Positions 1-64,000 of a DNA stretch of 64,000 nt are shown piece by piece. Source of the stretch: Sulfitobacter geojensis. GTDB lineage: Bacteria; Pseudomonadota; Alphaproteobacteria; Rhodobacterales; Rhodobacteraceae. Location: contig NZ_JASE01000005.1 of the NCBI RefSeq assembly GCF_000622325.1, positions 1,054,001 to 1,118,000 of the forward strand, given 5' to 3'. The position numbers and the translations under genes are program-made. Under the pieces are notes generated by a model, which saw only the letters and a program-made list of their open reading frames with translations, did no database searches and was not told where the DNA came from. Each line of letters opens with the position of its first letter. Position 1 is the stretch's first letter.

Positions 1-12
1 GTTTTATCAACA

Positions 13-46
13 AAAAAGGGGCGCACCGACTGGCACGCCCCTTTTT
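13..46 (-). terminator. Rho-independent terminator of the iron-binding protein gene
   Basis: A 6-bp GC-rich stem (18-23 with 36-41) is flanked by five A's (13-17) and five T's (42-46). Read on the minus strand it is a stem-loop followed by a T-run, 19 bases after the stop of the iron-binding protein gene. The A/T flanks make it work in both directions. It suggests the gene is transcribed alone, with its permease and ATPase encoded elsewhere. Confidence 0.85.
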
Positions 47-64
47 CTTTCTGGCTTGTCAGGC

Positions 65-1093
65 TTACTTCCAGCCAACAGCGTTAAAAATCTTCTGCGC
101 TTCGGGCAGGTTTTTCGCAACGTCCGACAGGTTCACATCATCCGCTTTAAATTCACCCAGCTTTGCAACGCTTTCGCTGCGCTTTACGCTTGGCACTGCG
201 GGGAATTCATCGTTGCCGGCCGAGAAATACTGCTGCGCCTGATCGGAGGACAGGTATTCAAGGAAAGCGATCGCGTTTTCCTTGTGCGGTGCATGTGCCG
301 CGACGCCACCACCGGACAGGTTCATATGCGCGCCTTCGGCATCCTGCGCCGGAAAGATCCAGCCGATTTGATCGATGTCCGCACTCAGGCCTTTGACGTC
401 GGTGCGCAGGGCGCGGGCAAAGTAATAGGTGTTTGCAACAGAGATATCGCACTGGCCCGACACGATGCCGCGCAGCTGGTCGGTGTCGCCGCCTTCGGGA
501 TCACGCGCAAAGTTGGCAACCATGCCGGCAGCCCACTCGGTCGCCGCTTCCACACCGTGGTTTTCAATGATCGAGGCCAGCAATGTCTGGCTATAAACGT
601 TCGACGAGGAGCGGTGGCAGACCATGCCCTTGTACGCGGGGTCGGCCAGCGAGACGTAATCCATTGGCGGGTTTTGCACTTCGTCTTTGTCATAAAAGAT
701 GATCCGTGCACGCTGCGAGAACGCGAACCACTGGTTGTCACGGTCTTGCAGATTGCCGGGAATGCGGTCTTCCAGAACGGCATTGTCGATGGATTGCAGC
801 ACGCCCATTTCCTTGGCGCGGGCAAGGCGGGAGGTATCAACGGTCAACAGAACATCGGCCGGCGAATTCGCACCCTCGGCCTGCATGCGGGCCAGCAGCT
901 CGTCTGCTTTCCCTTCGATGCGGTTGATGGTGATGCCGGTGGCTTCGGTGAAGTCGGAGTAAAGCCGCTCGTCTGTGTCATAGTGGCGCGAGGAATAGAG
1001 GTTCAGCTCTTTTGCGTCATCAGCGAAGGCGTTGCCCGCCATCAGCGTCGATGCGGCCAGTACTGCGGTAGTGGATTTTGTGAAGAACGACAT
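65..1093 (-). CDS. Fe(3+) ABC transporter substrate-binding protein
   Basis: Periplasmic ferric-iron binding protein of the FutA/FbpA/IdiA type, 342 residues, the usual family length. It delivers Fe3+ to an ABC permease in the inner membrane. A classical signal peptide ends near residue 24 (AFA-DD). The mature start LNLYSSRHYDTDE and the adjacent tyrosine pair Y223-Y224 in NTYYFARAL match the iron-ligating tyrosines of the family. No permease or ATPase gene is next to it, and a terminator follows directly. The upstream region holds inverted repeats and a motif shared with the TonB receptor promoter, consistent with iron control. Identification is firm; the exact iron form bound is inferred from the family. 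Confidence 0.93.
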   Translation of the reverse strand: MSFFTKSTTAVLAASTLMAGNAFADDAKELNLYSSRHYDTDERLYSDFTEATGITINRIEGKADELLARMQAEGANSPADVLLTVDTSRLARAKEMGVLQSIDNAVLEDRIPGNLQDRDNQWFAFSQRARIIFYDKDEVQNPPMDYVSLADPAYKGMVCHRSSSNVYSQTLLASIIENHGVEAATEWAAGMVANFARDPEGGDTDQLRGIVSGQCDISVANTYYFARALRTDVKGLSADIDQIGWIFPAQDAEGAHMNLSGGGVAAHAPHKENAIAFLEYLSSDQAQQYFSAGNDEFPAVPSVKRSESVAKLGEFKADDVNLSDVAKNLPEAQKIFNAVGWK

Positions 1094-1108
1094 GGGAATC
1101 CTTGGGTG

Positions 1109-1184
1109 TGAGTAGTTTACTGATTTACTCGACTACCCGAGATTCGGGTGCAGGGCAATATTCTTTATTGAAATAGTCGGGAAT
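1109..1184 (-). promoter_or_regulatory. Putative iron-responsive control region
   Basis: Upstream of the iron-binding protein gene there is an imperfect dyad TGAGTAGTTTACTGA (1109-1123), with a further TACTC at 1126-1130 mirroring GAGTA at 1110. A perfect dyad ACCCGA-GAT-TCGGGT follows at 1135-1149. At 1165-1184 lies TTATTGAAATAGTCGGGAAT, which closely resembles TTACTAAAATAGTCGGAATA at 58741-58760 upstream of the TonB-dependent receptor. A shared iron regulator site is my inference; I cannot assign it to Irr, RirA or Fur from sequence alone. Confidence 0.4.
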
Positions 1185-1270
1185 TGCGGGCGCACCATTC
1201 GGGTGCTTTTCGTCTCTGGTGGCGTGGCGTGGCCTTGCGCACGATCCAGCTTTCACTTGATTACAGCCCT

Positions 1271-1284
1271 TGTTAGCGCTAACC
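1271..1284. promoter_or_regulatory. LacI/GntR-type operator upstream of gap
   Basis: TGTTAGCGCTAACC contains the perfect 12-bp palindrome GTTAGCGCTAAC (1272-1283), 43 bases before the gap start codon. It fits the LacI-family pattern TGTTA-NCGN-TAACA, like gluconate-repressor (E. coli GntR/IdnR) sites. Two near-identical copies occur at 4673-4686 and 10146-10159, all next to gluconate/Entner-Doudoroff genes. Confidence 0.65.
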
Positions 1285-1327
1285 ATGCGTCAAAATTAAT
1301 GCGCGACGCCCTTAAGGAGCTTTTGTC

Positions 1328-2329
1328 ATGACCACCAAAGTAGCAATTAACGGATTTGGCCGCATTGGACGATGCACCCTACGGGCTGTTTTCGAAAGCG
1401 GGCGCAAGGACATAGAGGTTGTTGCAATCAACGATCTGGCTCCGGTCGACCATCTGGCGCATCTGCTGAAATACGACTCGGTACATGGCACTTTCCAGCG
1501 CGACGTTTCCGTTAAAGGGGACACGCTGGTCATCGACGGTCATGAAATCCGCCTGACGGCAATGCCCAATCCGGCAGAACTGCCATGGGGCGATGTGGAT
1601 GTGGCGCTGGAATGCACGGGCCGCTTTAACAGCCGCGATCAGGCGGCAGCACATCTGGAAAACGGATCGAAACGCGTGCTGGTATCGGCACCCGCGTCCA
1701 AGGCGGACCGCACGGTCGTTTACGGTGTAAACCACGATGAACTGACCGGCGATGATGTGGTCGTTTCGAATGCGTCCTGCACAACGAACTGTCTTGCTCC
1801 GGTTGCCAAGGTTCTGGATGATGCCTTTGGCCTGACCACCGGCTACATGACTACGATCCACGCCTATACCGGCGATCAGCCCTCCCATGACCGTGACCAT
1901 TCCGACCTTTATCGCGCACGCGCCTGCGCGCTTTCGATGATCCCGACGTCAACCGGCGCTGCGCGGGCGATCTCGCTGGTGCTGCCGCATCTTGAGGGCC
2001 GTCTTGAAGGGTCTGCCATTCGTGTACCCACGGCAAACGTGTCCTTGGTCGACCTCAGCTTTATGCCTGAGCGCAGCGCAACTGTTGAATCCGTAAACGC
2101 CGCGATCCAGACGGCGGCGAACGGCGCGTTGAAAGGCGTGTTGGGATATGAGGAAGCGCCGCTGGTTTCTTCTGATTTCAACCACAACCCGATGTCGTCG
2201 ATCTTTGCGCCTGCGCAAACCAGCGTGACCTCGGCGGGCATGGTGCGTGTGGTCAGCTGGTATGACAACGAGTGGGGCTTCTCCAACCGGATGCTCGACA
2301 CGGCTGTTCATATCGGCGGTTTGATCTAG
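1328..2329 (+). CDS. gap: Type I glyceraldehyde-3-phosphate dehydrogenase
   Basis: Oxidises glyceraldehyde 3-phosphate to 1,3-bisphosphoglycerate in the cytosol; 333 residues, standard length. The N-terminal dinucleotide motif NGFGRIGR is present, and the active-site block ASCTTNCLAP places the catalytic cysteine at C151. The substrate loop STGAARAI and the C-terminal SWYDNEWGFSNRM are intact. An aspartate in INDLAP suggests NAD rather than NADP preference. The start follows a good ribosome site (AAGGAG). It heads the Entner-Doudoroff block behind a LacI-type operator, so it probably serves the triose phosphate released by Eda and may be a second, sugar-induced gap copy. Confidence 0.95.
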   Translation: MTTKVAINGFGRIGRCTLRAVFESGRKDIEVVAINDLAPVDHLAHLLKYDSVHGTFQRDVSVKGDTLVIDGHEIRLTAMPNPAELPWGDVDVALECTGRFNSRDQAAAHLENGSKRVLVSAPASKADRTVVYGVNHDELTGDDVVVSNASCTTNCLAPVAKVLDDAFGLTTGYMTTIHAYTGDQPSHDRDHSDLYRARACALSMIPTSTGAARAISLVLPHLEGRLEGSAIRVPTANVSLVDLSFMPERSATVESVNAAIQTAANGALKGVLGYEEAPLVSSDFNHNPMSSIFAPAQTSVTSAGMVRVVSWYDNEWGFSNRMLDTAVHIGGLI

Positions 2330-2385
2330 AAGCGATGCACCAGCCCGAACCGGTTTGACACCGCTTAATTCGGGCCTAGTCTGCC

Positions 2386-2403
2386 GATACGCGCTTTCGT
2401 ATC
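2386..2403. promoter_or_regulatory. Inverted repeat before the aldehyde dehydrogenase gene
   Basis: GATACG-CGCTTT-CGTATC is a perfect 6-bp dyad with a 6-base centre, ending just before the ribosome site (AAAAGGA) of the aldehyde dehydrogenase gene at 2417. It could be an operator or a hairpin affecting translation. Just upstream, GCCCGAA (2343-2349) pairs with TTCGGGC (2369-2375), a possible weak terminator after gap without a T-run. Confidence 0.3.
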
Positions 2404-2416
2404 AAAAGGACTGACC

Positions 2417-3871
2417 ATGACCCTTCGCCCCCTTGGGATCGACCCGACACAGTGTTTTATCGGGGGGCGCTGGGTACCATCGCAAAGCGGTGAAACCCTT
2501 GATCTGCGCAACCCGTCTGATGGCAGCACGCTGTGCGCCATCGCCAAAGGCAACGCGCAAGATATCGACACAGCCGTTCAAGCCGCCGAGGCGGCGCTGG
2601 CATCCGACTGGGGGAGGCTCGCGAATTTCGAACGCGGCCGCATCCTTGCGCGGATCGGGCAAGAGGTGTTGAAACACGTCGATGCCCTGGCCGAACTCGA
2701 AGCGCTTGATGTCGGCAAGCCGCTGAAACAAGCGCGTGCTGATGTGATCGCGCTGGCGCGCTATATGGAGTTTTACGGCGGTGCGGCGGACAAGATCCAC
2801 GGCACGACAATCCCTTATCTTGACGGTTATACCGTTTATGCGATGCGCGAACCGCATGGGGTAACGGGGCATATCATCCCGTGGAATTACCCGATGCAGA
2901 TCATCGGGCGTTCTGTCGGGGCGGCCTTGGCGATGGGCAATGCCGCCGTGTTGAAACCCGCCGAGGAAGCCTGTTTGACCGCGCTGGCCTTTGCGCAGAT
3001 CGCCCATGATGCGGGATTGCCTGCCGGTGCGCTGAACGTTGTTCCCGGACTGGGGGCTGAGGCCGGTGCCGCGCTGACCGCCCACCCCGGCGTGCGCCAT
3101 ATCTCGTTTACGGGATCGGTGGGCGTGGGCAAATTGATCCAGAGCAGTGCAGCGGCGAATGTGGTCCCCGTCACACTGGAACTTGGTGGTAAATCCCCGC
3201 AACTGGTGTTCGAAGATGCGGATGTCGACGCGGCGTTGCCCTTCCTGACCAACGCCGGCATTCAGAACGCGGGACAGACCTGTTCGGCCTCATCGCGCAT
3301 TCTTGTCCATACCAGCCGCTACGACGAGGTCGTCACCGGCATGGCCAAACGCTATGCCGCGTTGCGTGCCGGACCGGCGATGAAGGATCTGGATGTCGGA
3401 CCGCTTGTGTCCATGCGACAAAAGCAAATAGTTGAGGGGTTTCTTGCGAAGGGCAGTGATCTTGAGGTCGCGGCCCGTGGCGAGATCATGGCGGATGCGC
3501 CAAAAGGCGGGGCCTATGTTGCGCCAACGCTCTTCACCGGCGTTTCGGCGGATCACGTTCTTGCGCAGGATGAAATCTTTGGCCCTGTGCAGGTGGTCAT
3601 CCCCTTCGACACCGAAGAAGAAGCTGTGCAAATTGCCAATGGCACGGCTTACGGGCTGGTCGCTTCGGTCTGGTCGGCCAACGGGGCGCGACAGATGCGG
3701 TTGGCGAAACAACTGCGCGCGGGGCAGGTGTTTCTGAACAACTACGGCGCGGGTGGTGGCGTTGAGCTGCCCTTTGGCGGTTCGGGTCTTTCGGGCCATG
3801 GGCGCGAAAAAGGGTTCGAGGCGCTGTATGGATTTTCGACCCTCAAAACGGTCGCGGCATTGCACGGATAG
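2417..3871 (+). CDS. NAD(P)-dependent aldehyde dehydrogenase
   Basis: Aldehyde dehydrogenase superfamily member, 484 residues, a full-length cytosolic enzyme that oxidises an aldehyde to its acid. The general-base glutamate E255 sits in LELGGKSP and the catalytic cysteine C289 in GQTCSASSR. The cofactor-binding PWNYP motif and the GPVQ segment are also present. A ribosome site AAAAGGA precedes the ATG. It is followed after 9 bases by an SDR gene, so the two are probably co-transcribed. The substrate cannot be read from sequence; the neighbours (SDR, edd, eda) suggest a sugar-derived aldehyde or semialdehyde. Confidence 0.88.
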   Translation: MTLRPLGIDPTQCFIGGRWVPSQSGETLDLRNPSDGSTLCAIAKGNAQDIDTAVQAAEAALASDWGRLANFERGRILARIGQEVLKHVDALAELEALDVGKPLKQARADVIALARYMEFYGGAADKIHGTTIPYLDGYTVYAMREPHGVTGHIIPWNYPMQIIGRSVGAALAMGNAAVLKPAEEACLTALAFAQIAHDAGLPAGALNVVPGLGAEAGAALTAHPGVRHISFTGSVGVGKLIQSSAAANVVPVTLELGGKSPQLVFEDADVDAALPFLTNAGIQNAGQTCSASSRILVHTSRYDEVVTGMAKRYAALRAGPAMKDLDVGPLVSMRQKQIVEGFLAKGSDLEVAARGEIMADAPKGGAYVAPTLFTGVSADHVLAQDEIFGPVQVVIPFDTEEEAVQIANGTAYGLVASVWSANGARQMRLAKQLRAGQVFLNNYGAGGGVELPFGGSGLSGHGREKGFEALYGFSTLKTVAALHG

Positions 3872-3880
3872 GAGCAGCAA

Positions 3881-4627
3881 ATGAGAATGAACGGTAAAAC
3901 GGCTATCGTCACAGGTGGATCATCAGGATTTGGTGCTGGCATTGTGCGCAAGTTTCACGCTGAAGGGGCGCGTGTGTTGATCGCAGACCTGAACGCTGAG
4001 ATGGGGCAGGAACTGGCCAATGAACTGGGCGAAGGTGTCGAGGTGATCGTCACAAACGTTGCCGACGGCGCGAGTGTGCAGGCCATGGCCGACCGGTGTA
4101 TCGATCTTTGGGGGCAGATCGACGTGCTGGTTAACAATGCGGGCGTCACCCATTTGCCCGCCCCGATGGAAACCATCAGCGAGGATGATTTTGACAAGGT
4201 CATCGCAGTGAATGTGAAATCCGTATACCTGACGGCAAAATCCATTGTGCCACTGATGAAGGCCCGTGGCACCGGTGCTATCCTTAATGTCGCCTCCACC
4301 GCCGGTGTCAGTCCGCGCCCGAACCTCAGTTGGTATAACGCGTCCAAGGGGTGGATGAACAACGCGACCAAAGGCATGGCGGTTGAGCTGGCCCCCGCTG
4401 GTGTGCGGGTCAATGCGTTAAATCCCGTTGCTGGTGAAACACCATTGCTGAAAAGTTTTATGGGTGAGGACACGCCGGAAATGCGCACCAAGTTCCTGTC
4501 CACGATCCCGCTGGGCCGCTTTTCCACGCCTGAGGATATGGGCAATGCCGCCTGCTATCTGTGCTCGGACGAGGCAAGCATGATCACGGGTGTTTGCATG
4601 GAGGTCGACGGCGGCCGCTGCATCTGA
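3881..4627 (+). CDS. SDR family oxidoreductase (glucose/polyol dehydrogenase-like)
   Basis: Classical short-chain dehydrogenase, 248 residues. The cofactor motif is TGGSSGFG near residue 12, NNAG follows, and the catalytic YNASKG tetrad region is intact. An acidic residue after the second strand (IADLN) points to NAD(H). It lies 9 bases behind the aldehyde dehydrogenase gene, so an alcohol-to-aldehyde-to-acid pair feeding the Entner-Doudoroff pathway is plausible. Substrate unknown. The C-terminal half (GRFSTPEDMGNAACYLCSDE) is typical of the glucose 1-dehydrogenase-like subgroup. Confidence 0.85.
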   Translation: MRMNGKTAIVTGGSSGFGAGIVRKFHAEGARVLIADLNAEMGQELANELGEGVEVIVTNVADGASVQAMADRCIDLWGQIDVLVNNAGVTHLPAPMETISEDDFDKVIAVNVKSVYLTAKSIVPLMKARGTGAILNVASTAGVSPRPNLSWYNASKGWMNNATKGMAVELAPAGVRVNALNPVAGETPLLKSFMGEDTPEMRTKFLSTIPLGRFSTPEDMGNAACYLCSDEASMITGVCMEVDGGRCI

Positions 4628-4672
4628 CCGGAAACAGTTGCCTAAACGTCATTTTACCCGTAAGAACGGCCA

Positions 4673-4686
4673 TGTTAACGCTAACA
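4673..4686. promoter_or_regulatory. LacI/GntR-type operator upstream of edd
   Basis: TGTTAACGCTAACA, 11 bases before the edd start codon, is the same operator type as at 1271 and 10146, with one mismatch from a perfect dyad. A tentative promoter TTGCCT (4638-4643), 17-base spacer, TAAGAA (4661-4666) would put the operator at the transcription start, a normal place for a repressor. Confidence 0.65.
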
Positions 4687-4697
4687 GTAGGTGATTC

Positions 4698-6506
4698 ATG
4701 GCCGTTCATCCCAAACTCCAGCAGATAACCGACCGTATCGTGGCGCGCAGCGCTGCACCGCGCAGCGCCTATCTTGAACGCATGCGCGCAGCGGCCAGCA
4801 AGGGGCCATCGCGCGCCCACCTATCATGCAGCGGACAGGCCCATGCCTATGCGGCAGCGGGCGAGGATCAAGGCAAACTGGCAACGGGTATCGGTGGCAA
4901 CCTCGGGATCGTGACCGCCTACAATGACATGCTGTCGGCACACCAACCTTTCGAGGTGTTTCCCGATGTGCTGCGCGCTGCGGCCCGCAGTGTCGGTGGC
5001 ACCGCACAGGTTGCGGGCGGCGTACCGGCAATGTGTGACGGCGTGACACAAGGCGAGGCTGGGATGGAGCTGAGCCTGTTTTCGCGTGACGTAATCGCGA
5101 TGGCGGCCGGCGTCGCGCTCAGCCACAATGTTTTCGATGCTGCCGTATTTCTTGGCGTCTGTGACAAGATCGTGCCGGGGTTGGTGATCGGCGCACAGGC
5201 GTTCGGTCACCTGCCGGCCGTGTTTGTGCCGGCGGGCCCGATGACCAGCGGTCTGGCCAACGACGACAAGGCAATGGTTCGCCAGAAATTTGCCGCCGGT
5301 GAATGTGGTCGTGAAGAGCTGATGGCCGCCGAGATGGCCGCCTATCACGGCCCCGGCACTTGCACGTTCTATGGCACGGCGAACACCAACCAGATGCTGA
5401 TGGAATTCATGGGGCTGCACCTGCCCGGGTCCAGCTTTGTCACGCCCAACACCGGCATGCGCGAGGCCCTGACCGCCGAAGGGGCCCGTCGCGCCTTGTC
5501 GCTGTCGGCACTGGGCGACAGCTACACACCGGTCTGTGATATTCTTGACGAAAAGGCATTTGTGAACGGTATGGTCGGCCTGATGGCGACGGGCGGGTCG
5601 ACGAACCTTTTGATCCATATGGTTGCGATGGCGCGGGCAGGGGGCATTGTTCTGACGCCCGAAGATTTCTCGGAGGTGTCCGAACTGGTGCCGTTGCTGG
5701 CGCGGGTCTATCCGAATGGTTTGGCTGACGTGAACCACTTTCATGCTGCGGGGGGGCTCGGCCTCGTGATCAGCGAATTGCTGAAAGGTGGGTTGTTACA
5801 CCCCGACACGATGACGGTCGCGGGCAGGGGGCTTGCGCTTTATACTCAAGAACCGTTTTTGCAGGACGACGAACTGGTCTGGAAGGCCGGTACTGACGTC
5901 AGCCTGAACGACAAGATTGTCAGCACGATCGACGCCCCTTTTGCCGCAACAGGCGGTTTGAAACATCTCAAGGGATCGTTGGGGGCAGGCGTGATCAAAG
6001 TCTCGGCGGTGAAACCTGAATTCCACATCATTGAGGCGCCAGCGCGGGTGTTCCATTCGCAGGAGGACGCCAAGGCCGCGTTCAAAGCTGGCGAATTTAC
6101 CGGTGATGTCATCGTTGTGGTCCGCTTTCAGGGGCCAAAGGCTAACGGCATGCCGGAGCTGCACAGCCTGACGCCGATGCTCGCGATCCTTCAGGGACGC
6201 GGGCAAAAGGTGGCGTTGGTCACGGACGGGCGCATGTCCGGCGCGTCTGGCAAAGTGCCCGCAGCGATCCATGTCTGCCCCGAAGCGGTGGACGGCGGCC
6301 CGATTGCACAGGTGCAGGATGGCGATATGCTGCGTCTGGATGCGGTTAGCGGAACCTTGGAAAACCTGAACGCCGATGCCGCTGCGCGACCCTTGGCGTC
6401 GGCAGATTTAACCGGCGGCCATGCTGGCACGGGCCGCGAACTGTTCGCGCCGTTCCGTGCATCGGTGGGGGCTGCAGAAACAGGCGCAAGCGTCTTTGGA
6501 TGGTAA
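4698..6506 (+). CDS. edd: Phosphogluconate dehydratase
   Basis: Dehydrates 6-phosphogluconate to 2-keto-3-deoxy-6-phosphogluconate, the first committed Entner-Doudoroff step; cytosolic iron-sulfur enzyme. 602 residues, the usual Edd length, and longer than most IlvD dihydroxy-acid dehydratases. Family blocks are intact: [17 protein letters not shown] near residue 75, VCDKIVPG near 160, [10 protein letters not shown] near 230, GGSTNLLIH near 300, and [16 protein letters not shown] near 520. It is followed by eda only a few bases after the stop, the standard edd-eda operon. A LacI-type operator lies immediately upstream. Confidence 0.96.
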
Positions 6507-6516
6507 GGATATGACG

Positions 6517-7161
6517 ATGGAAAATTCACGTTCGATTGAGGCGCGCCGACTGTGTGCACTGGCCCCGATTATTCCGGTACTGGTAGTGCATGACGTGACC
6601 CACGCACGGCCCCTGGCCGAAGCATTGGTGCGCGGCGGCCTGCCTGTTCTTGAGGTGACATTGCGCACCCCTGCCGCCCTTGACGTGATTGCGGAGATGG
6701 CAAAGGTCGAAGGCGGCTACGCCGGTGCCGGCACTTTGGTTACAGCGGATGATGTTGCCGCAGCGGTCAAAGCGGGCGCGCAGTTTGGCGTATCTCCGGG
6801 GGCGACTGATGCATTGCTGGACGCTACCGAAGCAGCAGGTTTGCCGATGCTTCCGGGTGCTGCGACAGCATCAGAAGCGATGGCGCTTTTGGCGCGCGGC
6901 TATGATGTGCAAAAATTCTTTCCTGCCGAAGCTTCGGGCGGGGTCGGTGCGTTAAAGGGCATCGGTGGCCCACTGCCGCAGATCACTTTCTGTCCGACCG
7001 GCGGCATCAACCCCGACAATGCGCAAAGCTATTTGTCGCAGCCAAATGTGATTTGCGCAGGCGGCAGCTGGGTCGCCCCCAATGATCTGATCACCGCAGG
7101 GAAATGGGACGAGATCGAAGCCCTTGCCCGCGCCGCCAGTCAGCTGGGCCAGCCGTCTTAA
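6517..7161 (+). CDS. eda: 2-dehydro-3-deoxy-phosphogluconate aldolase
   Basis: Cleaves 2-keto-3-deoxy-6-phosphogluconate into pyruvate and glyceraldehyde 3-phosphate; class I (Schiff-base) aldolase, normally a trimer. From the ATG at 6517 it is 214 residues, matching E. coli Eda. The Schiff-base lysine is K133 in QKFFPAE, the catalytic glutamate lies in LEVTLRTP, and the phosphate-binding end is CPTGGI. I prefer 6517 over the ATG at 6511 because TAAGGA then stands at a workable distance. It starts 10 bases after edd, so the two are translationally close. Confidence 0.95.
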
Positions 7162-7384
7162 TCGGTAGAAAGCCGGGCGTCGGCACAAAACTGGATCGCA
7201 TGGTCGATGGACCGGTTGGACCCTGCCGTGCGCAGCGCCGCCGCGGTGCTGAACACGGATGCGGGGACTTCTGGCGCGCCCCCGCGATGATCCCGCCTGC
7301 GAACCGCTTGTTATGTGGCGCTTTGCGCTGGACTGTCCTGTTGATCGCGGTTTCTAATTGAGCCGCAGCAATCGGGAGGCCGCA

Positions 7385-8425
7385 ATGTTTTTAAAGAACG
7401 CATGGTACGTCGCGGCGTGGGATCACGAGATCACCCGTGCGCTTCAGCAAATCATTGTTTTGGGCGAAAAGATTTGTGTCTTCCGGTCTGAAAGCGGCGA
7501 ATTGGTCGCGCTGGAAGATGCCTGTCCCCACCGAAAGCTGCCGCTGTCCAAGGGACGCATCAAGGGGGACACGGTCGAATGTGGCTATCACGGGCTGACC
7601 TTTGATTGTGCGGGCCAATGTGTTTGGGCACCGGGAACGGGGCGTATTCCGTCGCAGGCCCGTGTCCATGCTTATCCTCTGCATGAAAAATACGGGTTGG
7701 TCTGGATATGGATGGGCAATCCGGCATTGGCCGATCCGCATGATATTTTCGAGATCGAACACTATGACGATCCCGCGTGGGGCATCAACCGTGGGGCGGC
7801 AATGGAACTGGACTGCAATTATCTGTTGATGTGCGATAACCTGCTGGACCCCACGCATGTGGCGTGGGTGCATGCCAGCAGCTTTGGACAATCGGCGACC
7901 AAAGACGCGCCGCTGCGGGTCAGTAAAACGGATGACGGGGTGATCGTGCACCGCTGGATGATGGACGTCGAACCGGCCCCGTTTTACAAAAAGGTTATCG
8001 GTTTTTCCGGCAATTGCGACCGCTTGCAGCATTACGAAGTACGCTACCCCTCACATGCACTGATCAAAGCGGTCTTTACGCCGGCCGGAACGGGTGGGCC
8101 AGACGGGCCACTGCACGAGGATGTGTTCATCATGGACAGCTATAATTTCATGACCCCCACAACCGAAGGCCAGACACGGTATTACTGGTTTCAACTGCGT
8201 AACATCCGCCCTGACGATGCGGCATTGTCCCAGCTGATGAGTGATGACGTGCAGCACGCCTTTGAAGAGGACCGTGCCGTGCTGAATGCGGTGCAAGAGG
8301 GCATGAGCGACAAGCGATCGCCCCATATCGATCTGCCGATTGATGCGGGACAGCTGCGGTTCCGGCGGCAATTGCAGGCGATGATCAACGAAGAACAGCA
8401 GGTTGATCGCCAGATGGCAGAGTGA
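7385..8425 (+). CDS. Rieske non-heme iron oxygenase, alpha subunit (VanA-like)
   Basis: Aromatic-ring-hydroxylating or O-demethylating oxygenase, 346 residues from the ATG preceded by GGGAGG. The Rieske [2Fe-2S] ligands are C47/H49 and C66/H69 (CPHR...CGYHG). The mononuclear iron site is DNLLDPTHVAWVH, with H158 and H163 and nearby aspartates. Overall it resembles the vanillate O-demethylase oxygenase component. No ferredoxin/reductase partner (VanB type) is next to it, so electrons must come from an unlinked reductase. It sits inside a sugar-acid block, ending 3 bases from a convergent dehydrogenase gene. The substrate is unknown. The 223 bases before it hold no other gene that I can see. 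Confidence 0.88.
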   Translation: MFLKNAWYVAAWDHEITRALQQIIVLGEKICVFRSESGELVALEDACPHRKLPLSKGRIKGDTVECGYHGLTFDCAGQCVWAPGTGRIPSQARVHAYPLHEKYGLVWIWMGNPALADPHDIFEIEHYDDPAWGINRGAAMELDCNYLLMCDNLLDPTHVAWVHASSFGQSATKDAPLRVSKTDDGVIVHRWMMDVEPAPFYKKVIGFSGNCDRLQHYEVRYPSHALIKAVFTPAGTGGPDGPLHEDVFIMDSYNFMTPTTEGQTRYYWFQLRNIRPDDAALSQLMSDDVQHAFEEDRAVLNAVQEGMSDKRSPHIDLPIDAGQLRFRRQLQAMINEEQQVDRQMAE

Positions 8426-8428
8426 GGG

Positions 8429-9322
8429 TTAGTCGAACTGCGTGCGGTCGGGGCCGGTGAAATACTCCATCAGGGCCGCTTGATCTTCGCCGCCCAGACC
8501 GGCGGCCGTCAGCATCCGGTGCACTTCGGCGCAAAGGGCAGTCAAGGGCATCGAGGTATGTGTGCGCCGTGCCAGATCCTGCGCGCCGTTCAGGTCTTTG
8601 ACCATATTGTCGATGCGTCCCGTGCGGCGGTAATCCTTGGTCGCAAAGCGCGGCATATATTCTTGCAAAATCGCGCTGTCCGCGCGCCCGCCTTTCAGGG
8701 CCACAGGCACTTTGGCCGCATCGACACCCGCGTCCAGCGCCAGTTGGGTGGCTTCGGCCACGGCCATAAAGTTCAACCCGCATAGCACCTGATTGATCAA
8801 CTTGGTCGTCTGGCCTGCGCCGACAGGGCCCATGTGGGTGTAGTTGCTGGCCAGATATTGCAGCACATTGTGCGCGTCTTTGACATCTGGGGCCGTGCCA
8901 CCGGCCATCAGGGTCAGCTCGCCGCTCAACGCCTTGGGCGCGCCACCCGATAGGGGGCTGTCGACCCAACGCAACCCTTTCTCTGCGGCCTTGTTCCCCA
9001 TCGCCTTGGTCGCTTCGGGATCAATGGAGGACATGTCGATGATCAGGGTCCCCTTTTTCGCACCCTCCGCCACGCCACCCGCGCCGAAAATGGCGATCTC
9101 AACGATGTGGGGCGCATTGAGGCTGGTGATGACATAATCGCAGGGCGCTGCGGCTTCGGCGGCACTTGCCGCCGCGCTTGCCCCAAGCTTCACAAGGTCC
9201 GCCACCTTTTCAGGGTCCAGATCAAAGACGGTCAGGTTTTGGCCGGTCGCTAACAACCGCCGTCCGATTGCGCCGCCCATGGTACCAGCGCCAATCAATG
9301 CGATATTTAGAGGCATGTTCAT
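8429..9322 (-). CDS. NAD(P)-dependent beta-hydroxyacid dehydrogenase (GarR/3-HIBDH family)
   Basis: Beta-hydroxyacid dehydrogenase superfamily, 297 residues, as expected for tartronate semialdehyde reductase or 3-hydroxyisobutyrate dehydrogenase. N-terminal Rossmann motif GAGTMGGAIGRRL, substrate-binding block DSPLSGG, and the catalytic lysine region GQTTKLINQ are present. It is downstream of idnO on the same strand with 13 bases between them, so it probably belongs to the idnO transcript. A role in sugar-acid side products (tartronate semialdehyde or a similar C3/C4 oxo-acid) is inferred from context only. Confidence 0.85.
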   Translation of the reverse strand: MNMPLNIALIGAGTMGGAIGRRLLATGQNLTVFDLDPEKVADLVKLGASAAASAAEAAAPCDYVITSLNAPHIVEIAIFGAGGVAEGAKKGTLIIDMSSIDPEATKAMGNKAAEKGLRWVDSPLSGGAPKALSGELTLMAGGTAPDVKDAHNVLQYLASNYTHMGPVGAGQTTKLINQVLCGLNFMAVAEATQLALDAGVDAAKVPVALKGGRADSAILQEYMPRFATKDYRRTGRIDNMVKDLNGAQDLARRTHTSMPLTALCAEVHRMLTAAGLGGEDQAALMEYFTGPDRTQFD

Positions 9323-9335
9323 GTTTCCGGTTTTG

Positions 9336-10103
9336 TCACAAGGACGCAGTGATGCCGCCGTCCACGAATACCGTGGTGCCGTTCACGAAGGAAGAGGCGG
9401 CAGAGGAGAGGAAAATGCAGGTGCCGACCAATTCATCGACATTGCCCCAGCGCCCCGCAGGGGTGCGTTTGGATAGCCAGTCGGTAAAGTCGGGGTCATC
9501 TACCAGGGCTTTGTTCAGGGGGGTGTCGAAATATCCGGGGGCCAGCCCGTTGCATTGCAGCCCGTGTTTCGCCCAATCCGTCGCCATGCCTTTGGTCAGG
9601 TTCGCAACAGCGCCTTTGGTGGCCGTATAGGGCGCGATGCCCGGACGGGCGAGGGCGGTCTGCACGGAACATATGTTCACAATCTTACCGGCACCGCGTT
9701 TGATCATGTGATTGGCGCAAGCTTGGCCGACGTGAAAGACCGAAGCCACATTGGTCTGCAACAATCGCTCAAAAGCGTCGGCAGGGAAATCTTCCAGCGG
9801 GGCGCGGTGCTGCATGCCTGCATTATTGACCAGAATATCAATCGCGCCTGTCTCGGCTTCGAACCCGTCGACCGCCGCACGCACCGCGATATGATCTGTG
9901 GCATCAAACGCGAGTTCGTGAATGGTGCAACCTTCGCCGCGCAACACCTCTGCCGCAGTGGCCAGCTTGTTCGCATCACGTCCGTTCAACACGATTTCCG
10001 CCCCTGCAGCGGCAAGTCCACGCGCCAAGGCAAATCCGATCCCTTGGGAGGAGCCGGTAATCAAGGCACGTTTGCCGGTGAGGTCAAATAGGTTCAGGCT
10101 CAT
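9336..10103 (-). CDS. idnO: Gluconate 5-dehydrogenase (5-keto-D-gluconate reductase)
   Basis: Reversibly reduces 5-keto-D-gluconate to D-gluconate; cytosolic SDR, 255 residues. The cofactor motif TGSSQGIG, NNAGMQHR, and the catalytic YTATKGA are intact. Long stretches such as APGYFDTPLNKALVDD, KRTPAGRWG and FVNGTTVFVDGG closely follow E. coli IdnO. It is divergent from idnD across a 147-base gap carrying a LacI-type operator, so both are likely induced together by idonate or gluconate. The assignment is strong because of the linked idnD. Confidence 0.92.
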   Translation of the reverse strand: MSLNLFDLTGKRALITGSSQGIGFALARGLAAAGAEIVLNGRDANKLATAAEVLRGEGCTIHELAFDATDHIAVRAAVDGFEAETGAIDILVNNAGMQHRAPLEDFPADAFERLLQTNVASVFHVGQACANHMIKRGAGKIVNICSVQTALARPGIAPYTATKGAVANLTKGMATDWAKHGLQCNGLAPGYFDTPLNKALVDDPDFTDWLSKRTPAGRWGNVDELVGTCIFLSSAASSFVNGTTVFVDGGITASL

Positions 10104-10145
10104 GGCGTTCCTAACGGTCTCGACAATTTATGGATCCCATGTTTC

Positions 10146-10159
10146 TGTTATCGGTAACA
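10146..10159. promoter_or_regulatory. LacI/GntR-type operator between idnO and idnD
   Basis: TGTTATCGGTAACA is a dyad with outer arms TGTTA/TAACA and central CG, 43 bases before the idnO start and 91 before idnD. It matches the sites before gap and edd and could repress both divergent genes. Confidence 0.65.
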
Positions 10160-10250
10160 ACCAAAGTCAACGGTGTTCCGGTGGGGCGATCCTGTTGGGC
10201 AATGTGGTGAACGCAGCGCCCGGTCGAAAACGGGCAGGGGAGAAAATGCT

Positions 10251-11282
10251 ATGAAATCTATTGTGATCCACGCTCCCAAAGACCTGCGTATCGAGGCGCA
10301 GCCGGTTGAAACACCGCAAGCGGGACAGGTGCAAATCCGGCTTGCTGCGGGGGGGATTTGCGGGTCCGACCTGCATTACTTCAACCACGGTGGATTTGGC
10401 GATATTCGCCTGAAAGAACCGATGGTATTGGGCCATGAGGTGTCCGGTCATATCATGGCGCTGGGCGCTGGCGTCACCGAATTGCACGAAGGACAACTGG
10501 TTGCCGTGTCTCCATCGCGGCCCTGCGGGCGATGCAAGTATTGTGACGCGGCAATGTTCAATCACTGTCTAAACATGCGATTTTATGGTTCGGCCATGCC
10601 ATTTCCGCATATTCAGGGTGCCTTTCGACAGTTGCTGGTGGCAGAGGCGTCGCAATGCGCAGTCGCAGACGGGTTAAGCGCCGGCGAGGCCGCGATGGCA
10701 GAACCGCTTGCCGTCTGTTTGCATGCCGTGCGCCGCGCGGGGCCTTTGCTGGGCAAATCGGTTCTGGTGACAGGATGCGGACCCATAGGCGTGTTGTGCA
10801 TTCTGGCCGCGCGCCGCGCCGGTGCGGATTTGATTGTTGCGACCGATCTGGGTGATTTCACATTGGGGATGGCAAAACAGGCGGGGGCGGATATCACCGT
10901 CAACATGGCGCAGAACGCGGATCAATTGGCAGCTTACGGCGCGGACAAGGGACATTTCGATGTGCTATTTGAATGCTCCGGCGCGGCGCAGGCTTTGACC
11001 GCTGCTGTGCCCACGATGCGGCCGGGCGGTACGATCCTTCAACTGGGATTGGGGGGCGATATGACCTTGCCGGTGCAGGCAATGACGGCCAAGGAGCTTT
11101 CGCTGAAGGGGTCGTTCCGTTTTCACGAAGAGTTTCACACCGGGGTCAGCCTGATGCAAAAAGGATTGATCGATGTGAAGCCCCTGATCACCCACAGTTT
11201 TGCATTGGATCAGGCCGTTGAAGCCTTTGAAACTGCAGGCGATCGAAGTCGCGCAATGAAAGCGCAGATTACTTTTTCATAA
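10251..11282 (+). CDS. idnD: L-idonate 5-dehydrogenase
   Basis: Oxidises L-idonate to 5-keto-D-gluconate; cytosolic zinc-containing medium-chain dehydrogenase, 343 residues. The catalytic-zinc ligands are C37 (GGICGSDLHYF) and H62 in GHEV. The structural-zinc cysteines are C92, C95, C98 and C106 (PCGRCKYC...HC). The NAD-binding GCGPIGVLC and the late LKGSFRFHEEF block resemble E. coli IdnD closely. The ATG at 10251 follows AGGGGAGA. With idnO it converts idonate to gluconate, which edd/eda then use after phosphorylation; no gluconate kinase is seen in this window. Confidence 0.92.
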   Translation: MKSIVIHAPKDLRIEAQPVETPQAGQVQIRLAAGGICGSDLHYFNHGGFGDIRLKEPMVLGHEVSGHIMALGAGVTELHEGQLVAVSPSRPCGRCKYCDAAMFNHCLNMRFYGSAMPFPHIQGAFRQLLVAEASQCAVADGLSAGEAAMAEPLAVCLHAVRRAGPLLGKSVLVTGCGPIGVLCILAARRAGADLIVATDLGDFTLGMAKQAGADITVNMAQNADQLAAYGADKGHFDVLFECSGAAQALTAAVPTMRPGGTILQLGLGGDMTLPVQAMTAKELSLKGSFRFHEEFHTGVSLMQKGLIDVKPLITHSFALDQAVEAFETAGDRSRAMKAQITFS

Positions 11283-11454
11283 GACGCCTGAAGCACCGGT
11301 TGCCGACGGGTGCATCGCGGAACGGGGCTGTTTTAACAGTGGCCGGATCGGGTGGAGATCGCTGCGGCGACTGCGTGCTGGCCCCGCGCCACTTCGGTGG
11401 GGGCGTTTGGCGCAGCGTCACTTAAATATGAACACGGCCATTCCCCAAGATGTG

Positions 11455-11484
11455 TTGACTTAACAAAGCCATTCTCTCTATCCT
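11455..11484 (+). promoter_or_regulatory. Sigma-70-type promoter of the TAXI/TRAP operon
   Basis: TTGACT (11455-11460) and TATCCT (11479-11484) are separated by 18 bases, about 100 bases before the TAXI-protein gene. A partly symmetric GGAAC-GCC-GTTTC (about 11498-11510) lies near the expected transcription start and might be an operator, perhaps IclR-like; that part is weak. The rest of the 11283-11583 gap shows no gene. Confidence 0.5.
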
Positions 11485-11583
11485 GATCCACAGAGCGGAA
11501 CGCCGTTTCAAAAACGCGTAACCGCCACACCCGCCACCCCGCGCAAGCGGATGGGAGGTCGGGAATTTTATGGGAGGACGATC

Positions 11584-12720
11584 ATGAACTATTTTACATC
11601 TGCAATTGCTGTTTTGGGCCTGTCGGGGTCGATGGCAATGGCGGCGGACTTTGAGCTGCCAAAGCAAATGAGCTGGACGGCCTACGGGACCGGATCCGCG
11701 GGTTATAACCAAGCGGTTGCGATTGGTGCTGCGCTGCAGGATGCGGCGGGCGTAAACCTGCGCGTGCTGCCGGGCAAGAATGATGTGTCACGCACCGAGC
11801 CGCTGCGTCAGGGACGTGTGCAGTTTTCGGCGACCGGTGTCGGCGGCAGCTTTATGGCACAGGAAGGTGTCTTTGATTTCGGCGCGGAAAACTGGGGCCC
11901 TCAGCCGGTGCGCGTTTTGATGGCCAACAACGGCGGTGCGATCAACCTTGCGGTTGGTGTGGCGGGTGATCTGGGGATCAAAACTTACGCGGATCTCAAG
12001 GGCAAGCGCGTGGCCTATATCGTGGGTGCGCCTGCACTGAACGTGAATACCGAAGCATATCTGGCCTACGCCGGTCTGACATGGGACGATGTCGAACGTG
12101 TTGATTTCGGCGGCTATGGCGCAAGCTGGAATGGCGTGATCGAAGGTCAGGTAGATGCCGCATTTGCGGCGACCAATTCGGGCAAAACCTATGAGGCCGA
12201 AGCCGGCCCGCGCGGTTTGTTCTGGCCCCCGATTGATCCGGCGGACACCGAGGGTTTCAAGCGCATGACCGATATTGCGCCCTTCTTTCAGATCAACAAA
12301 GCCAAAGTCGGTGCGGGCATCGACGGCACCGACGGCCATCAGGGGGCCGGTTACGCCTATCCTGTATTGACCGCGATGGAAGCGACCGAGGCGGATCTGG
12401 TTTACAACATGACCAAGGCGATGGTGGAGCTGTTTCCCGAGTATGACGGCAATTCACCGGGTATCGGCGGCTGGGCGATGGACAAGCAGAATATGGAATG
12501 GGTTGTTCCCTACCACGAGGGCGCGATCCGCTATTACACAGAGGTTGGTGTCTGGAACGATTCTGCACAGGCGCATAACGACAATCTGATTGCACGTCAG
12601 GAAGCATTGGCCGCGGCGTGGGAAGCAACCAAAGCAGCAGCACCCGCCGATTGGGAAGCCGCATGGGGCGACGCACGCCGCAAAGCTTTGGCCGATGGCG
12701 GTTTTGCCGTCGTATTTTGA
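11584..12720 (+). CDS. TAXI family TRAP transporter substrate-binding protein
   Basis: Periplasmic binding protein of a TRAP importer, 378 residues. The ATG at 11584 is preceded by GGGAGGA. A signal peptide ends at AMA-AD near residue 21. The mature start with TAYGTGSAGYNQAVAIG and the SGKTYEAEAGPRGLFWPP segment fit the TAXI group, whose characterised members bind dicarboxylates and amino acids such as glutamate. The fused TRAP permease gene follows 78 bases later. The ligand is unknown; the linked acyl-CoA ligase and thiamine-diphosphate enzyme suggest an organic acid. Confidence 0.9.
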   Translation: MNYFTSAIAVLGLSGSMAMAADFELPKQMSWTAYGTGSAGYNQAVAIGAALQDAAGVNLRVLPGKNDVSRTEPLRQGRVQFSATGVGGSFMAQEGVFDFGAENWGPQPVRVLMANNGGAINLAVGVAGDLGIKTYADLKGKRVAYIVGAPALNVNTEAYLAYAGLTWDDVERVDFGGYGASWNGVIEGQVDAAFAATNSGKTYEAEAGPRGLFWPPIDPADTEGFKRMTDIAPFFQINKAKVGAGIDGTDGHQGAGYAYPVLTAMEATEADLVYNMTKAMVELFPEYDGNSPGIGGWAMDKQNMEWVVPYHEGAIRYYTEVGVWNDSAQAHNDNLIARQEALAAAWEATKAAAPADWEAAWGDARRKALADGGFAVVF

Positions 12721-12798
12721 TCTTTCCTAGTTGATGTAAACCGGCCGGTGTCCGCATCGGCCGGTTTACGCTTTGTTGTTCCAGATAAGAGTGCCCTC

Positions 12799-14793
12799 AT
12801 GACAGATCAGAACGCGCAAACTCCTTTGCCTAAAGGAGTTGAACAGGTTGCCATAGACGGTGGCACCCCATCCGAACGTATCGCGGGGCCAGCGCGCTGG
12901 GTCGTGGTGGCGGGCACGCTTTTCTCGTTGATTTTGGTGATCAACCAGCTTTTCAACTTGCAGATTCTAGGCATCGTCCTGATCGAAGGACGATACCTCT
13001 ATATCCTTGGTGGCCTTTTTCTGGCCCTTAGCTTTCTTATTTTCCAGATGCGCGGTGGCAAGGGCGGTGTGCCGTCCCTACTGGATTGGGCGCTGTTCGC
13101 TTTGGCTTTGGCCTGTACCGGCTATCTGGCGCAAACAGCCCAAACCAATTTGTCGCAGGGCTGGGAATATGCGGCACCCCAGACTGCGCAATATGTCTCG
13201 GTTGTGTTCTTCTTTCTGATCCTCGAAGCGACGCGGCGGGCAGGCGGTTTGGTCCTGTTTCTGATCGTTTGCTTCTTTGCATTCTACCCGACTTTTGCAG
13301 GCCATGTGCCGGATCCGTTTTCGGGTTTTCAAAGCACCTTCATGCAAACTGTGCCCTATCACGTCTTCTCTGCCGAAAGCTCCTTTGGCATTCCGATGAA
13401 GGCTTTTGGCGGTGTGGTGATCGGTTTCATCCTGTTTGGCGCTGTGCTGCAACGCACCGGTGGCGGGCAATTCTTTAACGACCTCGCACTTGGGCTTGTC
13501 GGCGGGTATCGCGGCGGCGCAGCCAAGGTGTCCATTTTTGCCAGTGGTTTCATGGGGTCGATGTCCGGCTCTGTTATTTCGAACGTGCTGACGACCGGTG
13601 CTGTGTCCATTCCCGCCATGCGCAAAACCGGCTTCAGCGCGAAAACCGCCGCCGCGACGGAGGCCTGCGCCTCCACCGGCGGGGTGTTGATGCCGCCGAT
13701 CATGGGGGCCACGGCGTTTATCATGGCGTCGTTCCTGTCGCGCCCTTATGTGGAAATCGCCCTTGCTGCGGCGATCCCAAGTATCCTGTTTTACTGGGGG
13801 CTGTTCACCGGCATCGACGCCTATGCCGCCAAACGTGGCCTGCGCGGTCTGCCGCGACCGGACTTGCCGCGTCTTAAGGAAGTGATGAAAGAGGGCTGGC
13901 CCTATATCTTTGTCTTCGCGCTGCTACTTTATATGATGATCGGCCTGCGTCAGGAATCTTCGGCACCGTTTTACGCTACCGCACTGTTGCTCTTGGTAAA
14001 CCAGTTCCGTGCGCGGTTCCGGCTGAACAAACAGCGTTTGGGCAATATGATCGTGGGTGTCGGCATGGGGCTGGCAGAGCTGACCGCGATCCTGCTTGGC
14101 GTCGGTCTGATTGTCGGGTCGTTTTCGGCCACGGGCCTTGCGGGCACGCTGGTGAACGAACTGGTGTTTATGGCCGGTGACAACACGTTGGTGTTGTTGT
14201 TGATGGGCGCGATGACCGCGTTTATCTTTGGCATGGGGATGACGGTGACGGCTTGTTATATTTTCCTTGCCGTCGTCCTTGCGCCCGCGCTCGAAGCGGG
14301 TGGACTGAACACTCTCGCGGTGCATCTGTTCATCCTTTACTGGGGGATGGTCAGCTATATCACGCCGCCGGTTGCCCTCGGGGCTTTTGCCGCCTCGACC
14401 ATGGCTGGCTCCAATCCGATTGCGACAGGGTTCGAGGCCATGCGCCTTGGCGGTGTGATTTACATCGCGCCGTTCTTCTTTGTGCTGAATCCGGCGCTGA
14501 TCGGGCAGGCCCCTGCGTGGGAAGTCGTGGTCGCCTTGAGCTGTGCCATGATCGGTGTCGCGATGATTTCATCCGCCCTGCAAGGCTACATCAGCCTGAT
14601 CGGCCCGCTTGAAGGGGCCAGCGGCATGCCGCTGCGCATCCTTTTGTTCTGTGGTGGTGTTTTGATCGCGATGCCGCAGACCGGTTTGGTCAGCCTCGGC
14701 TACGCCTCCTCTTTCCTGATCGGGGCTGTCCTGTGCGCCCTGCCAATGTTCACCGCCTGGCGGAGTAATGCCGCGGGCCCAAACCCAACCTGA
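12799..14793 (+). CDS. TRAP transporter permease (fused 4TM/12TM subunits)
   Basis: Inner-membrane permease in which the small DctQ-type and large DctM-type subunits are one chain, 664 residues, as usual for TAXI systems. Many hydrophobic helices run through it: early helices about residues 35-190, then the DctM part with GFMGSMSGSVISNVLTTG near 250 and GGVLMPPIMGATAF near 300. The ATG at 12799 is chosen to begin just before the conserved membrane part; the ribosome site is weak. It imports the TAXI ligand using an ion gradient. It is followed after 5 bases by the acyl-CoA ligase gene, indicating one operon. Confidence 0.92.
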   Translation: MTDQNAQTPLPKGVEQVAIDGGTPSERIAGPARWVVVAGTLFSLILVINQLFNLQILGIVLIEGRYLYILGGLFLALSFLIFQMRGGKGGVPSLLDWALFALALACTGYLAQTAQTNLSQGWEYAAPQTAQYVSVVFFFLILEATRRAGGLVLFLIVCFFAFYPTFAGHVPDPFSGFQSTFMQTVPYHVFSAESSFGIPMKAFGGVVIGFILFGAVLQRTGGGQFFNDLALGLVGGYRGGAAKVSIFASGFMGSMSGSVISNVLTTGAVSIPAMRKTGFSAKTAAATEACASTGGVLMPPIMGATAFIMASFLSRPYVEIALAAAIPSILFYWGLFTGIDAYAAKRGLRGLPRPDLPRLKEVMKEGWPYIFVFALLLYMMIGLRQESSAPFYATALLLLVNQFRARFRLNKQRLGNMIVGVGMGLAELTAILLGVGLIVGSFSATGLAGTLVNELVFMAGDNTLVLLLMGAMTAFIFGMGMTVTACYIFLAVVLAPALEAGGLNTLAVHLFILYWGMVSYITPPVALGAFAASTMAGSNPIATGFEAMRLGGVIYIAPFFFVLNPALIGQAPAWEVVVALSCAMIGVAMISSALQGYISLIGPLEGASGMPLRILLFCGGVLIAMPQTGLVSLGYASSFLIGAVLCALPMFTAWRSNAAGPNPT

Positions 14794-14798
14794 GAGTT

Positions 14799-16367
14799 AT
14801 GATCCCGATTACGCCACCACATTCCGACACACCGCCCACCGAAACCATCGTCGCCCGCATTCGGACCAACGCCGCTGCTCATCCCGAGCAGGTTGCGCTG
14901 GTTTGTGGCGACACCTCTGTGACATGGGGGGCTTTTGATCGCCGCATCAACCGCATTGCGAACCTGTTGCTTGCAAAAGGGCTGCGCAAGGGCGACAATA
15001 TTGCTGTCATCTCGGCCAACTCCATCGCTTATGCTGAATTGTTTATGGGCATTCTGCGGGCAGGGGGGTGTGTCACGCCGCTGTCGTCCATGGCGTCACC
15101 GGATGCGTTGCAAAAGATGTTGACCGATTGCGGTGCCAAGGCGATTTTCGTAGCACAGCAATATCTTGATCTGGTTTCAGGCTTCGTTAGCGATCTGCCG
15201 CTCGACCGCTATGCGATTGATTTCGAACACGCGGATTTCACGGCCTATGACACCGCGTTGGCGGGCGCGGCGGACAGTGATCCGATGGTCGCAATTGAAA
15301 TGTCGGATGCGTTCAACCTGATCTATTCTTCCGGCACCACGGGCACACCCAAGGGCATCCTGCACAATCACTGGATGCGCGCGGCGCAAATGGATCGCGT
15401 GACGCCGAACGGGTATGACGACAATGCCCGCACGCTGATTTCGACACCGCTTTATTCCAACACGACAATCGTTGCGTTCCTGCCGACCTTGTTTGGCGGA
15501 TCGACCGTTTATCTGATGCCCAAGTTCGACGCGCGCGCATATCTGGAAATCGTTCAGCGCGAAAAAATCACCCACACGATGTTGGTGCCAGTGCAATATA
15601 AACGCATCATGGATGTGCCTGATTTCGATACCTTTGACCTATCGTCGATGCGGGTAAAGTTTTCGACATCGGCCCCGTTGCGCGCGGATGTAAAAAAAGA
15701 CGTGTTGGCCCGCTTTCCCGGTCGCTTGCTGGAATATTACGGTCTGACCGAAGGCGGCGGTGTGACCGTACTGGCGGCCGATGAATTCCCGACCAAACTG
15801 CATACCGTGGGGAAACTGGCCCCTGGCAACGACATTCGCCTGATCGACACGTCGGGCAAGGAAGTCGCGCAGGGCGAGGTTGGTGAGATTTGCGGGCGCG
15901 GTCCGACGATGATGGCGGGATATTTCGGTCGCGACGACCTTACTGCCGAATACATCTGGCGCGACGCGCAAGGGCAGATCTATTTCCGCTCAGGCGACAT
16001 GGGGTATTTTGACGAAGACGGATTCTTGATCCTGTCGGATCGCAAAAAGGACATGATTATTTCGGGCGGGCTGAACATCTACGCCAATGATCTGGAGCTG
16101 GTGTTGTTGCAGGACGCGGACGTCACCGACGCGGCAGTCATCGGCGTGCCCTCAGAGGCTTGGGGCGAAACGCCCTTGGGCCTTGTGGTGTGCCGTGCCG
16201 GAGCGACGCGGACAGCAGACGAAATTCTGGCCGAAGCGAACACGCGGCTGGGCAAAAGCCAGCGCCTGTCCAACATCGAAATCCGCGACACGCTGCCGCG
16301 CAGCACCATTGGCAAGATCCTCAAGAAAGACTTGCGCGCGCCCTACTGGGACAAAGAAACATCGTGA
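14799..16367 (+). CDS. AMP-dependent acyl-CoA synthetase/ligase
   Basis: Adenylate-forming enzyme (ANL superfamily) that activates a carboxylic acid through an acyl-adenylate, probably to its CoA thioester; 522 residues. The nucleotide loop SSGTTGTPKG is at about 177-186, the YYGLTEGGG motif (A5) near 310, SGDMGYFDEDG near 400 (A7), and the C-terminal catalytic lysine lies in IGKILKKDLR. No carrier-protein domain follows. Position between the TRAP permease and a thiamine-diphosphate enzyme suggests it acts on the imported acid or a product of it. Substrate unknown; aromatic and fatty acids are both possible. Confidence 0.88.
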   Translation: MIPITPPHSDTPPTETIVARIRTNAAAHPEQVALVCGDTSVTWGAFDRRINRIANLLLAKGLRKGDNIAVISANSIAYAELFMGILRAGGCVTPLSSMASPDALQKMLTDCGAKAIFVAQQYLDLVSGFVSDLPLDRYAIDFEHADFTAYDTALAGAADSDPMVAIEMSDAFNLIYSSGTTGTPKGILHNHWMRAAQMDRVTPNGYDDNARTLISTPLYSNTTIVAFLPTLFGGSTVYLMPKFDARAYLEIVQREKITHTMLVPVQYKRIMDVPDFDTFDLSSMRVKFSTSAPLRADVKKDVLARFPGRLLEYYGLTEGGGVTVLAADEFPTKLHTVGKLAPGNDIRLIDTSGKEVAQGEVGEICGRGPTMMAGYFGRDDLTAEYIWRDAQGQIYFRSGDMGYFDEDGFLILSDRKKDMIISGGLNIYANDLELVLLQDADVTDAAVIGVPSEAWGETPLGLVVCRAGATRTADEILAEANTRLGKSQRLSNIEIRDTLPRSTIGKILKKDLRAPYWDKETS

Positions 16368-16378
16368 AAGGCAAACCA

Positions 16379-17938
16379 ATGACAGACCCTAAAATGAATG
16401 GCGCCGAAAGCCTTGTTCACACTCTTTTGGCCAATGACGTGAACGTTTGTTTCACCAATCCGGGCACCTCGGAAATGCACTTTGTTGCGGCCCTTGACCA
16501 TATCCCGGGCATGCGTTCGATCCTTGCGTTGCAAGAGGGCGTCGCGACCGGTGCGGCGGACGGGTATTACCGCATGGCGGGCAAACCGGCCTCGACCTTG
16601 CTGCACCTCGGGCCGGGGCTGGCCAATGGCTTGTCCAACCTGCACAACGCGAAAAAGGCGGGGTCCGGCGTGGTGAATATTGTGGGCGAACATGCCTCTA
16701 CCCATATTGAGCTGGACGCGCCGCTGACCTCGGACATCGAAGGGATCGCGCGGCCGGTGTCGCATTGGGTACACACTTCGCATTCTGCGGCCACCGTGGG
16801 GGCGGATGCGGCGAAAGCGGTGCAGGCATCAATGACAGCACCGGGCCAGATTGCGACGTTGGTCTTGCCAAGTGACACAGCATGGAACGAAGGTGGCGTG
16901 CCACAGGATGCTGTTGATCTGCCGGCACCTGCGCCCTTTGACGAAAGCCAGCTTGCGCAGGCCATCGATGCCCTTGATGGCCCTGAAACCCTGTTGTTGC
17001 TGGGCGGTGGGGCGCTGACCGAAAGCAATCTGGAAACCGCTGGGCGTATCGCTGCGAAAACCGGTTGTAAAATCCTGTCGGAGTGGTCGAACGCCCGTCT
17101 GGAACGCGGCGCAGGGCGCGTTTTCGTGGGGCGTGTGCCTTATCCTATCGACATTGCGCTCAAGGTGCTGGAGCCCTTTAAACGTATCGTTCTGATTGGT
17201 GCACGGGCCCCCATCGGGTTCTTTGCCTATCCGGGAAAACCCGCGATCCTGACCCGTGATGGGGCGGAAATAGTGAAACTTGCGGATGCCGGTGCTGACC
17301 TTGGCGCGGCCCTCACGGCCCTTTCAGAGGGGACGCAGGCAAGCGCAACACCGCCCGCCCATGTGGTCGAAGCCTCCATGCCGGAGCGCCCCGACGGCCC
17401 GATTAATCTCGATAACCTTGCGGCCCTGATCGCGCGCGCCATTCCCGAAGACGCCATTGTCGTCGATGAATCCGTGACCACCGGCCGCGCCTTTTCCCCC
17501 GCCACCAAGGGGGCACCGAAACACACGTGGCTGAACAATTGCGGCGGCTCGATCGGGTATGCCCTGCCTGCGTCAATCGGGGCGGCGGTTGCCTGTCCTG
17601 ACCGCAAGGTGATGTGCCTGACAGGTGACGGGTCGGCGATGTATACGGTGCAATCGTTGTGGACGATGGCGCGTGAAAAACTGGACGTGACGATCCTTGT
17701 TTTTGCCAACCGCAGCTACCAGATTTTGCGCGGCGAGCTGACGAATGTCGGTGTTGCCAACGCAGGACCCCGTGCGGTTGACATGCTTAGCCTTGACCGG
17801 CCTGCGCTGGATTGGGTGCAAATGTCGCGCTCCATGGGCGTGGATGCGGTGCGCGTCACGGATTGCGACGGGCTGGAGGATGCGCTGGCCGACGGGCTGG
17901 CCAGCGGCGGCCCGAACCTGATCGAAGTGATGCTGTAA
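16379..17938 (+). CDS. Thiamine-diphosphate enzyme (acetolactate synthase/benzoylformate decarboxylase-like)
   Basis: Member of the POX/ALS/MdlC family, 519 residues from the ATG at 16379. The cofactor-activating glutamate is E53 in LALQEGVATGAADGYYRM. The diphosphate/Mg motif begins GDGSAMYTVQS at 416 and continues to an asparagine in FANRSYQIL. The C-terminus and the many GxGG loops are intact. It probably decarboxylates or ligates a 2-keto acid. It starts 11 bases after the ligase and closes the TRAP operon. Automatic labels would call it acetolactate synthase large subunit; the lack of a regulatory subunit and the catabolic context argue against a biosynthetic role. Confidence 0.85.
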   Translation: MTDPKMNGAESLVHTLLANDVNVCFTNPGTSEMHFVAALDHIPGMRSILALQEGVATGAADGYYRMAGKPASTLLHLGPGLANGLSNLHNAKKAGSGVVNIVGEHASTHIELDAPLTSDIEGIARPVSHWVHTSHSAATVGADAAKAVQASMTAPGQIATLVLPSDTAWNEGGVPQDAVDLPAPAPFDESQLAQAIDALDGPETLLLLGGGALTESNLETAGRIAAKTGCKILSEWSNARLERGAGRVFVGRVPYPIDIALKVLEPFKRIVLIGARAPIGFFAYPGKPAILTRDGAEIVKLADAGADLGAALTALSEGTQASATPPAHVVEASMPERPDGPINLDNLAALIARAIPEDAIVVDESVTTGRAFSPATKGAPKHTWLNNCGGSIGYALPASIGAAVACPDRKVMCLTGDGSAMYTVQSLWTMAREKLDVTILVFANRSYQILRGELTNVGVANAGPRAVDMLSLDRPALDWVQMSRSMGVDAVRVTDCDGLEDALADGLASGGPNLIEVML

Positions 17939-17957
17939 GTGTAGGGGGCTGGGCAGG

Positions 17958-17978
17958 GATGCGTTACGGTAACGCATC
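17958..17978. promoter_or_regulatory. Perfect 21-base dyad before rsgA
   Basis: GATGCGTTAC-G-GTAACGCATC has perfect 10-base arms around one central base. It lies 20 bases after the stop of the thiamine-diphosphate enzyme gene and just upstream of rsgA. There is no T-run, so a Rho-independent terminator is unlikely. An operator, or a hairpin limiting read-through into rsgA, fits better. Confidence 0.5.
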
Positions 17979-18020
17979 AAACACTTGCATCAGCCCCGCT
18001 TCATCCCCATTCAGGATCTT

Positions 18021-19055
18021 GTGTCAAAATTATCTGAACATACACCGCGCCCTTTGGCCGCCCTTGGGTGGTCTGATTTCTTTGATGCACAGCTGGGCGC
18101 GGATGAAACATCGCTTGCGCGTCTGCGCATTGCGACTGTGCACCGCTCGCGCCTCACGGCCGAAGGTCCGGCGGGGACGGTCAAAGTCAACCTGCCGGCG
18201 ACATCGAAAACCACGGACTTCGCTGTGGGCGATTGGGTCTTGGCGGATCCTGAAACGCGCATGTTTCTGCGCCGTCTGGACCGGCATGCCTTGCTGGAGC
18301 GCAAGACGGAAGGCGCGCGGGTCCCACAGTTGATCGCGGCGAATGTCGATACTTTGTTTATTGTGACTTCCTGCAACGACGACTTTAACCCCGCGCGTCT
18401 TGAACGCTATCTGGCGCTGGCCAACGAGGCGGAGACACAGCCGGTGATCGTCCTGACCAAGGCCGATCAGGCGCGCACGGTCACGCCCTTCGAAGAACAG
18501 GCCAAGGCCTTGCAACGTGGTTTGTCTGTTGTGACTCTTAACGCGAAAACACCCGAGGCGGCGCAGATGCTGGCCCCGTGGTGCGGCCCCGGACAGACGG
18601 TGGCGCTGGTAGGGTCGTCCGGTGTGGGCAAGTCGACGTTGCTGAACACGCTGGCCAACAAAACGGGTGAGGACGCCCAAGCAACCGGCGGCATCCGCGA
18701 GGATGATGCGAAAGGGCGCCACACAACGACGGCGCGGTCCCTGCACACCACGCAGGCGGGGGGCTGTGTGATTGATACGCCGGGCATCCGCACGCTGCAT
18801 CTTAGTGACGTGGCCGCAGGACTGGACGTGCTGTTTGCTGAAATCGCGGAGCTCGCCCCGGATTGCAAATTCCGCGACTGTACCCACGCCCATGAACCGG
18901 GTTGCGCGGTGCAGGCGGGGATCGCCGCAGGCAGCGTGATGCCAGACCGGTTGGAACGCTGGCGTAAACTGGCGGATGAAAATCAGGACAACACCCCGCA
19001 AACTACGGGTCCACGCGGCAACAAAAAACCGCAAGGGAAGCGCCGGAAACGCTAA
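18021..19055 (+). CDS. rsgA: Ribosome small subunit-dependent GTPase A
   Basis: Circularly permuted GTPase that helps 30S subunit maturation; 344 residues from the GTG at 18021. Order of motifs is the permuted one: an OB-like N-terminal domain, G4 (LTKADQ) near residue 140, then the P-loop GSSGVGKST at 198-206, then G3 (DTPGIRTL) near 255. The C-terminal zinc knuckle CKFRDCTHAHEPGC follows. A TTG at 17985 would add 12 residues but lacks a ribosome site, whereas AGGA precedes the GTG. The basic tail (GNKKPQGKRRKR) suits RNA contact. Identification is firm; the start is less so. Confidence 0.94.
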   Translation: MSKLSEHTPRPLAALGWSDFFDAQLGADETSLARLRIATVHRSRLTAEGPAGTVKVNLPATSKTTDFAVGDWVLADPETRMFLRRLDRHALLERKTEGARVPQLIAANVDTLFIVTSCNDDFNPARLERYLALANEAETQPVIVLTKADQARTVTPFEEQAKALQRGLSVVTLNAKTPEAAQMLAPWCGPGQTVALVGSSGVGKSTLLNTLANKTGEDAQATGGIREDDAKGRHTTTARSLHTTQAGGCVIDTPGIRTLHLSDVAAGLDVLFAEIAELAPDCKFRDCTHAHEPGCAVQAGIAAGSVMPDRLERWRKLADENQDNTPQTTGPRGNKKPQGKRRKR

Positions 19056-19095
19056 GTGCTCTTTTCTTGGGGCGCGGTGAATGCGAACATGCGCC

Positions 19096-20523
19096 ATGTC
19101 AAAGAAAACTCTGAATGCGGAAAATCTGGCAGCACTTGGCGCGGAAACCCTCGCCAATCTCCTGATCGAGGTCAGCACCGGCAGCGCCGAAATCAAACGG
19201 CGATTGCGGCTGGAACTGAGCCATAATCTGGGACCGACCGAACTGGCCCGTGATGTGCGCAAACGGCTGAATTCCATCCGGCGCTCGACCAGTTTTGTCG
19301 GCTGGCGAAGGCGCAAGGCGCTGATCAAGGATTTGACCACGCAGGCCGAGATGATCATCGGCAAGATTGCGCCAGATGCGCCTGATGTCGCTTTCGATCT
19401 GCTGTGGGAATTCGTCGATCTGGCCCCGTCGGTTTACGAACGCGTTGATGACAGCCGCGGGGATGTGGGGGACGTATTTCGCAACGCACGTGCGCAGCTT
19501 GAAGACATCGCGCCGCGTGCCGGTCTGGACCCGCAGGTCTTGGCGCTGCGGGTATGGGAGGTTATGCGCGACAACGGCTATGGTGAATTCGACGGCATCA
19601 TCGGGTTGATGGCGAACACGTTGGGAACGGCGGGGCTTGATCACCTCAAGACACTGGTTACGGCCCATGCTGAAACACCCGTTGAGGAACCACAGAGCCA
19701 CGCCGCCATTCAATTTCTTCGCGATTTACGCAGCAACGGTGGCAATTACGCCGAAGAGCAAAAGTCGCGTCTGATCAAGCGGTGTCTGCAAGAGATCGCC
19801 GTCGCGCAGGGCGATACCGATGCCTATGTTGCGCAATATTCTGCGGCGGAACTCGCCCGTCCGCATGTCGCGGCAGAAGTGGCCGAACTTGAACTGGGCG
19901 AAGGACGCGCCAGCGCGGCGCTGGCGGTTCTGACAGGCGCCGATCTGGATCAGCGGCGCGTGGATGATTTGCGATGGGACAGGGTTTACATCGCCTGTCT
20001 TCTTGCGCTGGACCGGTTGCCGGACGCGCAGACCCACCGATGGTCGGTATTTTGCGCTACGCTGGATCGTGACGTGTTGCGCGACTACCTGAAAGTGCTG
20101 CCGGATTTTGATGACATCGAGGTCGAGGATGAGGCCAAAGCGCATGCATTACAGTTTGAGGACATCACCACCGCGTTGTCCTTCTTCCTGGAATGGCCCG
20201 ATTTGATATTCGCGGCCAAACTGGTCGAGGACCGCGCCGAAGAACTGAACGGGAACCATTACGAGTTGCTGACCCCTGCCGCGGAATCCTTGCGTGACAG
20301 GCACCCGCGGGCTGCGGTTTTGTTGTGGCGGGCGATGATTGATTATGCGCTCTCGGAGGGGCGCACCACACGATACGGCCATGCTGCCGATCATTTGATG
20401 GATTGTATCGCCGCTGATCTTGAGGTGACGGATTACGGCCGTTTCCCGCCGCATGAAGTGTTCGAGGGGTATTTGCGCGAGCGGCACAAACACAAGTCGT
20501 CGTTCTGGGCGCGGCTGCCCTAA
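19096..20523 (+). CDS. DUF6880 family protein
   Basis: A 475-residue, mostly helical soluble protein with no signal peptide or membrane segment. The N-terminal part (residues 1-80) is rich in Arg and Lys, and the C-terminal part (LLTPAAESLRDRHPRAAVLLWRAMIDYALSEGRTT) resembles helical-repeat proteins annotated as DUF6880, some of which were once described as zinc-finger SWIM-associated. No SWIM CxCxnCxH motif is present. The molecular function is unknown. It lies 40 bases after rsgA on the same strand and its stop overlaps the convergent DUF1801 gene by 4 bases. The ATG at 19096 is chosen over 19081 because it matches the usual MSKKTLN-type start; neither has a strong ribosome site. Confidence 0.75.
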   Translation: MSKKTLNAENLAALGAETLANLLIEVSTGSAEIKRRLRLELSHNLGPTELARDVRKRLNSIRRSTSFVGWRRRKALIKDLTTQAEMIIGKIAPDAPDVAFDLLWEFVDLAPSVYERVDDSRGDVGDVFRNARAQLEDIAPRAGLDPQVLALRVWEVMRDNGYGEFDGIIGLMANTLGTAGLDHLKTLVTAHAETPVEEPQSHAAIQFLRDLRSNGGNYAEEQKSRLIKRCLQEIAVAQGDTDAYVAQYSAAELARPHVAAEVAELELGEGRASAALAVLTGADLDQRRVDDLRWDRVYIACLLALDRLPDAQTHRWSVFCATLDRDVLRDYLKVLPDFDDIEVEDEAKAHALQFEDITTALSFFLEWPDLIFAAKLVEDRAEELNGNHYELLTPAAESLRDRHPRAAVLLWRAMIDYALSEGRTTRYGHAADHLMDCIAADLEVTDYGRFPPHEVFEGYLRERHKHKSSFWARLP

Positions 20524-20927
20524 GCTTTTTTGCGCAGGTGATAGGTGAGCGCGGCGGCAATGCAGATTCGAAGCGCTTGACCCGCGTCGCCATCTGTCGT
20601 TGAAACAAGAACTGCGCGGTTTTTGGCGTAGGCCAAAGCAGTGCCAAACTGGGCGCGGAATTCTTCGACCAGCGTGGTGTTGCAATTGAAAAACAATGCG
20701 GGCTGGCCGGACGTTTTTTCAACGCCAAGCCGTATGGTGCTGCCGGATTTGCTTTGGCTGGTCAGATAAGCGGGTTCGCCCCAGCGCAGCGCCTCTTCAA
20801 TATCGCCGATGCGCGGGTCGGCTAGCGCTGCGTCAAAAATCATCTGCCGCAATCTGAGCAATCTCTCCCGATGATCAGGCGCGAATTTGTCAAAGGCGGG
20901 CGATATCTGCGCAGGGATGGCGTGCAT
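20520..20927 (-). CDS. DUF1801 domain-containing protein
   Basis: Small cytosolic protein, 135 residues, of the DUF1801/YdhG-like fold. Typical features are LRQMIFDAA near residue 27, EALRWGEPAY near 45, and the late AVLVSTTDGDAG strand. Family members are of uncertain function, though some are linked to stress or iron-chaperone-like roles. It is convergent with the DUF6880 gene (4-base overlap) and has its own promoter region in the 279-base gap to the right, which also once served the decayed ugpB. I see no other gene in that gap. Confidence 0.8.
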   Translation of the reverse strand: MHAIPAQISPAFDKFAPDHRERLLRLRQMIFDAALADPRIGDIEEALRWGEPAYLTSQSKSGSTIRLGVEKTSGQPALFFNCNTTLVEEFRAQFGTALAYAKNRAVLVSTTDGDAGQALRICIAAALTYHLRKKA

Positions 20928-21206
20928 GAATTTCCCTTTTCCGCGGGATTTCGATTGTGTTCAGTTCAAGTTTAAAGCAGCGATGCCGCTTATGAAACTT
21001 GTTTACCCGCTGATCCGAAGGAAATTCCGTAACATACTGTTAAAAATACGCTTTCTCTAACAAGTTCGTTGCGAAACCTTGTCAAACGCCCTGCAAGTGT
21101 TGCGGATGAACCGGGGCAGCTGAATGTCGTTTGTGTCGCCGCGCCACGGCTCTGGTCTGAAACCAGTGGCCGAAATGACAACGCACCGCTGTGGTGCAGG
21201 GGAGAA

Positions 21207-22982
21207 ATCAAGAAAAAGTCTTTCATCGGCGCGCTCGCCGTTTCAACCATGCTGTCGCCAATCGCTGCAATGGCCCAAACCGAAGTGCATATCTAGCATG
21301 CTTTCACGGGGCGTCTGGGTGAACTGGTCGCCGCACAAGTCGAAGAGTTCAACGCAAGTCAGGACGACTATACCGTCGTACAGACCCACAAAGGAAACTA
21401 TTCCGAAACGCTGAACGCGGGGATTGCCGCGTTTCGCGCCGGCGAACAGCCCCACATCCTGATGGTGTTCGAAGTCGGCACAGCCACGATGATGGCAGCC
21501 AAGGGCGCAATCCGTCCGGTGCATGAAGTCATGGCCAACAGCGGCGCAACGTTTGAGCCGGATGCCTATATCGGTGCTGTAAAAGGGTACTATACGTCTG
21601 CGGAGGGTGACATGTTGTCGTTGCCGTTCAACTCTTCCACACCTGTTCTTTGGGTGAACCGCGATGCGATGGAAGCTGCCGGTGTTGATCCCGATACAGA
21701 CCTGTCCACATGGCAGAACGTCGGCACCACACTGGACGCGCTGAAGGCGGGGGGCGAAGATTGCCCGCTGGTCACAGCATGGCAAAGCTGGATCCACCTT
21801 GAGAACCTGTCGGCCTATCATGACGTGCCGTTCGCCAGCAAAGACAACGGTTTCGCCGGTGTCGACACAGAACTGATGCTGAACGGCGAAGCACAGGTGG
21901 CACACCTGAATGCGATGGGCCAGTGGGCCAAGGATGGCAAGTTCATCTATGCCGGCCGTCGCAACGAGGGCGGTGCGAACTTCCGCTCCGGCGAATGCGC
22001 ATTGTTCACCGAAAGCTCGGCGGGTTACGCAGGGATCAAGGCCGATGCAGAGTTTGAGTTTGACGTGCGTCCGCTGCCTTATTGGGAAGGCGTTGGAAAT
22101 GCGCCACAAAACACCATCATCGGTGGTGCGTCCTTGTGGGTGATGGAAGGTCATGAGGCGGAAGAATACAAAGGTGCAGGCACGTTCCTGAGCTATCTGT
22201 CCTCGTCCGATGTTCAGGCCAAATGGCATCAGGACACCGGTTACTTGCCAATCACCACGGAAGCCGGCGAAGCGACACGCGCGGCGGGTTTTTATGACGA
22301 AAACCCCGGCACCGATGTTGCGGTAATCCAGATGACCACCAACCAGCCGACGGCCAATTCCAAAGGTCTGCGTCTGGGATCGTTTGACCAGATCCGGGGC
22401 ATCATCGACGAAGATCTGGAAGGTATCTGGTCGGGTGACAAGACAGCACAAAAAGCAATGGACAGCGCCAAAGAGCTTGGCGATGCATTGCTGCGCATGG
22501 TTGCGGGGCTGGAAACCGTATCGGGTGGCGAAGTGCAGATTGGCGGCCAGCGCGCCAATGACAAGGAACCGATGGACCGCGATATCGCGATGGTGTTCCA
22601 GAACTACGCGCTTTATCCGCATATGTCGGTGCGCCAGAACATGGGCTACGGGTTGAAGATTGCAAAGCTGCCCAAGGACCAGATCGAGGCCAAGGTGGTC
22701 GCGGCCGGCGTCGGGCCGGACGGACCGGTCAAGCTGGGCGTGCGGCCGGAACATCTGCTGGTGCAGGACGACGGCGCGATCCGCGTTCAGGCCAGAATGG
22801 CAGAACCACTGGGGGCAAACACATTGCTGCACGGGGCTGTCGATGCCGTAAGCGGTAATTTCACTGCCAGCCTACAAGGTGTGCATCTGATGGATCAGCC
22901 CAGCTAAGAACTGCGTTTTACCATTCAGCCGGATAAGGCACATCTGTTCGATGTGGATACCGGCCTGCGCCGCGCAACTTAA
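21207..22982 (+). pseudogene. Decayed ugpB-ugpC fusion (glycerol-3-phosphate ABC transporter remnant)
   Basis: The remnant of a ugp operon. The reading frame begins with an ATC (21207) where an ATG is expected, codes for a signal peptide (KKKSFIGALAVSTMLSPIAAMA), and meets TAG at 21294-21296 where UgpB normally has Trp before His. UgpB is then recognisable almost to its end ([56 protein letters not shown]). At about 22490-22500 it passes directly into UgpC at [16 protein letters not shown], so ugpA, ugpE and the UgpC Walker A region are gone. After DQIEAKVV (about 22695) a second deletion jumps to [11 protein letters not shown], removing the signature motif and Walker B. A second stop (TAA, 22905-22907) precedes the natural UgpC end at 22980-22982. 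Confidence 0.9.
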
Positions 22983-22983
22983 C

Positions 22984-23313
22984 TCACGCGGGCAGAAGCG
23001 CCTTTTGCACGGCATCATCCCAACCCAAATACCAGTCCTCACCATCCTGTAGAACGGGGCGGGCCATGACCTTGGGCTGTGCGGCGATCTGTGCCTCGGC
23101 TTCGGAGGCTTTTAACCACGCGCTGAGCGCGCGGTAATCGTTTGAGGTCCGGTCCACCAACCGGTCGCCAAATTCGGCGATCATGACCGCCAATTCGTCC
23201 TCGCTCAGCGGGTCGGCGCGCACATCGCGAAAGGCGACATCTTTGCGCACCGCCTCCAGCGCCTTGCGGGCTTTTTGGCATACCGAACAGGTGCTCAGTC
23301 CGTAAATCATCAT
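22984..23313 (-). CDS. ArsC/Spx-family thioredoxin-fold protein
   Basis: Arsenate reductase-like (YffB/Spx superfamily) protein, 109 residues. The redox motif STCSVCQKAR gives C9 and C12, with a mid-region NDYRALSAW and the late PKVMARPVL that carries the conserved cis-proline region. True arsenate reductases of this group usually have one N-terminal cysteine and an RxR set; here the CxxC resembles Spx-like proteins, so the substrate is uncertain. It ends 1 base from the ugp remnant on the opposite strand and looks intact. Confidence 0.85.
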   Translation of the reverse strand: MMIYGLSTCSVCQKARKALEAVRKDVAFRDVRADPLSEDELAVMIAEFGDRLVDRTSNDYRALSAWLKASEAEAQIAAQPKVMARPVLQDGEDWYLGWDDAVQKALLPA

Positions 23314-23381
23314 GGTGCAAATCCTTTCGGGAGTTGTCGTGCACTTTGGGTCATCGGCCAGGGCTGCGCAACAGTTTCGGT

Positions 23382-24662
23382 TTAGGTGACCCGCGACCCT
23401 GCGGTCACGGTAGGGGGGGCGGCGTTCAGGCTTTCGATGGCGAAACCGGCGGCGGCTTTGTAATTCGCCATAAACTGCTGCCGTTCAGTGGCGGGCATGA
23501 CGGTTTCGATATCGTCGAACACACCACCGCAGCGTTCATCAAGCAGGTTCAACATGCCAAACGGGCCTGCCCCGCGATTACGCAACACCAATGCAGAAAT
23601 CGGGCCGCACAGCTGCGTGTCATAGGCAGAAAGAGCAGTCGCGGTCACGCCGTGTTCCAACATCTGTGCGCCGATGACCCGTGCATCGACAATCGCTTGA
23701 CTGGCACCGTTTGATCCCGTGGGATACATCGCATGGGCCGCATCGCCCATCAGGGCAACGGGGCCGTCAACCCACGTTGGAATAGGATCGCGGTCGATCA
23801 TCGGGTTCTCGAATGCGCAATCCGCACGGCGCAGCATGGCAGGCACGTCCAACCAGTCATAACGGAATTGATCAAAGTGATGGATAAACCTGTCAACTTC
23901 GACAGGTCGGAACCAACCGGACTGTTGCCAGCCTTCGGCATTGTCCATCGTGACTTCGGCGATCCAGTTCACGATGCAGGTGCCATCTGCATCCGGCGGT
24001 GAAATTGGATAGATCACCATGCGATGCTGATGTGTGCCCAAGCCCACAAAGGACGATCCGGTGCGCAGCGGCTTCATGCGCACCGTGCCGCGCCACATCA
24101 ATGCACCGCCCCAGTGGATAGGGGGCTGGTCGGGGTGCATCTGTGCACGAACGGTTGAATGGATGCCATCCGCGCCAATCAACAGGCGGGCCCGCAGCTG
24201 TTTGATTGTTCCGTCCTCCCTGGTGACATCAACCGTTACGCCCCCGTCGCATATCTCGTAGTTTTGCAGGCGGCGACCAAGGCGCACGGCATCCGGCCCC
24301 AACCGGTCCAGCACAGTTTGATACAGTAACATGTGAAAGGCGCCGCGGTCCGCGGCATATTGGGGCCAGTTGTATCCGGCCAATTGCCCGCGCGGTTCGG
24401 CATAGACTTCCTTGCCGTTCAACCCGACCAACGCCCATTCCCGCGCCGGCACGCCGATGCTGTCCAGCGCGTCAGCCGTGATGCCAAGATCGAACAATTC
24501 GCGCACGGCATTGGGTTGGATGTTGATGCCCACGCCCATAGGGCGCATTTCCGCGGCGCTTTCCAGCACCACGCAGGGCACGCCGATCTGGTGCAATGTC
24601 AACGCCAGTGTCAGGCCACCAATACCGCCGCCGGCGATGAGTACAGGAGTGTCAGTGGTCAT
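23382..24662 (-). CDS. FAD-dependent monooxygenase (salicylate hydroxylase-like)
   Basis: Class A flavoprotein hydroxylase, 426 residues from the ATG at 24662. The FAD-binding GGGIGGLTLAL is at the N-terminus, the DGIHSTVR motif near residue 160, and GDAAHAMYPTGSNGASQA near 300, which binds FAD and NAD(P)H phosphates. The family hydroxylates phenolic or heteroaromatic acids at the cytosolic side. An in-frame upstream extension to 24737 is rejected because it precedes the canonical MTTDTPVLIAGGG start. It stands alone, so the substrate is not deducible. The 250-base gap to the right holds no gene and probably divergent promoters. Confidence 0.87.
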   Translation of the reverse strand: MTTDTPVLIAGGGIGGLTLALTLHQIGVPCVVLESAAEMRPMGVGINIQPNAVRELFDLGITADALDSIGVPAREWALVGLNGKEVYAEPRGQLAGYNWPQYAADRGAFHMLLYQTVLDRLGPDAVRLGRRLQNYEICDGGVTVDVTREDGTIKQLRARLLIGADGIHSTVRAQMHPDQPPIHWGGALMWRGTVRMKPLRTGSSFVGLGTHQHRMVIYPISPPDADGTCIVNWIAEVTMDNAEGWQQSGWFRPVEVDRFIHHFDQFRYDWLDVPAMLRRADCAFENPMIDRDPIPTWVDGPVALMGDAAHAMYPTGSNGASQAIVDARVIGAQMLEHGVTATALSAYDTQLCGPISALVLRNRGAGPFGMLNLLDERCGGVFDDIETVMPATERQQFMANYKAAAGFAIESLNAAPPTVTAGSRVT

Positions 24663-24913
24663 ATCTGTGCATCCGTTAAAATGGGAGAATGGGCATACCT
24701 GCCATTTTCGATTTATGTTTTTTGCGCCTGTCAACACAGACCTTCATAGAAAACACACCAAACCACAACGGCTTTGCAAAGAAGCGCAGGCTACCCGTGA
24801 TTGGTGTATTCCGCCTGCGCCCATTGGTTAAGACCGGTGCAGACACAACTGGGCAGTTGATTTTCAGCCGTGTTGAACTGTAGAGGACTCGCTAACTCAA
24901 AGGGGTAACACAT

Positions 24914-26395
24914 ATGACGCAACAAGGTGACGCACGGCATCTAGAGACACTGGACCGCGATCTGGAACGTTACTCCAATCTTGACCGGCTCAGCAGCTAC
25001 ACTTCGCGTCCACTGGTGGGACCGGGCATTTCACTGGTCTTTGTGCTGTTGGCCGGTATCTCCGCGATGCTGTTCTTCGGTCAGGAAAGCAATACGGTCA
25101 TTGTCGTGATTGCCGCCTGTTTGGGGGCCTATATGGCGCTGAACATCGGGGCGAATGATGTGGCCAACAATGTGGGGCCTGCGGTGGGTGCGGGTGCCTT
25201 GTCGATGGGCGGTGCTATTGCAATTGCTGTGGTTTTTGAAGGCGCGGGGGCGCTGATTGCGGGCGGGGATGTTGTTTCAACCATCGCCAAAGGCATCATT
25301 GCACCCGAAAGCATGGGCACAGCGTCGGTGTTTATCTGGGCCATGATGGCAGCCCTGTTGTCGGCCGCCCTGTGGGTGAACCTTGCCACATGGGTCGGGG
25401 CGCCGGTTTCAACGACGCATTCCGTCGTCGGGGGCGTCATGGGCGCGGGCATTGCCGCGGCCGGTTTTGCAGCGGTAAACTGGCCAACCATGGGTAAGAT
25501 CGCAGCCAGCTGGGTGATCTCGCCCGTGCTGGGGGGCGTGATTGCGGCGTTTTTCCTGTGGGTTATCAAGTCGCGCATTATCTATCGCGAAGACAAAATC
25601 GCGGCCGCGCGTACGTGGGTGCCGCTGCTGGTCGGCATTATGGCAGGGGCGTTCGGGTCTTATCTGGCGCTGAAGGGGCTGAAGAAGATCATCAAGATTG
25701 ACATGTCATCGGCCCTAATCATCGGGCTTGCCGTTGGTGTTCTGGTCTGGTTGGTGATGATCCCCGTCATCCGCAAACAGGCCGAGGGGCTTGAAAACCG
25801 GAACAAGTCGCTGAAAGTACTGTTTGGTATCCCGCTGGTCGTTTCGGCGGCTTTGTTGTGCTTTGCGCATGGTGCCAACGATGTCGCAAACGCGGTTGGT
25901 CCACTGGCCGCGATCGTCCAGGCGTCGCAATCCGGCGATTTCACACAAGCCGTCAGCATTCCGTTCTGGGTCATGGTGATCGGTGCCTTGGGCATATCGT
26001 TTGGTCTGTTTCTGTTCGGCCCCAAACTGATCCGCATGGTCGGGGGACAGATTACCAAACTGAACCCGATGCGCGCTTATTGCGTGGCGCTGTCGGCTGC
26101 GATCACAGTTATTCTCGCCAGTTGGCTGGGCCTGCCGGTCAGCTCGACCCATATTGCGGTTGGCGGTGTTTTCGGAGTTGGTTTTTTCCGCGAATGGGAT
26201 GCAGAACGGCGCATGCGCAAGGCACGCCTTCGTTTGCCCGATACAACGGTTCACGCACCAGAAGAGCGCAGACGGCGCAAATTGGTTCGCCGCTCGCATG
26301 TCATGACAATCCTCGCGGCATGGGTCATTACCGTTCCGGCGGCGGCCGTCCTGTCGGCAGTGATCTTTTTAGGGATCAATCAAGTAATGAGTTAA
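24914..26395 (+). CDS. Inorganic phosphate transporter (PiT family)
   Basis: Inner-membrane phosphate (or related anion) permease with the duplicated PiT signature: LNIGANDVANNVGPAVGAG near residue 75 and CFAHGANDVANAVGPLAAI near 315. The paired APVSTTHSVVGGVMGAG and LPVSSTHIAVGGVFGVG also occur. 493 residues with about 12 hydrophobic segments and a charged loop. Its N-terminus has a 35-residue cytosolic lead. No PhoU-like regulator is adjacent, unlike many PiT loci. Confidence 0.92.
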   Translation: MTQQGDARHLETLDRDLERYSNLDRLSSYTSRPLVGPGISLVFVLLAGISAMLFFGQESNTVIVVIAACLGAYMALNIGANDVANNVGPAVGAGALSMGGAIAIAVVFEGAGALIAGGDVVSTIAKGIIAPESMGTASVFIWAMMAALLSAALWVNLATWVGAPVSTTHSVVGGVMGAGIAAAGFAAVNWPTMGKIAASWVISPVLGGVIAAFFLWVIKSRIIYREDKIAAARTWVPLLVGIMAGAFGSYLALKGLKKIIKIDMSSALIIGLAVGVLVWLVMIPVIRKQAEGLENRNKSLKVLFGIPLVVSAALLCFAHGANDVANAVGPLAAIVQASQSGDFTQAVSIPFWVMVIGALGISFGLFLFGPKLIRMVGGQITKLNPMRAYCVALSAAITVILASWLGLPVSSTHIAVGGVFGVGFFREWDAERRMRKARLRLPDTTVHAPEERRRRKLVRRSHVMTILAAWVITVPAAAVLSAVIFLGINQVMS

Positions 26396-26698
26396 CCATC
26401 GGTTGAGGTGTATCTTTAGTAAGATCGCCAGGCGGGTATTTGCGAAACGCCGAAGTGCGCAACACAGAGTTATTTGCAAGCGATGCATTAAGCACACGCT
26501 TGTTCCTAGGGAGTTGTTTTAACCGGAAATTATTTTGCTTTCGGTCTGACTAAATCAATTGCGATCCTACTGGACGATCAAGGTCCATCGGCCCTGCACG
26601 AGAAATGTTTTTGTTTTTAGGGCGATCTCACGTAATGTTACATAATTATTTATTAGTTGCCGCATTTTTATAGTTCAATTCTTTTGAAAGGGTCGGCA
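26396..26698. other. Intergenic AT-rich region, likely promoter
   Basis: About 300 bases between the PiT gene and the lipoprotein gene, clearly more AT-rich than its surroundings (especially 26510-26690). A dyad GTAA-TG-TTAC occurs near 26633-26642. I see no gene, RNA or terminator; it probably carries the promoter of the lipoprotein-caspase-autotransporter set. Confidence 0.4.
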
Positions 26699-27187
26699 AT
26701 GATCAGACCATTTATGTACGCCACTTGTGCGATTTCTGCGCTTCTATTGGGGGCATGCGCCCCTCCCGGGCAGGGTGCCGCGGGATTTCGGGATATTGAC
26801 TGGCCCCGTGCAGATCATCTGATGAGTGCAAGCGAGAACCGGGAAATCGAAATACTTCTGGCGCGCCTTGGATATATGCGTGGCGGGGCGGATGGCGTGA
26901 TTACCACGTCGACCCGTCAGGCGATCAGAACTTATCAGCGCGATATCGGGGCGCCTGTAACCGGTTTTGTCAGCACGCCGCTGTTGCAAAGTCTGCGGTC
27001 GAACGCGCCGCAACAGGCGGCAAGCACAACCACCTACGCCCAGCCGAAAAAGGCAAAAACTGCGGCCAAGGCGGCCCCAAAGCAGCGTCCGGCACCAGCG
27101 CAAAAACCGTCGACACCGTCGACTGCGGAGCCGTCGGGTGACGCAGGTGGCGGGGCAGGCGGCTCCGGTGGTGGCGCATGGAACTGA
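26699..27187 (+). CDS. Peptidoglycan-binding lipoprotein
   Basis: A 162-residue lipoprotein. The ATG at 26699 follows GAAAGGG; the lipobox LLLGAC puts the lipidated cysteine at about residue 20. Residues 45-100 form a PG_binding_1 domain (EIEILLARLGYMRGGADG, then TRQAIRTYQRDIG). The tail is low complexity: Ala/Lys/Pro-rich, then a Gly-rich end (GGGAGGSGGGAWN), which may act as a flexible linker. It starts an apparent operon with the caspase-like gene 16 bases downstream. A cell-wall anchor or adaptor role is inferred. Confidence 0.85.
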   Translation: MIRPFMYATCAISALLLGACAPPGQGAAGFRDIDWPRADHLMSASENREIEILLARLGYMRGGADGVITTSTRQAIRTYQRDIGAPVTGFVSTPLLQSLRSNAPQQAASTTTYAQPKKAKTAAKAAPKQRPAPAQKPSTPSTAEPSGDAGGGAGGSGGGAWN

Positions 27188-27203
27188 TTGCGCTGCAGGG
27201 CAT

Positions 27204-29609
27204 ATGACCGTGGCACGGTTGGGATCTCTCCTGATCGCCGGCATGTTGGGATTGGTGTGTTCACCTGTTGCGGCGGTGGCTCAAAACAGCACATCGGACG
27301 TACAGTTGATCGTCAGATCGACCGGCGTTTCCGGCATGGCACCTGTGGCTTTCGACCTGAACCAGAAAAGCACCCAGCGGTTTGCCCTGATCCTTGGCAA
27401 TGGCGATTATGACAACGTCGGCGATTTGCCAAATGCGGTCGCCGATGCCCGGCTGTTGGCGCAGACGCTGCGGCAGAGCGATTACACGGTGTCCGAACAT
27501 TACGACCTGAACAAGCGCGGCTTTGAAGCGGTGATGCGAGAGATGCTGTTCGAGGTCGAGTTCGGCGCAGAGGTGTTGGTGTTTTACGCGGGCCACGGCG
27601 TGCAGGTCGGCGGCAGAAACTACATCCTGCCAACGGACAGCAATGTGACGTCGGTGTATGATCTGCCGTTTGAAACGGTGTCCTTACAAAGCATCCTTGC
27701 GCTGGCCTCTTCGCGGGCGCGCTCGGTGGTGGCCATTCTGGACAGTTGCCGCGAGAACCCGTTTCCAGACAAGGAGCTGTCGGTGACCCTTGATGGTGTG
27801 CCGGCCTCTGTCCGTAACGGATTCAATACGCAGGAATCGCCAATCAATTCGCTTATCGTTTTCTCGACTTCGCCAGGCGCGGTCGCGCTTGATGGCGTCG
27901 GGGACAACAGCCCCTTTACCGAAGCTATGGTGGAGGCGATCAGCGCGCGTCCCGAAGCGTCGTTTGATGATCTGCTCAAGGATATTCGACGCAATGTGTA
28001 TCAAAGAACAGGACAACGCCAACTGCCCTGGCAAAGCTCGTCCCTGATCGAACCGGTCTATTTGGCCCGACAAGAGGGACAAACTGCATGGCGGGTAGAT
28101 CCAGCCGCCGCGAACGTGGCGGAGGGGCAAAAGGCGTTGCCGATTGCCGTCACGGGTACATTGAATCCGAAAGTGCGCGTTGGATTAAACCTGACGTCCC
28201 AGGACACCAGCCCGGCCGGTTTAACGCTTCTGTCACACCCCTCAGCGGGAAGGATCGAAGTGCAGCGGGAAGGACGGCTGCTTGAGGTGCCTCAAAACGC
28301 GACGCTGCGCGCGGATGACATGGCAAATCTCTATTACCGGCCGGCCTCGCAGATCGTGCATGCGGGTGTTGGAACGGCGGGCACGTTGAGCGACCGGTTT
28401 GACATCGGATCCGTGAGCGGGCGCCAAAGCGTGGATGTCGCGCTAACGGTCGACCCTTGTGATCGCGAAGCAGGGGATCATCTGGACCCTGAAGGGGTGG
28501 GTTTCGCGGTTTACCCGAACGAAATTGATCTTGAGGCAGCATTGGTAGCCTGCACAGCCGCTGTCGCGGGCGACCCGAAAAGCGGGCGTTTCCAGTATCA
28601 GCTGGGCCGCGTGTTTTTGGCGAGCGGCAAGATTGATGCCGCTGAAGCCGCCTATCTCAAGGCGCGGGATTTGGGGCACACGCGGGCATTTCAAGGTCTT
28701 GGTCTTTTGGAGATCGCGCGGGTTGAAGCCACCAAGGGGCGTTTGTCCGGTCGGGCATCCGAGCGGGCAATCAGCTTCTTTGCGGCAGGCGTGGCGCGAG
28801 GGGACCCATATGGCTATCACTCTCTTGGCCTGCAATTATTACGCTACCCGACCTCGGGGACCGAACAGCTGCGCGGTTTTGAATTGCTGTCGCGCGCGCT
28901 TGAGCTGGGTCATACGTTTTCGATGAACGCGCTTGGTCTCTATTTTCTGGATGAGAGCAGCGCGCATTACGACCCCAAGCGGGGGCTGCGCTATCTGCAA
29001 GGCAGTGCGGCGCGTGATGATATTTACGGTATCGCAAATATGGGTTTCGTCGCGGCGAACGGATTGGCCGGTGAGCCAAAGGACGCAGAGCTGGCCCGCG
29101 ACTTGTTCGAACAGGCGGCAGCGGGCGGGCATCCGACCGCGCCGACCAGCTTGGGGCGGCTTTACATCGGGGGTGCCCTGCAAAGCGGCGCGGATGCCGT
29201 GCTGGCCGTCAAATGGTATGATGAAGGGTTGAAGCGCGGGGACAGTTGGGGCGGTGCAAATGCGGCTTGGGTCATCACCAACCGCACACCCGCCGGTTTC
29301 GCGCTGCATGACGCGGCGGTGCGGGCGGCGAAATCCGCGACATTGCGCAATCCGCAGGCACGCAAAGCGGCGCTGGACATTTTGACGGGCCTCTCAGCGA
29401 AAGCGCTTGATGGCGGGGCGCAGGCGCTGATGCGTGATCTGGGGGTCGATATTGAAATCGACGGATCGTTTGGCCCGCAAAGCCGCCAGAAACTTGAAGA
29501 ATTTTTACATGTAACAGGCCGAAGTATTCCGGCGAGCAGACAGGACCGGTTGATGGTGCTGGCCCAGATATTCTGGGAGCGTTCCAAATTCAGGGTCGAT
29601 CTATTTTAA
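27204..29609 (+). CDS. Secreted caspase-family protein with SEL1-type repeats
   Basis: An 801-residue exported protein. A signal peptide ends near residue 26 (AVA-QN). Residues 58-285 are a C14 caspase-like peptidase domain: LILGNGDYDNVGDLPNAVAD, the catalytic histidine H131 (YAGHG) and cysteine C182 (ILDSCRENP). Residues about 300-440 look like a beta-sandwich (LYYRPA near 365). About 450-720 are helical TPR/SEL1-like repeats (YLKARDLGHTRAFQGLG, LFEQAAAGGHPTAPTSLGRLY). Near the C-terminus IDGSFGPQSRQKLEEF resembles a peptidoglycan-binding repeat. Probably a periplasmic or surface protease acting with its neighbours. The weak ribosome site leaves the start slightly uncertain. Confidence 0.87.
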   Translation: MTVARLGSLLIAGMLGLVCSPVAAVAQNSTSDVQLIVRSTGVSGMAPVAFDLNQKSTQRFALILGNGDYDNVGDLPNAVADARLLAQTLRQSDYTVSEHYDLNKRGFEAVMREMLFEVEFGAEVLVFYAGHGVQVGGRNYILPTDSNVTSVYDLPFETVSLQSILALASSRARSVVAILDSCRENPFPDKELSVTLDGVPASVRNGFNTQESPINSLIVFSTSPGAVALDGVGDNSPFTEAMVEAISARPEASFDDLLKDIRRNVYQRTGQRQLPWQSSSLIEPVYLARQEGQTAWRVDPAAANVAEGQKALPIAVTGTLNPKVRVGLNLTSQDTSPAGLTLLSHPSAGRIEVQREGRLLEVPQNATLRADDMANLYYRPASQIVHAGVGTAGTLSDRFDIGSVSGRQSVDVALTVDPCDREAGDHLDPEGVGFAVYPNEIDLEAALVACTAAVAGDPKSGRFQYQLGRVFLASGKIDAAEAAYLKARDLGHTRAFQGLGLLEIARVEATKGRLSGRASERAISFFAAGVARGDPYGYHSLGLQLLRYPTSGTEQLRGFELLSRALELGHTFSMNALGLYFLDESSAHYDPKRGLRYLQGSAARDDIYGIANMGFVAANGLAGEPKDAELARDLFEQAAAGGHPTAPTSLGRLYIGGALQSGADAVLAVKWYDEGLKRGDSWGGANAAWVITNRTPAGFALHDAAVRAAKSATLRNPQARKAALDILTGLSAKALDGGAQALMRDLGVDIEIDGSFGPQSRQKLEEFLHVTGRSIPASRQDRLMVLAQIFWERSKFRVDLF

Positions 29610-29612
29610 ACC

Positions 29613-29632
29613 CCCTTTGCAACGACAAAGGG
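29613..29632 (+). promoter_or_regulatory. Hairpin between the caspase and autotransporter genes
   Basis: CCCTTTG-CAACGA-CAAAGGG forms a perfect 7-bp stem with a 6-base loop, just before the ribosome site (GAGGGAG, 29635-29641) of the autotransporter gene. No T-run follows, so it is more likely an RNA-stability or translational element than a terminator. Confidence 0.4.
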
Positions 29633-29648
29633 ACGAGGGAGCAATGAG

Positions 29649-32600
29649 ATGCTTAAGGCAATTAGGACGATAGGTTCTGTCAGAGCCGCGGCGCAGCATG
29701 TGATGGCGGCAACTGTAGTTGCTGTCATTGGCACGGTACCAAACGCAGGGTGGGCCAACGGATCAGTCACATCGCAATGGGCTGCGGCGCATGGTACGGG
29801 CACTCCGGGGTGTAGCAATTGCCATCAGGACACCAGCGCCGCCGGCGCACGCACAACCCTGTCGCCTTACGCGCAACAACTTTCCAGCCGGTTGGCCTAT
29901 CCTGATAATGGTGCCGACCGCATTGACCGTGTTCCCCCCGCGCAGGTTCTATCCGCGATGCAAAGCCTTAGAAGTTACCTAGCACCCAGCATCAGTTCCG
30001 TTTCCGCGCTGCAGGGCGGGGCCGTGATCAGCACCCAAGCGTCACCGTCCGGTGTGGTTTCGTTTCCGGCGGGCACAGACGGGTTAAGCGTGACATTCAA
30101 CCCCGGCGCAATTCCGTTTTTCGGCACCTATAACGGCGTGGTGGCCCCAAGCGTGAACGCACCGGCGTTTTCCAGCACAATCCCCGGTGGGGCGATATCA
30201 GCGGCGGGCAGTAACAGCTTCACCATTTCGATGCCGGACGCAGAAACGCGGCGGGCAAACCGTCAAGCCGCGGTGCAACCTTATGCGCTTCAATTTCAGC
30301 CTACAAATACCATGGGGTTTTCAGACAGCGCAGGATTGCATGCAAGCAACCGTTTTTCTGTCAGCACGGCGAATACCCCGCCCGTTGCAGCGCCCGATAC
30401 CTTCAACCCGGTGTTGTCACAGGTTCAGAACGCGTCAGGCACGCCAATTCCGCTGGCCTTAAATGTACTTAGCAATGGACGCGATGTGGACCCTGATCAT
30501 GCGAGTGCGGCGCTGATCGTGACACCCGCATCGCCCGTTTTAAGCGATCCGACCTACGGCAGCATTGCGCGCAACGGGACGGGCACAGGGTATGTCTATA
30601 CGGCACCTGCGACACTTGATCCGACATCCAAAACGGTGACCTTCAGCTATTCTGCTGTCGATGAGGAAGGCGGCACCAGTGTCGCCACCACGGTAACCAT
30701 CAACGTGCCCGCTGCGGCAGCGCCGCCTGCGACGCGGGACTTTGTGGCCAACAACGATCTGTTCCTTCTGGCCGAGGATGCGATTCTTACCGGGGCTGAC
30801 GTCAAGATCAACAATGGCAGCGGTGCGGATGATCTGGATGGGGCGACGCTGTCCGAAGTTACGTTTACCAGCGATGACGTCTCATCGGGCACGTTGACCT
30901 TCCGCAGCAATGGGACGTTTGACTACATGCCAGCGGCTGATTTTTCGGGGGATGCGACTTTCGTCTACCGGCTGGGAGATGGCACAAGCATCGACAGCGC
31001 CACCGTGACAATCCGTGTCGCCGATGGGAACGACGCACCGGTTGTCAGCCCGATCCAGCTGGTCAGTGCCAATGAATCCCGTGATCCGGTGACCGCCGAT
31101 TTGCTGATTTCAAGCAGCGTCAGTGATCCCGACGGGGATACGTTGAGCGCTGAAAATATCGTGGTTTCCACAAGTTTACTACCCGCCGGCACCACCGTTG
31201 GCTTTGATCCAGATAGCGCGGTCACGGTTGAAGGCCGCGTGGTCACGATAACACCAGCCCTGTTCGAAGAGCTGGACAGTGGCGAGACGGCAAACATTAC
31301 CGTCAGCTATGACGTAAGTGACGGGATCGAAACGGTGCCGAATACGCTGCGCATTACCATCCTTGGTCTTGATGACGATCTGGGCCGCGTCGCCGGTGCT
31401 TATGCCGACACGCTGTCGTCGCGCTATGTCAGCAATACGTTCGGTCCGCATTTCGACGGACAAAGCGCGGCCCCGTCATCCTGTTTGGTGTGTCACGCCA
31501 GCCTTGCAACCATTGATGCGGATGTGAAAACTGTTGATCAATGTGTTCAGACGCCCAACGTCTTTACGCAATATGGGTTGGATCTGTGTCTGAACAGGGA
31601 TGCGGGAACACCGCCGTTGACGGATCTGGTGCGCCGGATGGCCGCGGCCGAAGCAAGCTATGCACCGGTGCTGACACCGACCGACACCTTGCAGATTTCC
31701 CAATCGGCCACTGCGGGTACAGCCATCGGTGCGCCTTTGACAACATCGTCCACTGGACTTGATGTATTTGGGTCAACGGCCCGTATTCACAGCTATCTGA
31801 TCAACGCTGAGACAGGAACGCCAGCGACGACAGACCCGACAGGCCAGTTCGCGATTGACGAAAGCGGGCAGATTTCTGTTGCAAGTTCGGCCCTTGTTGC
31901 TGGCACCTATACGATGACGGTCTTTCCGGTAAATGACGCAGGTCAGCGCGATAACAGTGGGACACGCATCGCACGGGCAGGGTTCTTCCGGCAATCGCCC
32001 GGCCCCGAAAGTGCGGTGACCATCGAAGTTATCGGGGATGCGCCGACGCCCGTCGACGATCTGGTGAATGCAGTGAGTGATACAGCGAATACCTTTGCCG
32101 TGATCGCCAATGACAGCGGCGGTGCACCGGACAGCGTAACCATCGTGAGTGCCCCGCAAAACGGAACGGCAGCGGTAAATGCCGACCTGACGGTCACCTA
32201 CACGCCGAATGCAGGGTTCACGGGGTCGGACAGTTTCACCTATCGTAGTCGAAACGGATCAGGAGAGGCCGCCAACATCGCAACCGTTACCTTGTCAGTG
32301 CTGTCGCAAGGCGCGGTTCTGGCGCTTGATGATAATGCGACTGCGGTCGAGGGGCGCACCACTGTGATTGACGTTTTGGCTAACGACCAAAACGTGCGCC
32401 GCAATGGCGCGGATGCGACAATCGTTTCGATCACCAGCAACCCTGACGCCGATACCGAAGGGCGCGTAACGCTGGACGGACAATCAATCCTGTTCACGCC
32501 GCAAGATGGTTTTACCGGCACGACGTCCTTCACCTATCTTGCGCAAAACCCGACATCTGACGGCGATGTCGGGTCAAGTGCCACGGTTACCCTGTCTGTG

Positions 32601-34019
32601 GTGGCCGTTGGGGGCGAGGTCATTTCCGCACAGATCACCGATCCCGAGTTGCTTAAGGTGGCGCGGGTGTTCGAACAATCCTGTTCCATTGTGCGCGGCA
32701 TGGATACGCTTGACACGCAGGCGGTACAGTTTCTTGATATCTGTACGCAACTCACCATTGCTGCCAGCAATGACGAAGATCTTGCACAGGCGATGAGAGC
32801 CTTGCGCAATGAGGAACATTTTGCTGCCGTTGACGCGACTGCCACGGTCGCACGGGGTTTGGGGCGCGTTGTCAGCCGACGGTTGTCGCAGATAAAAGAC
32901 GGCGGCGCCCGCGGGTTCAACATGGCCGGCATGTCCTTGCGTGTTGGCGACCAGACGATCCCGACCGAAGTGGTGACCCAAGCCCTGCGCGGCTTCCTCG
33001 GCTTTGAAGATGATCCGCTTGGGAACAAAAAATGGGGCCTGTTTATCGCCGGTGACATTGCTTGGGCAGAGCGCGATGCGAACAGCAATTCAAGCGGTTA
33101 CGATCTGGAGGCGACCAATGTGATGATCGGCTATGACCGCGTGCTTAGTGACACCTACAGCCTTGGCGTTGCGCTTGGGTATGCCGAAACCACGACAGAT
33201 TTCGGGGGCGGCGGCAAACTTGAAAGCGAAGGATATCAGGCGACATTCTATGCGGTGCAAAAGGATTTCCTGCGCCGTGATCTGACGTTCGAGGGGTATA
33301 TTTCGGTCGGGCAGATGGCATTCAATTCGGACCGGCGGATCAATTTTTCCAATGGCGGTGCGGTTGTGGACACGATCGCCAGCGCTGAATTTGACGGCAC
33401 CTATATCAACATCGCGCCCAAGTTGTCTTATGCCCGCACTTTGGGAGATTATGGGGACCCGCTCGGGGCGCTGCGCACAGGGACAAGGGTGACTTGGTCG
33501 GCCTCGCTCGACTACCTTTGGATGGCCCTTGATGATTACACGGAAACCGGTGGTGCCGGGCTTGCGCTGAATGTCGAGTCCGAGACCTATCAGTCGATGA
33601 TCCTTGCCTTCGGCGTTGATGCGAGCCGGCCGATCTATATCGGGGCCGACACCCGTGCGGAGATTTACGGTGGCATCGAAATCCGCGGCGAATTGTTGGA
33701 CAAGGACCGCACGGTATCTTCCGCTTTCGCGGCTGCCGGACAAAATGCGCCCCGGTTTCTGGTCAGTGAGGAGGGCACCTATGGGTTGGGTGCGGGCATC
33801 GAAATCGGGACCGTTATTTCAGTGGGACCGAGCGGTCAGCTGGATTTGAACTATGGGTATGACTTTTCAGGCGGCGGGCTGACGTCGCAGCATCTGACGT
33901 TGGGCTTCACTAAAGAGATGTCGCGCAATAGTAATCTGAACCTCAATGTGTCGCGTAATTTTCGCAGTTCGGGCAATGATGCTTCCACGGCCGAGTTGAG
34001 TTATCAATCGCGGTTCTGA
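29649..34019 (+). CDS. Autotransporter with Ig/cadherin-like repeats and two CxxCH motifs
   Basis: A 1456-residue surface protein. A signal segment ends near residue 36 (GWA-NG). The passenger has Ig/cadherin-like repeats (VTYTPNAGFTGSDSFTYR near 850, similar VYRLGDGTS near 440, SFTYLAQNP near 960). The last 280 or so residues are an autotransporter beta-barrel (WGLFIAGDIAWAERD, GLAIGY-type strands, terminal Phe in SYQSRF). Two heme-c type motifs occur: CSNCH at 55-59 and CLVCH at 612-616. These are very unusual in an autotransporter passenger. Start follows GAGGGAG by 7 bases. Adhesion or surface display is inferred; electron transfer or heme binding is possible but untested. Confidence 0.85.
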   Translation: MLKAIRTIGSVRAAAQHVMAATVVAVIGTVPNAGWANGSVTSQWAAAHGTGTPGCSNCHQDTSAAGARTTLSPYAQQLSSRLAYPDNGADRIDRVPPAQVLSAMQSLRSYLAPSISSVSALQGGAVISTQASPSGVVSFPAGTDGLSVTFNPGAIPFFGTYNGVVAPSVNAPAFSSTIPGGAISAAGSNSFTISMPDAETRRANRQAAVQPYALQFQPTNTMGFSDSAGLHASNRFSVSTANTPPVAAPDTFNPVLSQVQNASGTPIPLALNVLSNGRDVDPDHASAALIVTPASPVLSDPTYGSIARNGTGTGYVYTAPATLDPTSKTVTFSYSAVDEEGGTSVATTVTINVPAAAAPPATRDFVANNDLFLLAEDAILTGADVKINNGSGADDLDGATLSEVTFTSDDVSSGTLTFRSNGTFDYMPAADFSGDATFVYRLGDGTSIDSATVTIRVADGNDAPVVSPIQLVSANESRDPVTADLLISSSVSDPDGDTLSAENIVVSTSLLPAGTTVGFDPDSAVTVEGRVVTITPALFEELDSGETANITVSYDVSDGIETVPNTLRITILGLDDDLGRVAGAYADTLSSRYVSNTFGPHFDGQSAAPSSCLVCHASLATIDADVKTVDQCVQTPNVFTQYGLDLCLNRDAGTPPLTDLVRRMAAAEASYAPVLTPTDTLQISQSATAGTAIGAPLTTSSTGLDVFGSTARIHSYLINAETGTPATTDPTGQFAIDESGQISVASSALVAGTYTMTVFPVNDAGQRDNSGTRIARAGFFRQSPGPESAVTIEVIGDAPTPVDDLVNAVSDTANTFAVIANDSGGAPDSVTIVSAPQNGTAAVNADLTVTYTPNAGFTGSDSFTYRSRNGSGEAANIATVTLSVLSQGAVLALDDNATAVEGRTTVIDVLANDQNVRRNGADATIVSITSNPDADTEGRVTLDGQSILFTPQDGFTGTTSFTYLAQNPTSDGDVGSSATVTLSVVAVGGEVISAQITDPELLKVARVFEQSCSIVRGMDTLDTQAVQFLDICTQLTIAASNDEDLAQAMRALRNEEHFAAVDATATVARGLGRVVSRRLSQIKDGGARGFNMAGMSLRVGDQTIPTEVVTQALRGFLGFEDDPLGNKKWGLFIAGDIAWAERDANSNSSGYDLEATNVMIGYDRVLSDTYSLGVALGYAETTTDFGGGGKLESEGYQATFYAVQKDFLRRDLTFEGYISVGQMAFNSDRRINFSNGGAVVDTIASAEFDGTYINIAPKLSYARTLGDYGDPLGALRTGTRVTWSASLDYLWMALDDYTETGGAGLALNVESETYQSMILAFGVDASRPIYIGADTRAEIYGGIEIRGELLDKDRTVSSAFAAAGQNAPRFLVSEEGTYGLGAGIEIGTVISVGPSGQLDLNYGYDFSGGGLTSQHLTLGFTKEMSRNSNLNLNVSRNFRSSGNDASTAELSYQSRF

Positions 34020-34564
34020 CCCGGCGCGTCCTTCAACCACTGCATGTCCCTTTCCGAGAAAGCATTCGCTTCGTCGGAAAGGGACAAGAGTTTGCAGTTG
34101 TTGCGGCTCCCGTAAGGTACGTTCGACAGGCGCGTTAACAAAAATTACTTTCAGTTAAAATTTTGCCGGTGGTTTTCACGTCTGTGATTGCAGCCGTTCG
34201 TGCGGTCAATTCACGGTATTTGGATCTTGAGGTTGGTCTTGGAAAATCGTTGCGTTGGACTTTTTCGATAGCCGGAGTCGTTCGATGTTATTTGGCAAGG
34301 CTTTGATATTTATTTATTTTATCAAATTTGCTTGCAAAGTGCGTGTCGACGTCACGTTGAAAGCTAAACATATTTCCAGCGTCTTTCACGGGACGGTCCC
34401 GCGAATGCAACTCCAGTCAAACTGGCTTGGCATCCGTGTGAAGCGGGTCTGAGAAACGTAACCTCTTAGCAAGGAAACATGCCACATAACGGCCGGTATT
34501 TCGGAAAGATAAATAGAATTTAAACACATTCTGGGTAGCAGGGGTCCAACAGGAGGAGAGCTTT
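34020..34564. other. 545-base non-coding region with a long hairpin
   Basis: GTCCCTTTCCGA (34046-34057) pairs perfectly with TCGGAAAGGGAC (34074-34085), 27 bases after the autotransporter stop; it probably ends that transcript although no T-run follows. The remainder (34100-34560) is more AT-rich than its surroundings and holds only a short uncharacteristic open frame (34255-34452) that I do not consider a gene. The promoter of the histidine kinase gene should lie here. A strong ribosome site AGGAGGAG (34551-34558) precedes it. Confidence 0.5.
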
Positions 34565-36346
34565 TTGACTCAGTTGAACGAAATTGCTGCGCCAGCAGAG
34601 GGCCGGATCAAAGGCATTCATGTCATCGTTGTGTGCCTTTCGTTGTTCTTGACGCTTTTTGCGTGGCAGTTTTCCCGACAGCAGATCGAGACACGCGTTG
34701 GCCAGCGGTTCGAGGCCTCGCGCGACAGTGCGATAGGGCTCATCGTCGACCGGATGGCGAAATATGAGGATGCGCTTCGGGCTGGGGTCGCCGCAATTGA
34801 ATCCCACGGTGGCGATATCTCCTATCCCGACTGGCACGCTTTTGCCCAATCGCTGGATATTCACGAAAAATACCCGGGTATTAACGGCATCGGCGTAATC
34901 CACTTTCATTCGGCGGAAACATTAAACGCCTATCTGGGGGAACAACGAGAGGTCCGACCAACGTTCCGGATTTTCCCGGAACATGACCAATCCATTTATA
35001 TGCCGATCACTTTTATTGAACCCGAAAGTACCAATGCCGCGGCTATAGGGTTGGACGTCGCCCATGAAACGAACCGACGGATGGCTGCGCTGGCAAGTCG
35101 TGACACGGGGACGGCCCAAATTACCGGACCGATAACGCTTGTCCAAGATGAAAGCAGCACACCCGGTTTCCTGTTTTATACTCCGTTCGGAGCCGAAGAC
35201 GCCGTAGAAGGGGCCGTATATGCACCGTTTGTTGTGCATAAGTTAATGGAAGGGCTGCTGGCGACCGAACTGCGCAACGTACGGTTTAGCATCCATGATG
35301 CCAGCACCGTGATCTATAATGAACATACCGCGGAAGATGAGTTATACGACGCGGATCCGATGTATTCCGATCGGGTCGAGGTGGACTTGTACGGACGCAC
35401 TTGGACAGTGGACGTGCGGACCAATCTGGCGTTTCGCGACCAGAATACATACGCTCAATCAACTTACATTCTGATTGCTGGTCTGGTGATTGAAGCGTTG
35501 ATCATCTCGCTTCTGTTTCTAATGGCCAAGGCAAACAAACGTGCGATTTCTTTTGCGGATCACGTGACACGCTCGCTCAAGAAGAAAACTGTAAAACTGG
35601 ATGCAATGAATAAGGAATTGAGCATCAAAAACGAAGCTCTTGAGGAGTTTGCATATATTGCGTCCCACGACCTCAAGACCCCGATCCGGGGGATCAACGG
35701 GTTAACGGAAATGATTGAGGAAGATCTTGAGGATTATTTTGCCTCTTCTGACGCAAACCCGGAAGTAAAGCAGAACCTTGCTCTCATCCACGCGCGTATT
35801 ACCCGCATGAACCAGCTTACAAAGGGCATTATGGACTATGCCAAGATTGAGGTCAGCGCTGGTGTCAATGCGCCTTTGGATCTTGAAAAAACACTGGCTG
35901 ATTTGGAGTTCGATTTGGGACTTGAGAAAGAACAGTTGCAATTGAAGGGGGACATTACGTCGATTGATGCCGACACGGTCAATCTTCGAAGAGTGCTGGA
36001 AAACCTGATTGGAAATGCAGTTAAATATCATGACGGCGCACAGCCATTGCGGGTTGCCGTTTCTGCAACGCGGATGGGCGACCGCTGTATGATATCTGTG
36101 GCTGATAACGGACCGGGTATTCATCCGAAATTCCACACAAGAATCTTTAAGGTTTTTCAAACGCTTAGGTCGGCGGATATGCCGGAAAGCACTGGAATTG
36201 GCCTCGCAATCGTAAAGAAATCGATCGAACGGCATGGCGGGAATATCACGCTCGAATCCGAGCTTGGCCATGGTGCGACATTTTCTTTCGACTGGCCAGC
36301 CGATGGCACGCAAGCTTCTGACTTGCCTCTGAAAGAGGCCGCATAA
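34565..36346 (+). CDS. CHASE-domain sensor histidine kinase
   Basis: Inner-membrane two-component sensor, 593 residues. TTG start behind AGGAGGAG. Transmembrane helices at about 18-37 and 297-320 flank a periplasmic CHASE domain (YPGINGIGVIHFHSAET near 105, FLFYTPFG near 205). Then a HisKA domain with the phospho-accepting H368 in IASHDLKTPIRG, and a HATPase domain with NLIGNAVKYHDG, ADNGPGIHPKFH and STGIGLAIVKK. The response regulator gene begins 1 base after the stop. Its signal is unknown; CHASE domains sense small extracellular ligands. GC content appears lower than neighbouring blocks. Confidence 0.92.
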   Translation: MTQLNEIAAPAEGRIKGIHVIVVCLSLFLTLFAWQFSRQQIETRVGQRFEASRDSAIGLIVDRMAKYEDALRAGVAAIESHGGDISYPDWHAFAQSLDIHEKYPGINGIGVIHFHSAETLNAYLGEQREVRPTFRIFPEHDQSIYMPITFIEPESTNAAAIGLDVAHETNRRMAALASRDTGTAQITGPITLVQDESSTPGFLFYTPFGAEDAVEGAVYAPFVVHKLMEGLLATELRNVRFSIHDASTVIYNEHTAEDELYDADPMYSDRVEVDLYGRTWTVDVRTNLAFRDQNTYAQSTYILIAGLVIEALIISLLFLMAKANKRAISFADHVTRSLKKKTVKLDAMNKELSIKNEALEEFAYIASHDLKTPIRGINGLTEMIEEDLEDYFASSDANPEVKQNLALIHARITRMNQLTKGIMDYAKIEVSAGVNAPLDLEKTLADLEFDLGLEKEQLQLKGDITSIDADTVNLRRVLENLIGNAVKYHDGAQPLRVAVSATRMGDRCMISVADNGPGIHPKFHTRIFKVFQTLRSADMPESTGIGLAIVKKSIERHGGNITLESELGHGATFSFDWPADGTQASDLPLKEAA

Positions 36347-36347
36347 A

Positions 36348-36779
36348 ATGAAACCGGATATGAACATTTTGCTTGTCGAAGATAACGATATCGACGTCGA
36401 AATTCTCAAGCGATCCCTGCGTAAGTTGGGTTCAACCGGATCTTTGATGCGGGCCAAGGATGGTGTCGAAGCGTTGGAAATACTATCTGACGACGTGTTG
36501 CGGCAGCAGCTTGTTCGACCCTACGTGATATTGCTGGACATCAATATGCCCCGTATGAATGGGCACGAATTTCTGGCACAGCTGCGCCAGACGGAGGGCA
36601 TAAAGTCGGCCCGTGTTTTTGTATTCACCACATCAGCAAGCAAAAAAGATATCGAGCTTGCTTACGAGAATTACGCTAACGGGTATATCGTGAAGCCCGA
36701 CAGCTCTTCTGAACTCTCTGACGTGCTTAAGACTTTGCAAGAATATTGGAGCCTTTGTAAAATGCCGGATGCTGCGTAA
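36348..36779 (+). CDS. Single-domain response regulator (Rcp1-like)
   Basis: Receiver-only protein, 143 residues. Acidic pocket LLVEDNDID, phospho-acceptor D64 in ILLDINMPRMNGHEF, the switch threonine region FVFTTSASKKDI, and the conserved lysine in YIVKPDSS. No output domain. The extended receiver form with LRQQL before the acceptor strand is the Rcp1-type usually paired with phytochrome-like or CHASE kinases. It is translationally coupled to the kinase gene and probably acts by protein contact. Confidence 0.92.
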   Translation: MKPDMNILLVEDNDIDVEILKRSLRKLGSTGSLMRAKDGVEALEILSDDVLRQQLVRPYVILLDINMPRMNGHEFLAQLRQTEGIKSARVFVFTTSASKKDIELAYENYANGYIVKPDSSSELSDVLKTLQEYWSLCKMPDAA

Positions 36780-36781
36780 GA

Positions 36782-36796
36782 CGCGATGTTATCGCG
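36782..36796. terminator. Small hairpin between convergent genes
   Basis: CGCGAT-GTT-ATCGCG, a perfect 6-bp stem with a 3-base loop in the 19 bases between the convergent receiver and CDC123-like genes. It is placed where a two-way terminator would be expected, but no T-run follows on either side, so the call is weak. Confidence 0.35.
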
Positions 36797-36798
36797 CG

Positions 36799-37545
36799 TT
36801 AAGCTTGGGTCCATCGGAAGCGTCCGTCAAAGTTGCCGCCCTTTTCCCATGAGAATAGGCACGCGTCGGTCAGGGGGCTGAAAGGGTTCAGCTCGATCAA
36901 CAATGGTTTCAGGCCAGATACTGGCGATTTGCCGTCCGAGGGTAGCAGCGCAAGATCAACGATGACGTCGGAAAGATGCAGTTTTTCCACGATGACTGAA
37001 GCGGCGCGCGCCACCATGGTTTCGATTTCTTTTGCATTGCTGGTGATTTCGGGAAAGCTGCGTCGGTAGGCATATTGTGACGCACCAACAAATCTGCCGT
37101 TCTTGAAAAACAGCCTTACCTCGGACCAGTCCGGTATCTTGCGCCACGCGCGCAGGTGCAGGACAACAGGATCGTCACTGCCGACCAAGACCGACAGGGC
37201 GTTCCCGACACGCGGGTCATCGGTCGTGATGATTTGCATAACGTCATTACGGGTCTTGGCGGCTCGCTTTTCAATCAGCGATGCTTTCCAGCTACAATAG
37301 CCAATACGCGGCATGACCCCTTCGGGATACTTCAGCAAAGCAGAGTCAATTTCGGTAAGCAGAGCTTTTGACAGAAAATCCCGCGCCCTGACATCGAACT
37401 GCTGACGAAATGCCGTGGAAAAAGCACCAAGCGCCGATGCATCTTCCGGGGTCAGCACGATGGAAGTCATCGGTGCAGCCAAATTTTTCAAGGGTGCAGG
37501 CCAGTTTTCCGGAAACGTCTGACTGATGGCAAAGGGAAAGCTCAT
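36799..37545 (-). CDS. CDC123-like ATP-grasp protein
   Basis: A 248-residue protein resembling the CDC123/D123 family, whose eukaryotic members help assemble initiation factor eIF2. Correspondences I see: FPENWPAPLKNLAAP at the start, a conserved lysine in SWKAS (K87), RAWRKIPDWSEVRLFFKNGRFVGASQ in the middle (cf. eukaryotic LRKW...EFRCFV...GISQ), VIVDLAL near 197, and LIELNPFSPLTDACLFSW with E218/N220 as probable metal ligands. The family is an R2K-type ATP-grasp clade, and bacterial members were proposed from genomics to act in polymorphic-toxin systems. It overlaps the SMI1 gene by 4 bases, last in the toxin cassette. Confidence 0.75.
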   Translation of the reverse strand: MSFPFAISQTFPENWPAPLKNLAAPMTSIVLTPEDASALGAFSTAFRQQFDVRARDFLSKALLTEIDSALLKYPEGVMPRIGYCSWKASLIEKRAAKTRNDVMQIITTDDPRVGNALSVLVGSDDPVVLHLRAWRKIPDWSEVRLFFKNGRFVGASQYAYRRSFPEITSNAKEIETMVARAASVIVEKLHLSDVIVDLALLPSDGKSPVSGLKPLLIELNPFSPLTDACLFSWEKGGNFDGRFRWTQA

Positions 37546-38087
37546 TTGAGGTCGAGATCAACCGCGTTCGCGACGATGAACGGGGTTGCCCAATGATCAT
37601 AGCCAATCTTGTCATCGGTGTCATACAGACTGTCGAGAAAAGCTGTAAAGCTCTCAGACTGTTGAAAAATATGGGCTTCATTGTTGTCTTCGCTGCCCCA
37701 ATCCGCGCTGTTTGCCTGCCATAGAAATACACGGCCAAAATCACTCGGGCGCAACGAAAGCAAAAATATCAACCCGCCGGGGTCTTCGCCGATCAGCAAA
37801 AAGCCCTCAGGCACAGCGCTGCCGAAGATCTCGCCCCGTGCATGGGATTCGACGTTTTCCAAACTGAACAGCCGGTCACAAAATGCCTGGCGGTCAACGG
37901 AGCGGCGGACCGCATCCGGCGTCACCTCGTCAAATACATTCGGATAGGGAAAACCACCGTCATAACGGGTAAGAAATGCCGTATAATCAGCGGGCAGTTT
38001 CCCCCCGACGCCTGCCGCAAAATCCGCGATGCGGGCGGCCTGATCAGCTGGAACAGGCGCGCGGCCTTTTTCAGGAGCAATTTTCAT
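37542..38087 (-). CDS. SMI1/KNR4 family immunity protein
   Basis: A 181-residue soluble protein of the SMI1/KNR4 superfamily, the commonest immunity fold of bacterial polymorphic toxins. The diagnostic start is KLPADYTAFLTRYDGGFPYP near residue 30. Further features are PEGFLLIGEDPGGLIFLLSL, FLWQANSADWG and a late SFTAFLDSLYD helix. It starts 17 bases after the nuclease toxin stop, the usual place for cognate immunity, and its last bases overlap the start of the CDC123-like gene. Neutralisation of the upstream nuclease is inferred. Confidence 0.82.
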   Translation of the reverse strand: MKIAPEKGRAPVPADQAARIADFAAGVGGKLPADYTAFLTRYDGGFPYPNVFDEVTPDAVRRSVDRQAFCDRLFSLENVESHARGEIFGSAVPEGFLLIGEDPGGLIFLLSLRPSDFGRVFLWQANSADWGSEDNNEAHIFQQSESFTAFLDSLYDTDDKIGYDHWATPFIVANAVDLDLK

Positions 38088-38104
38088 TATCAGCCCTTCG
38101 TCCT

Positions 38105-38959
38105 TTAAAATTCACTGGCGTTGGAGCCTTCATACAAGGAGGCTCCGCCCATGTGCGGTGTGGATGCGCCGCCACCCGTGGCGTGGATATTCTGCGGTAT
38201 CAGTTCCATGGTGACGCCGTTTTCATTGTGGTGCCACGTGTGGCCGGAGGGGCGACGCCAGTCCGGATCGCCCAGTTGTTCGCGCATGGCCTTGTCAGCT
38301 GCGGTGAAATCGGTTGTCCGGTTGCCGCGCATCGGAATGTCGACATTCCCAGCGGAATGCGGGCTGTAGTCGGGAAAACCGTTGCTGTAGGTAATCGGCG
38401 GTCCCCCGTTGGAAGGGGTCCAAACACCGTCGCCGCGTTCGCCGCTGCTCCATTCTCCGTTATCGCCACTTTTGGGTGTGTTGTTGTATTGCGGGCCCTT
38501 CTTCGCGGCCGCAGCTTCGCGGCAGGCACGACTGCCATTACAGGCGGCGAGGGCTTCGTCATATTCGGCCTTGTTAGCGGCAACCACATCGTCCCAATAC
38601 CGCGCTGCGGCGTCTTTCGTACCACGAAAGGCCCGCGACACACCTGTGGAGGCAACATCCAGCGCGCGGCGAAAGTCATTCAACTTGTTGGCCAGTCGCG
38701 TGCCCTTAATTGCATCCCCGCCCAAGGGCACGACGCCGACAATATCAAAGAACGCGTCGCCCCAGTTGCCTTTCCACAGCGAACGGCCAAGCGAGGCGAT
38801 ATCGGCGGCAGTGCCCGCTGGCGGCGGCAGAAAGCTTGCCGCAGCAAGGCTGGCTTCGGTGGCAAGCTCGCCGTATTGGGCCTGCAAGTCACGCAGTTCC
38901 CCATAGGCTGTGCGGGTCTGGGCCACATCTACCCCGTCAGCTTCCAGATATCGGCTCAT
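38105..38959 (-). CDS. Polymorphic toxin with C-terminal WHH-type HNH nuclease domain
   Basis: A 284-residue protein without signal peptide. Residues 40-90 (FLPPPAGTAADIASLGRS, DIVGVVPLGGDAIKG) resemble a hydrophobic pre-toxin segment. Residues 170-205 (GEWSSGERGDGVW, ITYSNGFPDYSPHS) and 239-272 (GHTWHHNENG, MELIPQNIHA, PHMGG) form an HNH/endonuclease VII-type toxin domain with W242-H243-H244, H259 and H269. A DNase is the likely activity. There is no long N-terminal repeat region, so it may be a compact cargo effector. It overlaps the accessory gene by 4 bases and is followed by an SMI1 immunity gene. Confidence 0.8.
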   Translation of the reverse strand: MSRYLEADGVDVAQTRTAYGELRDLQAQYGELATEASLAAASFLPPPAGTAADIASLGRSLWKGNWGDAFFDIVGVVPLGGDAIKGTRLANKLNDFRRALDVASTGVSRAFRGTKDAAARYWDDVVAANKAEYDEALAACNGSRACREAAAAKKGPQYNNTPKSGDNGEWSSGERGDGVWTPSNGGPPITYSNGFPDYSPHSAGNVDIPMRGNRTTDFTAADKAMREQLGDPDWRRPSGHTWHHNENGVTMELIPQNIHATGGGASTPHMGGASLYEGSNASEF

Positions 38960-39363
38960 GTCGCAGGCCCTTGTTTTGGCACCATATATGGATACCAGTA
39001 TCGGTCATCGGGGTTCATAATCGCATAGGTCGCTTGATCTTTTGGGACGTTGTAAAGTTGATCAATGCGGTCGAGTTCGGGCAGGCTGCGATCCGCAAGA
39101 ACTTCGCGGAAACCCGGATGCACGAAAAAGTTCGCGCCGATCTGCCACATCAGCGTGATAAAACGCATCTGGGCGCGGATGTCGGTGAAGCCGAATTGCT
39201 CCGCATAGCGCCGCCCGTTCAGAATCATTTCGGGCCGTCCCTCATCGGAGACCCCGAAATAGGACTGCGGCAAATGGATTTTCATAAATTCTTCGCCGTA
39301 CCACGCGGCAAAAGCCGGATCGGGATGTAATCCGGTTTGCATCTGTTGTGCAGAAAGCTTCAT
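38956..39363 (-). CDS. Small accessory protein of the toxin cassette (unknown)
   Basis: A 135-residue soluble protein starting at MKLSAQQMQTGLHPD. Its helical body (FAAWYGEEFMKIHLPQSYFG, GRRYAEQFGFTDIRAQMRF, GANFFVHPGFREVLAD) reminds me of the helical segment seen at the end of type VI secretion effector adaptors (basic region, then Y-G-[FI]-T, then L-M-x-x-x-G-A-x-F). I do not assign it to a named family. Its stop overlaps the toxin start by 4 bases, so it is made together with the toxin; a chaperone or loading role is inferred. The ribosome site is weak, so the start is provisional. Confidence 0.6.
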   Translation of the reverse strand: MKLSAQQMQTGLHPDPAFAAWYGEEFMKIHLPQSYFGVSDEGRPEMILNGRRYAEQFGFTDIRAQMRFITLMWQIGANFFVHPGFREVLADRSLPELDRIDQLYNVPKDQATYAIMNPDDRYWYPYMVPKQGPAT

Positions 39364-39683
39364 CAGTCGGCCGCCGTGGTTACAATGCGCGTCATGATTG
39401 TACCGCCCTATGTGGCCAGTGCAATCCCTTGCGGCGCACATAAGCCGATAAGGTGATACAGGCGTGACGGTGCCGGAAAATTGCCATCGTTGTTTGCCGA
39501 TTTGTCATCCGCCTCATGTTCCACGCTTCGGCCGCGGACGGACCTGTTTGCAAGGGTGGGGTGGCCCTTGCCTGATCTGTCCGCATTTTGCGGTCGGATA
39601 CGTTGGCTGCCCCCCGATACAACGCCCGACGCAGGTGACAGACTTTGAAAGACTGGTTAACACTTTATGGGGGGAGACATTTT
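39364..39683. other. 320-base divergent intergenic region
   Basis: Separates the minus-strand toxin cassette from the plus-strand oxidase operon and should hold both promoters. No operator or RNA stands out. A strong ribosome site GGGGGAG (about 39670-39676) precedes the oxidase ATG. Short frames here look non-coding. Confidence 0.35.
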
Positions 39684-41279
39684 ATGACGCATGGTGATCA
39701 TCGCCACCACCACCATAGCCGCGAGGCAAAGTGGAAAACATTTAAAACCAAAGAATCCGGCCTACCGAATTACAAACAAAAACACTTAGACAAGTTACAA
39801 CAACGCCTCAGTGGCCGTATTCAACTGGCAGGGGCACCCGGATATAACGACGACCGCATGGTTTTCATGCATACCTATCAGCAATATCCGCAGGTCATTG
39901 TGTTTTGCGAATGCGAAACGGATGTGATTGCCGCGTTGGAGTTCGCACTTAAATCGCGGCTTCAGGTGACGGCCCGTTCGGGGGGGCATTGCACGGCGGG
40001 GTATTCGGTGAACGATCAAGTCGTGATTGATACCTCGGGGTTGAACCATCTTGTGGTGGAATGTGAAACACCGACCGTGCGCTGCGGGCCGGGTGTGACG
40101 TTTCGCAAACTGAACCGCATGCTTGATCATCACAAGCTACACCTGCCCGGCGGCGGCTGTGAAACGGTGAACGTCGCGGGGTATATGATGGGCGGCGGTT
40201 ACGGGTTCACGTCTCGGCTGTTCGGGATGAATTGTGACCGTGTGACTGGTGTTAAGGTCGCGCTGGCGGACGGGACGGTCGTGACGGCCAACGCCGACGA
40301 GAACGCCGATCTGTTCTGGGCGATACGCGGGGGCACCGGCAACCAGTTCGGTATCCTGCTGGAAGTGACCTATGACCCTGTGCCGCTGGACCGCAAGTTT
40401 TTCGGTTTCGGGTTGCTATGGAACATGCGCCACAAACATGAAGCCGACATTCAGCGGGTGTGCCGCGTGCTGGAAACCTTGCAGGCGGAATACTCCAATT
40501 CTGGGCCGGCCAAGATGGGGCATCAGGCCTTGTTAATGTACTTACCGGATGCGGATCACCCCGACGGACAGATCCCCTGCCTGTCCTTACGGGGCCTCTA
40601 TGACGGGACCCGTGCGGAAGCAGAGGCAGCCCTTGGCCCGTTACTCGCCACTTTGGAAGACCCGCGCAAAGACGTGGAAATCTGGACGCATAAACATCAT
40701 TATACCCGCCTGAACGAGCTGTTGTTGCAGACTGCAAATCCGGCGGGCCATGACATGCCAACGGTGTCGATGAACACCAAGCCGCTGGTCGAGGGGTGGT
40801 TGATCGAAGAACACCATAGCGCGGACCGGTGGCGGGGCGTGGTCGATCATTTTCTGGATGCGCCGGATAAAACCTGTTTCATTGCGATGGAGTTTTACGG
40901 TGGTGCGATTGCAGACCCGAAGCCCGACGAGATGGCTTTTTACCACCGCACGCCATCGGTTGATCTGTTCAGCTGGGCATTTTGGACATTTGATACCCAC
41001 AAGGACGCCTCGATTGGCTGGCTGGACGGATTGGGCGCGATCGCGGGGCCGATGGGCAACGGGCACCGCTATCAAAACTATCCGCGTCGCGGGACCAAAG
41101 ATTTCTTACAGGCATATTTCGGGAGCAACCTGCCGCGCTTGCAAGAAGCGAAGGCGAAATTTGATCCGCATAACATGTTCTGGTTTGAGCAAAGCATAGG
41201 TCCCAAACCTGACAGACAACCACCCGAGCAGGAAGCGTTAGCGGATGAAACGGGGGATGAACGCCATGACGACCGATAA
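39684..41279 (+). CDS. BBE-like FAD-dependent oxidase with bicovalent flavin site
   Basis: FAD-linked oxidase of the berberine-bridge/GOOX (PCMH-FAD) family, 531 residues. H102 in ARSGGHCTAGYS and C159 in PGGGCETVNVAG sit where these enzymes attach FAD through both His and Cys, 57 residues apart as in characterised members. FAD-contact GGGYGFTSRLFG and the C-terminal BBE segment (FDPHNMFWFEQSI) are present. The N-terminus is His-rich (HGDHRHHHHS) and there is no signal peptide. It overlaps the LodA-like gene by 14 bases, heading a tightly coupled five-gene operon; its substrate may be a product or precursor of that pathway. Confidence 0.85.
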   Translation: MTHGDHRHHHHSREAKWKTFKTKESGLPNYKQKHLDKLQQRLSGRIQLAGAPGYNDDRMVFMHTYQQYPQVIVFCECETDVIAALEFALKSRLQVTARSGGHCTAGYSVNDQVVIDTSGLNHLVVECETPTVRCGPGVTFRKLNRMLDHHKLHLPGGGCETVNVAGYMMGGGYGFTSRLFGMNCDRVTGVKVALADGTVVTANADENADLFWAIRGGTGNQFGILLEVTYDPVPLDRKFFGFGLLWNMRHKHEADIQRVCRVLETLQAEYSNSGPAKMGHQALLMYLPDADHPDGQIPCLSLRGLYDGTRAEAEAALGPLLATLEDPRKDVEIWTHKHHYTRLNELLLQTANPAGHDMPTVSMNTKPLVEGWLIEEHHSADRWRGVVDHFLDAPDKTCFIAMEFYGGAIADPKPDEMAFYHRTPSVDLFSWAFWTFDTHKDASIGWLDGLGAIAGPMGNGHRYQNYPRRGTKDFLQAYFGSNLPRLQEAKAKFDPHNMFWFEQSIGPKPDRQPPEQEALADETGDERHDDR

Positions 41280-43083
41280 ATTGAAACCCTGCACGCATGC
41301 GGACCCTGAAACTTGCGAACCTTGGTGTGGACGTGATCCGAAACAGGGGCGGATGTTGGGTATTTTCTTTGACCCGCCCATGGCGATTGCACGGGTGGGG
41401 CGGTCAAAAGAACCGATGCCGGCCTACCGATGGAAGCTGGATGAAAATCCGGCACGCGGCGTGCAGACCATGATCGAACCCGCGCCGAGCCTGATCGAGA
41501 CATCGGTCAAGGGCAACGGGCATCACCCCTTTACCTTGAAGGTGCAGACGCCAGCACAGGTGACGTTCAAGGACCGCCATGGCAAGATCAAACCGGTATC
41601 ACCGTTCTTTGAGCTTTGGGCGCGCCTTCAGGATGCTGACGGTTCGGTTGTCCAAGTCCCTGTGACCCGCCACTTTCTGGAACAACGCGGCACCAGTCTG
41701 AAACACCTGCTGTTTACCGTCGAAGCGGCCAACCGCAAGGCGGAATCGCGCACCAAGCTGGCGTCTTGCGCAGCGGTGGCCCGCAAGGTTTTTGCAGCCG
41801 ATCACTATAAAACCCACCATCTGGACGCTATTAGCCCGCATACCGAAGGGCAGGTGCCACTGGTGCGCGAGGATGCGCCGTTGCCACTGGGCACGATCAG
41901 GACGTTTAAAGAAAACCTCGAAAACATCAGCTGTAAAACGCGGCTGGATCAGGTGCGCATCCGCTTCATTCCCGGCAAGGGCGACAGTTTTGGTCCACCC
42001 GAAGCGGCCAAGGCACCGGCGTCCCCGCTACCTGCGGGCGGGTTCGAACCGCCAATGACCGAATACGGTCCGATCCACAAAATGACCCGCAAGGAAAACC
42101 GCATCCTCAGTTCGGATACCCCGTGGCTGGGGTACAATTTTCGCACCGATGATGCGCCGAAATGGCCCACGCCGATGGACAGTTATGACGGGGCGCGCGT
42201 CGGCTCCGGTAACGGGTGGGGGTTGATTGACGACACTTGCGATCTGGTGCTGACAGCGCAGATGGCAGTGGACGGCAAGGCACATGTAGCGCAGGCACGC
42301 GCAATGGCAGGTCCGCCCGATTTTGCGCCGGACAAACGCCCGATGTATTCGATACAGGATGAATTGGAAGACCGCGATCTGCCGCCCGCGACACTGGATA
42401 TCGACGAAACGCCGGTTGAAATACTGGACCTGTTCCGCCGGATTTTTGAAACCGCCAGCCTGATCAATCTGGATCAACGCCGGTCTTGGGCGCTGGATGG
42501 CAATGCGCAACTGCTCAGCGAACCGGATGAGAACGACCCCGATTGGGACGCGGGTATCACACCGCATCTGGGGCTGAAATCCATGCGCGAAAGCGATGCG
42601 CCCTATGCCAGTCTGGTGCCGGAATACACACCGGGGCAGGGCGATACCATTGAACCGCGCTCGGGTGCGAACGACCGTCTGCCCTACACGCAAGTTGTGC
42701 AGCAAGTACATGCGCGCATGTGTGACAGCCCGATCCTACGCGCATTTTTGGTGCGTGATCCTGACCGTGTTCGCCGTCTTGTGCGCCCACCTTTTGCGCA
42801 TGTGGGGGAGCTTGCGAAAATTCCCGGAGTGCAAAAAGGACCATCTGTGAATTTTGGCGCAAACGGGCCTGACGACATCGAATTTCGCGATCCGCGCGTG
42901 ACCCTTGCCCAGACCTACGACATGCGCATGCCGCCTTATATGCGCCATTCGATGGGGGTGCCCCTGTCGGTGACACGGCGGCAATATGACCTGCTGATGA
43001 GATATCTCGAAAAGCTGGAGGGGGTCTGGAAGCACACCGTGCAGCCTCAGGTCGATATACCCGCCGCGGAGGAACAAGCATGA
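41266..43083 (+). CDS. LodA-like quinoprotein oxidase, N-terminal part
   Basis: 605 residues. The start region MLGIFFDPPMAIARVGRSKEP (about 28-48) matches the I-x-P-x-x-x-IARVG-x-S opening of LodA/GoxA amino-acid oxidases, which carry a cysteine tryptophylquinone. GWGLIDDTCDLVL (about 317) and late VTRRQYDLLMRYLEKLEG also fit that family. It lacks the FfPGIE and PWxxD...C blocks that I expect at the LodA C-terminus; these appear in the next protein, which overlaps by 4 bases. An N-terminal cysteine cluster (CTHADPETCEPWC) is unexplained. I read it as one half of a split oxidase; ATG 41266 is preferred after GGGGGA. Confidence 0.7.
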   Translation: MTTDKLKPCTHADPETCEPWCGRDPKQGRMLGIFFDPPMAIARVGRSKEPMPAYRWKLDENPARGVQTMIEPAPSLIETSVKGNGHHPFTLKVQTPAQVTFKDRHGKIKPVSPFFELWARLQDADGSVVQVPVTRHFLEQRGTSLKHLLFTVEAANRKAESRTKLASCAAVARKVFAADHYKTHHLDAISPHTEGQVPLVREDAPLPLGTIRTFKENLENISCKTRLDQVRIRFIPGKGDSFGPPEAAKAPASPLPAGGFEPPMTEYGPIHKMTRKENRILSSDTPWLGYNFRTDDAPKWPTPMDSYDGARVGSGNGWGLIDDTCDLVLTAQMAVDGKAHVAQARAMAGPPDFAPDKRPMYSIQDELEDRDLPPATLDIDETPVEILDLFRRIFETASLINLDQRRSWALDGNAQLLSEPDENDPDWDAGITPHLGLKSMRESDAPYASLVPEYTPGQGDTIEPRSGANDRLPYTQVVQQVHARMCDSPILRAFLVRDPDRVRRLVRPPFAHVGELAKIPGVQKGPSVNFGANGPDDIEFRDPRVTLAQTYDMRMPPYMRHSMGVPLSVTRRQYDLLMRYLEKLEGVWKHTVQPQVDIPAAEEQA

Positions 43084-44894
43084 CAGCCGGACCCAGACAA
43101 TTGAACAAGGCCCGCAGGGCCGATCCCGACGGCAACCCCGCATATCGTGAACCGGTCTTGGGCAATCCGGTGTCGACCTTGATGGAATCCGGTGTCGGGA
43201 ATTGCTTTCCAGGATTGGAATTCGATCTGCGCCAGTTAGATGTGCGGTTCTTTCCGGGCTTGGTGTTTGAATTCCTTGGCATCACCCCTGCGGGACCGGA
43301 TGGCACGCAAGGCGCGCGGCTGACCTATGCTTTTCCCAAGGGCGATCCGATCATCGCGGATAAATACACCGATGACGGCCCCGATTGGGTCACTGACCTG
43401 AAAAAACAGTTTGCCGGTCCGGCCGGTTCGGCGCTGGGCAGCGGTACGTGGTATCTGCATTTCGTCGAACAGGACGGCAAGCGGATCATGCTGTATGACT
43501 ATTCGCTTTATCAGAATGGCGTGGGGCTGGTGCCTTATGAGGGGGAAACCGCGTGGTGGATCATCCGCCTGATCGAGCCGGAAAAGCCGCTGACCATTGC
43601 CCTGACGCAACGCGCGCCGGATGGATCGCCCAGCGGCGCACCCGTTGTGCTGACCGGACGGCGGCGTATGTTCCTGAACGACGAAGGGATGATTGATCCG
43701 GTTTACCACCCTGGTGAACTTACCTCGTCCATGTGCAGCCCCTGGACACATGATTTTCGCGATTGTGCCTGCCACTATTGGGCGTCGAACCACCCCGATG
43801 TTGTCTTGGGTGACGTTGACGACCCGCAGCAACAACTGCCCGACGGGACGGACAAGAACGATCCGGCACAGGCGGTCACGTTTATCGACTGGATGCGCAG
43901 ACGGCATTTGCCGCTGAGGGATGTATCGGCCCAGACCACCTTGGAAAAAGCGCGCCCCGATAGATACGATCCTTACGAAATCAACCTGCATTGGGAGGAG
44001 CTGGATTTCGTCCTGCAGGGGCAGGAGACCGACGCGACAACTGATTTGAAAAAGCTGCAACCGCACGCGCCCTACCAAGAGCTCGACGATTTGATTGCCG
44101 ACCTGCACGAACTGGCGGGGATGGAGCTGACCTTGGCACTGGAATACCTTTATGCCTATTTCAGCCTGCGTGAACCTGACGAAGTGACGCCGCAGCAAGA
44201 GGCCGCATGGCCCGGCCTGACAGAAGACTTGCGCGCGGCACGGCAATTGATCCTTTCGGTTGCGCTCAGTGAAATGACGCATCTGCGTTGGGTCAATCAA
44301 ACGCTATGGCTGATCTTTGCGGCCTATCCCGATATCGGCACTTATGAACCCGTCCTGTCACCCAGCACGGTCGAAGCAGACCCCAACAGCGCAGTGGGCC
44401 AAAGCGGTACGGGGAAATTGCGCCCCGCGACACAGGACGTTTTGCAGAACTTTGTAGACATCGAACGCCCCGGTGGGGATCTTGATACGGAATACGTCAA
44501 ACTGGTCGCATACTTGCGCGAATATATGGATGATTTTCCCGAGGGGTTGTATCAACTTGCCGTGCGGATCGACAGCGACGGGATGCAACACTACCAGAAG
44601 TTCCGCGATGTGAAGCGTATCCTGGAACCCTACGCCGCTCAGGAAGCCCTGTATCTGCGCCCCATCGAAGAGGCGAGGCCAGACGCGTCTGCGGTCCAGC
44701 CGGCCCTGACCTTGATTGACTCGGCGCTGGAAGCCCTGCGCAAGGGGTATCTGATCGAAGCAAACCTTGGCGATATGGCAACGGCCAATGCAGAGATAAA
44801 AAGCGCACGCGATGCCATGCACGCCCTTAGCGATATGGCCTTGGCCCTTGCCCGCGAAAACATTGGCGTGCCGTTTTTTGCGCGTTTAAAATGA
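43080..44894 (+). CDS. LodA-like C-terminal part fused to a VioB-type ferritin-like domain
   Basis: 604 residues. Residues 30-245 contain GVGNCFPGLEFDLRQLD (C42) and GELTSSMCSPWTHDFRDC, then ACHYWASNHPD (C219, W222, C229, C231, W234), which resemble the C-terminal blocks of LodA-like oxidases including the PWxxD tryptophan region. Residues 335-600 are a ferritin-like domain of the VioB/iminophenyl-pyruvate dimer synthase type: MELTLALEYLYAYFSL, SEMTHLRWVNQ with E398/H401, and a degenerate second motif DGMQHYQKF. A quinone cofactor built here, plus a di-metal site, is inferred. It overlaps its neighbours by 4 bases on both sides. Confidence 0.68.
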   Translation: MTAGPRQLNKARRADPDGNPAYREPVLGNPVSTLMESGVGNCFPGLEFDLRQLDVRFFPGLVFEFLGITPAGPDGTQGARLTYAFPKGDPIIADKYTDDGPDWVTDLKKQFAGPAGSALGSGTWYLHFVEQDGKRIMLYDYSLYQNGVGLVPYEGETAWWIIRLIEPEKPLTIALTQRAPDGSPSGAPVVLTGRRRMFLNDEGMIDPVYHPGELTSSMCSPWTHDFRDCACHYWASNHPDVVLGDVDDPQQQLPDGTDKNDPAQAVTFIDWMRRRHLPLRDVSAQTTLEKARPDRYDPYEINLHWEELDFVLQGQETDATTDLKKLQPHAPYQELDDLIADLHELAGMELTLALEYLYAYFSLREPDEVTPQQEAAWPGLTEDLRAARQLILSVALSEMTHLRWVNQTLWLIFAAYPDIGTYEPVLSPSTVEADPNSAVGQSGTGKLRPATQDVLQNFVDIERPGGDLDTEYVKLVAYLREYMDDFPEGLYQLAVRIDSDGMQHYQKFRDVKRILEPYAAQEALYLRPIEEARPDASAVQPALTLIDSALEALRKGYLIEANLGDMATANAEIKSARDAMHALSDMALALARENIGVPFFARLK

Positions 44895-46213
44895 CGGGGG
44901 TTCTGCCAGATATCAAACGGAAACCGCCCAGCGGGTTGGCCCATGTGGCGGGCGATCTGGTGTTGATGGCGGAAACTGCTGCGATCTTTGGTCTGTCCGA
45001 CGTGCAAGCGGCGAATTTACGTATCGCCCTGCAGGCAGGGGATGCGACGGCCGCTCCTGAACTCGCGCGGTTGGGGCTGGAGGCACCGACCCTTGGTGCG
45101 CCGCCCGCTGTTGGTGTTCATCCCGTGCGGGCGTTGGCCCTGACGGTTTCGCAAACCTGCAATCTGGCCTGCGGATATTGCTATGCGGCGGGGGGGAGTT
45201 TTGGCGGCGCGGACACGCGCATGGGATGGGACGTCGCCAAACGTGCGATTGATCAACTGATCGACGCGACCGTGCCGGGCGGCGGTGTGAAAATTGCCTT
45301 TATGGGGGGTGAACCCATGGTGGCGCGGGATTTGATCCGAAATTCAGTGACTTATGCAAATGAACGCGGGGCGGCGCGGGCTGTTCAGGTCGGATATTCC
45401 CTGACCACCAATGGGACGTTGATCTCTGCCGAGGACGCGGCATTCTTTGCCCGTCATCGGTTTGCCGTGACGGTTTCTTTGGATGGCGGACAGGCGGTGA
45501 ACGACCGGTTACGCCCCGATCGCGCGGGCAAAGGCAGCTTTGCGCGCGTTGCAAAACGCCTTGCGCCCTTGCTGGATCATCACGACCGGATTTCGCTTGG
45601 CGCACGGGTGACGGTGACCCCGCATAATCTGGATTTGCCACAGGTTATTGACGACATCGCAGCACTTGGCTTTGCTTCGGTCGGGGTGTCACCGATGATT
45701 TCATCGCCTACAGGACAGGGGGCTTTGGTCGGGCAGGATTTTGCACAATTGCTGTCCGCGATGACCGAGTGCGGCGAGGCATGGATGACAGCGACCCTTG
45801 CAGGGCGCGCGCATCCGTTTGCCAATCTGGCCACTGTGCTGGGCGAACTCCATCGCGGAAACCCGCGCAGTCATGGTTGCGGTGCTGCGCGTGATTATCT
45901 GGCGGTGGATGCCTCGGGCGATTATTCGGCCTGTCACCGGTTTGTAAAAGATCCGCTGGGCGCGATGGGTGATCTGGAAAACGGACCGGATGATGCAGCG
46001 CGCGCCGCGTTTCTGGATGCGCGCACGGTGGAACGCCAAACCCCGTGTCAAACCTGCTGGGCGCGGCGGCTGTGTGGTGGCGGGTGTCATCAAGAAGTAT
46101 TGCACGCGGGGCGTCCGGCGTGTGATTTTGTACGGGGGTGGCTGGATTACGGGCTGCGATCCTACGGGCGGCTGACCGCGGCACAGCCCGACTGGTTTGA
46201 TGCGCAAGTCTAG
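44891..46213 (+). CDS. Radical SAM/SPASM peptide maturase (QhpD-like)
   Basis: A 440-residue radical S-adenosylmethionine enzyme. The [4Fe-4S] cluster motif is CNLACGYCY (C90, C94, C97), followed by FMGGEP and SLDGG. The C-terminal SPASM region has cysteines in HGCGAARDY, YSACHRF, PCQTCWARRLCGGGCHQE and PACDF, enough for two auxiliary clusters. This architecture installs thioether or similar crosslinks in proteins; QhpD does so in quinohemoprotein amine dehydrogenase. The likely substrate is the adjacent LodA-like pair. It overlaps the upstream gene by 4 bases and the flavoprotein by 14. Confidence 0.87.
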   Translation: MTGVLPDIKRKPPSGLAHVAGDLVLMAETAAIFGLSDVQAANLRIALQAGDATAAPELARLGLEAPTLGAPPAVGVHPVRALALTVSQTCNLACGYCYAAGGSFGGADTRMGWDVAKRAIDQLIDATVPGGGVKIAFMGGEPMVARDLIRNSVTYANERGAARAVQVGYSLTTNGTLISAEDAAFFARHRFAVTVSLDGGQAVNDRLRPDRAGKGSFARVAKRLAPLLDHHDRISLGARVTVTPHNLDLPQVIDDIAALGFASVGVSPMISSPTGQGALVGQDFAQLLSAMTECGEAWMTATLAGRAHPFANLATVLGELHRGNPRSHGCGAARDYLAVDASGDYSACHRFVKDPLGAMGDLENGPDDAARAAFLDARTVERQTPCQTCWARRLCGGGCHQEVLHAGRPACDFVRGWLDYGLRSYGRLTAAQPDWFDAQV

Positions 46214-47540
46214 CGTTCAGGTCGCGGTCGCAGGCGCGGGACCGGCCGGTGCGATTGCCGCGCGTCAATTGGGTCTGGCCGGTCTTGATGTGGTGCTGAT
46301 CGATCCGTTTGTGACGCCGGCAGGGCATCTGATCGAAAGTTTTCCGGCCTCAGGCGCGCCAATGGCGGAGGAAATTGGCCTGCTCGCGGCGATTTGCGAT
46401 GTCAGTGACGGCCCTGCCGAAGCGATGTTTATGGCGTGGCGCGGCGTGCCGGAAACGCGTACGTTCGAAGGGGCGGGGCCACTGCTGCTGGACCGGATCG
46501 CTTTGCATGAAAAGGTGCGGGCAGAGGCGTTGCGGCATGTTACGCCCTTACAGGCGCGACTGCGGGGCGTGGTGAAATCGGGCCGTAAGGTCGAGCTGTC
46601 AACGAGCGCAGGTACGATCCGATGCGACATGTTGATCGACGCGCGGGGGCGACAGGCGCAAAAGCGGGCAGCGTCGGATGTGACCGCCCTGCCGTTTTCC
46701 GCAGTAAACGATTTGCCCCCCCATCAGATGTGGCTTGAGGCGTTGCCGGACGGCTGGGTCTGGGCCTGCTCACTTGGCGGCGGCGTGGTGCAGGGGGCCG
46801 TGTTCCAGCGCGCTGCTGTTTTGGCGGGGATGCGTGGGCCGGCTCGGGCTGCCTATGTCGCGGATTGTTTGGCCGGTACGGACACCTTTGTGGGGGCACG
46901 CGGGATTGATGCGGGGAAACCTGCTGCTGCGGGACTTTCGGCCGCGGCTGATCCGTTGGTATCCGAGCGTCATATTCTGGTGGGAGATGCGGCACTGGCA
47001 CGTGATCCAATTGCCTCGCACGGGTTGGTGCATGCCATGCGCAGCGGTGTCCAAGGGGCGCTGGCGGTGCTGACGGCGCTTGATCGCGACTGCGACAGCC
47101 ATGCCGCTTTCAGTTTCATGCGCCACAAACACCGCGAAGCCGTAGCTGCGGCGCAGCTTGCCACGCAGCGGGCCTATGCGGATCAATCGCGTTTTGAAGC
47201 GCCGTTCTGGGCAACGTGCGAACCACCCCGCAGCATACCGGACCAGCCGGACATCGGCCAAGGCGCGGTCACGCTGGCGGCACCGTTGACCCGCGCGCCG
47301 GTGTTGGAAAACGACCGCATACGTTGGAGGCCAGCGATCGAATTGTCCGCGAGTGACAGTTTCCTGACAGGTTTAGGGTCGATCAGCGCGTTAGACATTG
47401 CTGCGGCCTGTCGCCCCGCAGCGCCATTGCCTGAAATCGCCAACCGTCTGGGCCGCCAACATGACATGCCGGCGGTTTTTGAAGTCCTGGAACGCCTGAC
47501 GCTTGGCGGTGCCTTTGTTCAGGCCGCGGTTGCGCCCTGA
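46200..47540 (+). CDS. LodB/QhpG-like FAD-dependent modifying enzyme
   Basis: Flavoprotein of the tryptophan-halogenase/GGR-like superfamily, 446 residues. Dinucleotide motif AGAGPAGAIAARQL near residue 10, conserved DARGRQ near 150, and HILVGDAALARDPIASHGLVHA near 265, the FAD-binding block seen in LodB and QhpG. LodB and QhpG are needed to hydroxylate the tryptophan during cysteine tryptophylquinone formation. Its place at the end of an operon with LodA-like genes supports that role. A TTG at 46197 is one codon upstream of the chosen ATG. Its 3' end overlaps the convergent regulator gene by 22 bases. Confidence 0.8.
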   Translation: MRKSSVQVAVAGAGPAGAIAARQLGLAGLDVVLIDPFVTPAGHLIESFPASGAPMAEEIGLLAAICDVSDGPAEAMFMAWRGVPETRTFEGAGPLLLDRIALHEKVRAEALRHVTPLQARLRGVVKSGRKVELSTSAGTIRCDMLIDARGRQAQKRAASDVTALPFSAVNDLPPHQMWLEALPDGWVWACSLGGGVVQGAVFQRAAVLAGMRGPARAAYVADCLAGTDTFVGARGIDAGKPAAAGLSAAADPLVSERHILVGDAALARDPIASHGLVHAMRSGVQGALAVLTALDRDCDSHAAFSFMRHKHREAVAAAQLATQRAYADQSRFEAPFWATCEPPRSIPDQPDIGQGAVTLAAPLTRAPVLENDRIRWRPAIELSASDSFLTGLGSISALDIAAACRPAAPLPEIANRLGRQHDMPAVFEVLERLTLGGAFVQAAVAP

Positions 47541-50500
47541 ACCAAAGCTGTCGCGCGTTTCATGTCCCAACCGTGATCATCAGACGCCATCTGTGAAACG
47601 GCGTATTGTACGTCTTGGATTGCATCTGGTGCGGGGTCGGCTTCGGCTCTGTCACACAGGATGCGCAGCGCAAGGGTATGGGCACCGGATGTGCGGGCAC
47701 ACTCCAGCGCCTCGTCGCGCAACTGTCGTGCAATATCGCTGTGCCCACGTTCCGCCGCGACGCGGGCCCGCAAGCGCAGCAGTTCTGGCGCTGTCCATGT
47801 CTCCCCCGTGCGTTGCTCTACTTTCGCACCTTCAGAAAGTGCGTCGTCGGCCCCGTCAATGTCGCCCGCCCGCAGGGAGACATCCGCAATCAGGGAGGCG
47901 ACCAACGGTCCGTAATTGAACGGGTTCATCGCACGGAATTCCTTCACGCGCTCGCTAAGTTCGGTCATTTCATCCGGCTTTGGCGGTTCTGGCCGCAGGC
48001 AAAGCTGGGTCACAAACGGAAACAGGATCGCAGCGGCGCGCATGACACGAATGTCATGTTTCTCGCCCAAGGCGACGGCTTCGATACCGATCACACTTAG
48101 CTCTGCGCCATGACGGGCCAATGCGCCCAAAAGCAGACGAAACGCCATCGCTTGCGCTAACGAGTGGGCGTGCTGGATTTCGCGGGAATGGTCGATGGAG
48201 AACGCGCCGAACTGACGTGATTGCAGCAAATCACCGGTAAGCCAGTTGGACATACACAGGAACGCCGCGCAAATTTCCGCATGATCATAGCCATGCGCAT
48301 GGGCCAGATGCAGATGCGTGTCCTTGTCATACTGGCCGAGGGCCGTGTTCAGGTTTTTTTGGGCCGTTTTCTGGTCAGAGCGGTGAAACGCCACGGCCCC
48401 GATTGCGCGGGTGCCAATCATCACAAAAGTTTTGTCCTGCGACTGGCTTGCCGTTTCCAACAGGGTCTCGGCGTATTCCTGCGCCCTTGGGTAATTCGCC
48501 CGCACCAGTGAATGCGCATAAAGCCCGTTCAGGGCCAGAAGTTCGGTTTTACTATCGCCAATTTCGCGCGCCAGTTGCACCGCTTGCTGACCGAAATCGG
48601 CGCTGGCATCTGTTGCAATGCCAAAGCGCGAGCGTTCAACCGAGGCAAGGCCGGTGATCGCGCGCAGGCGTTTTTGTTTTATCGCATCTTCGGCCGGCAG
48701 GCGCTGCAAGGCGGTGTTTGCCATATCCAGAAAGTGCCCCGCTTCGATCAGGGCAGAGCGTTGCAGCAGGGTTTCGCCGGCGGCGAGGGCATGGAGCGCG
48801 GTGTTTTCCCAATCCCGTGCGACCTGTGCATGGGTGGCAAGAAGATCAGGCTGTTGCGTGCGCATGTCCGTGTGAAAATCACCCAACGCGTTATAGGCCG
48901 CCCGGTGTATTTTCCGGCGCGACTGTCCCACGATTTGTTCATAAATCACGTCGCGATAGACTTGGTGGCGGATGTTGATCACGTCTTGTCCAGCGACCAC
49001 GTTGTGCTGGATCAGGCCGGCCTGTCGCAGTGCGTCTATCGCCGGTGTCATGCTGTTTTCGTTCTGCTCCAGCACAGCAGCCAAAAGCGCTGGGCTCGCG
49101 GGGCTGTTCAACACCGCAAGCGCCTCGATCACACTGCGTCCCAAACGGATCCCGTCAAGCCGCTTGGACACGGATTCATAAATCGTGTGCGGGATTTCGA
49201 CATGGCCCTTCAGCCCGACCGACTGTTGCGCCGCTTGTGCATGGCCCAGCGTTTCCAGCATCAATGGGTTGCCGCCAGAATGATCGAGGATGTTCTGGCG
49301 AATTGAGTGTGCAACAGGTTTGGTGCCAAAGATGCCCTGCAACAGGGTTTCGCAATGGCGCGCGGCCAGCGGTGTCAGCGTCAGGGTCTGGTGTCCGGTG
49401 ACATCTTGCCAGATGTCCGCGCTATCCTCGCGCCCCGCCGCGATCAGCATCAGCGCCGCGCCATCTTGACGCGCGCGTTCTGCGGTGCGTTTCAAAAGTT
49501 CGCGGGTTGAATCATCGGCCCATTGCGCGTTCTCAAGCACCACCAAAGTTGGACCAGTTGCACCGTTGATGATCCAGTCCGACAGGAACTCCAGAACGCC
49601 GTCACGATCGCGCAGGGACAGGGTGGTATCGCTGCGCGGTGTACCACCTAGGCCCAGAAACTGTGCCATACGGTCCAGCATTTGCGGATCCGGCACACCC
49701 AGAATTTGTGACAGGGAAGGGGCCGTTTCACTGCCTGTCGTAAGAGCCTCGAGCATTTTGGCAACTGGCAGCAGCGGTGAACGTGCACCCATTGCGGCAC
49801 AATTCAGTTGCAACACACGTACGGTCGGATTGGTTTGAACAGCCGTGACAAAGCTTTGAAGCAGGGTCGATTTTCCGATGCCGGCATCACCGGTCAGCGT
49901 CACCGTGGAGGGTTTGCCGGCTTGCGCCTGAACCCACAGGCGGCGCAGCGTGCCGGTTTCGCCACTGCGCCCGATCAGCGTGGCAGGACGGGCAGCGCCC
50001 TTGTTTACATGATGCATGCCAAGCACGTGAAACACCTCGGTCCCCAAGGGCAGCCCCTTGAGATCATGTGCTTCGACTTCGGAATAGTGCACGGCATTGC
50101 GCGTCAGGTATTCTGTTTTGCTATCGACCACGATGGCTTGCGGATGTGCCACCGTTTGCAACCGCGCCGCGCGGTTCACCACCGGACCGACCAGTTGCAT
50201 CGCGTCACCGCGCAATGCGCCGCTGGCTTGTCCGACGGCGGCCTGACCGGTGGCAATGCCGATACGGGTCGGAATGTGAAACGATGGCCGGCCATCAAAC
50301 ACGACCAACCGTTCGGCCAGCGCGCGCTGGAAATCTTCCGCGGCCTGAACACAGCGTTCTGCAAACCCGTCCAGCACCCGCGGATAGCCGAACAGGATCA
50401 CCACACCGTCGCCTTGCGAACCCACCAGATAACCATCGCGGGCTTTGGCGACATCAGCGGCAACTTCGTAGTAATGTTGCATGATGATCTGCATGTCCTC

Positions 50501-50815
50501 GATGCTGTGCTGCTGGCTCAATTCGGTGGAACCGACAATATCACAAAACAACACGCTGATGCGGCGCAGTTGGATCGGGGCATCTTCGGGCGGTTCGACA
50601 ACGCGTCGCGGGGCAGGTACCTGTGAGTCTAACCCCTCCAATGCGGCAAGCAGCTTTTTGCGCTGGCCAAGCGTCAGCCCCAGTTCTTTCAGATCGTCCT
50701 TGTCCAGCAGCGGCAGTGTGGACATATCGATGTCTTCACCGGAAAAGACGTCGTGAAGATGGGACAGGCCGATACTGGCCAGAAACTCCGCGATATGAGG
50801 CGTGGGGCTCGTCAT
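47519..50815 (-). CDS. SAM-domain, adenylate/guanylate cyclase, AAA ATPase and TPR protein
   Basis: 1098-residue cytosolic regulator. Residues 1-65 are a sterile-alpha-motif (IAEFLASIGLSHLHDVF, DLKELGLTLGQRKKLL). Residues 83-265 form a class III nucleotide cyclase: metal aspartates D92 (LFCDIVGST) and D136 (SQGDGVV), with the catalytic Asn/Arg in VVNRAARL (N214, R218). A P-loop GDAGIGKST (309-317) begins an AAA-type ATPase, and the last 400 residues are TPR-like helices. The complete catalytic set suggests an active cyclase, making cAMP or cGMP. Such architecture is common in alphaproteobacteria; the signal is unknown. Confidence 0.88.
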   Translation of the reverse strand: MTSPTPHIAEFLASIGLSHLHDVFSGEDIDMSTLPLLDKDDLKELGLTLGQRKKLLAALEGLDSQVPAPRRVVEPPEDAPIQLRRISVLFCDIVGSTELSQQHSIEDMQIIMQHYYEVAADVAKARDGYLVGSQGDGVVILFGYPRVLDGFAERCVQAAEDFQRALAERLVVFDGRPSFHIPTRIGIATGQAAVGQASGALRGDAMQLVGPVVNRAARLQTVAHPQAIVVDSKTEYLTRNAVHYSEVEAHDLKGLPLGTEVFHVLGMHHVNKGAARPATLIGRSGETGTLRRLWVQAQAGKPSTVTLTGDAGIGKSTLLQSFVTAVQTNPTVRVLQLNCAAMGARSPLLPVAKMLEALTTGSETAPSLSQILGVPDPQMLDRMAQFLGLGGTPRSDTTLSLRDRDGVLEFLSDWIINGATGPTLVVLENAQWADDSTRELLKRTAERARQDGAALMLIAAGREDSADIWQDVTGHQTLTLTPLAARHCETLLQGIFGTKPVAHSIRQNILDHSGGNPLMLETLGHAQAAQQSVGLKGHVEIPHTIYESVSKRLDGIRLGRSVIEALAVLNSPASPALLAAVLEQNENSMTPAIDALRQAGLIQHNVVAGQDVINIRHQVYRDVIYEQIVGQSRRKIHRAAYNALGDFHTDMRTQQPDLLATHAQVARDWENTALHALAAGETLLQRSALIEAGHFLDMANTALQRLPAEDAIKQKRLRAITGLASVERSRFGIATDASADFGQQAVQLAREIGDSKTELLALNGLYAHSLVRANYPRAQEYAETLLETASQSQDKTFVMIGTRAIGAVAFHRSDQKTAQKNLNTALGQYDKDTHLHLAHAHGYDHAEICAAFLCMSNWLTGDLLQSRQFGAFSIDHSREIQHAHSLAQAMAFRLLLGALARHGAELSVIGIEAVALGEKHDIRVMRAAAILFPFVTQLCLRPEPPKPDEMTELSERVKEFRAMNPFNYGPLVASLIADVSLRAGDIDGADDALSEGAKVEQRTGETWTAPELLRLRARVAAERGHSDIARQLRDEALECARTSGAHTLALRILCDRAEADPAPDAIQDVQYAVSQMASDDHGWDMKRATALVQGATAA

Positions 50816-51160
50816 GAAATGGGATCATCTCCGCACACGTGGCCATAATGCTTGATACAGCCCGTTGCCGCGAATTTAGACTACGTAAGCCCGGTTTAGC
50901 AATGAGGCCAACGCTGAATTATTATTCCAGAAGACGATGTTGGGTAGTGCTGGATCGCCTCGAGGTAACCGGAGATTGCATTTCGGCCGGGTCATCTGGT
51001 GGGGCGATGGGTTCAGTTGCAAACCCTGACCGCAAAGGCATTGAAATGCGTGATCGCCAAAGCGTTTTTTGAAACGAGGGTTGAGACGCGGAAATTTCCG
51101 CGCCCCTATCTTAGGCGGCGCACCTTCGTGACGGTGATCTGGTCGCAGGCGCGCAAGGTG
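50816..51160. other. 345-base intergenic region
   Basis: Lies between the cyclase start and the end of the large unknown operon, both on the minus strand. The only feature I see is a perfect 16-base palindrome at 51087-51102. Short open frames here lack coding character. The cyclase promoter is expected near 50830-50950. Confidence 0.4.
51087..51102. promoter_or_regulatory. Perfect 16-base palindrome
   Basis: CGCGGAAATTTCCGCG is fully self-complementary with no spacer. It lies 59 bases downstream of the large unknown operon and about 270 upstream of the cyclase start. Lacking a loop and T-run, it reads more like a protein-binding site than a terminator. Confidence 0.35.
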
Positions 51161-54100
51161 TCACTGGCCATCGTCCTTTTGATCGTCGTCCTCAACGCTA
51201 TCATCCGCATCATCATCCAACTGTGCGGCAGCATTCAGTGTCGCTTGGCGTTGCTTTAAAAATTCGGCCAGACGCTTTTTGTCATTTGCCACTTCGCCCT
51301 CAATCATCTGGGTTTGGGCCGTCAGGCTTTCGACCACAGCGACGAAATCGGCATGCGCCGCACCGCCGATCCAGTCACCGCCTTCTCCGGGTTCCGCGTT
51401 CTTGGGTGCATATGAGCGCAAGGCTGCGATCAACCCTTTTGTCGCGCCAGCAACATCGTCAAGAAACGTTCCGTACGCCGGGGTTTCACGCGCTGGATTG
51501 GAAATGTCGAATTCAGGAAAGTCCGTGTCGCGCTTGGCCGCATAATCAGAATCCGGCCCCAGTAACGCCACCAGCAACGACAGTTGGCGGTCAATTTCGG
51601 GTGTCTTGAGCGAAGCCTCGGACAGCGGCGGTATCGCACGTTGTGCCGCCGCCCCTTTGAAACGCAACCAGCTCACCAATGTCGGCGATGGCGTGCCGGG
51701 GTGCCAGTCTTTCTTGATCGGAACGCGTTTCAGGATTTGCGGGTCGTCGCTGTACAGCGTTTCAAAATAGCTCACAACTTTTTGGCAGACATTCTTTTGA
51801 TCGGCCAGAACTTCGGGCGTGATCCCGCAGCTGCGCCCGACTTCTTTGGCGATGGGATCTCCGTCAATCACAATGCCATAGGCGATAACGCATTTCGACA
51901 ATGTGGAATTCCATTTCATCGCGGTGCGGGCCCGTTTACGGTCGCCCGGCGATTTCAGCGCGATCTGGTAAAGCTGCCAACCGGCCTCAATCTCGGCCTC
52001 TTTTTGTATTTTATAGGCGAATTCCGTCAATGCGCGCGCCATGCTTGTGCCGACCTGAATGCCCACGCCAGCGGCCGTGCCGCCGCCCATACTTACACCC
52101 GACGCATCGGCAAGTTTGATCGATTCCGCAGCAACCCCCAAGGCGTCGTAAAGCACGCGCAACACCTGAAGGCTGACTTGCACACGGGCCGAATTCAACC
52201 GGCCATTGATCGCAGGACCATAGACCGAGCTGTTGCCCACGGTCAGCGCCATGTTGTCCATCCATTTGTTCAACTGATAGCTTTTTCGCACCAGCGTCGT
52301 GGCATCAATCAAAAGTTTCTGGATCGCCACGGCAAGTCCGGCACCGGGCAATGCGGCAGCAACTGCGGCTGCGCCAACGCCGGTAATCACCTCAAGCGCC
52401 TGCCATTTCATGTTGCAAGACCGCGCTTCGGCCAGCAGCTTGTCCATTGCTGCCATCGCCTTTTGCTCTTTTTCGACGGTGTCGAGATCTTGGGGCGATT
52501 GCCCCGCATCTTCGAGCAGTTCGTTCAGCACTTCCATTTCACGCGCACTGGCGTCTTCGATCTGAGCAAAGAACTCTTCTTTCTTGGCTGGATCTTGCAG
52601 GTCGGCTTTGAAATCCGACATGGCGCGGGCCTTGCGGGCGTTTTCCTGCTCGGCCAGAAACTTTTTCTGGGCCATCAGGGCCTCGGGGCTGTCCACCGGC
52701 GTTTCCATACCAAGGCCCGGCTTGGCGGTTTCACCAAGCCCCTGTGCGGCGTCGGCATCGTTGTTAAAGCTATCGTATTCGGCCTGCGTCTTCTGAAACA
52801 GCGCGTTGTCACTTCCCATTTCGACGTCTTCAACAGCGACGACTGTATAGGTGCCACCGGCGATAGCCGGCATGGCCCCGGCAAGAGAGGCGCTGATCGC
52901 CGAAAAGCCGACATTGGCGAGGATCACTTTCAAATCAACCTTGCCGCCGTCGCTGGCCACAACATCCGCCAGATGTTTGGCGATGGCCGGAATGTTGGAA
53001 CCGGCAAGGATCGCTGCCTGAATGGTCAGGCCCATTTGCTGCCATTGCGCCTGATCGCCAAGCACCATGTTGCCCTGATCATCGGTACCGCGCTTGACGT
53101 CACCGGCGGCAAAGCTGGCCCCGACGGCCGCTGCAATGCCCTGTAACGCCTCGGTGATACCGGCCACGCCACCGTTGTAATCCCCGTCGGAAAACTTCAT
53201 CGCGGCAGAGAACAGGGCAAAGCCGGTGTTCCCGCCTGCAATCAGGGCCGTCACAGACTTTGACGCGATGTTCATCTGGGTCTGGAATGCGGAGGAAAAC
53301 CCTGTTGTCGCGTCTGATGCCACAACATTGGCGGAATGGACCGAAATGGCCGCCGATGCGGCACTGCCCAATGCGTTGAACGCCTGTTTCGCGATGCCCG
53401 CGGCAAAGGTTCTGCGCCGCCCGTCTTCGGGTTTGTCCAAGGTTGAATCAAGGATCCCCAAACCGCCGGTCAGCACGGTGGTGGTCATGGTCACAGCGGC
53501 AACTTGCAGCGCGGCATCGCGCGCCTGTTGCTTGAGCCCGTTCATTTTTTCGATGTTTTCCAACTGTGCCGGTGTGGCAACGCCTGCAGTTTTGTCGGCG
53601 TTATCCTGCGCCAAGGTCAGCATGTCCTGACGCGACATGGATTGCGCTTCGAAGCTGTCGATTTTGATCGCGTCGCCGGCCAGCGACCCCATTAACGAAA
53701 TCACATCCGTGCCAATCTTTATCGCACGTTTGGCATTGGTATATTTCGAGGCCGTCTTGGAATAATCCGTTAACTTGTCCTGATAGATTTCGCAGGCACC
53801 GTTAAAAACCTGCGCTTCCTGACTATACTTATCAGCCACCGCGTTGGACGGGATTACATCGGCCTGAACCAGCGGTGTCCACAATTCGCGCGTGATATCG
53901 GCAGGCGTGAACAAGGGATTGCCGTCGGCGTCTTTGGCGTTCTCCATTTCCGACTGTAAATCGAACAGCTTTTCATGAAGCTTGGTCAGTTTGCGCACCG
54001 CCTCATCGTCGACCATATAGTCGTCTTTCAGGTCGTGCTTGGTATCAACCTCGTCGTCGCGATCACCATTTTTCCAGTCCATTGATTTGTTCGAACGGTC

Positions 54101-54307
54101 AAACAAACCCAGAAATTTTTCGCGTTTCCACTCAACCTTCAGGTCATCGGATGCATCCATCAGATCATCCTGAAGGTCGGAAATTTCACCGGTGACCGCG
54201 GCCAACAGAACATTACGTGCGTCCTGTTTCTGCGTTATTTCGTCATAGTTGATTGCACTTTGCTGGGTGGCCGAGAGCCATTTCGTGTGCGCTTGGGTAA
54301 AAGCCAT
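51161..54307 (-). CDS. Large uncharacterised protein with hydrophobic segments
   Basis: 1048 residues, no signal peptide, family not recognised. The N-terminal 200 residues are charged and helical (DLQDDLMDASDDLKVEW). Between about 260 and 480 several Ala/Gly/Thr-rich hydrophobic stretches occur (VTMTTTVLTGGLGIL, AFNALGSAASAAISVHSA, ALQGIAAAVGASFAAG), with a similar stretch near 650 (VITGVGAAAVAAALPGAGLA). Such segments are seen in pore-forming or membrane-inserting toxins, but this is only a resemblance. The tail is acidic (DDDADDSVEDDDQKDD). It is last of three co-oriented genes, 17 bases after the second. Confidence 0.6.
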   Translation of the reverse strand: MAFTQAHTKWLSATQQSAINYDEITQKQDARNVLLAAVTGEISDLQDDLMDASDDLKVEWKREKFLGLFDRSNKSMDWKNGDRDDEVDTKHDLKDDYMVDDEAVRKLTKLHEKLFDLQSEMENAKDADGNPLFTPADITRELWTPLVQADVIPSNAVADKYSQEAQVFNGACEIYQDKLTDYSKTASKYTNAKRAIKIGTDVISLMGSLAGDAIKIDSFEAQSMSRQDMLTLAQDNADKTAGVATPAQLENIEKMNGLKQQARDAALQVAAVTMTTTVLTGGLGILDSTLDKPEDGRRRTFAAGIAKQAFNALGSAASAAISVHSANVVASDATTGFSSAFQTQMNIASKSVTALIAGGNTGFALFSAAMKFSDGDYNGGVAGITEALQGIAAAVGASFAAGDVKRGTDDQGNMVLGDQAQWQQMGLTIQAAILAGSNIPAIAKHLADVVASDGGKVDLKVILANVGFSAISASLAGAMPAIAGGTYTVVAVEDVEMGSDNALFQKTQAEYDSFNNDADAAQGLGETAKPGLGMETPVDSPEALMAQKKFLAEQENARKARAMSDFKADLQDPAKKEEFFAQIEDASAREMEVLNELLEDAGQSPQDLDTVEKEQKAMAAMDKLLAEARSCNMKWQALEVITGVGAAAVAAALPGAGLAVAIQKLLIDATTLVRKSYQLNKWMDNMALTVGNSSVYGPAINGRLNSARVQVSLQVLRVLYDALGVAAESIKLADASGVSMGGGTAAGVGIQVGTSMARALTEFAYKIQKEAEIEAGWQLYQIALKSPGDRKRARTAMKWNSTLSKCVIAYGIVIDGDPIAKEVGRSCGITPEVLADQKNVCQKVVSYFETLYSDDPQILKRVPIKKDWHPGTPSPTLVSWLRFKGAAAQRAIPPLSEASLKTPEIDRQLSLLVALLGPDSDYAAKRDTDFPEFDISNPARETPAYGTFLDDVAGATKGLIAALRSYAPKNAEPGEGGDWIGGAAHADFVAVVESLTAQTQMIEGEVANDKKRLAEFLKQRQATLNAAAQLDDDADDSVEDDDQKDDGQ

Positions 54308-54324
54308 GGAAGTCTCCGATCCAT

Positions 54325-57117
54325 TCAGTCTTTAATTGCAGTCAAAAGGCGCACTTCCAACTGGGATAACGCTTTGCGGGCGCTGACCATCTGGGTGGAG
54401 GCATCACCCTTGGCAAACGGATGCGCGCGAAAATGCTGCATCGGGGCGAAACTGTCGAACAAGGTCATCAACTTGCGCAACTCTTGCAGGGCGATCTTGC
54501 GGGCCAGTTTGCGGTCCTTCACCGTCAGGGTGCCATCCGTAACGCGGGCGGATTGACTGCGCATTTCCGCGATATCGATTTTCTCAAGCGAGCCTTTGAG
54601 CTTATCAAAAAATGCGCCGATTTTGGCCGCGTCCAGCGGTGGTTGGTCAAGCTGGTTGTCTTTACCGTCCTTACCTTCGGGTCGAATGACGTCCTCGACA
54701 AAAGTGCCAAGTTTGTGGGTGAACAACAAAAGGGTCTGCGCGCATTTGTCGACGGCCGTTGCCAGATCTTTATCAAGGATATCGATCGCTACTTCGGCTT
54801 CGGTATTAAGTTGATCGACGCGGCTTTGAAGACCCTTAAGCTCTGCCAAACCGTCAATGTAACTACCGTACTTCTCTGTCTCGGCCTTCAAACCATCGCA
54901 TTTTGAGTCCAAAGCGGTCACTTCGCTGAGGTCGGATTTGATCTTTTTCAGGGATTTCTTCGCGGCCTTGAGGTCCTTTGTAAACGCCTTGATACCGCTT
55001 TCGAATTCCTTCTTCTTTGCGTCATTTGCATCCTTGTCGAGCTGGCCCGATCGCGCAGCGCTTACCAGTTCATCAACGTGCAGGCGTTCATTGTTGCCCA
55101 AGGTTTTGCCGGATTTCTCTTTTTCGAGAAGCCGCAACAGCCAGCCAAGATTGCCGCTGATTTCATCCAGTGTCGCGCTGGCCTGTTTGAGGGATTTTGC
55201 CGATCGTTCAGCGATCTGATCGCGGACCGTCATCATCCGCACCACTTCGGGGCCATAATAGCCGTCAAATTTGACGATGCCTTTATGGTCTTTTTTCAAC
55301 CGCTTACCAATGGCTTCAATCGTCTTGTCGACCCCGTCGGCTTGTTTTTGCAGTGCACGTTTGAATGTTTGCGCCTCGGCCATTTCCGCTCTGAATGCAA
55401 GAACCCGTTCCCGCAGATCATCGGTATCCGCCGTCACATTTGCCGGCAGCCGCGTCAGTTGATTGGCACGCAACGCGTCCAGTTCTGCCTTCAAATCCAG
55501 CAGCCGACCGGGTTCATAAAGCGGGAATTTCTTCTTGGTTTTGGTGATCTTCTTTTCGACGCGGGTGAACTCGTCTTCAAGTTTGACATAGATGTCGGGA
55601 TCTTTTTCAATCGCCTCGATAAAGTTCGACACGCCGGTCAGGTAATCGTCTGCTGTTTTCAGGGCGTCCACTGAATCACTTTGTGCCAATTGTTGTGCGG
55701 CCAGCAGTTGCAGGTCGATCTCTTCCAATGCCCCGCGCGGCAGCTTGCGGTTCTTCTTAATCCCCTTCAATTCGCCGGACTTTGTGTCCTTTTGCTGGAA
55801 TATTTCGCCTTGCAGGTTTTGCACGAAGAAATCCTTGTACCTCTTATCAAGGGCACCCAGTTCTTTTTGGATCTCAGCCGGTTTCAGATTGGATTTGCGC
55901 AGGTCTTCTTGTTTTGTCTCTTCCAAACGCTCGCGAATAATCTTGGCTGCGTCCTGTGCGTCAGAAACGACGATGGACATCAGGGCCTGCGCTTGTGACA
56001 AACGCTCAAGGTCTTCTAGCTCGCGCTGTGACCTATTGGGCCGATGTTTATGGCCATTTGCCCGCATCGACGCAATGTCGGTTTGAATGTCGAACATGAT
56101 CTGCTCGACCGTGAGTGCCTGATCCCGCGCTAGTGCTGTTTCCTCGCCCAAAGCTTCGACAGCGGGAAGAAATTGCTTTCGCAAATCGGGGGTGTTCGCG
56201 TTCACCGCTTGCTGGATCGCATGCGACAACGCAGCAAGGCGGAACCCGTATTGGTTGGCGGCTTCGGTAAAGCCCTTTTTATCCAACACGGAAATCTGCA
56301 TTTCGACGTCGTTTACCGGACCGTCAAGATCGCCGTGTTCGCTGGGCGGCGGGTCGATGGCTGTGGCACCGGTGCGGGCGGTGCGGAACGCGTTCATCTT
56401 GGTTTGTGTCTCTTCGACGCGCGCAAGCGCGGCCTGCACATCCCCCGTCGCGAGGATCAAAATGGCCTGTTCCAACATTCCGAACAGGATTTTGTATTCC
56501 GGCCCGTTGATGATCGCGTAACTGCGGGTTTTACTGCCATCCAGCGTGGTGATTTTCATCACCTCTGCGCGGGCATTTTCGATGTTGCCCTGTACTGCCA
56601 CATGCCGTTGGCGAAACTGCGCCAGAAGGTCCTGATCCAGATCGTCAGGGTCGAAATCTACGGCGGCGGCCTCCAGCTTGCGAATTTCGCGGCGCACGTC
56701 GGACAGGTCGCGGCCAAGGTGGCCTTCAACCGATTGAAGCTGTGCGACGTGGGCATCCACACGCTTTGCAACGGCCAAATCAGCCTTGTTCATTTCCAAG
56801 AAGGGCAGCAGTTCCTTGCGCTCTTCCAGCCAGGCGTCGATATCGGCGTCCGGCGGCGCGGTTTCGATGGCGTTGTTGAGCCGCGCCAGTTCATTTTCTT
56901 GCGCGACGACAAGAGCGTCCAATTTGTCCTTGTCATACCCGTCTAGCGCAAATTCACGGTCTTCGATTAATTGTGATTTGGGCCTTTTCTTCAAGTCTTT
57001 GGCGTCTGGTCTGGAGGCGTTGCCGCCGCGCAGCGATTTCCAGCCTCGGGCCCGATTAAACGCGGCAATCCATTCGCTGGTTGGGGTATCCAGCACAAGC
57101 GTGTCCGATTTGGTCAT
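54325..57117 (-). CDS. Large coiled-coil protein of unknown function
   Basis: 930 residues, soluble, very rich in charged helices with heptad-like stretches through most of its length (for example SVEGHLGRDLSDVRREIRKL, KEFESGIKAFTKDLKAAKKS). No enzymatic motif, signal peptide or membrane segment is visible. The start SDTLVLDTPTSEWIAAFNRARGW may be a small folded docking region. Probably a structural or scaffolding partner of the proteins encoded on either side: 13 bases from the upstream gene and 17 from the downstream one. I know no named family for it. Confidence 0.6.
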   Translation of the reverse strand: MTKSDTLVLDTPTSEWIAAFNRARGWKSLRGGNASRPDAKDLKKRPKSQLIEDREFALDGYDKDKLDALVVAQENELARLNNAIETAPPDADIDAWLEERKELLPFLEMNKADLAVAKRVDAHVAQLQSVEGHLGRDLSDVRREIRKLEAAAVDFDPDDLDQDLLAQFRQRHVAVQGNIENARAEVMKITTLDGSKTRSYAIINGPEYKILFGMLEQAILILATGDVQAALARVEETQTKMNAFRTARTGATAIDPPPSEHGDLDGPVNDVEMQISVLDKKGFTEAANQYGFRLAALSHAIQQAVNANTPDLRKQFLPAVEALGEETALARDQALTVEQIMFDIQTDIASMRANGHKHRPNRSQRELEDLERLSQAQALMSIVVSDAQDAAKIIRERLEETKQEDLRKSNLKPAEIQKELGALDKRYKDFFVQNLQGEIFQQKDTKSGELKGIKKNRKLPRGALEEIDLQLLAAQQLAQSDSVDALKTADDYLTGVSNFIEAIEKDPDIYVKLEDEFTRVEKKITKTKKKFPLYEPGRLLDLKAELDALRANQLTRLPANVTADTDDLRERVLAFRAEMAEAQTFKRALQKQADGVDKTIEAIGKRLKKDHKGIVKFDGYYGPEVVRMMTVRDQIAERSAKSLKQASATLDEISGNLGWLLRLLEKEKSGKTLGNNERLHVDELVSAARSGQLDKDANDAKKKEFESGIKAFTKDLKAAKKSLKKIKSDLSEVTALDSKCDGLKAETEKYGSYIDGLAELKGLQSRVDQLNTEAEVAIDILDKDLATAVDKCAQTLLLFTHKLGTFVEDVIRPEGKDGKDNQLDQPPLDAAKIGAFFDKLKGSLEKIDIAEMRSQSARVTDGTLTVKDRKLARKIALQELRKLMTLFDSFAPMQHFRAHPFAKGDASTQMVSARKALSQLEVRLLTAIKD

Positions 57118-57130
57118 TTATTCTCTCCGG

Positions 57131-58465
57131 TCAGGCGGCAGCGGCGGCGGCTTGGTCTATCTGGTCCAGCGCTTTGCCCAGATGGTTTCGCAGATCAACG
57201 GTCACGCCGAACGGATTTTGTTCGCACAGCGTGATGAGGGTGCTGTCAGCCAGAAATGCGCGATACTGCGCACACTGCGCCTGCAATGCGGCGGCAGCTT
57301 TGGGGCGGGCGTCTGCGTCGACGTTTTGAAACTCCATCAGGTGTTTCATCAGCGCCGTCTGGTTGCCCTGCGTGATCCCGTTCAGACCCATTTCTGCGAT
57401 CCGTTCCAGATCGGGGTCGGGGAATTGACGGATCTTGTTTTGCAACGCAGAAATCGCCCCGTCGGTCGCTTCTTTCGCCGCGTTCCAGATCGACAGCGGA
57501 TCCGCATCCGGTGCCGCAGTCGCTGGTTCGGCAGGGGCCGATTTCAATCCTTGCTGCACGGCGCGCAATCCGCTTAGGGCAGGATCAACCGCGCCGTCCC
57601 GGATATGGCCGATCACCTCGCGCAGTTGGCTTGTCAGGGCGGCACTATGATCGCCAGCCGGCAGGGCCTTGACCTTTGGCGCAAGCTGCGCGGCGGCTTC
57701 CTGAAGCTTTTTCAGTGTTGCAGGATCGCCTTTCGGTTTCTGTGCCGGTTCGGCTGCGGCTTCGGGGGGGCTTTCGGTTTTGGCGGCACCAGCGGCAGCC
57801 AGTTTGGCCAAGATCTGATCAATCGCGTCCAAGGTTTTGGCGGCAGCTTCGGCATTGCCGGATTTTAAACTGGTCACTGCTGTGGCAAATGCCTTACGTA
57901 CCTTGTCGCCCGGCGGGTTCGGCACGGCCGCGACCTGAGATTGCAAAGCTCTGGCGCGGGCCGCCAACTGTTTTAACTGCTCACCTGCGGTATTTTCCGG
58001 TGGTGGTGCAGCGGCCGGTTCGGCTTCTTCCGCGTCCTGCGGTTCGGCGGCCGTACTTGATGCTGCCTGAGGTGCGGTTGCCGCCTCATCATCATCTGGC
58101 TCGTCTGGAAGATCCTCGATATCTTCTTCTACGACGTTGCCATCCATATCCAGAATACGGACGTTTTTGGACAGCTTGTTCAGCTTGAGGAACTTTTTGA
58201 CCTTTTTGGCCAATGCAGGCATCGATTTTTCGCATTGCAGCGAAACGACCCGGCCTTCCATCTGCAAGGTTCCGAACGCAACTTTCGGTCCGTCGCCGTC
58301 GGCGCGGATCGATTTGCCCATGACGGCAGGTGGCTTTTTCTTGTGAAGTCCGAAGAGGTCGGTTTCGACCTTGGACCCCGGGCAGTATGCGAATGAAATA
58401 GGTTTCGCGCGTGAAAAATTTAAAAGCTTTTTTAATTCGGCTCCCTCAACGGAAAAATCCGACAC
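57131..58465 (-). CDS. Uncharacterised protein with conserved N-terminal domain and Ala/Pro linker
   Basis: 444 residues, first gene of the three-gene operon. Residues 10-105 form a compact domain (PISFAYCPGSKVETDLFG, AFGTLQMEGRVVSLQCEK, ALAKKVKKFLKLNKLSKNVRILDMDG), followed by an acidic Pro/Ala/Glu-rich linker (about 110-160) and Ala-rich helices (ARARALQSQVAAVPNPPGDKV, two similar copies near 170 and 260). It reminds me of unnamed bacterial proteins with K-P-x-x-F-A-x-C/P-G-x-K openings, but no function is known to me. No signal peptide. Confidence 0.6.
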   Translation of the reverse strand: MSDFSVEGAELKKLLNFSRAKPISFAYCPGSKVETDLFGLHKKKPPAVMGKSIRADGDGPKVAFGTLQMEGRVVSLQCEKSMPALAKKVKKFLKLNKLSKNVRILDMDGNVVEEDIEDLPDEPDDDEAATAPQAASSTAAEPQDAEEAEPAAAPPPENTAGEQLKQLAARARALQSQVAAVPNPPGDKVRKAFATAVTSLKSGNAEAAAKTLDAIDQILAKLAAAGAAKTESPPEAAAEPAQKPKGDPATLKKLQEAAAQLAPKVKALPAGDHSAALTSQLREVIGHIRDGAVDPALSGLRAVQQGLKSAPAEPATAAPDADPLSIWNAAKEATDGAISALQNKIRQFPDPDLERIAEMGLNGITQGNQTALMKHLMEFQNVDADARPKAAAALQAQCAQYRAFLADSTLITLCEQNPFGVTVDLRNHLGKALDQIDQAAAAAA

Positions 58466-58740
58466 TCCGAGTCTCCTAGAATATGTATTGGACCGCGGCC
58501 GTAATTTGCCGCTACGTCAAGTAAGCCTCGCATCGCGTTTCAAGTCAAGTTTGCTGTGCCCCCTTTTCTGACAAATACACCGGGGGTTCATGCCGGTAGG
58601 TGTTTGGGAGCCTGTAATTAATATAGTAAAATCAGTGCTTTAAAGTGTCAGGGGTTTGCTGGGATACGCTGCGCCAGCAGCCGTTTTTACTGCCGTTCAA
58701 CCCTTCGTTGAATAAGATTTTGGCGTGCAGGGGTATTTAC

Positions 58741-58760
58741 TTACTAAAATAGTCGGAATA
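58741..58760 (+). promoter_or_regulatory. Putative iron-box upstream of the TonB receptor
   Basis: TTACTAAAATAGTCGGAATA contains a loose dyad TACTA-AAA-TAGTC and shares AAATAGTCGG plus AAT with 1165-1184 upstream of the ferric-binding protein gene. It lies 78 bases before the receptor ATG, in a 372-base gap (58466-58837) that otherwise shows no gene. A site for an iron regulator of the Rhodobacterales type is inferred. Confidence 0.45.
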
Positions 58761-58837
58761 AGCAGCCTGCCAAGATAGCCAGCCAATCTCGCTCTGAGTC
58801 GCCAGCATAAAAGTTGAAAATTCAATGCGAGGACAAG

Positions 58838-61321
58838 ATGCGTCAATCCCTGAGAAATGGTGTGTGCAAAGGCACGCCAAACCACAAACCGTCCCTGATT
58901 GCAGGGGGCATCGGCGCATCGCTGGCGATGGCCTGTTTAACGACTGGCGCAGCGGCACAAGACGCTGACCTGATCATTCTGCCACCGGTCGATGTCGAAA
59001 CAACCGAGGCAAAGCCCCCCGTACGTCAGGCCGCCAAACCAAGACACGCCGCCCCGCGCCGTGCCGCGACACCGACGGTTTGCACCCCCGCTTTGGCCGG
59101 CACGCCGGTTTGTGCAGAAGAGGAAGCCGCGGAGCGCGCCCGGATTGAAGCACAGGAACGCGCCGTCGCGCAGGCCCGCGCGGAGGCCGACGCGAAAGCC
59201 GCAGCGGGCGGCAGCAGCTACGCCGATCCAAGCTCTCCGTTCAAGGCAAACACGCTGGCCAACAGCAGAATGCCCGGCCCCCTCAAGGATAACCCGCGCA
59301 CGGTAACGGCCATCACCCAAGAGGTGTTGGAAACAACCGGCACAACAAGTGTGAGAGAGATTGCACGTTCGACACCCGGTATCTCGCTGGGCTTCGGGGA
59401 AGGCGGCAACTCCTTTGGGGACAACATCTATATTCGCGGTTTCAAAGCCAACAATGATGTCTATACCGACGGCGTTCGCAGCCCCGGCACCGGCATTGCA
59501 GAGACATTCAACACCGAACAGGTAGAGGTCGCAAAAGGCCCCGCCGGAACGGTTGGCGGACGCGGCACCACAGGCGGGGCGCTTGATATTATTTCGAAAA
59601 GCCCACAGGACATCGATTTTACCCGCACCATCACAACCGTCACCGATGCCTCCACAGTGCGCCAGACGCTGGATACCAACAAGGTCATCAACGACCGCGT
59701 GCAGTTGCGGTTCAACGCGATGCTTCAGGACGGCGAAATCGCAGGGCGCGACAGCCTGAAGGATGACCGCAAAGGTGCTGCAATGGCCTTGCGGTTCAAA
59801 GCGACCGATGCGCTGACGCTGGAAGGGAACCTGAGCTACACAAAGATCGAGCAGACGCCGGATTGGGGTGTACCCTATGTCAATAACGAAGCGCTTGGGC
59901 TGGTCGGACCGGTCACGGAATTCGGCGTTGATCGCAACACGTTTTACGGCGTGCCGGGGCGCGATTTCCAAATCGCCGAGGAAACGGTCGCAACGGCCAA
60001 GGCGACGTATGAGTTCGACAATGGCCTGACCCTGACCAACACTTTCCGCGCATCTGAATCGCTGAACGATTATATTTTGACAGCGCCAAGCCGTTTGATC
60101 GACAACGGATCGACCAATCCCGAAGACTGGCAGGCGGGTCTGAGTTTCAAGAGCTGGAACCAGGAAACGGATGTTCTTGCCAATGTGCTTGAACTGTCCG
60201 GCGATGCCGAATTTGCGGGTGCAACGCATAAATTTGTCTTCGGCCTTGCCGCGTCGCAAGAGAAAATCACCAAGCTGGGTTATTCCAACCTGAGCAGTGA
60301 AGACTACGAACCGCCTGCCGGTCAGCGCGGGTGTACCGTGAGCGTGATCAATCCCAATCCAATTGGCGATGGCTGCTGGAGCGGCGAGGCGGCGCAGTTG
60401 GGGACAGAAGCGACTTCAACCAAGGTCACAACCACCTCGCTTTACGCGTTGGACACGATTTCCTTGTCGTCTCGTTTGACGGTGAACGGTGGTCTGCGTT
60501 TGGACATGTATGACATCGAACGTTCCGGCGGCAGCGGCGACAGTGCCTATTCCTTGTCGCGCGAAGATACGTTGGTCAATTGGAACCTTGGCGCAACCTA
60601 CGCGCTGACCGACCGGTTGAATGTTTATGGTGCGGCGGCGACGTCTTCCAATCCTATGGGGCAGGAATTGGAAGCCGGTGGCGGTTTTTACGGCGGTCTT
60701 GATGCGAACGGATCAAACCTGGCCCCCGAAGAAAACACCTCTTTCGAGGTCGGTGCCAAGTTCAGCTTGAACCCAAATCTGCTGCTGACGGCTGCGCTTT
60801 ATCAAACGACCAAGGACAATGCGCGCGAAGATATCGGTCCGCGTGGGGCAACGGTAAGCTATGACACGTTGAAATACCGTGTGCGTGGCTTGGAACTGGG
60901 TGTTGCGGGCAAGGTCAATGACCGGTTGAGCCTGTTCGGCGGTGCCAACTTTATGGATAGCAAAATTCTGGAGAGCCAGAACAGCGAGTCCGTAGGCCTG
61001 TCACTGGCGAACATCGCACATGAACAGTTCAACATTCTTGCGACCTATCAGGTGACAGACAAGCTGATGCTCGGCGGGCGTCTGAACTATCAAGGCGCGA
61101 TTGATCTGGGCAGCACCGGTGCCAATGGCAAGAGTCTGCCGTCGGCATGGACCGTCGATTTGCTGGGCGAATATGAAGTGGCCGACAATGCCGCGATCAA
61201 GATGGGCATCACCAATGTCGCGGATAAGACGGTGTATGACGCCGGCTACCGTTCGGGCACGCCCTTCACCTATGTCGCCCCCGGTCGGGAAATCTCGATC
61301 TCTTACGAAATGAAATTCTAA
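58838..61321 (+). CDS. TonB-dependent siderophore receptor
   Basis: Outer-membrane receptor for ferric siderophores, 827 residues; ATG 58838 follows GAGGA. The signal peptide ends at AAA-QD near residue 40. A possible TonB box ([11 protein letters not shown]) follows, then an unusual Ala/Glu/Arg-rich helical stretch (about 55-125) with two cysteines ([11 protein letters not shown]). The plug begins at [15 protein letters not shown] with [18 protein letters not shown], and the barrel ends in a terminal aromatic (SISYEMKF). Close to FhuE/Fiu-like catecholate or hydroxamate receptors. It leads the piuC-exbB-exbD-tonB operon. Confidence 0.93.
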
Positions 61322-61382
61322 ATTCTTACCCCTCGGCGCGGGCGGCTTTCGGGTCGCCCCGCCAATAAACCAAGGTTTCGCC

Positions 61383-62066
61383 ATGCTGATCACGATCCCC
61401 GCTGTTCTAAGCAAAGCTGATGTCACACAGGTCCGCGCCCGTCTGGACGCCGCCGATTGGGAAGACGGTGCAAAAACCGCAGGCCCGCAATCAGTAGAGG
61501 TCAAGCGCAACCAACAATTGCCACCCACCGGCGACACAGCCCAGACCTTGGGGCAGTTCATCTTGCAAAAACTAACCGCAAATCCGCTGTTCGTTTCCGC
61601 CGCTTTGCCCGATCGCATTCTGCCGCCCATGTTTAATAAATACGAAACCGCCCAGACATTCGGCACGCATATCGACAATGCCATCCGCATCAACCCGCTG
61701 ACAAACGAACGGCTGCGCACGGACTTGTCGATGACACTGTTCTTGAGCGAACCCAATGAATACGACGGCGGCGAGCTTCTGGTCGAAGACCACTACGGCA
61801 CGCAATCCGTGAAATTGCCGGCAGGCGATCTGATCCTCTACCCCTCGACCAGCCTGCATGAAGTCACGCCAGTGACACGCGGCGCACGGGTGTCGTCGTT
61901 CTTTTGGCTGCAAAGCATGATCCGTTCTGACGCGCATCGCAGCATCTTGTTCGATCTGGATCAAACCATCCAATCCCTCAGCGAAACCATCGGATCGAAC
62001 GCGGATGAAACCGTCCGTCTGACGGGCATTTACCACAACCTGATACGCACATGGGCGGAGACCTGA
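61383..62066 (+). CDS. piuC: Fe(II)/2-oxoglutarate PKHD-type hydroxylase
   Basis: Iron- and 2-oxoglutarate-dependent dioxygenase of the PiuC/YbiX family, 227 residues, the usual length. Iron ligands H96 and D98 (FGTHIDNA) and H159 (TSLHEVTPV), 2-oxoglutarate-binding R169 ([10 protein letters not shown]). Family members often accompany TonB siderophore receptors, as here, 61 bases downstream; a role in siderophore modification is proposed but not settled. The gene ends 3 bases before exbB. Confidence 0.92.
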
Positions 62067-62069
62067 GAC

Positions 62070-62924
62070 ATGAAAAATATCCCCCTTATCGCCGCCACCT
62101 GCGGTTTAATCGCCGTGTCAGGCCCCGCATCCGCCCTTGATCTGGCGGCGCTTCTGGACCCCAACACATTCATGATTGCGCTTGAGCAGGCCGGTCACGA
62201 TGAAATGTCGCCGCTTGGCATGTTCATGGCTGCTGATTGGGTCGTGAAAACCGTAATGCTGTTGCTTTTGTTCGCTTCGGCGTCGGTTTGGGTCATCTTT
62301 CTGGCGAAGATCATGATCCTGCGGTGGGAGCGCGGCGTTTTGCGCCGTCGCTATCGCCAGTTGGACAAGCTGGGCACGTTGGTCGCGGCCCCGGAAAGGT
62401 TTACGAAGAAAAACGGTGTCGTCAGCCGGATGGTGCAGGCCGCGCTGCGCGAACGCGCCAGTTCTGGCGAAGGCGTGCAGATGAAAGCAGGCATCAAAGA
62501 GCGCGCCGGTTCTGAAATCGCGCGGATCGAGGCAGGCGCCGCACGGCGCATGAGCCTTGGGGCCGGTGTGCTCGCGAACGTCGGCTCGACCGCGCCTTTT
62601 GTCGGTCTGTTCGGCACGGTCTGGGGTATCATGAACAGCTTTATCTCTATTTCGGAAAGCAACACGACCAATCTGGCAATCGTCGCCCCCGGCATCGCCG
62701 AAGCGTTGTTGGCCACAGCCATCGGTCTGGTCGCAGCCATTCCGGCAGTGATTTTCTATAACATTCTGGCGCGCAGTATCGGCGGCTATAAGGTCATGTT
62801 GGCAGACGCAGGTGCGTTGGTCGAACGCACCTTGTCGCGTGACCTTGATCTGGCGGCATTGACGGACAACGCGGGCACAACACCACGGCGTCTGGCAAGC
62901 GTGCCGACACAGGCAGCGGAGTAA
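62070..62924 (+). CDS. exbB: TonB-system energizer ExbB
   Basis: Inner-membrane proton-channel subunit energising TonB, 284 residues. An N-terminal hydrophobic leader ([19 protein letters not shown]) precedes three main membrane helices: [21 protein letters not shown] near 55, [22 protein letters not shown] near 170, and [19 protein letters not shown] near 210. The conserved SMxxF-type cytosolic loop is replaced by family-consistent charged sequence. exbD starts 5 bases after the stop. Confidence 0.94.
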
Positions 62925-62929
62925 GTTGC

Positions 62930-63397
62930 ATGGCATCCCGTATCCGTGCCGACGACGACGGCGAGTTGAGTGAAAACAGCGAAATCAACGTCACACCTTT
63001 TATTGACGTGATGTTGGTGCTGCTGATCATCTTTATGATCGCGGCACCGCTTTCGACTGTTGATATTCCCGTTGAACTGCCCGTGGCTGTCGCTGACGCG
63101 CCCGACCGCCCGTCAGAACCTGTGTTCATCACGATCACCGAAGACCTCGCGCTTTCGGTGGGCGAGACCAGTACCGATCTGGACCGGTTATTTATCGACG
63201 TCGGGATTGCCACAAAGCAGAAACGCGACACGCGTATCTTTATTCGTGCTGACAAGTCCGTGCCTTACGGCGAATTTATCCGCGTGATGAACATCCTGCG
63301 GGCGGACGGGTTTTTAAAGGTCGGATTGGTTGGTCTGGACGAAACCGCCGCACAAGAACCCGACGTGGATGGCCCGCAATCGGCGGTTCAACCATGA
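62930..63397 (+). CDS. exbD: TonB-system energizer ExbD
   Basis: 155-residue inner-membrane partner of ExbB. One transmembrane helix carries the essential aspartate in INVTPFIDVMLVLLIIFMIA near residue 25, followed by a periplasmic domain (IRADKSVPYGEFIRVMNILRADGFLKVGLVG). Its stop overlaps the tonB start (ATGA). Confidence 0.95.
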   Translation: MASRIRADDDGELSENSEINVTPFIDVMLVLLIIFMIAAPLSTVDIPVELPVAVADAPDRPSEPVFITITEDLALSVGETSTDLDRLFIDVGIATKQKRDTRIFIRADKSVPYGEFIRVMNILRADGFLKVGLVGLDETAAQEPDVDGPQSAVQP

Positions 63398-64000
63398 GCC
63401 TGACCTTTCCTTCGGCTGGCGTTAAACCATGGTTCTGGCTGCCAGCCATCGGCCTTAGTGCGGTGCTCCATATCGGTTTTCCGGCCCAGATATTGAGCCA
63501 GACCGGACAGGTCGAGCCGGCCCCGCCCCAACGCGAAGGGATCACCGGCGCAATCATGTTTGACCTGTCGGACATCATCGCCGCTCCTTCTGCCTTGGCC
63601 GAAGACAGCGCCGCCCAGCAGGAAAGCCGCGAGGCACCGACCGTTACGGAAAGCCCTGAAGCAGTTGAAGCGGCGCAGGCGGCGGAACAGCCGATCCTTA
63701 GCCAGATTCCTTATGACGTCGAGGACGAGAGCCTGAAATTCGGCGTCGCCGCCCCTGAACCGGAGGCGGAAACCGAAGAGAAGGCCGAAGAAATCGCTGC
63801 CGAGCAAGACCCCGAGCAGGTCGATGTCGAAAGTCAGGTGGGTGCAACCGACAGCGAAGCGGCGGAGCAATCCGTTGCCGGTGTGCAGGCCGAAACCGAA
63901 GCCGAAACAGCACAGGCATCAAGCGAAGGTTTAACCGCCGACCAAACAGCAGAAATTCAGGAATGGCAGAAAAGCATCGTCTTGCTGATCAGCAAGGCCA
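63394..64000 (+). CDS. tonB: Energy transducer TonB (partial, runs off the window)
   Basis: ATG at 63394 overlapping the exbD stop; the reading frame stays open to the end of the window (about 202 codons seen). An N-terminal membrane anchor (FWLPAIGLSAVLHIGF) is followed by a long Glu/Ala/Pro-rich periplasmic spacer (QGT-free, acidic, EAETEEKAEEIAAEQDPEQ). The last visible residues (EIQEWQKSIVLLISKA) look like the start of the TonB C-terminal domain. It is cut by the window edge, not broken. Context and topology make the assignment strong. Confidence 0.88.
   Translation, partial: MSLTFPSAGVKPWFWLPAIGLSAVLHIGFPAQILSQTGQVEPAPPQREGITGAIMFDLSDIIAAPSALAEDSAAQQESREAPTVTESPEAVEAAQAAEQPILSQIPYDVEDESLKFGVAAPEPEAETEEKAEEIAAEQDPEQVDVESQVGATDSEAAEQSVAGVQAETEAETAQASSEGLTADQTAEIQEWQKSIVLLISKA

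Follow-up and report, generated by a model that had tools for sequence, protein, structure and literature searches.

Quinohemoprotein amine dehydrogenase (QHNDH) and the LodA/GoxA oxidases are both cysteine tryptophylquinone (CTQ) enzymes and differ in their maturation (PMC7876137; PMC4417212). For QhpC, the crosslink and CTQ residues given in PMC7876137 are Cys37, Trp43 and the pair Cys41-Asp49. The radical SAM enzymes QhpD and PapB are described as making thioethers between Cys and Asp or Glu (PMC11002830; PMC9413430). The locus analysed here, from Sulfitobacter geojensis, probably encodes a two-subunit amine or amino acid oxidase of the LodA/GoxA fold along with its own cofactor-building machinery, in which P4 would form thioethers and P5 the CTQ.

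The locus (39684-47540) lies within a window of 64,000 nucleotides, the whole stretch of DNA analysed, and comprises five plus-strand genes, P1-P5, each of which overlaps the next. The first-pass annotation had described such a block with overlaps of 4 to 14 bases, and recomputing the starts and stops reproduced it exactly: the ATG start codons are at 39684, 41266, 43080, 44891 and 46200, the stop codons end at 41279 (TAA), 43083 (TGA), 44894 (TGA), 46213 (TAG) and 47540 (TGA), and the successive overlaps from P1 to P5 measure 14, 4 (ATGA), 4 (ATGA) and 14 bases. P1, P2 and P3 are each preceded by a purine-rich stretch. The features are as follows.

39684..41279, plus strand: P1, BBE-type FAD oxidase, EncM-like (Pfam, PDB match)
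41266..43083, plus strand: P2, putative large subunit, LodA/GoxA N-terminal part (profile comparison)
43080..44894, plus strand: P3, putative small subunit, LodA_C-like cofactor domain and C-terminal ferritin-like domain (profile comparison, Pfam)
43203..43226, plus strand: P3 C42, E47 and D49 (NCFPGLEFD), candidate third Cys-Glu/Asp crosslink (conservation)
43734..43799, plus strand: P3 residues 219-240, predicted crosslink and CTQ site (invariance, hhalign with QhpC)
44115..44474, plus strand: Pfam-matched part of the P3 ferritin-like domain (PF12902, 2e-9, residues 346-465)
44891..46213, plus strand: P4, QhpD-like radical SAM/SPASM maturase (NCBIfam, Cys motif)
46200..47540, plus strand: P5, QhpG-like flavoprotein monooxygenase (NCBIfam, PDB match)
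47519..50815, minus strand: sixth linked gene, convergent, encoding a SAM domain-guanylate/adenylate cyclase-AAA_16 protein (Pfam)

A neighbourhood survey, one of the checks proposed with the first-pass annotation, found the genes linked in homologous loci as well. Across several phyla, 64 loci were fully flanked, and in 60 of these the genes for the large subunit, the radical SAM enzyme and the flavoprotein all lie near the small-subunit gene; nine of the 64 had gone into profile building, and the full set is present in 51 of the remaining 55. Given this recurrence, the gene set is not a chance assembly. Closer to home the family is sparse: four of 295 genomes of the same family are positive, S. 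geojensis included, as are two of 385 genomes of the same class, again counting S. geojensis, the second being a 31-residue, 20-bit match; LodA_C matches were found in none of the seven other genomes of the genus among those listed. At seven annotated plasmid loci, the products are labelled only as hypothetical, ferritin-like, radical SAM, tryptophan 7-halogenase or FAD-dependent monooxygenase.

The proteins encoded at 41266 and 43080 had been read as two LodA-like proteins; the likeness held up, and they appear instead to be two parts of one LodA-type protein, as profile comparisons and a natural fusion support. The P2 family profile matches the LodA/GoxA alignment over 266 columns (hhalign, E 4.5e-19) and, among PDB entries, GoxA (3.9e-7) and LodA (9.6e-6). 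The P3 family profile matches the C-terminal, cofactor-bearing part of the same alignment (E 4.1e-8), with 20% identity in the aligned part. P2 alone yields no significant Pfam match, LodA_N included, and a single weak match to the GoxA model (E 0.023), so that its LodA likeness is visible only through family profiles; likewise, PDB searches with the single P2 and P3 sequences returned nothing useful. P3 reaches 23.0 bits against LodA_C (cut-off 25) and exceeds the cut-off for Ferritin-like; among 49 scanned small-subunit members, LodA_C was detected in 37 and Ferritin-like in 47. P2 and P3 are encoded by two genes and score under the curated cut-offs for LodA/GoxA, which are single polypeptides, and the homologous fold extends over both the N- and C-terminal parts.

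As a case in point, in a relative from Polyangia (L050) the P2-like and P3-like parts are naturally fused in one protein. Its AlphaFold model (pLDDT 84.5, pTM 0.86) retrieves only LodA/GoxA chains from the PDB at E<=0.001 (46 matches), with low query-normalised TM-scores (0.16-0.29) and only moderate confidence in the cofactor segment. P3 modelled alone, with residues 217-237 at pLDDT <50, yields only a ferritin-like match at E<=0.001, and no LodA chain is among the best 50 matches listed.

The cofactor region of P3 carries the motif C219-x5-D225-x3-C229-x-C231-x2-W234-x5-D240. C219, W222, D225, C229 and C231 are present in 90 of 90 readable rows, and W234 and D240 in 89 of 89; three of the readable rows are second copies, leaving 87 distinct loci. 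LodA C516 aligns with C229, LodA residue 512 (Asp; chain numbering) with D225 and the Trp of the LodA/GoxA WWP motif, corresponding to the CTQ Trp (W581), with W234, so that the CTQ Cys, the CTQ Trp and the conserved Asp of LodA/GoxA all have counterparts in P3. The two extra cysteines, C219 and C231, occur at all 87 loci and in none of 25 ordinary LodA/GoxA proteins, and a radical SAM gene is in view at 81 of these 87 loci.

What is new here is that this invariant motif aligns residue by residue with that of crosslinked QhpC, as judged from sequence profiles. In hhalign of the P3 family (91 small-subunit rows) against nine QhpC rows (QhpC sequence, 1jju_C), C219, D225, C229, C231, W234 and D240 pair with C27, D33, C37, C41, W43 and D49, respectively; Cys27-Asp33 of QhpC we take to be a crosslinked pair. 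The match (E 5.3e-4, probability 30.5%) is short, at 32 columns, and weak by itself, but its score was not reached by any of 150 QhpC profiles with shuffled columns (best shuffle 28.1 versus 29.4 for the real profile); three QhpC rows had given a weak match (E 0.033). In this alignment, the residues of the Cys-Asp thioether motif that surrounds the QHNDH CTQ Trp are matched one for one, with the bonds themselves predicted: C229 and W234 are predicted to become CTQ, and C219 and C231 to form Cys-Asp thioethers.

A third crosslink may involve C42, found in 86 of 88 readable rows, among which D49 is present in all 86 and E47 in 83. D49 is retained in the three C42 rows that lack E47, and is missing from one of the two in which C42 itself is absent. 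The corresponding crosslink in QhpC uses Glu. The NCFPGLE cysteine was also considered as the CTQ cysteine and was rejected, as LodA C516 aligned with C229.

P4 is a candidate for making these bonds. Its best NCBIfam model is QhpD (TIGR03906, 312 bits, 4.7e-93, below the curated cut-off of 453), the second being PapB (8.2e-75), and its family profile matches CteB (5wgg, E 3.1e-88). The CxxxCxxC motif and seven further cysteines in the C-terminal half are invariant across 20 rows, five of them QhpD, identifying a radical SAM/SPASM protein, with Pfam SPASM itself under its cut-off for P4. In a radical SAM tree, nine QhpD rows form one side, and since the tree has no outgroup, this placement is no test of QhpD as nearest kin.

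The linkage of this gene bears on whether the locus encodes an ordinary LodA/LodB-type CTQ oxidase that is merely split, with the radical SAM enzyme modifying some other peptide or being unneeded for the cofactor. LodA and GoxA do form CTQ using a flavoprotein maturase (PMC7876137; PMC4417212), and P5 scores against GoxB and LodB too. However, a radical SAM gene is present at all 64 fully flanked loci, in either gene order, whereas among 20 stand-alone LodA/GoxA loci, counted with flanks of up to 9 kb, a single weak match (85 bits) was found, on the opposite strand; at most linked small-subunit loci the scores are 469 to 693 bits. Furthermore, the overlaps among P1-P5 leave the block without space for another peptide gene, and the extra cysteines set the small subunits apart from LodA/GoxA. 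We therefore regard a merely split oxidase as unlikely.

P5, which had been annotated as LodB-like, is by score QhpG-like: it reaches 203.6 bits against QhpG (NF049967, 5e-60, under the cut-off of 240), compared with 76.8 for GoxB and 46.9 for LodB, and its best PDB match is QhpG (7ctq, E 9.6e-16, residues 7-406). In a flavoprotein tree built by a quick method, with 36 of 94 forks open, a branch with support 93 sets the LodB-type rows apart. The flavoproteins of the qhp loci L126 and L128 join the BBE-type rows and seven type-B rows at a fork of support 89, and that of the qhp locus L127 is placed among other type-B rows; hence, the flavoproteins of the split systems do not form one group, and most of those from type-B loci are placed away from QhpG. 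A flavoprotein of the P5 group lies near the small-subunit gene at 61 of the 64 loci. Together with the invariance of the CTQ Cys, the CTQ Trp and the conserved Asp, this argues against a crosslinked P3 in which the final cofactor is something other than CTQ, such as a crosslinked or differently hydroxylated Trp. The divergence of P3 in its aligned part, the spacing of the CTQ site, five apart in P3 (Cys-x4-Trp) versus six in QhpC (Cys-x5-Trp), and the fact that sequence cannot reveal a cofactor would all be compatible with such a variant, which nevertheless seems quite improbable.

The ferritin-like domain and the BBE oxidase, presented in the first-pass annotation as additions to the system, are both there; a ferritin-like gene adjoining LodA is already described in PMC4417212, and the BBE gene characterizes only a subset of loci (21/64). 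In the P3 domain, E398-x2-H401 is at least 90% conserved across 49 rows, and the fold match is 3hl1. Could this domain be the catalyst, in a VioB/RebD-like imine coupling, with the LodA-like part structural? The VioB model weakly matches the ferritin-like part of P3 (E 0.12) and matches one of 14 large subunits (1.6e-19), and the large subunit of L010 has a ferritin-like N-terminus. However, L048, L049 and L053 encode the ferritin-like domain in a gene of its own, L012 and L014 have a separate, weakly matching ferritin-like gene and L011 has none detected within the fetched stretch, and all six keep the LodA_C motif. On these grounds the VioB-like reading was rejected as very improbable. P1 matches FAD_binding_4 (9.6e-29) and BBE (1.6e-15), both over the Pfam cut-offs, and its best PDB match is EncM (E 4.3e-44); it seems to carry both residues, His and Cys, for bicovalent flavin attachment. 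The convergent cyclase gene was detected at 23 of the 87 loci that were searched, every one of these 23 being BBE-type.

The proposal that both maturation styles act on one LodA-like enzyme, central to the first-pass annotation, gains support from the profiles, the fusion gene, the linkage across phyla and the QhpC residue correspondence. From the observed domain identities, split and fused forms, linkage, motif invariance and QhpC alignment, we infer the chemical steps, their order, the substrate and the functions of the ferritin-like domain and the BBE enzyme as follows. P2 would be the large and P3 the cofactor-bearing small subunit. P4 would first link C219 to D225 and C231 to D240 of P3 through thioether bonds, and probably also join C42 to D49 or E47. 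P5 would then hydroxylate W234 twice, and addition of C229 would yield CTQ. With P2 bound, the quinone would oxidise a primary amine or amino acid in the LodA/GoxA fashion, with either oxygen or the ferritin-like domain of P3 receiving the electrons, and P1 might work on the same substrate or on the product.

A family pairing a LodA/GoxA body with the QHNDH crosslink motif and maturases bears on the origin of CTQ as well as on the need of QHNDH for thioethers, and both questions can be tested within one operon. The chances appear about even that it represents a third, widespread class of tryptophylquinone enzymes, two-subunit and LodA-folded, with Cys-Asp thioethers from a radical SAM enzyme stapling the large cofactor domain, and that the CTQ sites of QhpC and LodA/GoxA are homologous rather than independent inventions, linked by P3-type proteins that still exist today. 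Action of the radical SAM enzyme on a subunit of several hundred residues, if borne out, would take enzymes of this kind beyond short peptides. Encoded by 205 stretches in one collection scan, the family is common enough for new amine or amino acid oxidases to be drawn from it.

Compared with LodA/GoxA, the system shares the fold (by profile and fusion model), the CTQ Cys, CTQ Trp and conserved Asp, the PGxE motif, an adjoining flavoprotein maturase and ferritin-like neighbours, but differs in the P2/P3 split, two extra invariant cysteines and a nearly invariant third, the linked radical SAM gene and, in the window, a flavoprotein closer to QhpG. With QhpABC, it shares a radical SAM and flavoprotein pair and the small-subunit motif C-x5-D-x3-C...C...W-x5-D, whereas the five proteins include no match to QhpA (dihaem), QhpB or the QhpC family PF08992, the latter having no match in the S. 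geojensis genome, and neither a QhpE protease nor a QhpF exporter is among P1-P5. P3 is far larger than QhpC, its motif sitting within a large LodA-type domain, and P4 and P5, for which QhpD and QhpG are the best models, score below both cut-offs. P4 belongs to the same radical SAM/SPASM group as the ranthipeptide maturases PapB and CteB, but its presumed substrate is an enzyme subunit and not a short Cys-rich peptide. P1 resembles EncM and the BBE-type FAD oxidases, but in one subset of the loci described here it is associated with a quinoprotein-like operon.

The locus comprises five plus-strand genes, P1 to P5, and the coordinates agree exactly with the first-pass annotation, which had described successive overlaps of 4 to 14 bases (14, 4, 4 and 14 bases for P1/P2, P2/P3, P3/P4 and P4/P5, respectively).

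Genes of the block and its candidate sixth partner
39684-41279, plus strand: P1, BBE-type FAD oxidase
41266-43083, plus strand: P2, LodA/GoxA-like large subunit (by family profile)
43080-44894, plus strand: P3, small subunit, LodA_C-like and Ferritin-like
44891-46213, plus strand: P4, radical SAM/SPASM enzyme
46200-47540, plus strand: P5, flavoprotein, QhpG top-scoring
47519-50815, minus strand: SAM-domain/guanylate cyclase/AAA_16 protein, possible sixth partner of BBE-type loci

The genome carrying the window is 4.23 Mb in size. Just upstream of the operon, a WHH/colicin-DNase-type nuclease (38105-38959, minus strand) is followed by a SUKH-type protein (37542-38087, minus strand), a pair (37542-38959) that looks like a polymorphic toxin with its immunity protein. 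Three large proteins at 51161-58465 (minus strand) have no Pfam match over the cut-off; the first has a counterpart in locus L015 at 86% identity.

P2 and P3 had both been annotated as LodA-like, a relationship upheld by family profiles; they are read here as the halves of a single LodA-type enzyme rather than as separate LodA proteins. P2 alone has no significant Pfam match and matches the GoxA model weakly; of 14 P2-type proteins examined one by one, three match Pfam LodA_N and five the GoxA model. The P2-family profile (14 rows), however, aligns with 12 LodA/GoxA proteins over 266 columns (E 4.5e-19) and retrieves GoxA (3.9e-7) and LodA (9.6e-6) from the PDB. P3 contains a Ferritin-like domain and a sub-threshold LodA_C match; in its alignment of 49 members, LodA_C is found in 37 and Ferritin-like in 47, and the small-subunit domain profile matches the LodA/GoxA alignment with E 4.1e-8. 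In a Polyangia MAG (L050), P2 and P3 are encoded in a single frame of 1110 aa, to which the window P2 and P3 are 39% (204/527) and 40% (218/544) identical over aligned columns. The AlphaFold model of this fusion (71 rows; pLDDT 84.5, pTM 0.86) yields 46 PDB matches at E<=0.001, every one a LodA or GoxA chain. Query-normalised TM-scores are low (0.16-0.29), so that domain placement in the model differs or is uncertain, and its cofactor segment, 741-764, is of moderate confidence (block means 62, 58 and 79). Modelled singly, the window P3 reaches pLDDT 78.9 and pTM 0.60, with segment 217-237 below pLDDT 50; its one match at E<=0.001 is the ferritin-like 3hl1 (6.3e-4), and no LodA chain is present among the 50 PDB matches listed, a modelling result that would fit a subunit requiring its partner. 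On a Nostoc plasmid (L010, 5977-7611), the large subunit looks to have exchanged its N-terminal part for a ferritin-like domain.

P4 scores highest with the QhpD model (312 bits), followed by that of PapB (252 bits), each score falling below the cut-off of its model. P5 had been called LodB-like, but its scores favour QhpG (203.6 bits, versus 76.8 for GoxB and 46.9 for LodB), which is also its best PDB match (7ctq), spanning nearly the full length. P1 is a BBE-type FAD oxidase by domain content, with EncM as the nearest PDB entry.

A genome scan identified 205 stretches encoding a relative, the best 80 of which were kept, giving 78 loci; among these 80, the relative with a name that comes closest, Sulfitobacter sp. 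M05, is 95% identical over the small-subunit domain. Record titles place the hosts in Pseudomonadota (several classes), Acidobacteria, Cyanobacteria, Myxococcota, Actinomycetota, Planctomycetota, Chloroflexota (Anaerolineae) and others; many of the records are MAGs. A further 16 plasmid records carry a relative. In the 64 loci with enough flank, a count that keeps near-copies such as L039/L040, genes no more than 8 kb from the small subunit encode a radical SAM enzyme in 64 cases, the large subunit in 62 and a flavoprotein in 61. All three occur jointly in 60/64; nine of the 64 served in building the profiles, and the three partners are found in 51 of the 55 others. The BBE oxidase, initially counted as part of the set, is encoded inside this distance in 21/64 loci. 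The genes are commonly arranged in one of two ways. One is large-small-SAM-flavoprotein, which a BBE gene may precede, as it does in the window; the other is large-SAM-small, the flavoprotein either following or lying divergently ahead. Of 87 loci searched, 23 have the SAM-domain/cyclase/AAA gene, all of them BBE-type, and it is found in none of the non-BBE-type loci; in all seven of the 30 BBE-type loci without it, the contig stops within 0.9 kb of the last visible operon frame. The protein is a possible signalling partner of BBE-type loci. In L051, L073 and L074, copies of the system look split into several frames in the assemblies, and in five loci a LodA-type gene lies no more than about 10 kb from the split system:

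LodA-type genes near the split system
L007: 17350, plus strand
L012: 1-899, minus strand
L059: 2425, minus strand
L080: 2, plus strand
L090: 3029, minus strand

Across 91 aligned small-subunit domains, three of them second copies (P3 numbering being alignment position plus 5), C219, W222, D225, C229 and C231 are invariant in 90/90 rows with letters, and W234 and D240 in 89/89; C42 is present in 86/88 rows, D49 in 87/88 and the N-terminal N9 in 87/88. The scan supplying most rows demanded one of two patterns, containing C42 or C229-C231-W234; C219, D225 and D240 lie outside both, and 11 rows matching the C42 pattern alone retain C-x-C-x2-W. By distinct locus, C219 and C231 are both found in 87/87 readable cases, with a radical SAM gene in view at 81; in the other six (L020, L023, L032, L033, L064 and L075), the contig terminates near the small-subunit gene. 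In the LodA chain, the aligned counterparts of C229 and D225 are residues 516 and 512.

Cys27-Asp33 and Cys7-Glu16 are among the thioether crosslinks of QhpC. Its CTQ is built from Cys37 and Trp43, and Cys41-Asp49 is another of its thioethers (PMC7876137). The motif of QhpC was read from 1jju_C (24 protein letters, not shown). In the hhalign comparison, QhpC and P3 residues pair as C27/C219, D33/D225, C37/C229, C41/C231, W43/W234 and D49/D240. The alignment of the 91 rows with nine QhpC rows covers 32 columns (E 5.3e-4, probability 30.5%); none of 150 column-shuffled QhpC profiles reaches the real score (best shuffle 28.1 versus 29.4). QhpC also matches LodA/GoxA (E 4.5e-5; 0/150 shuffles score as high). 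A Novosphingobium sp. RL4 plasmid (L127) carries a divergent qhpC and, elsewhere, a stretch resembling the small-subunit motif (plasmid-scan hit H15).

The extra cysteines set the split system apart from LodA/GoxA. Among 25 distinct LodA/GoxA proteins, none has Cys at the C219 position (alanine in 14, glycine in 10, serine in one), two having it one residue later, or at the C231 position, which was read two places beyond the CTQ Cys. The 20 stand-alone LodA/GoxA loci, read with flanks of 5.4 to 9 kb (except for one flank of L146, which spans 0.6 kb), all show a flavoprotein match, whereas one, L131 (G901), matches the radical SAM profile. This frame (3271, plus strand) is encoded opposite to a canonical LodA/flavoprotein pair, some 4 kb ahead of the flavoprotein start, and probably represents another kind of radical SAM enzyme, given its 85 bits against 469 to 693 for most linked proteins and 327 to 370 for QhpD. 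The LodA-type protein of L097/L130 (G250) resembles the small subunit in its compact Cys-x4-Trp spacing and its RPD; it lacks the extra Cys, flanks of about 8 kb each show no radical SAM match, and it is a possible intermediate.

The best reading of these sequences is that P4 would staple P3 via C219-D225 and C231-D240, and perhaps via C42-D49 or C42-E47, P5 would dihydroxylate W234, C229 would close the CTQ and P2 would complete the active site, the mature enzyme oxidising an amine or amino acid. N9 may be a recognition site for P4; the surrounding stretch is retained within the fusion protein. QhpD and PapB are reported to make Cys-Asp and Cys-Glu crosslinks (PMC11002830). C219-x5-D225 falls inside the Cys-Xn-Asp range of PapB (n = 0-6, PMC9413430), whereas C231-x8-D240 falls outside. 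The Cys41-Asp49 spacing of QhpC is x7; that of Cys7-Glu16 is x8.

The ferritin-like part is not new, since LodA-like genes with ferritin-like neighbours were described in a 2015 survey (PMC4417212), the main text of which does not contain the word "radical". The QhpG paper is devoted to quinohemoprotein amine dehydrogenase (QHNDH), with comparison to LodA and GoxA (PMC7876137). Text searches of open-access papers listed none in which a radical SAM enzyme partners a LodA-like protein, although a description may exist elsewhere. The split system lies outside QHNDH, having no QhpA, no QhpB and no protein of family PF08992. With LodA/GoxA it shares the fold and cofactor residues but differs from them in the one-chain and curated cut-off features, which it lacks, and we file it as a variant among the tryptophylquinone enzymes.
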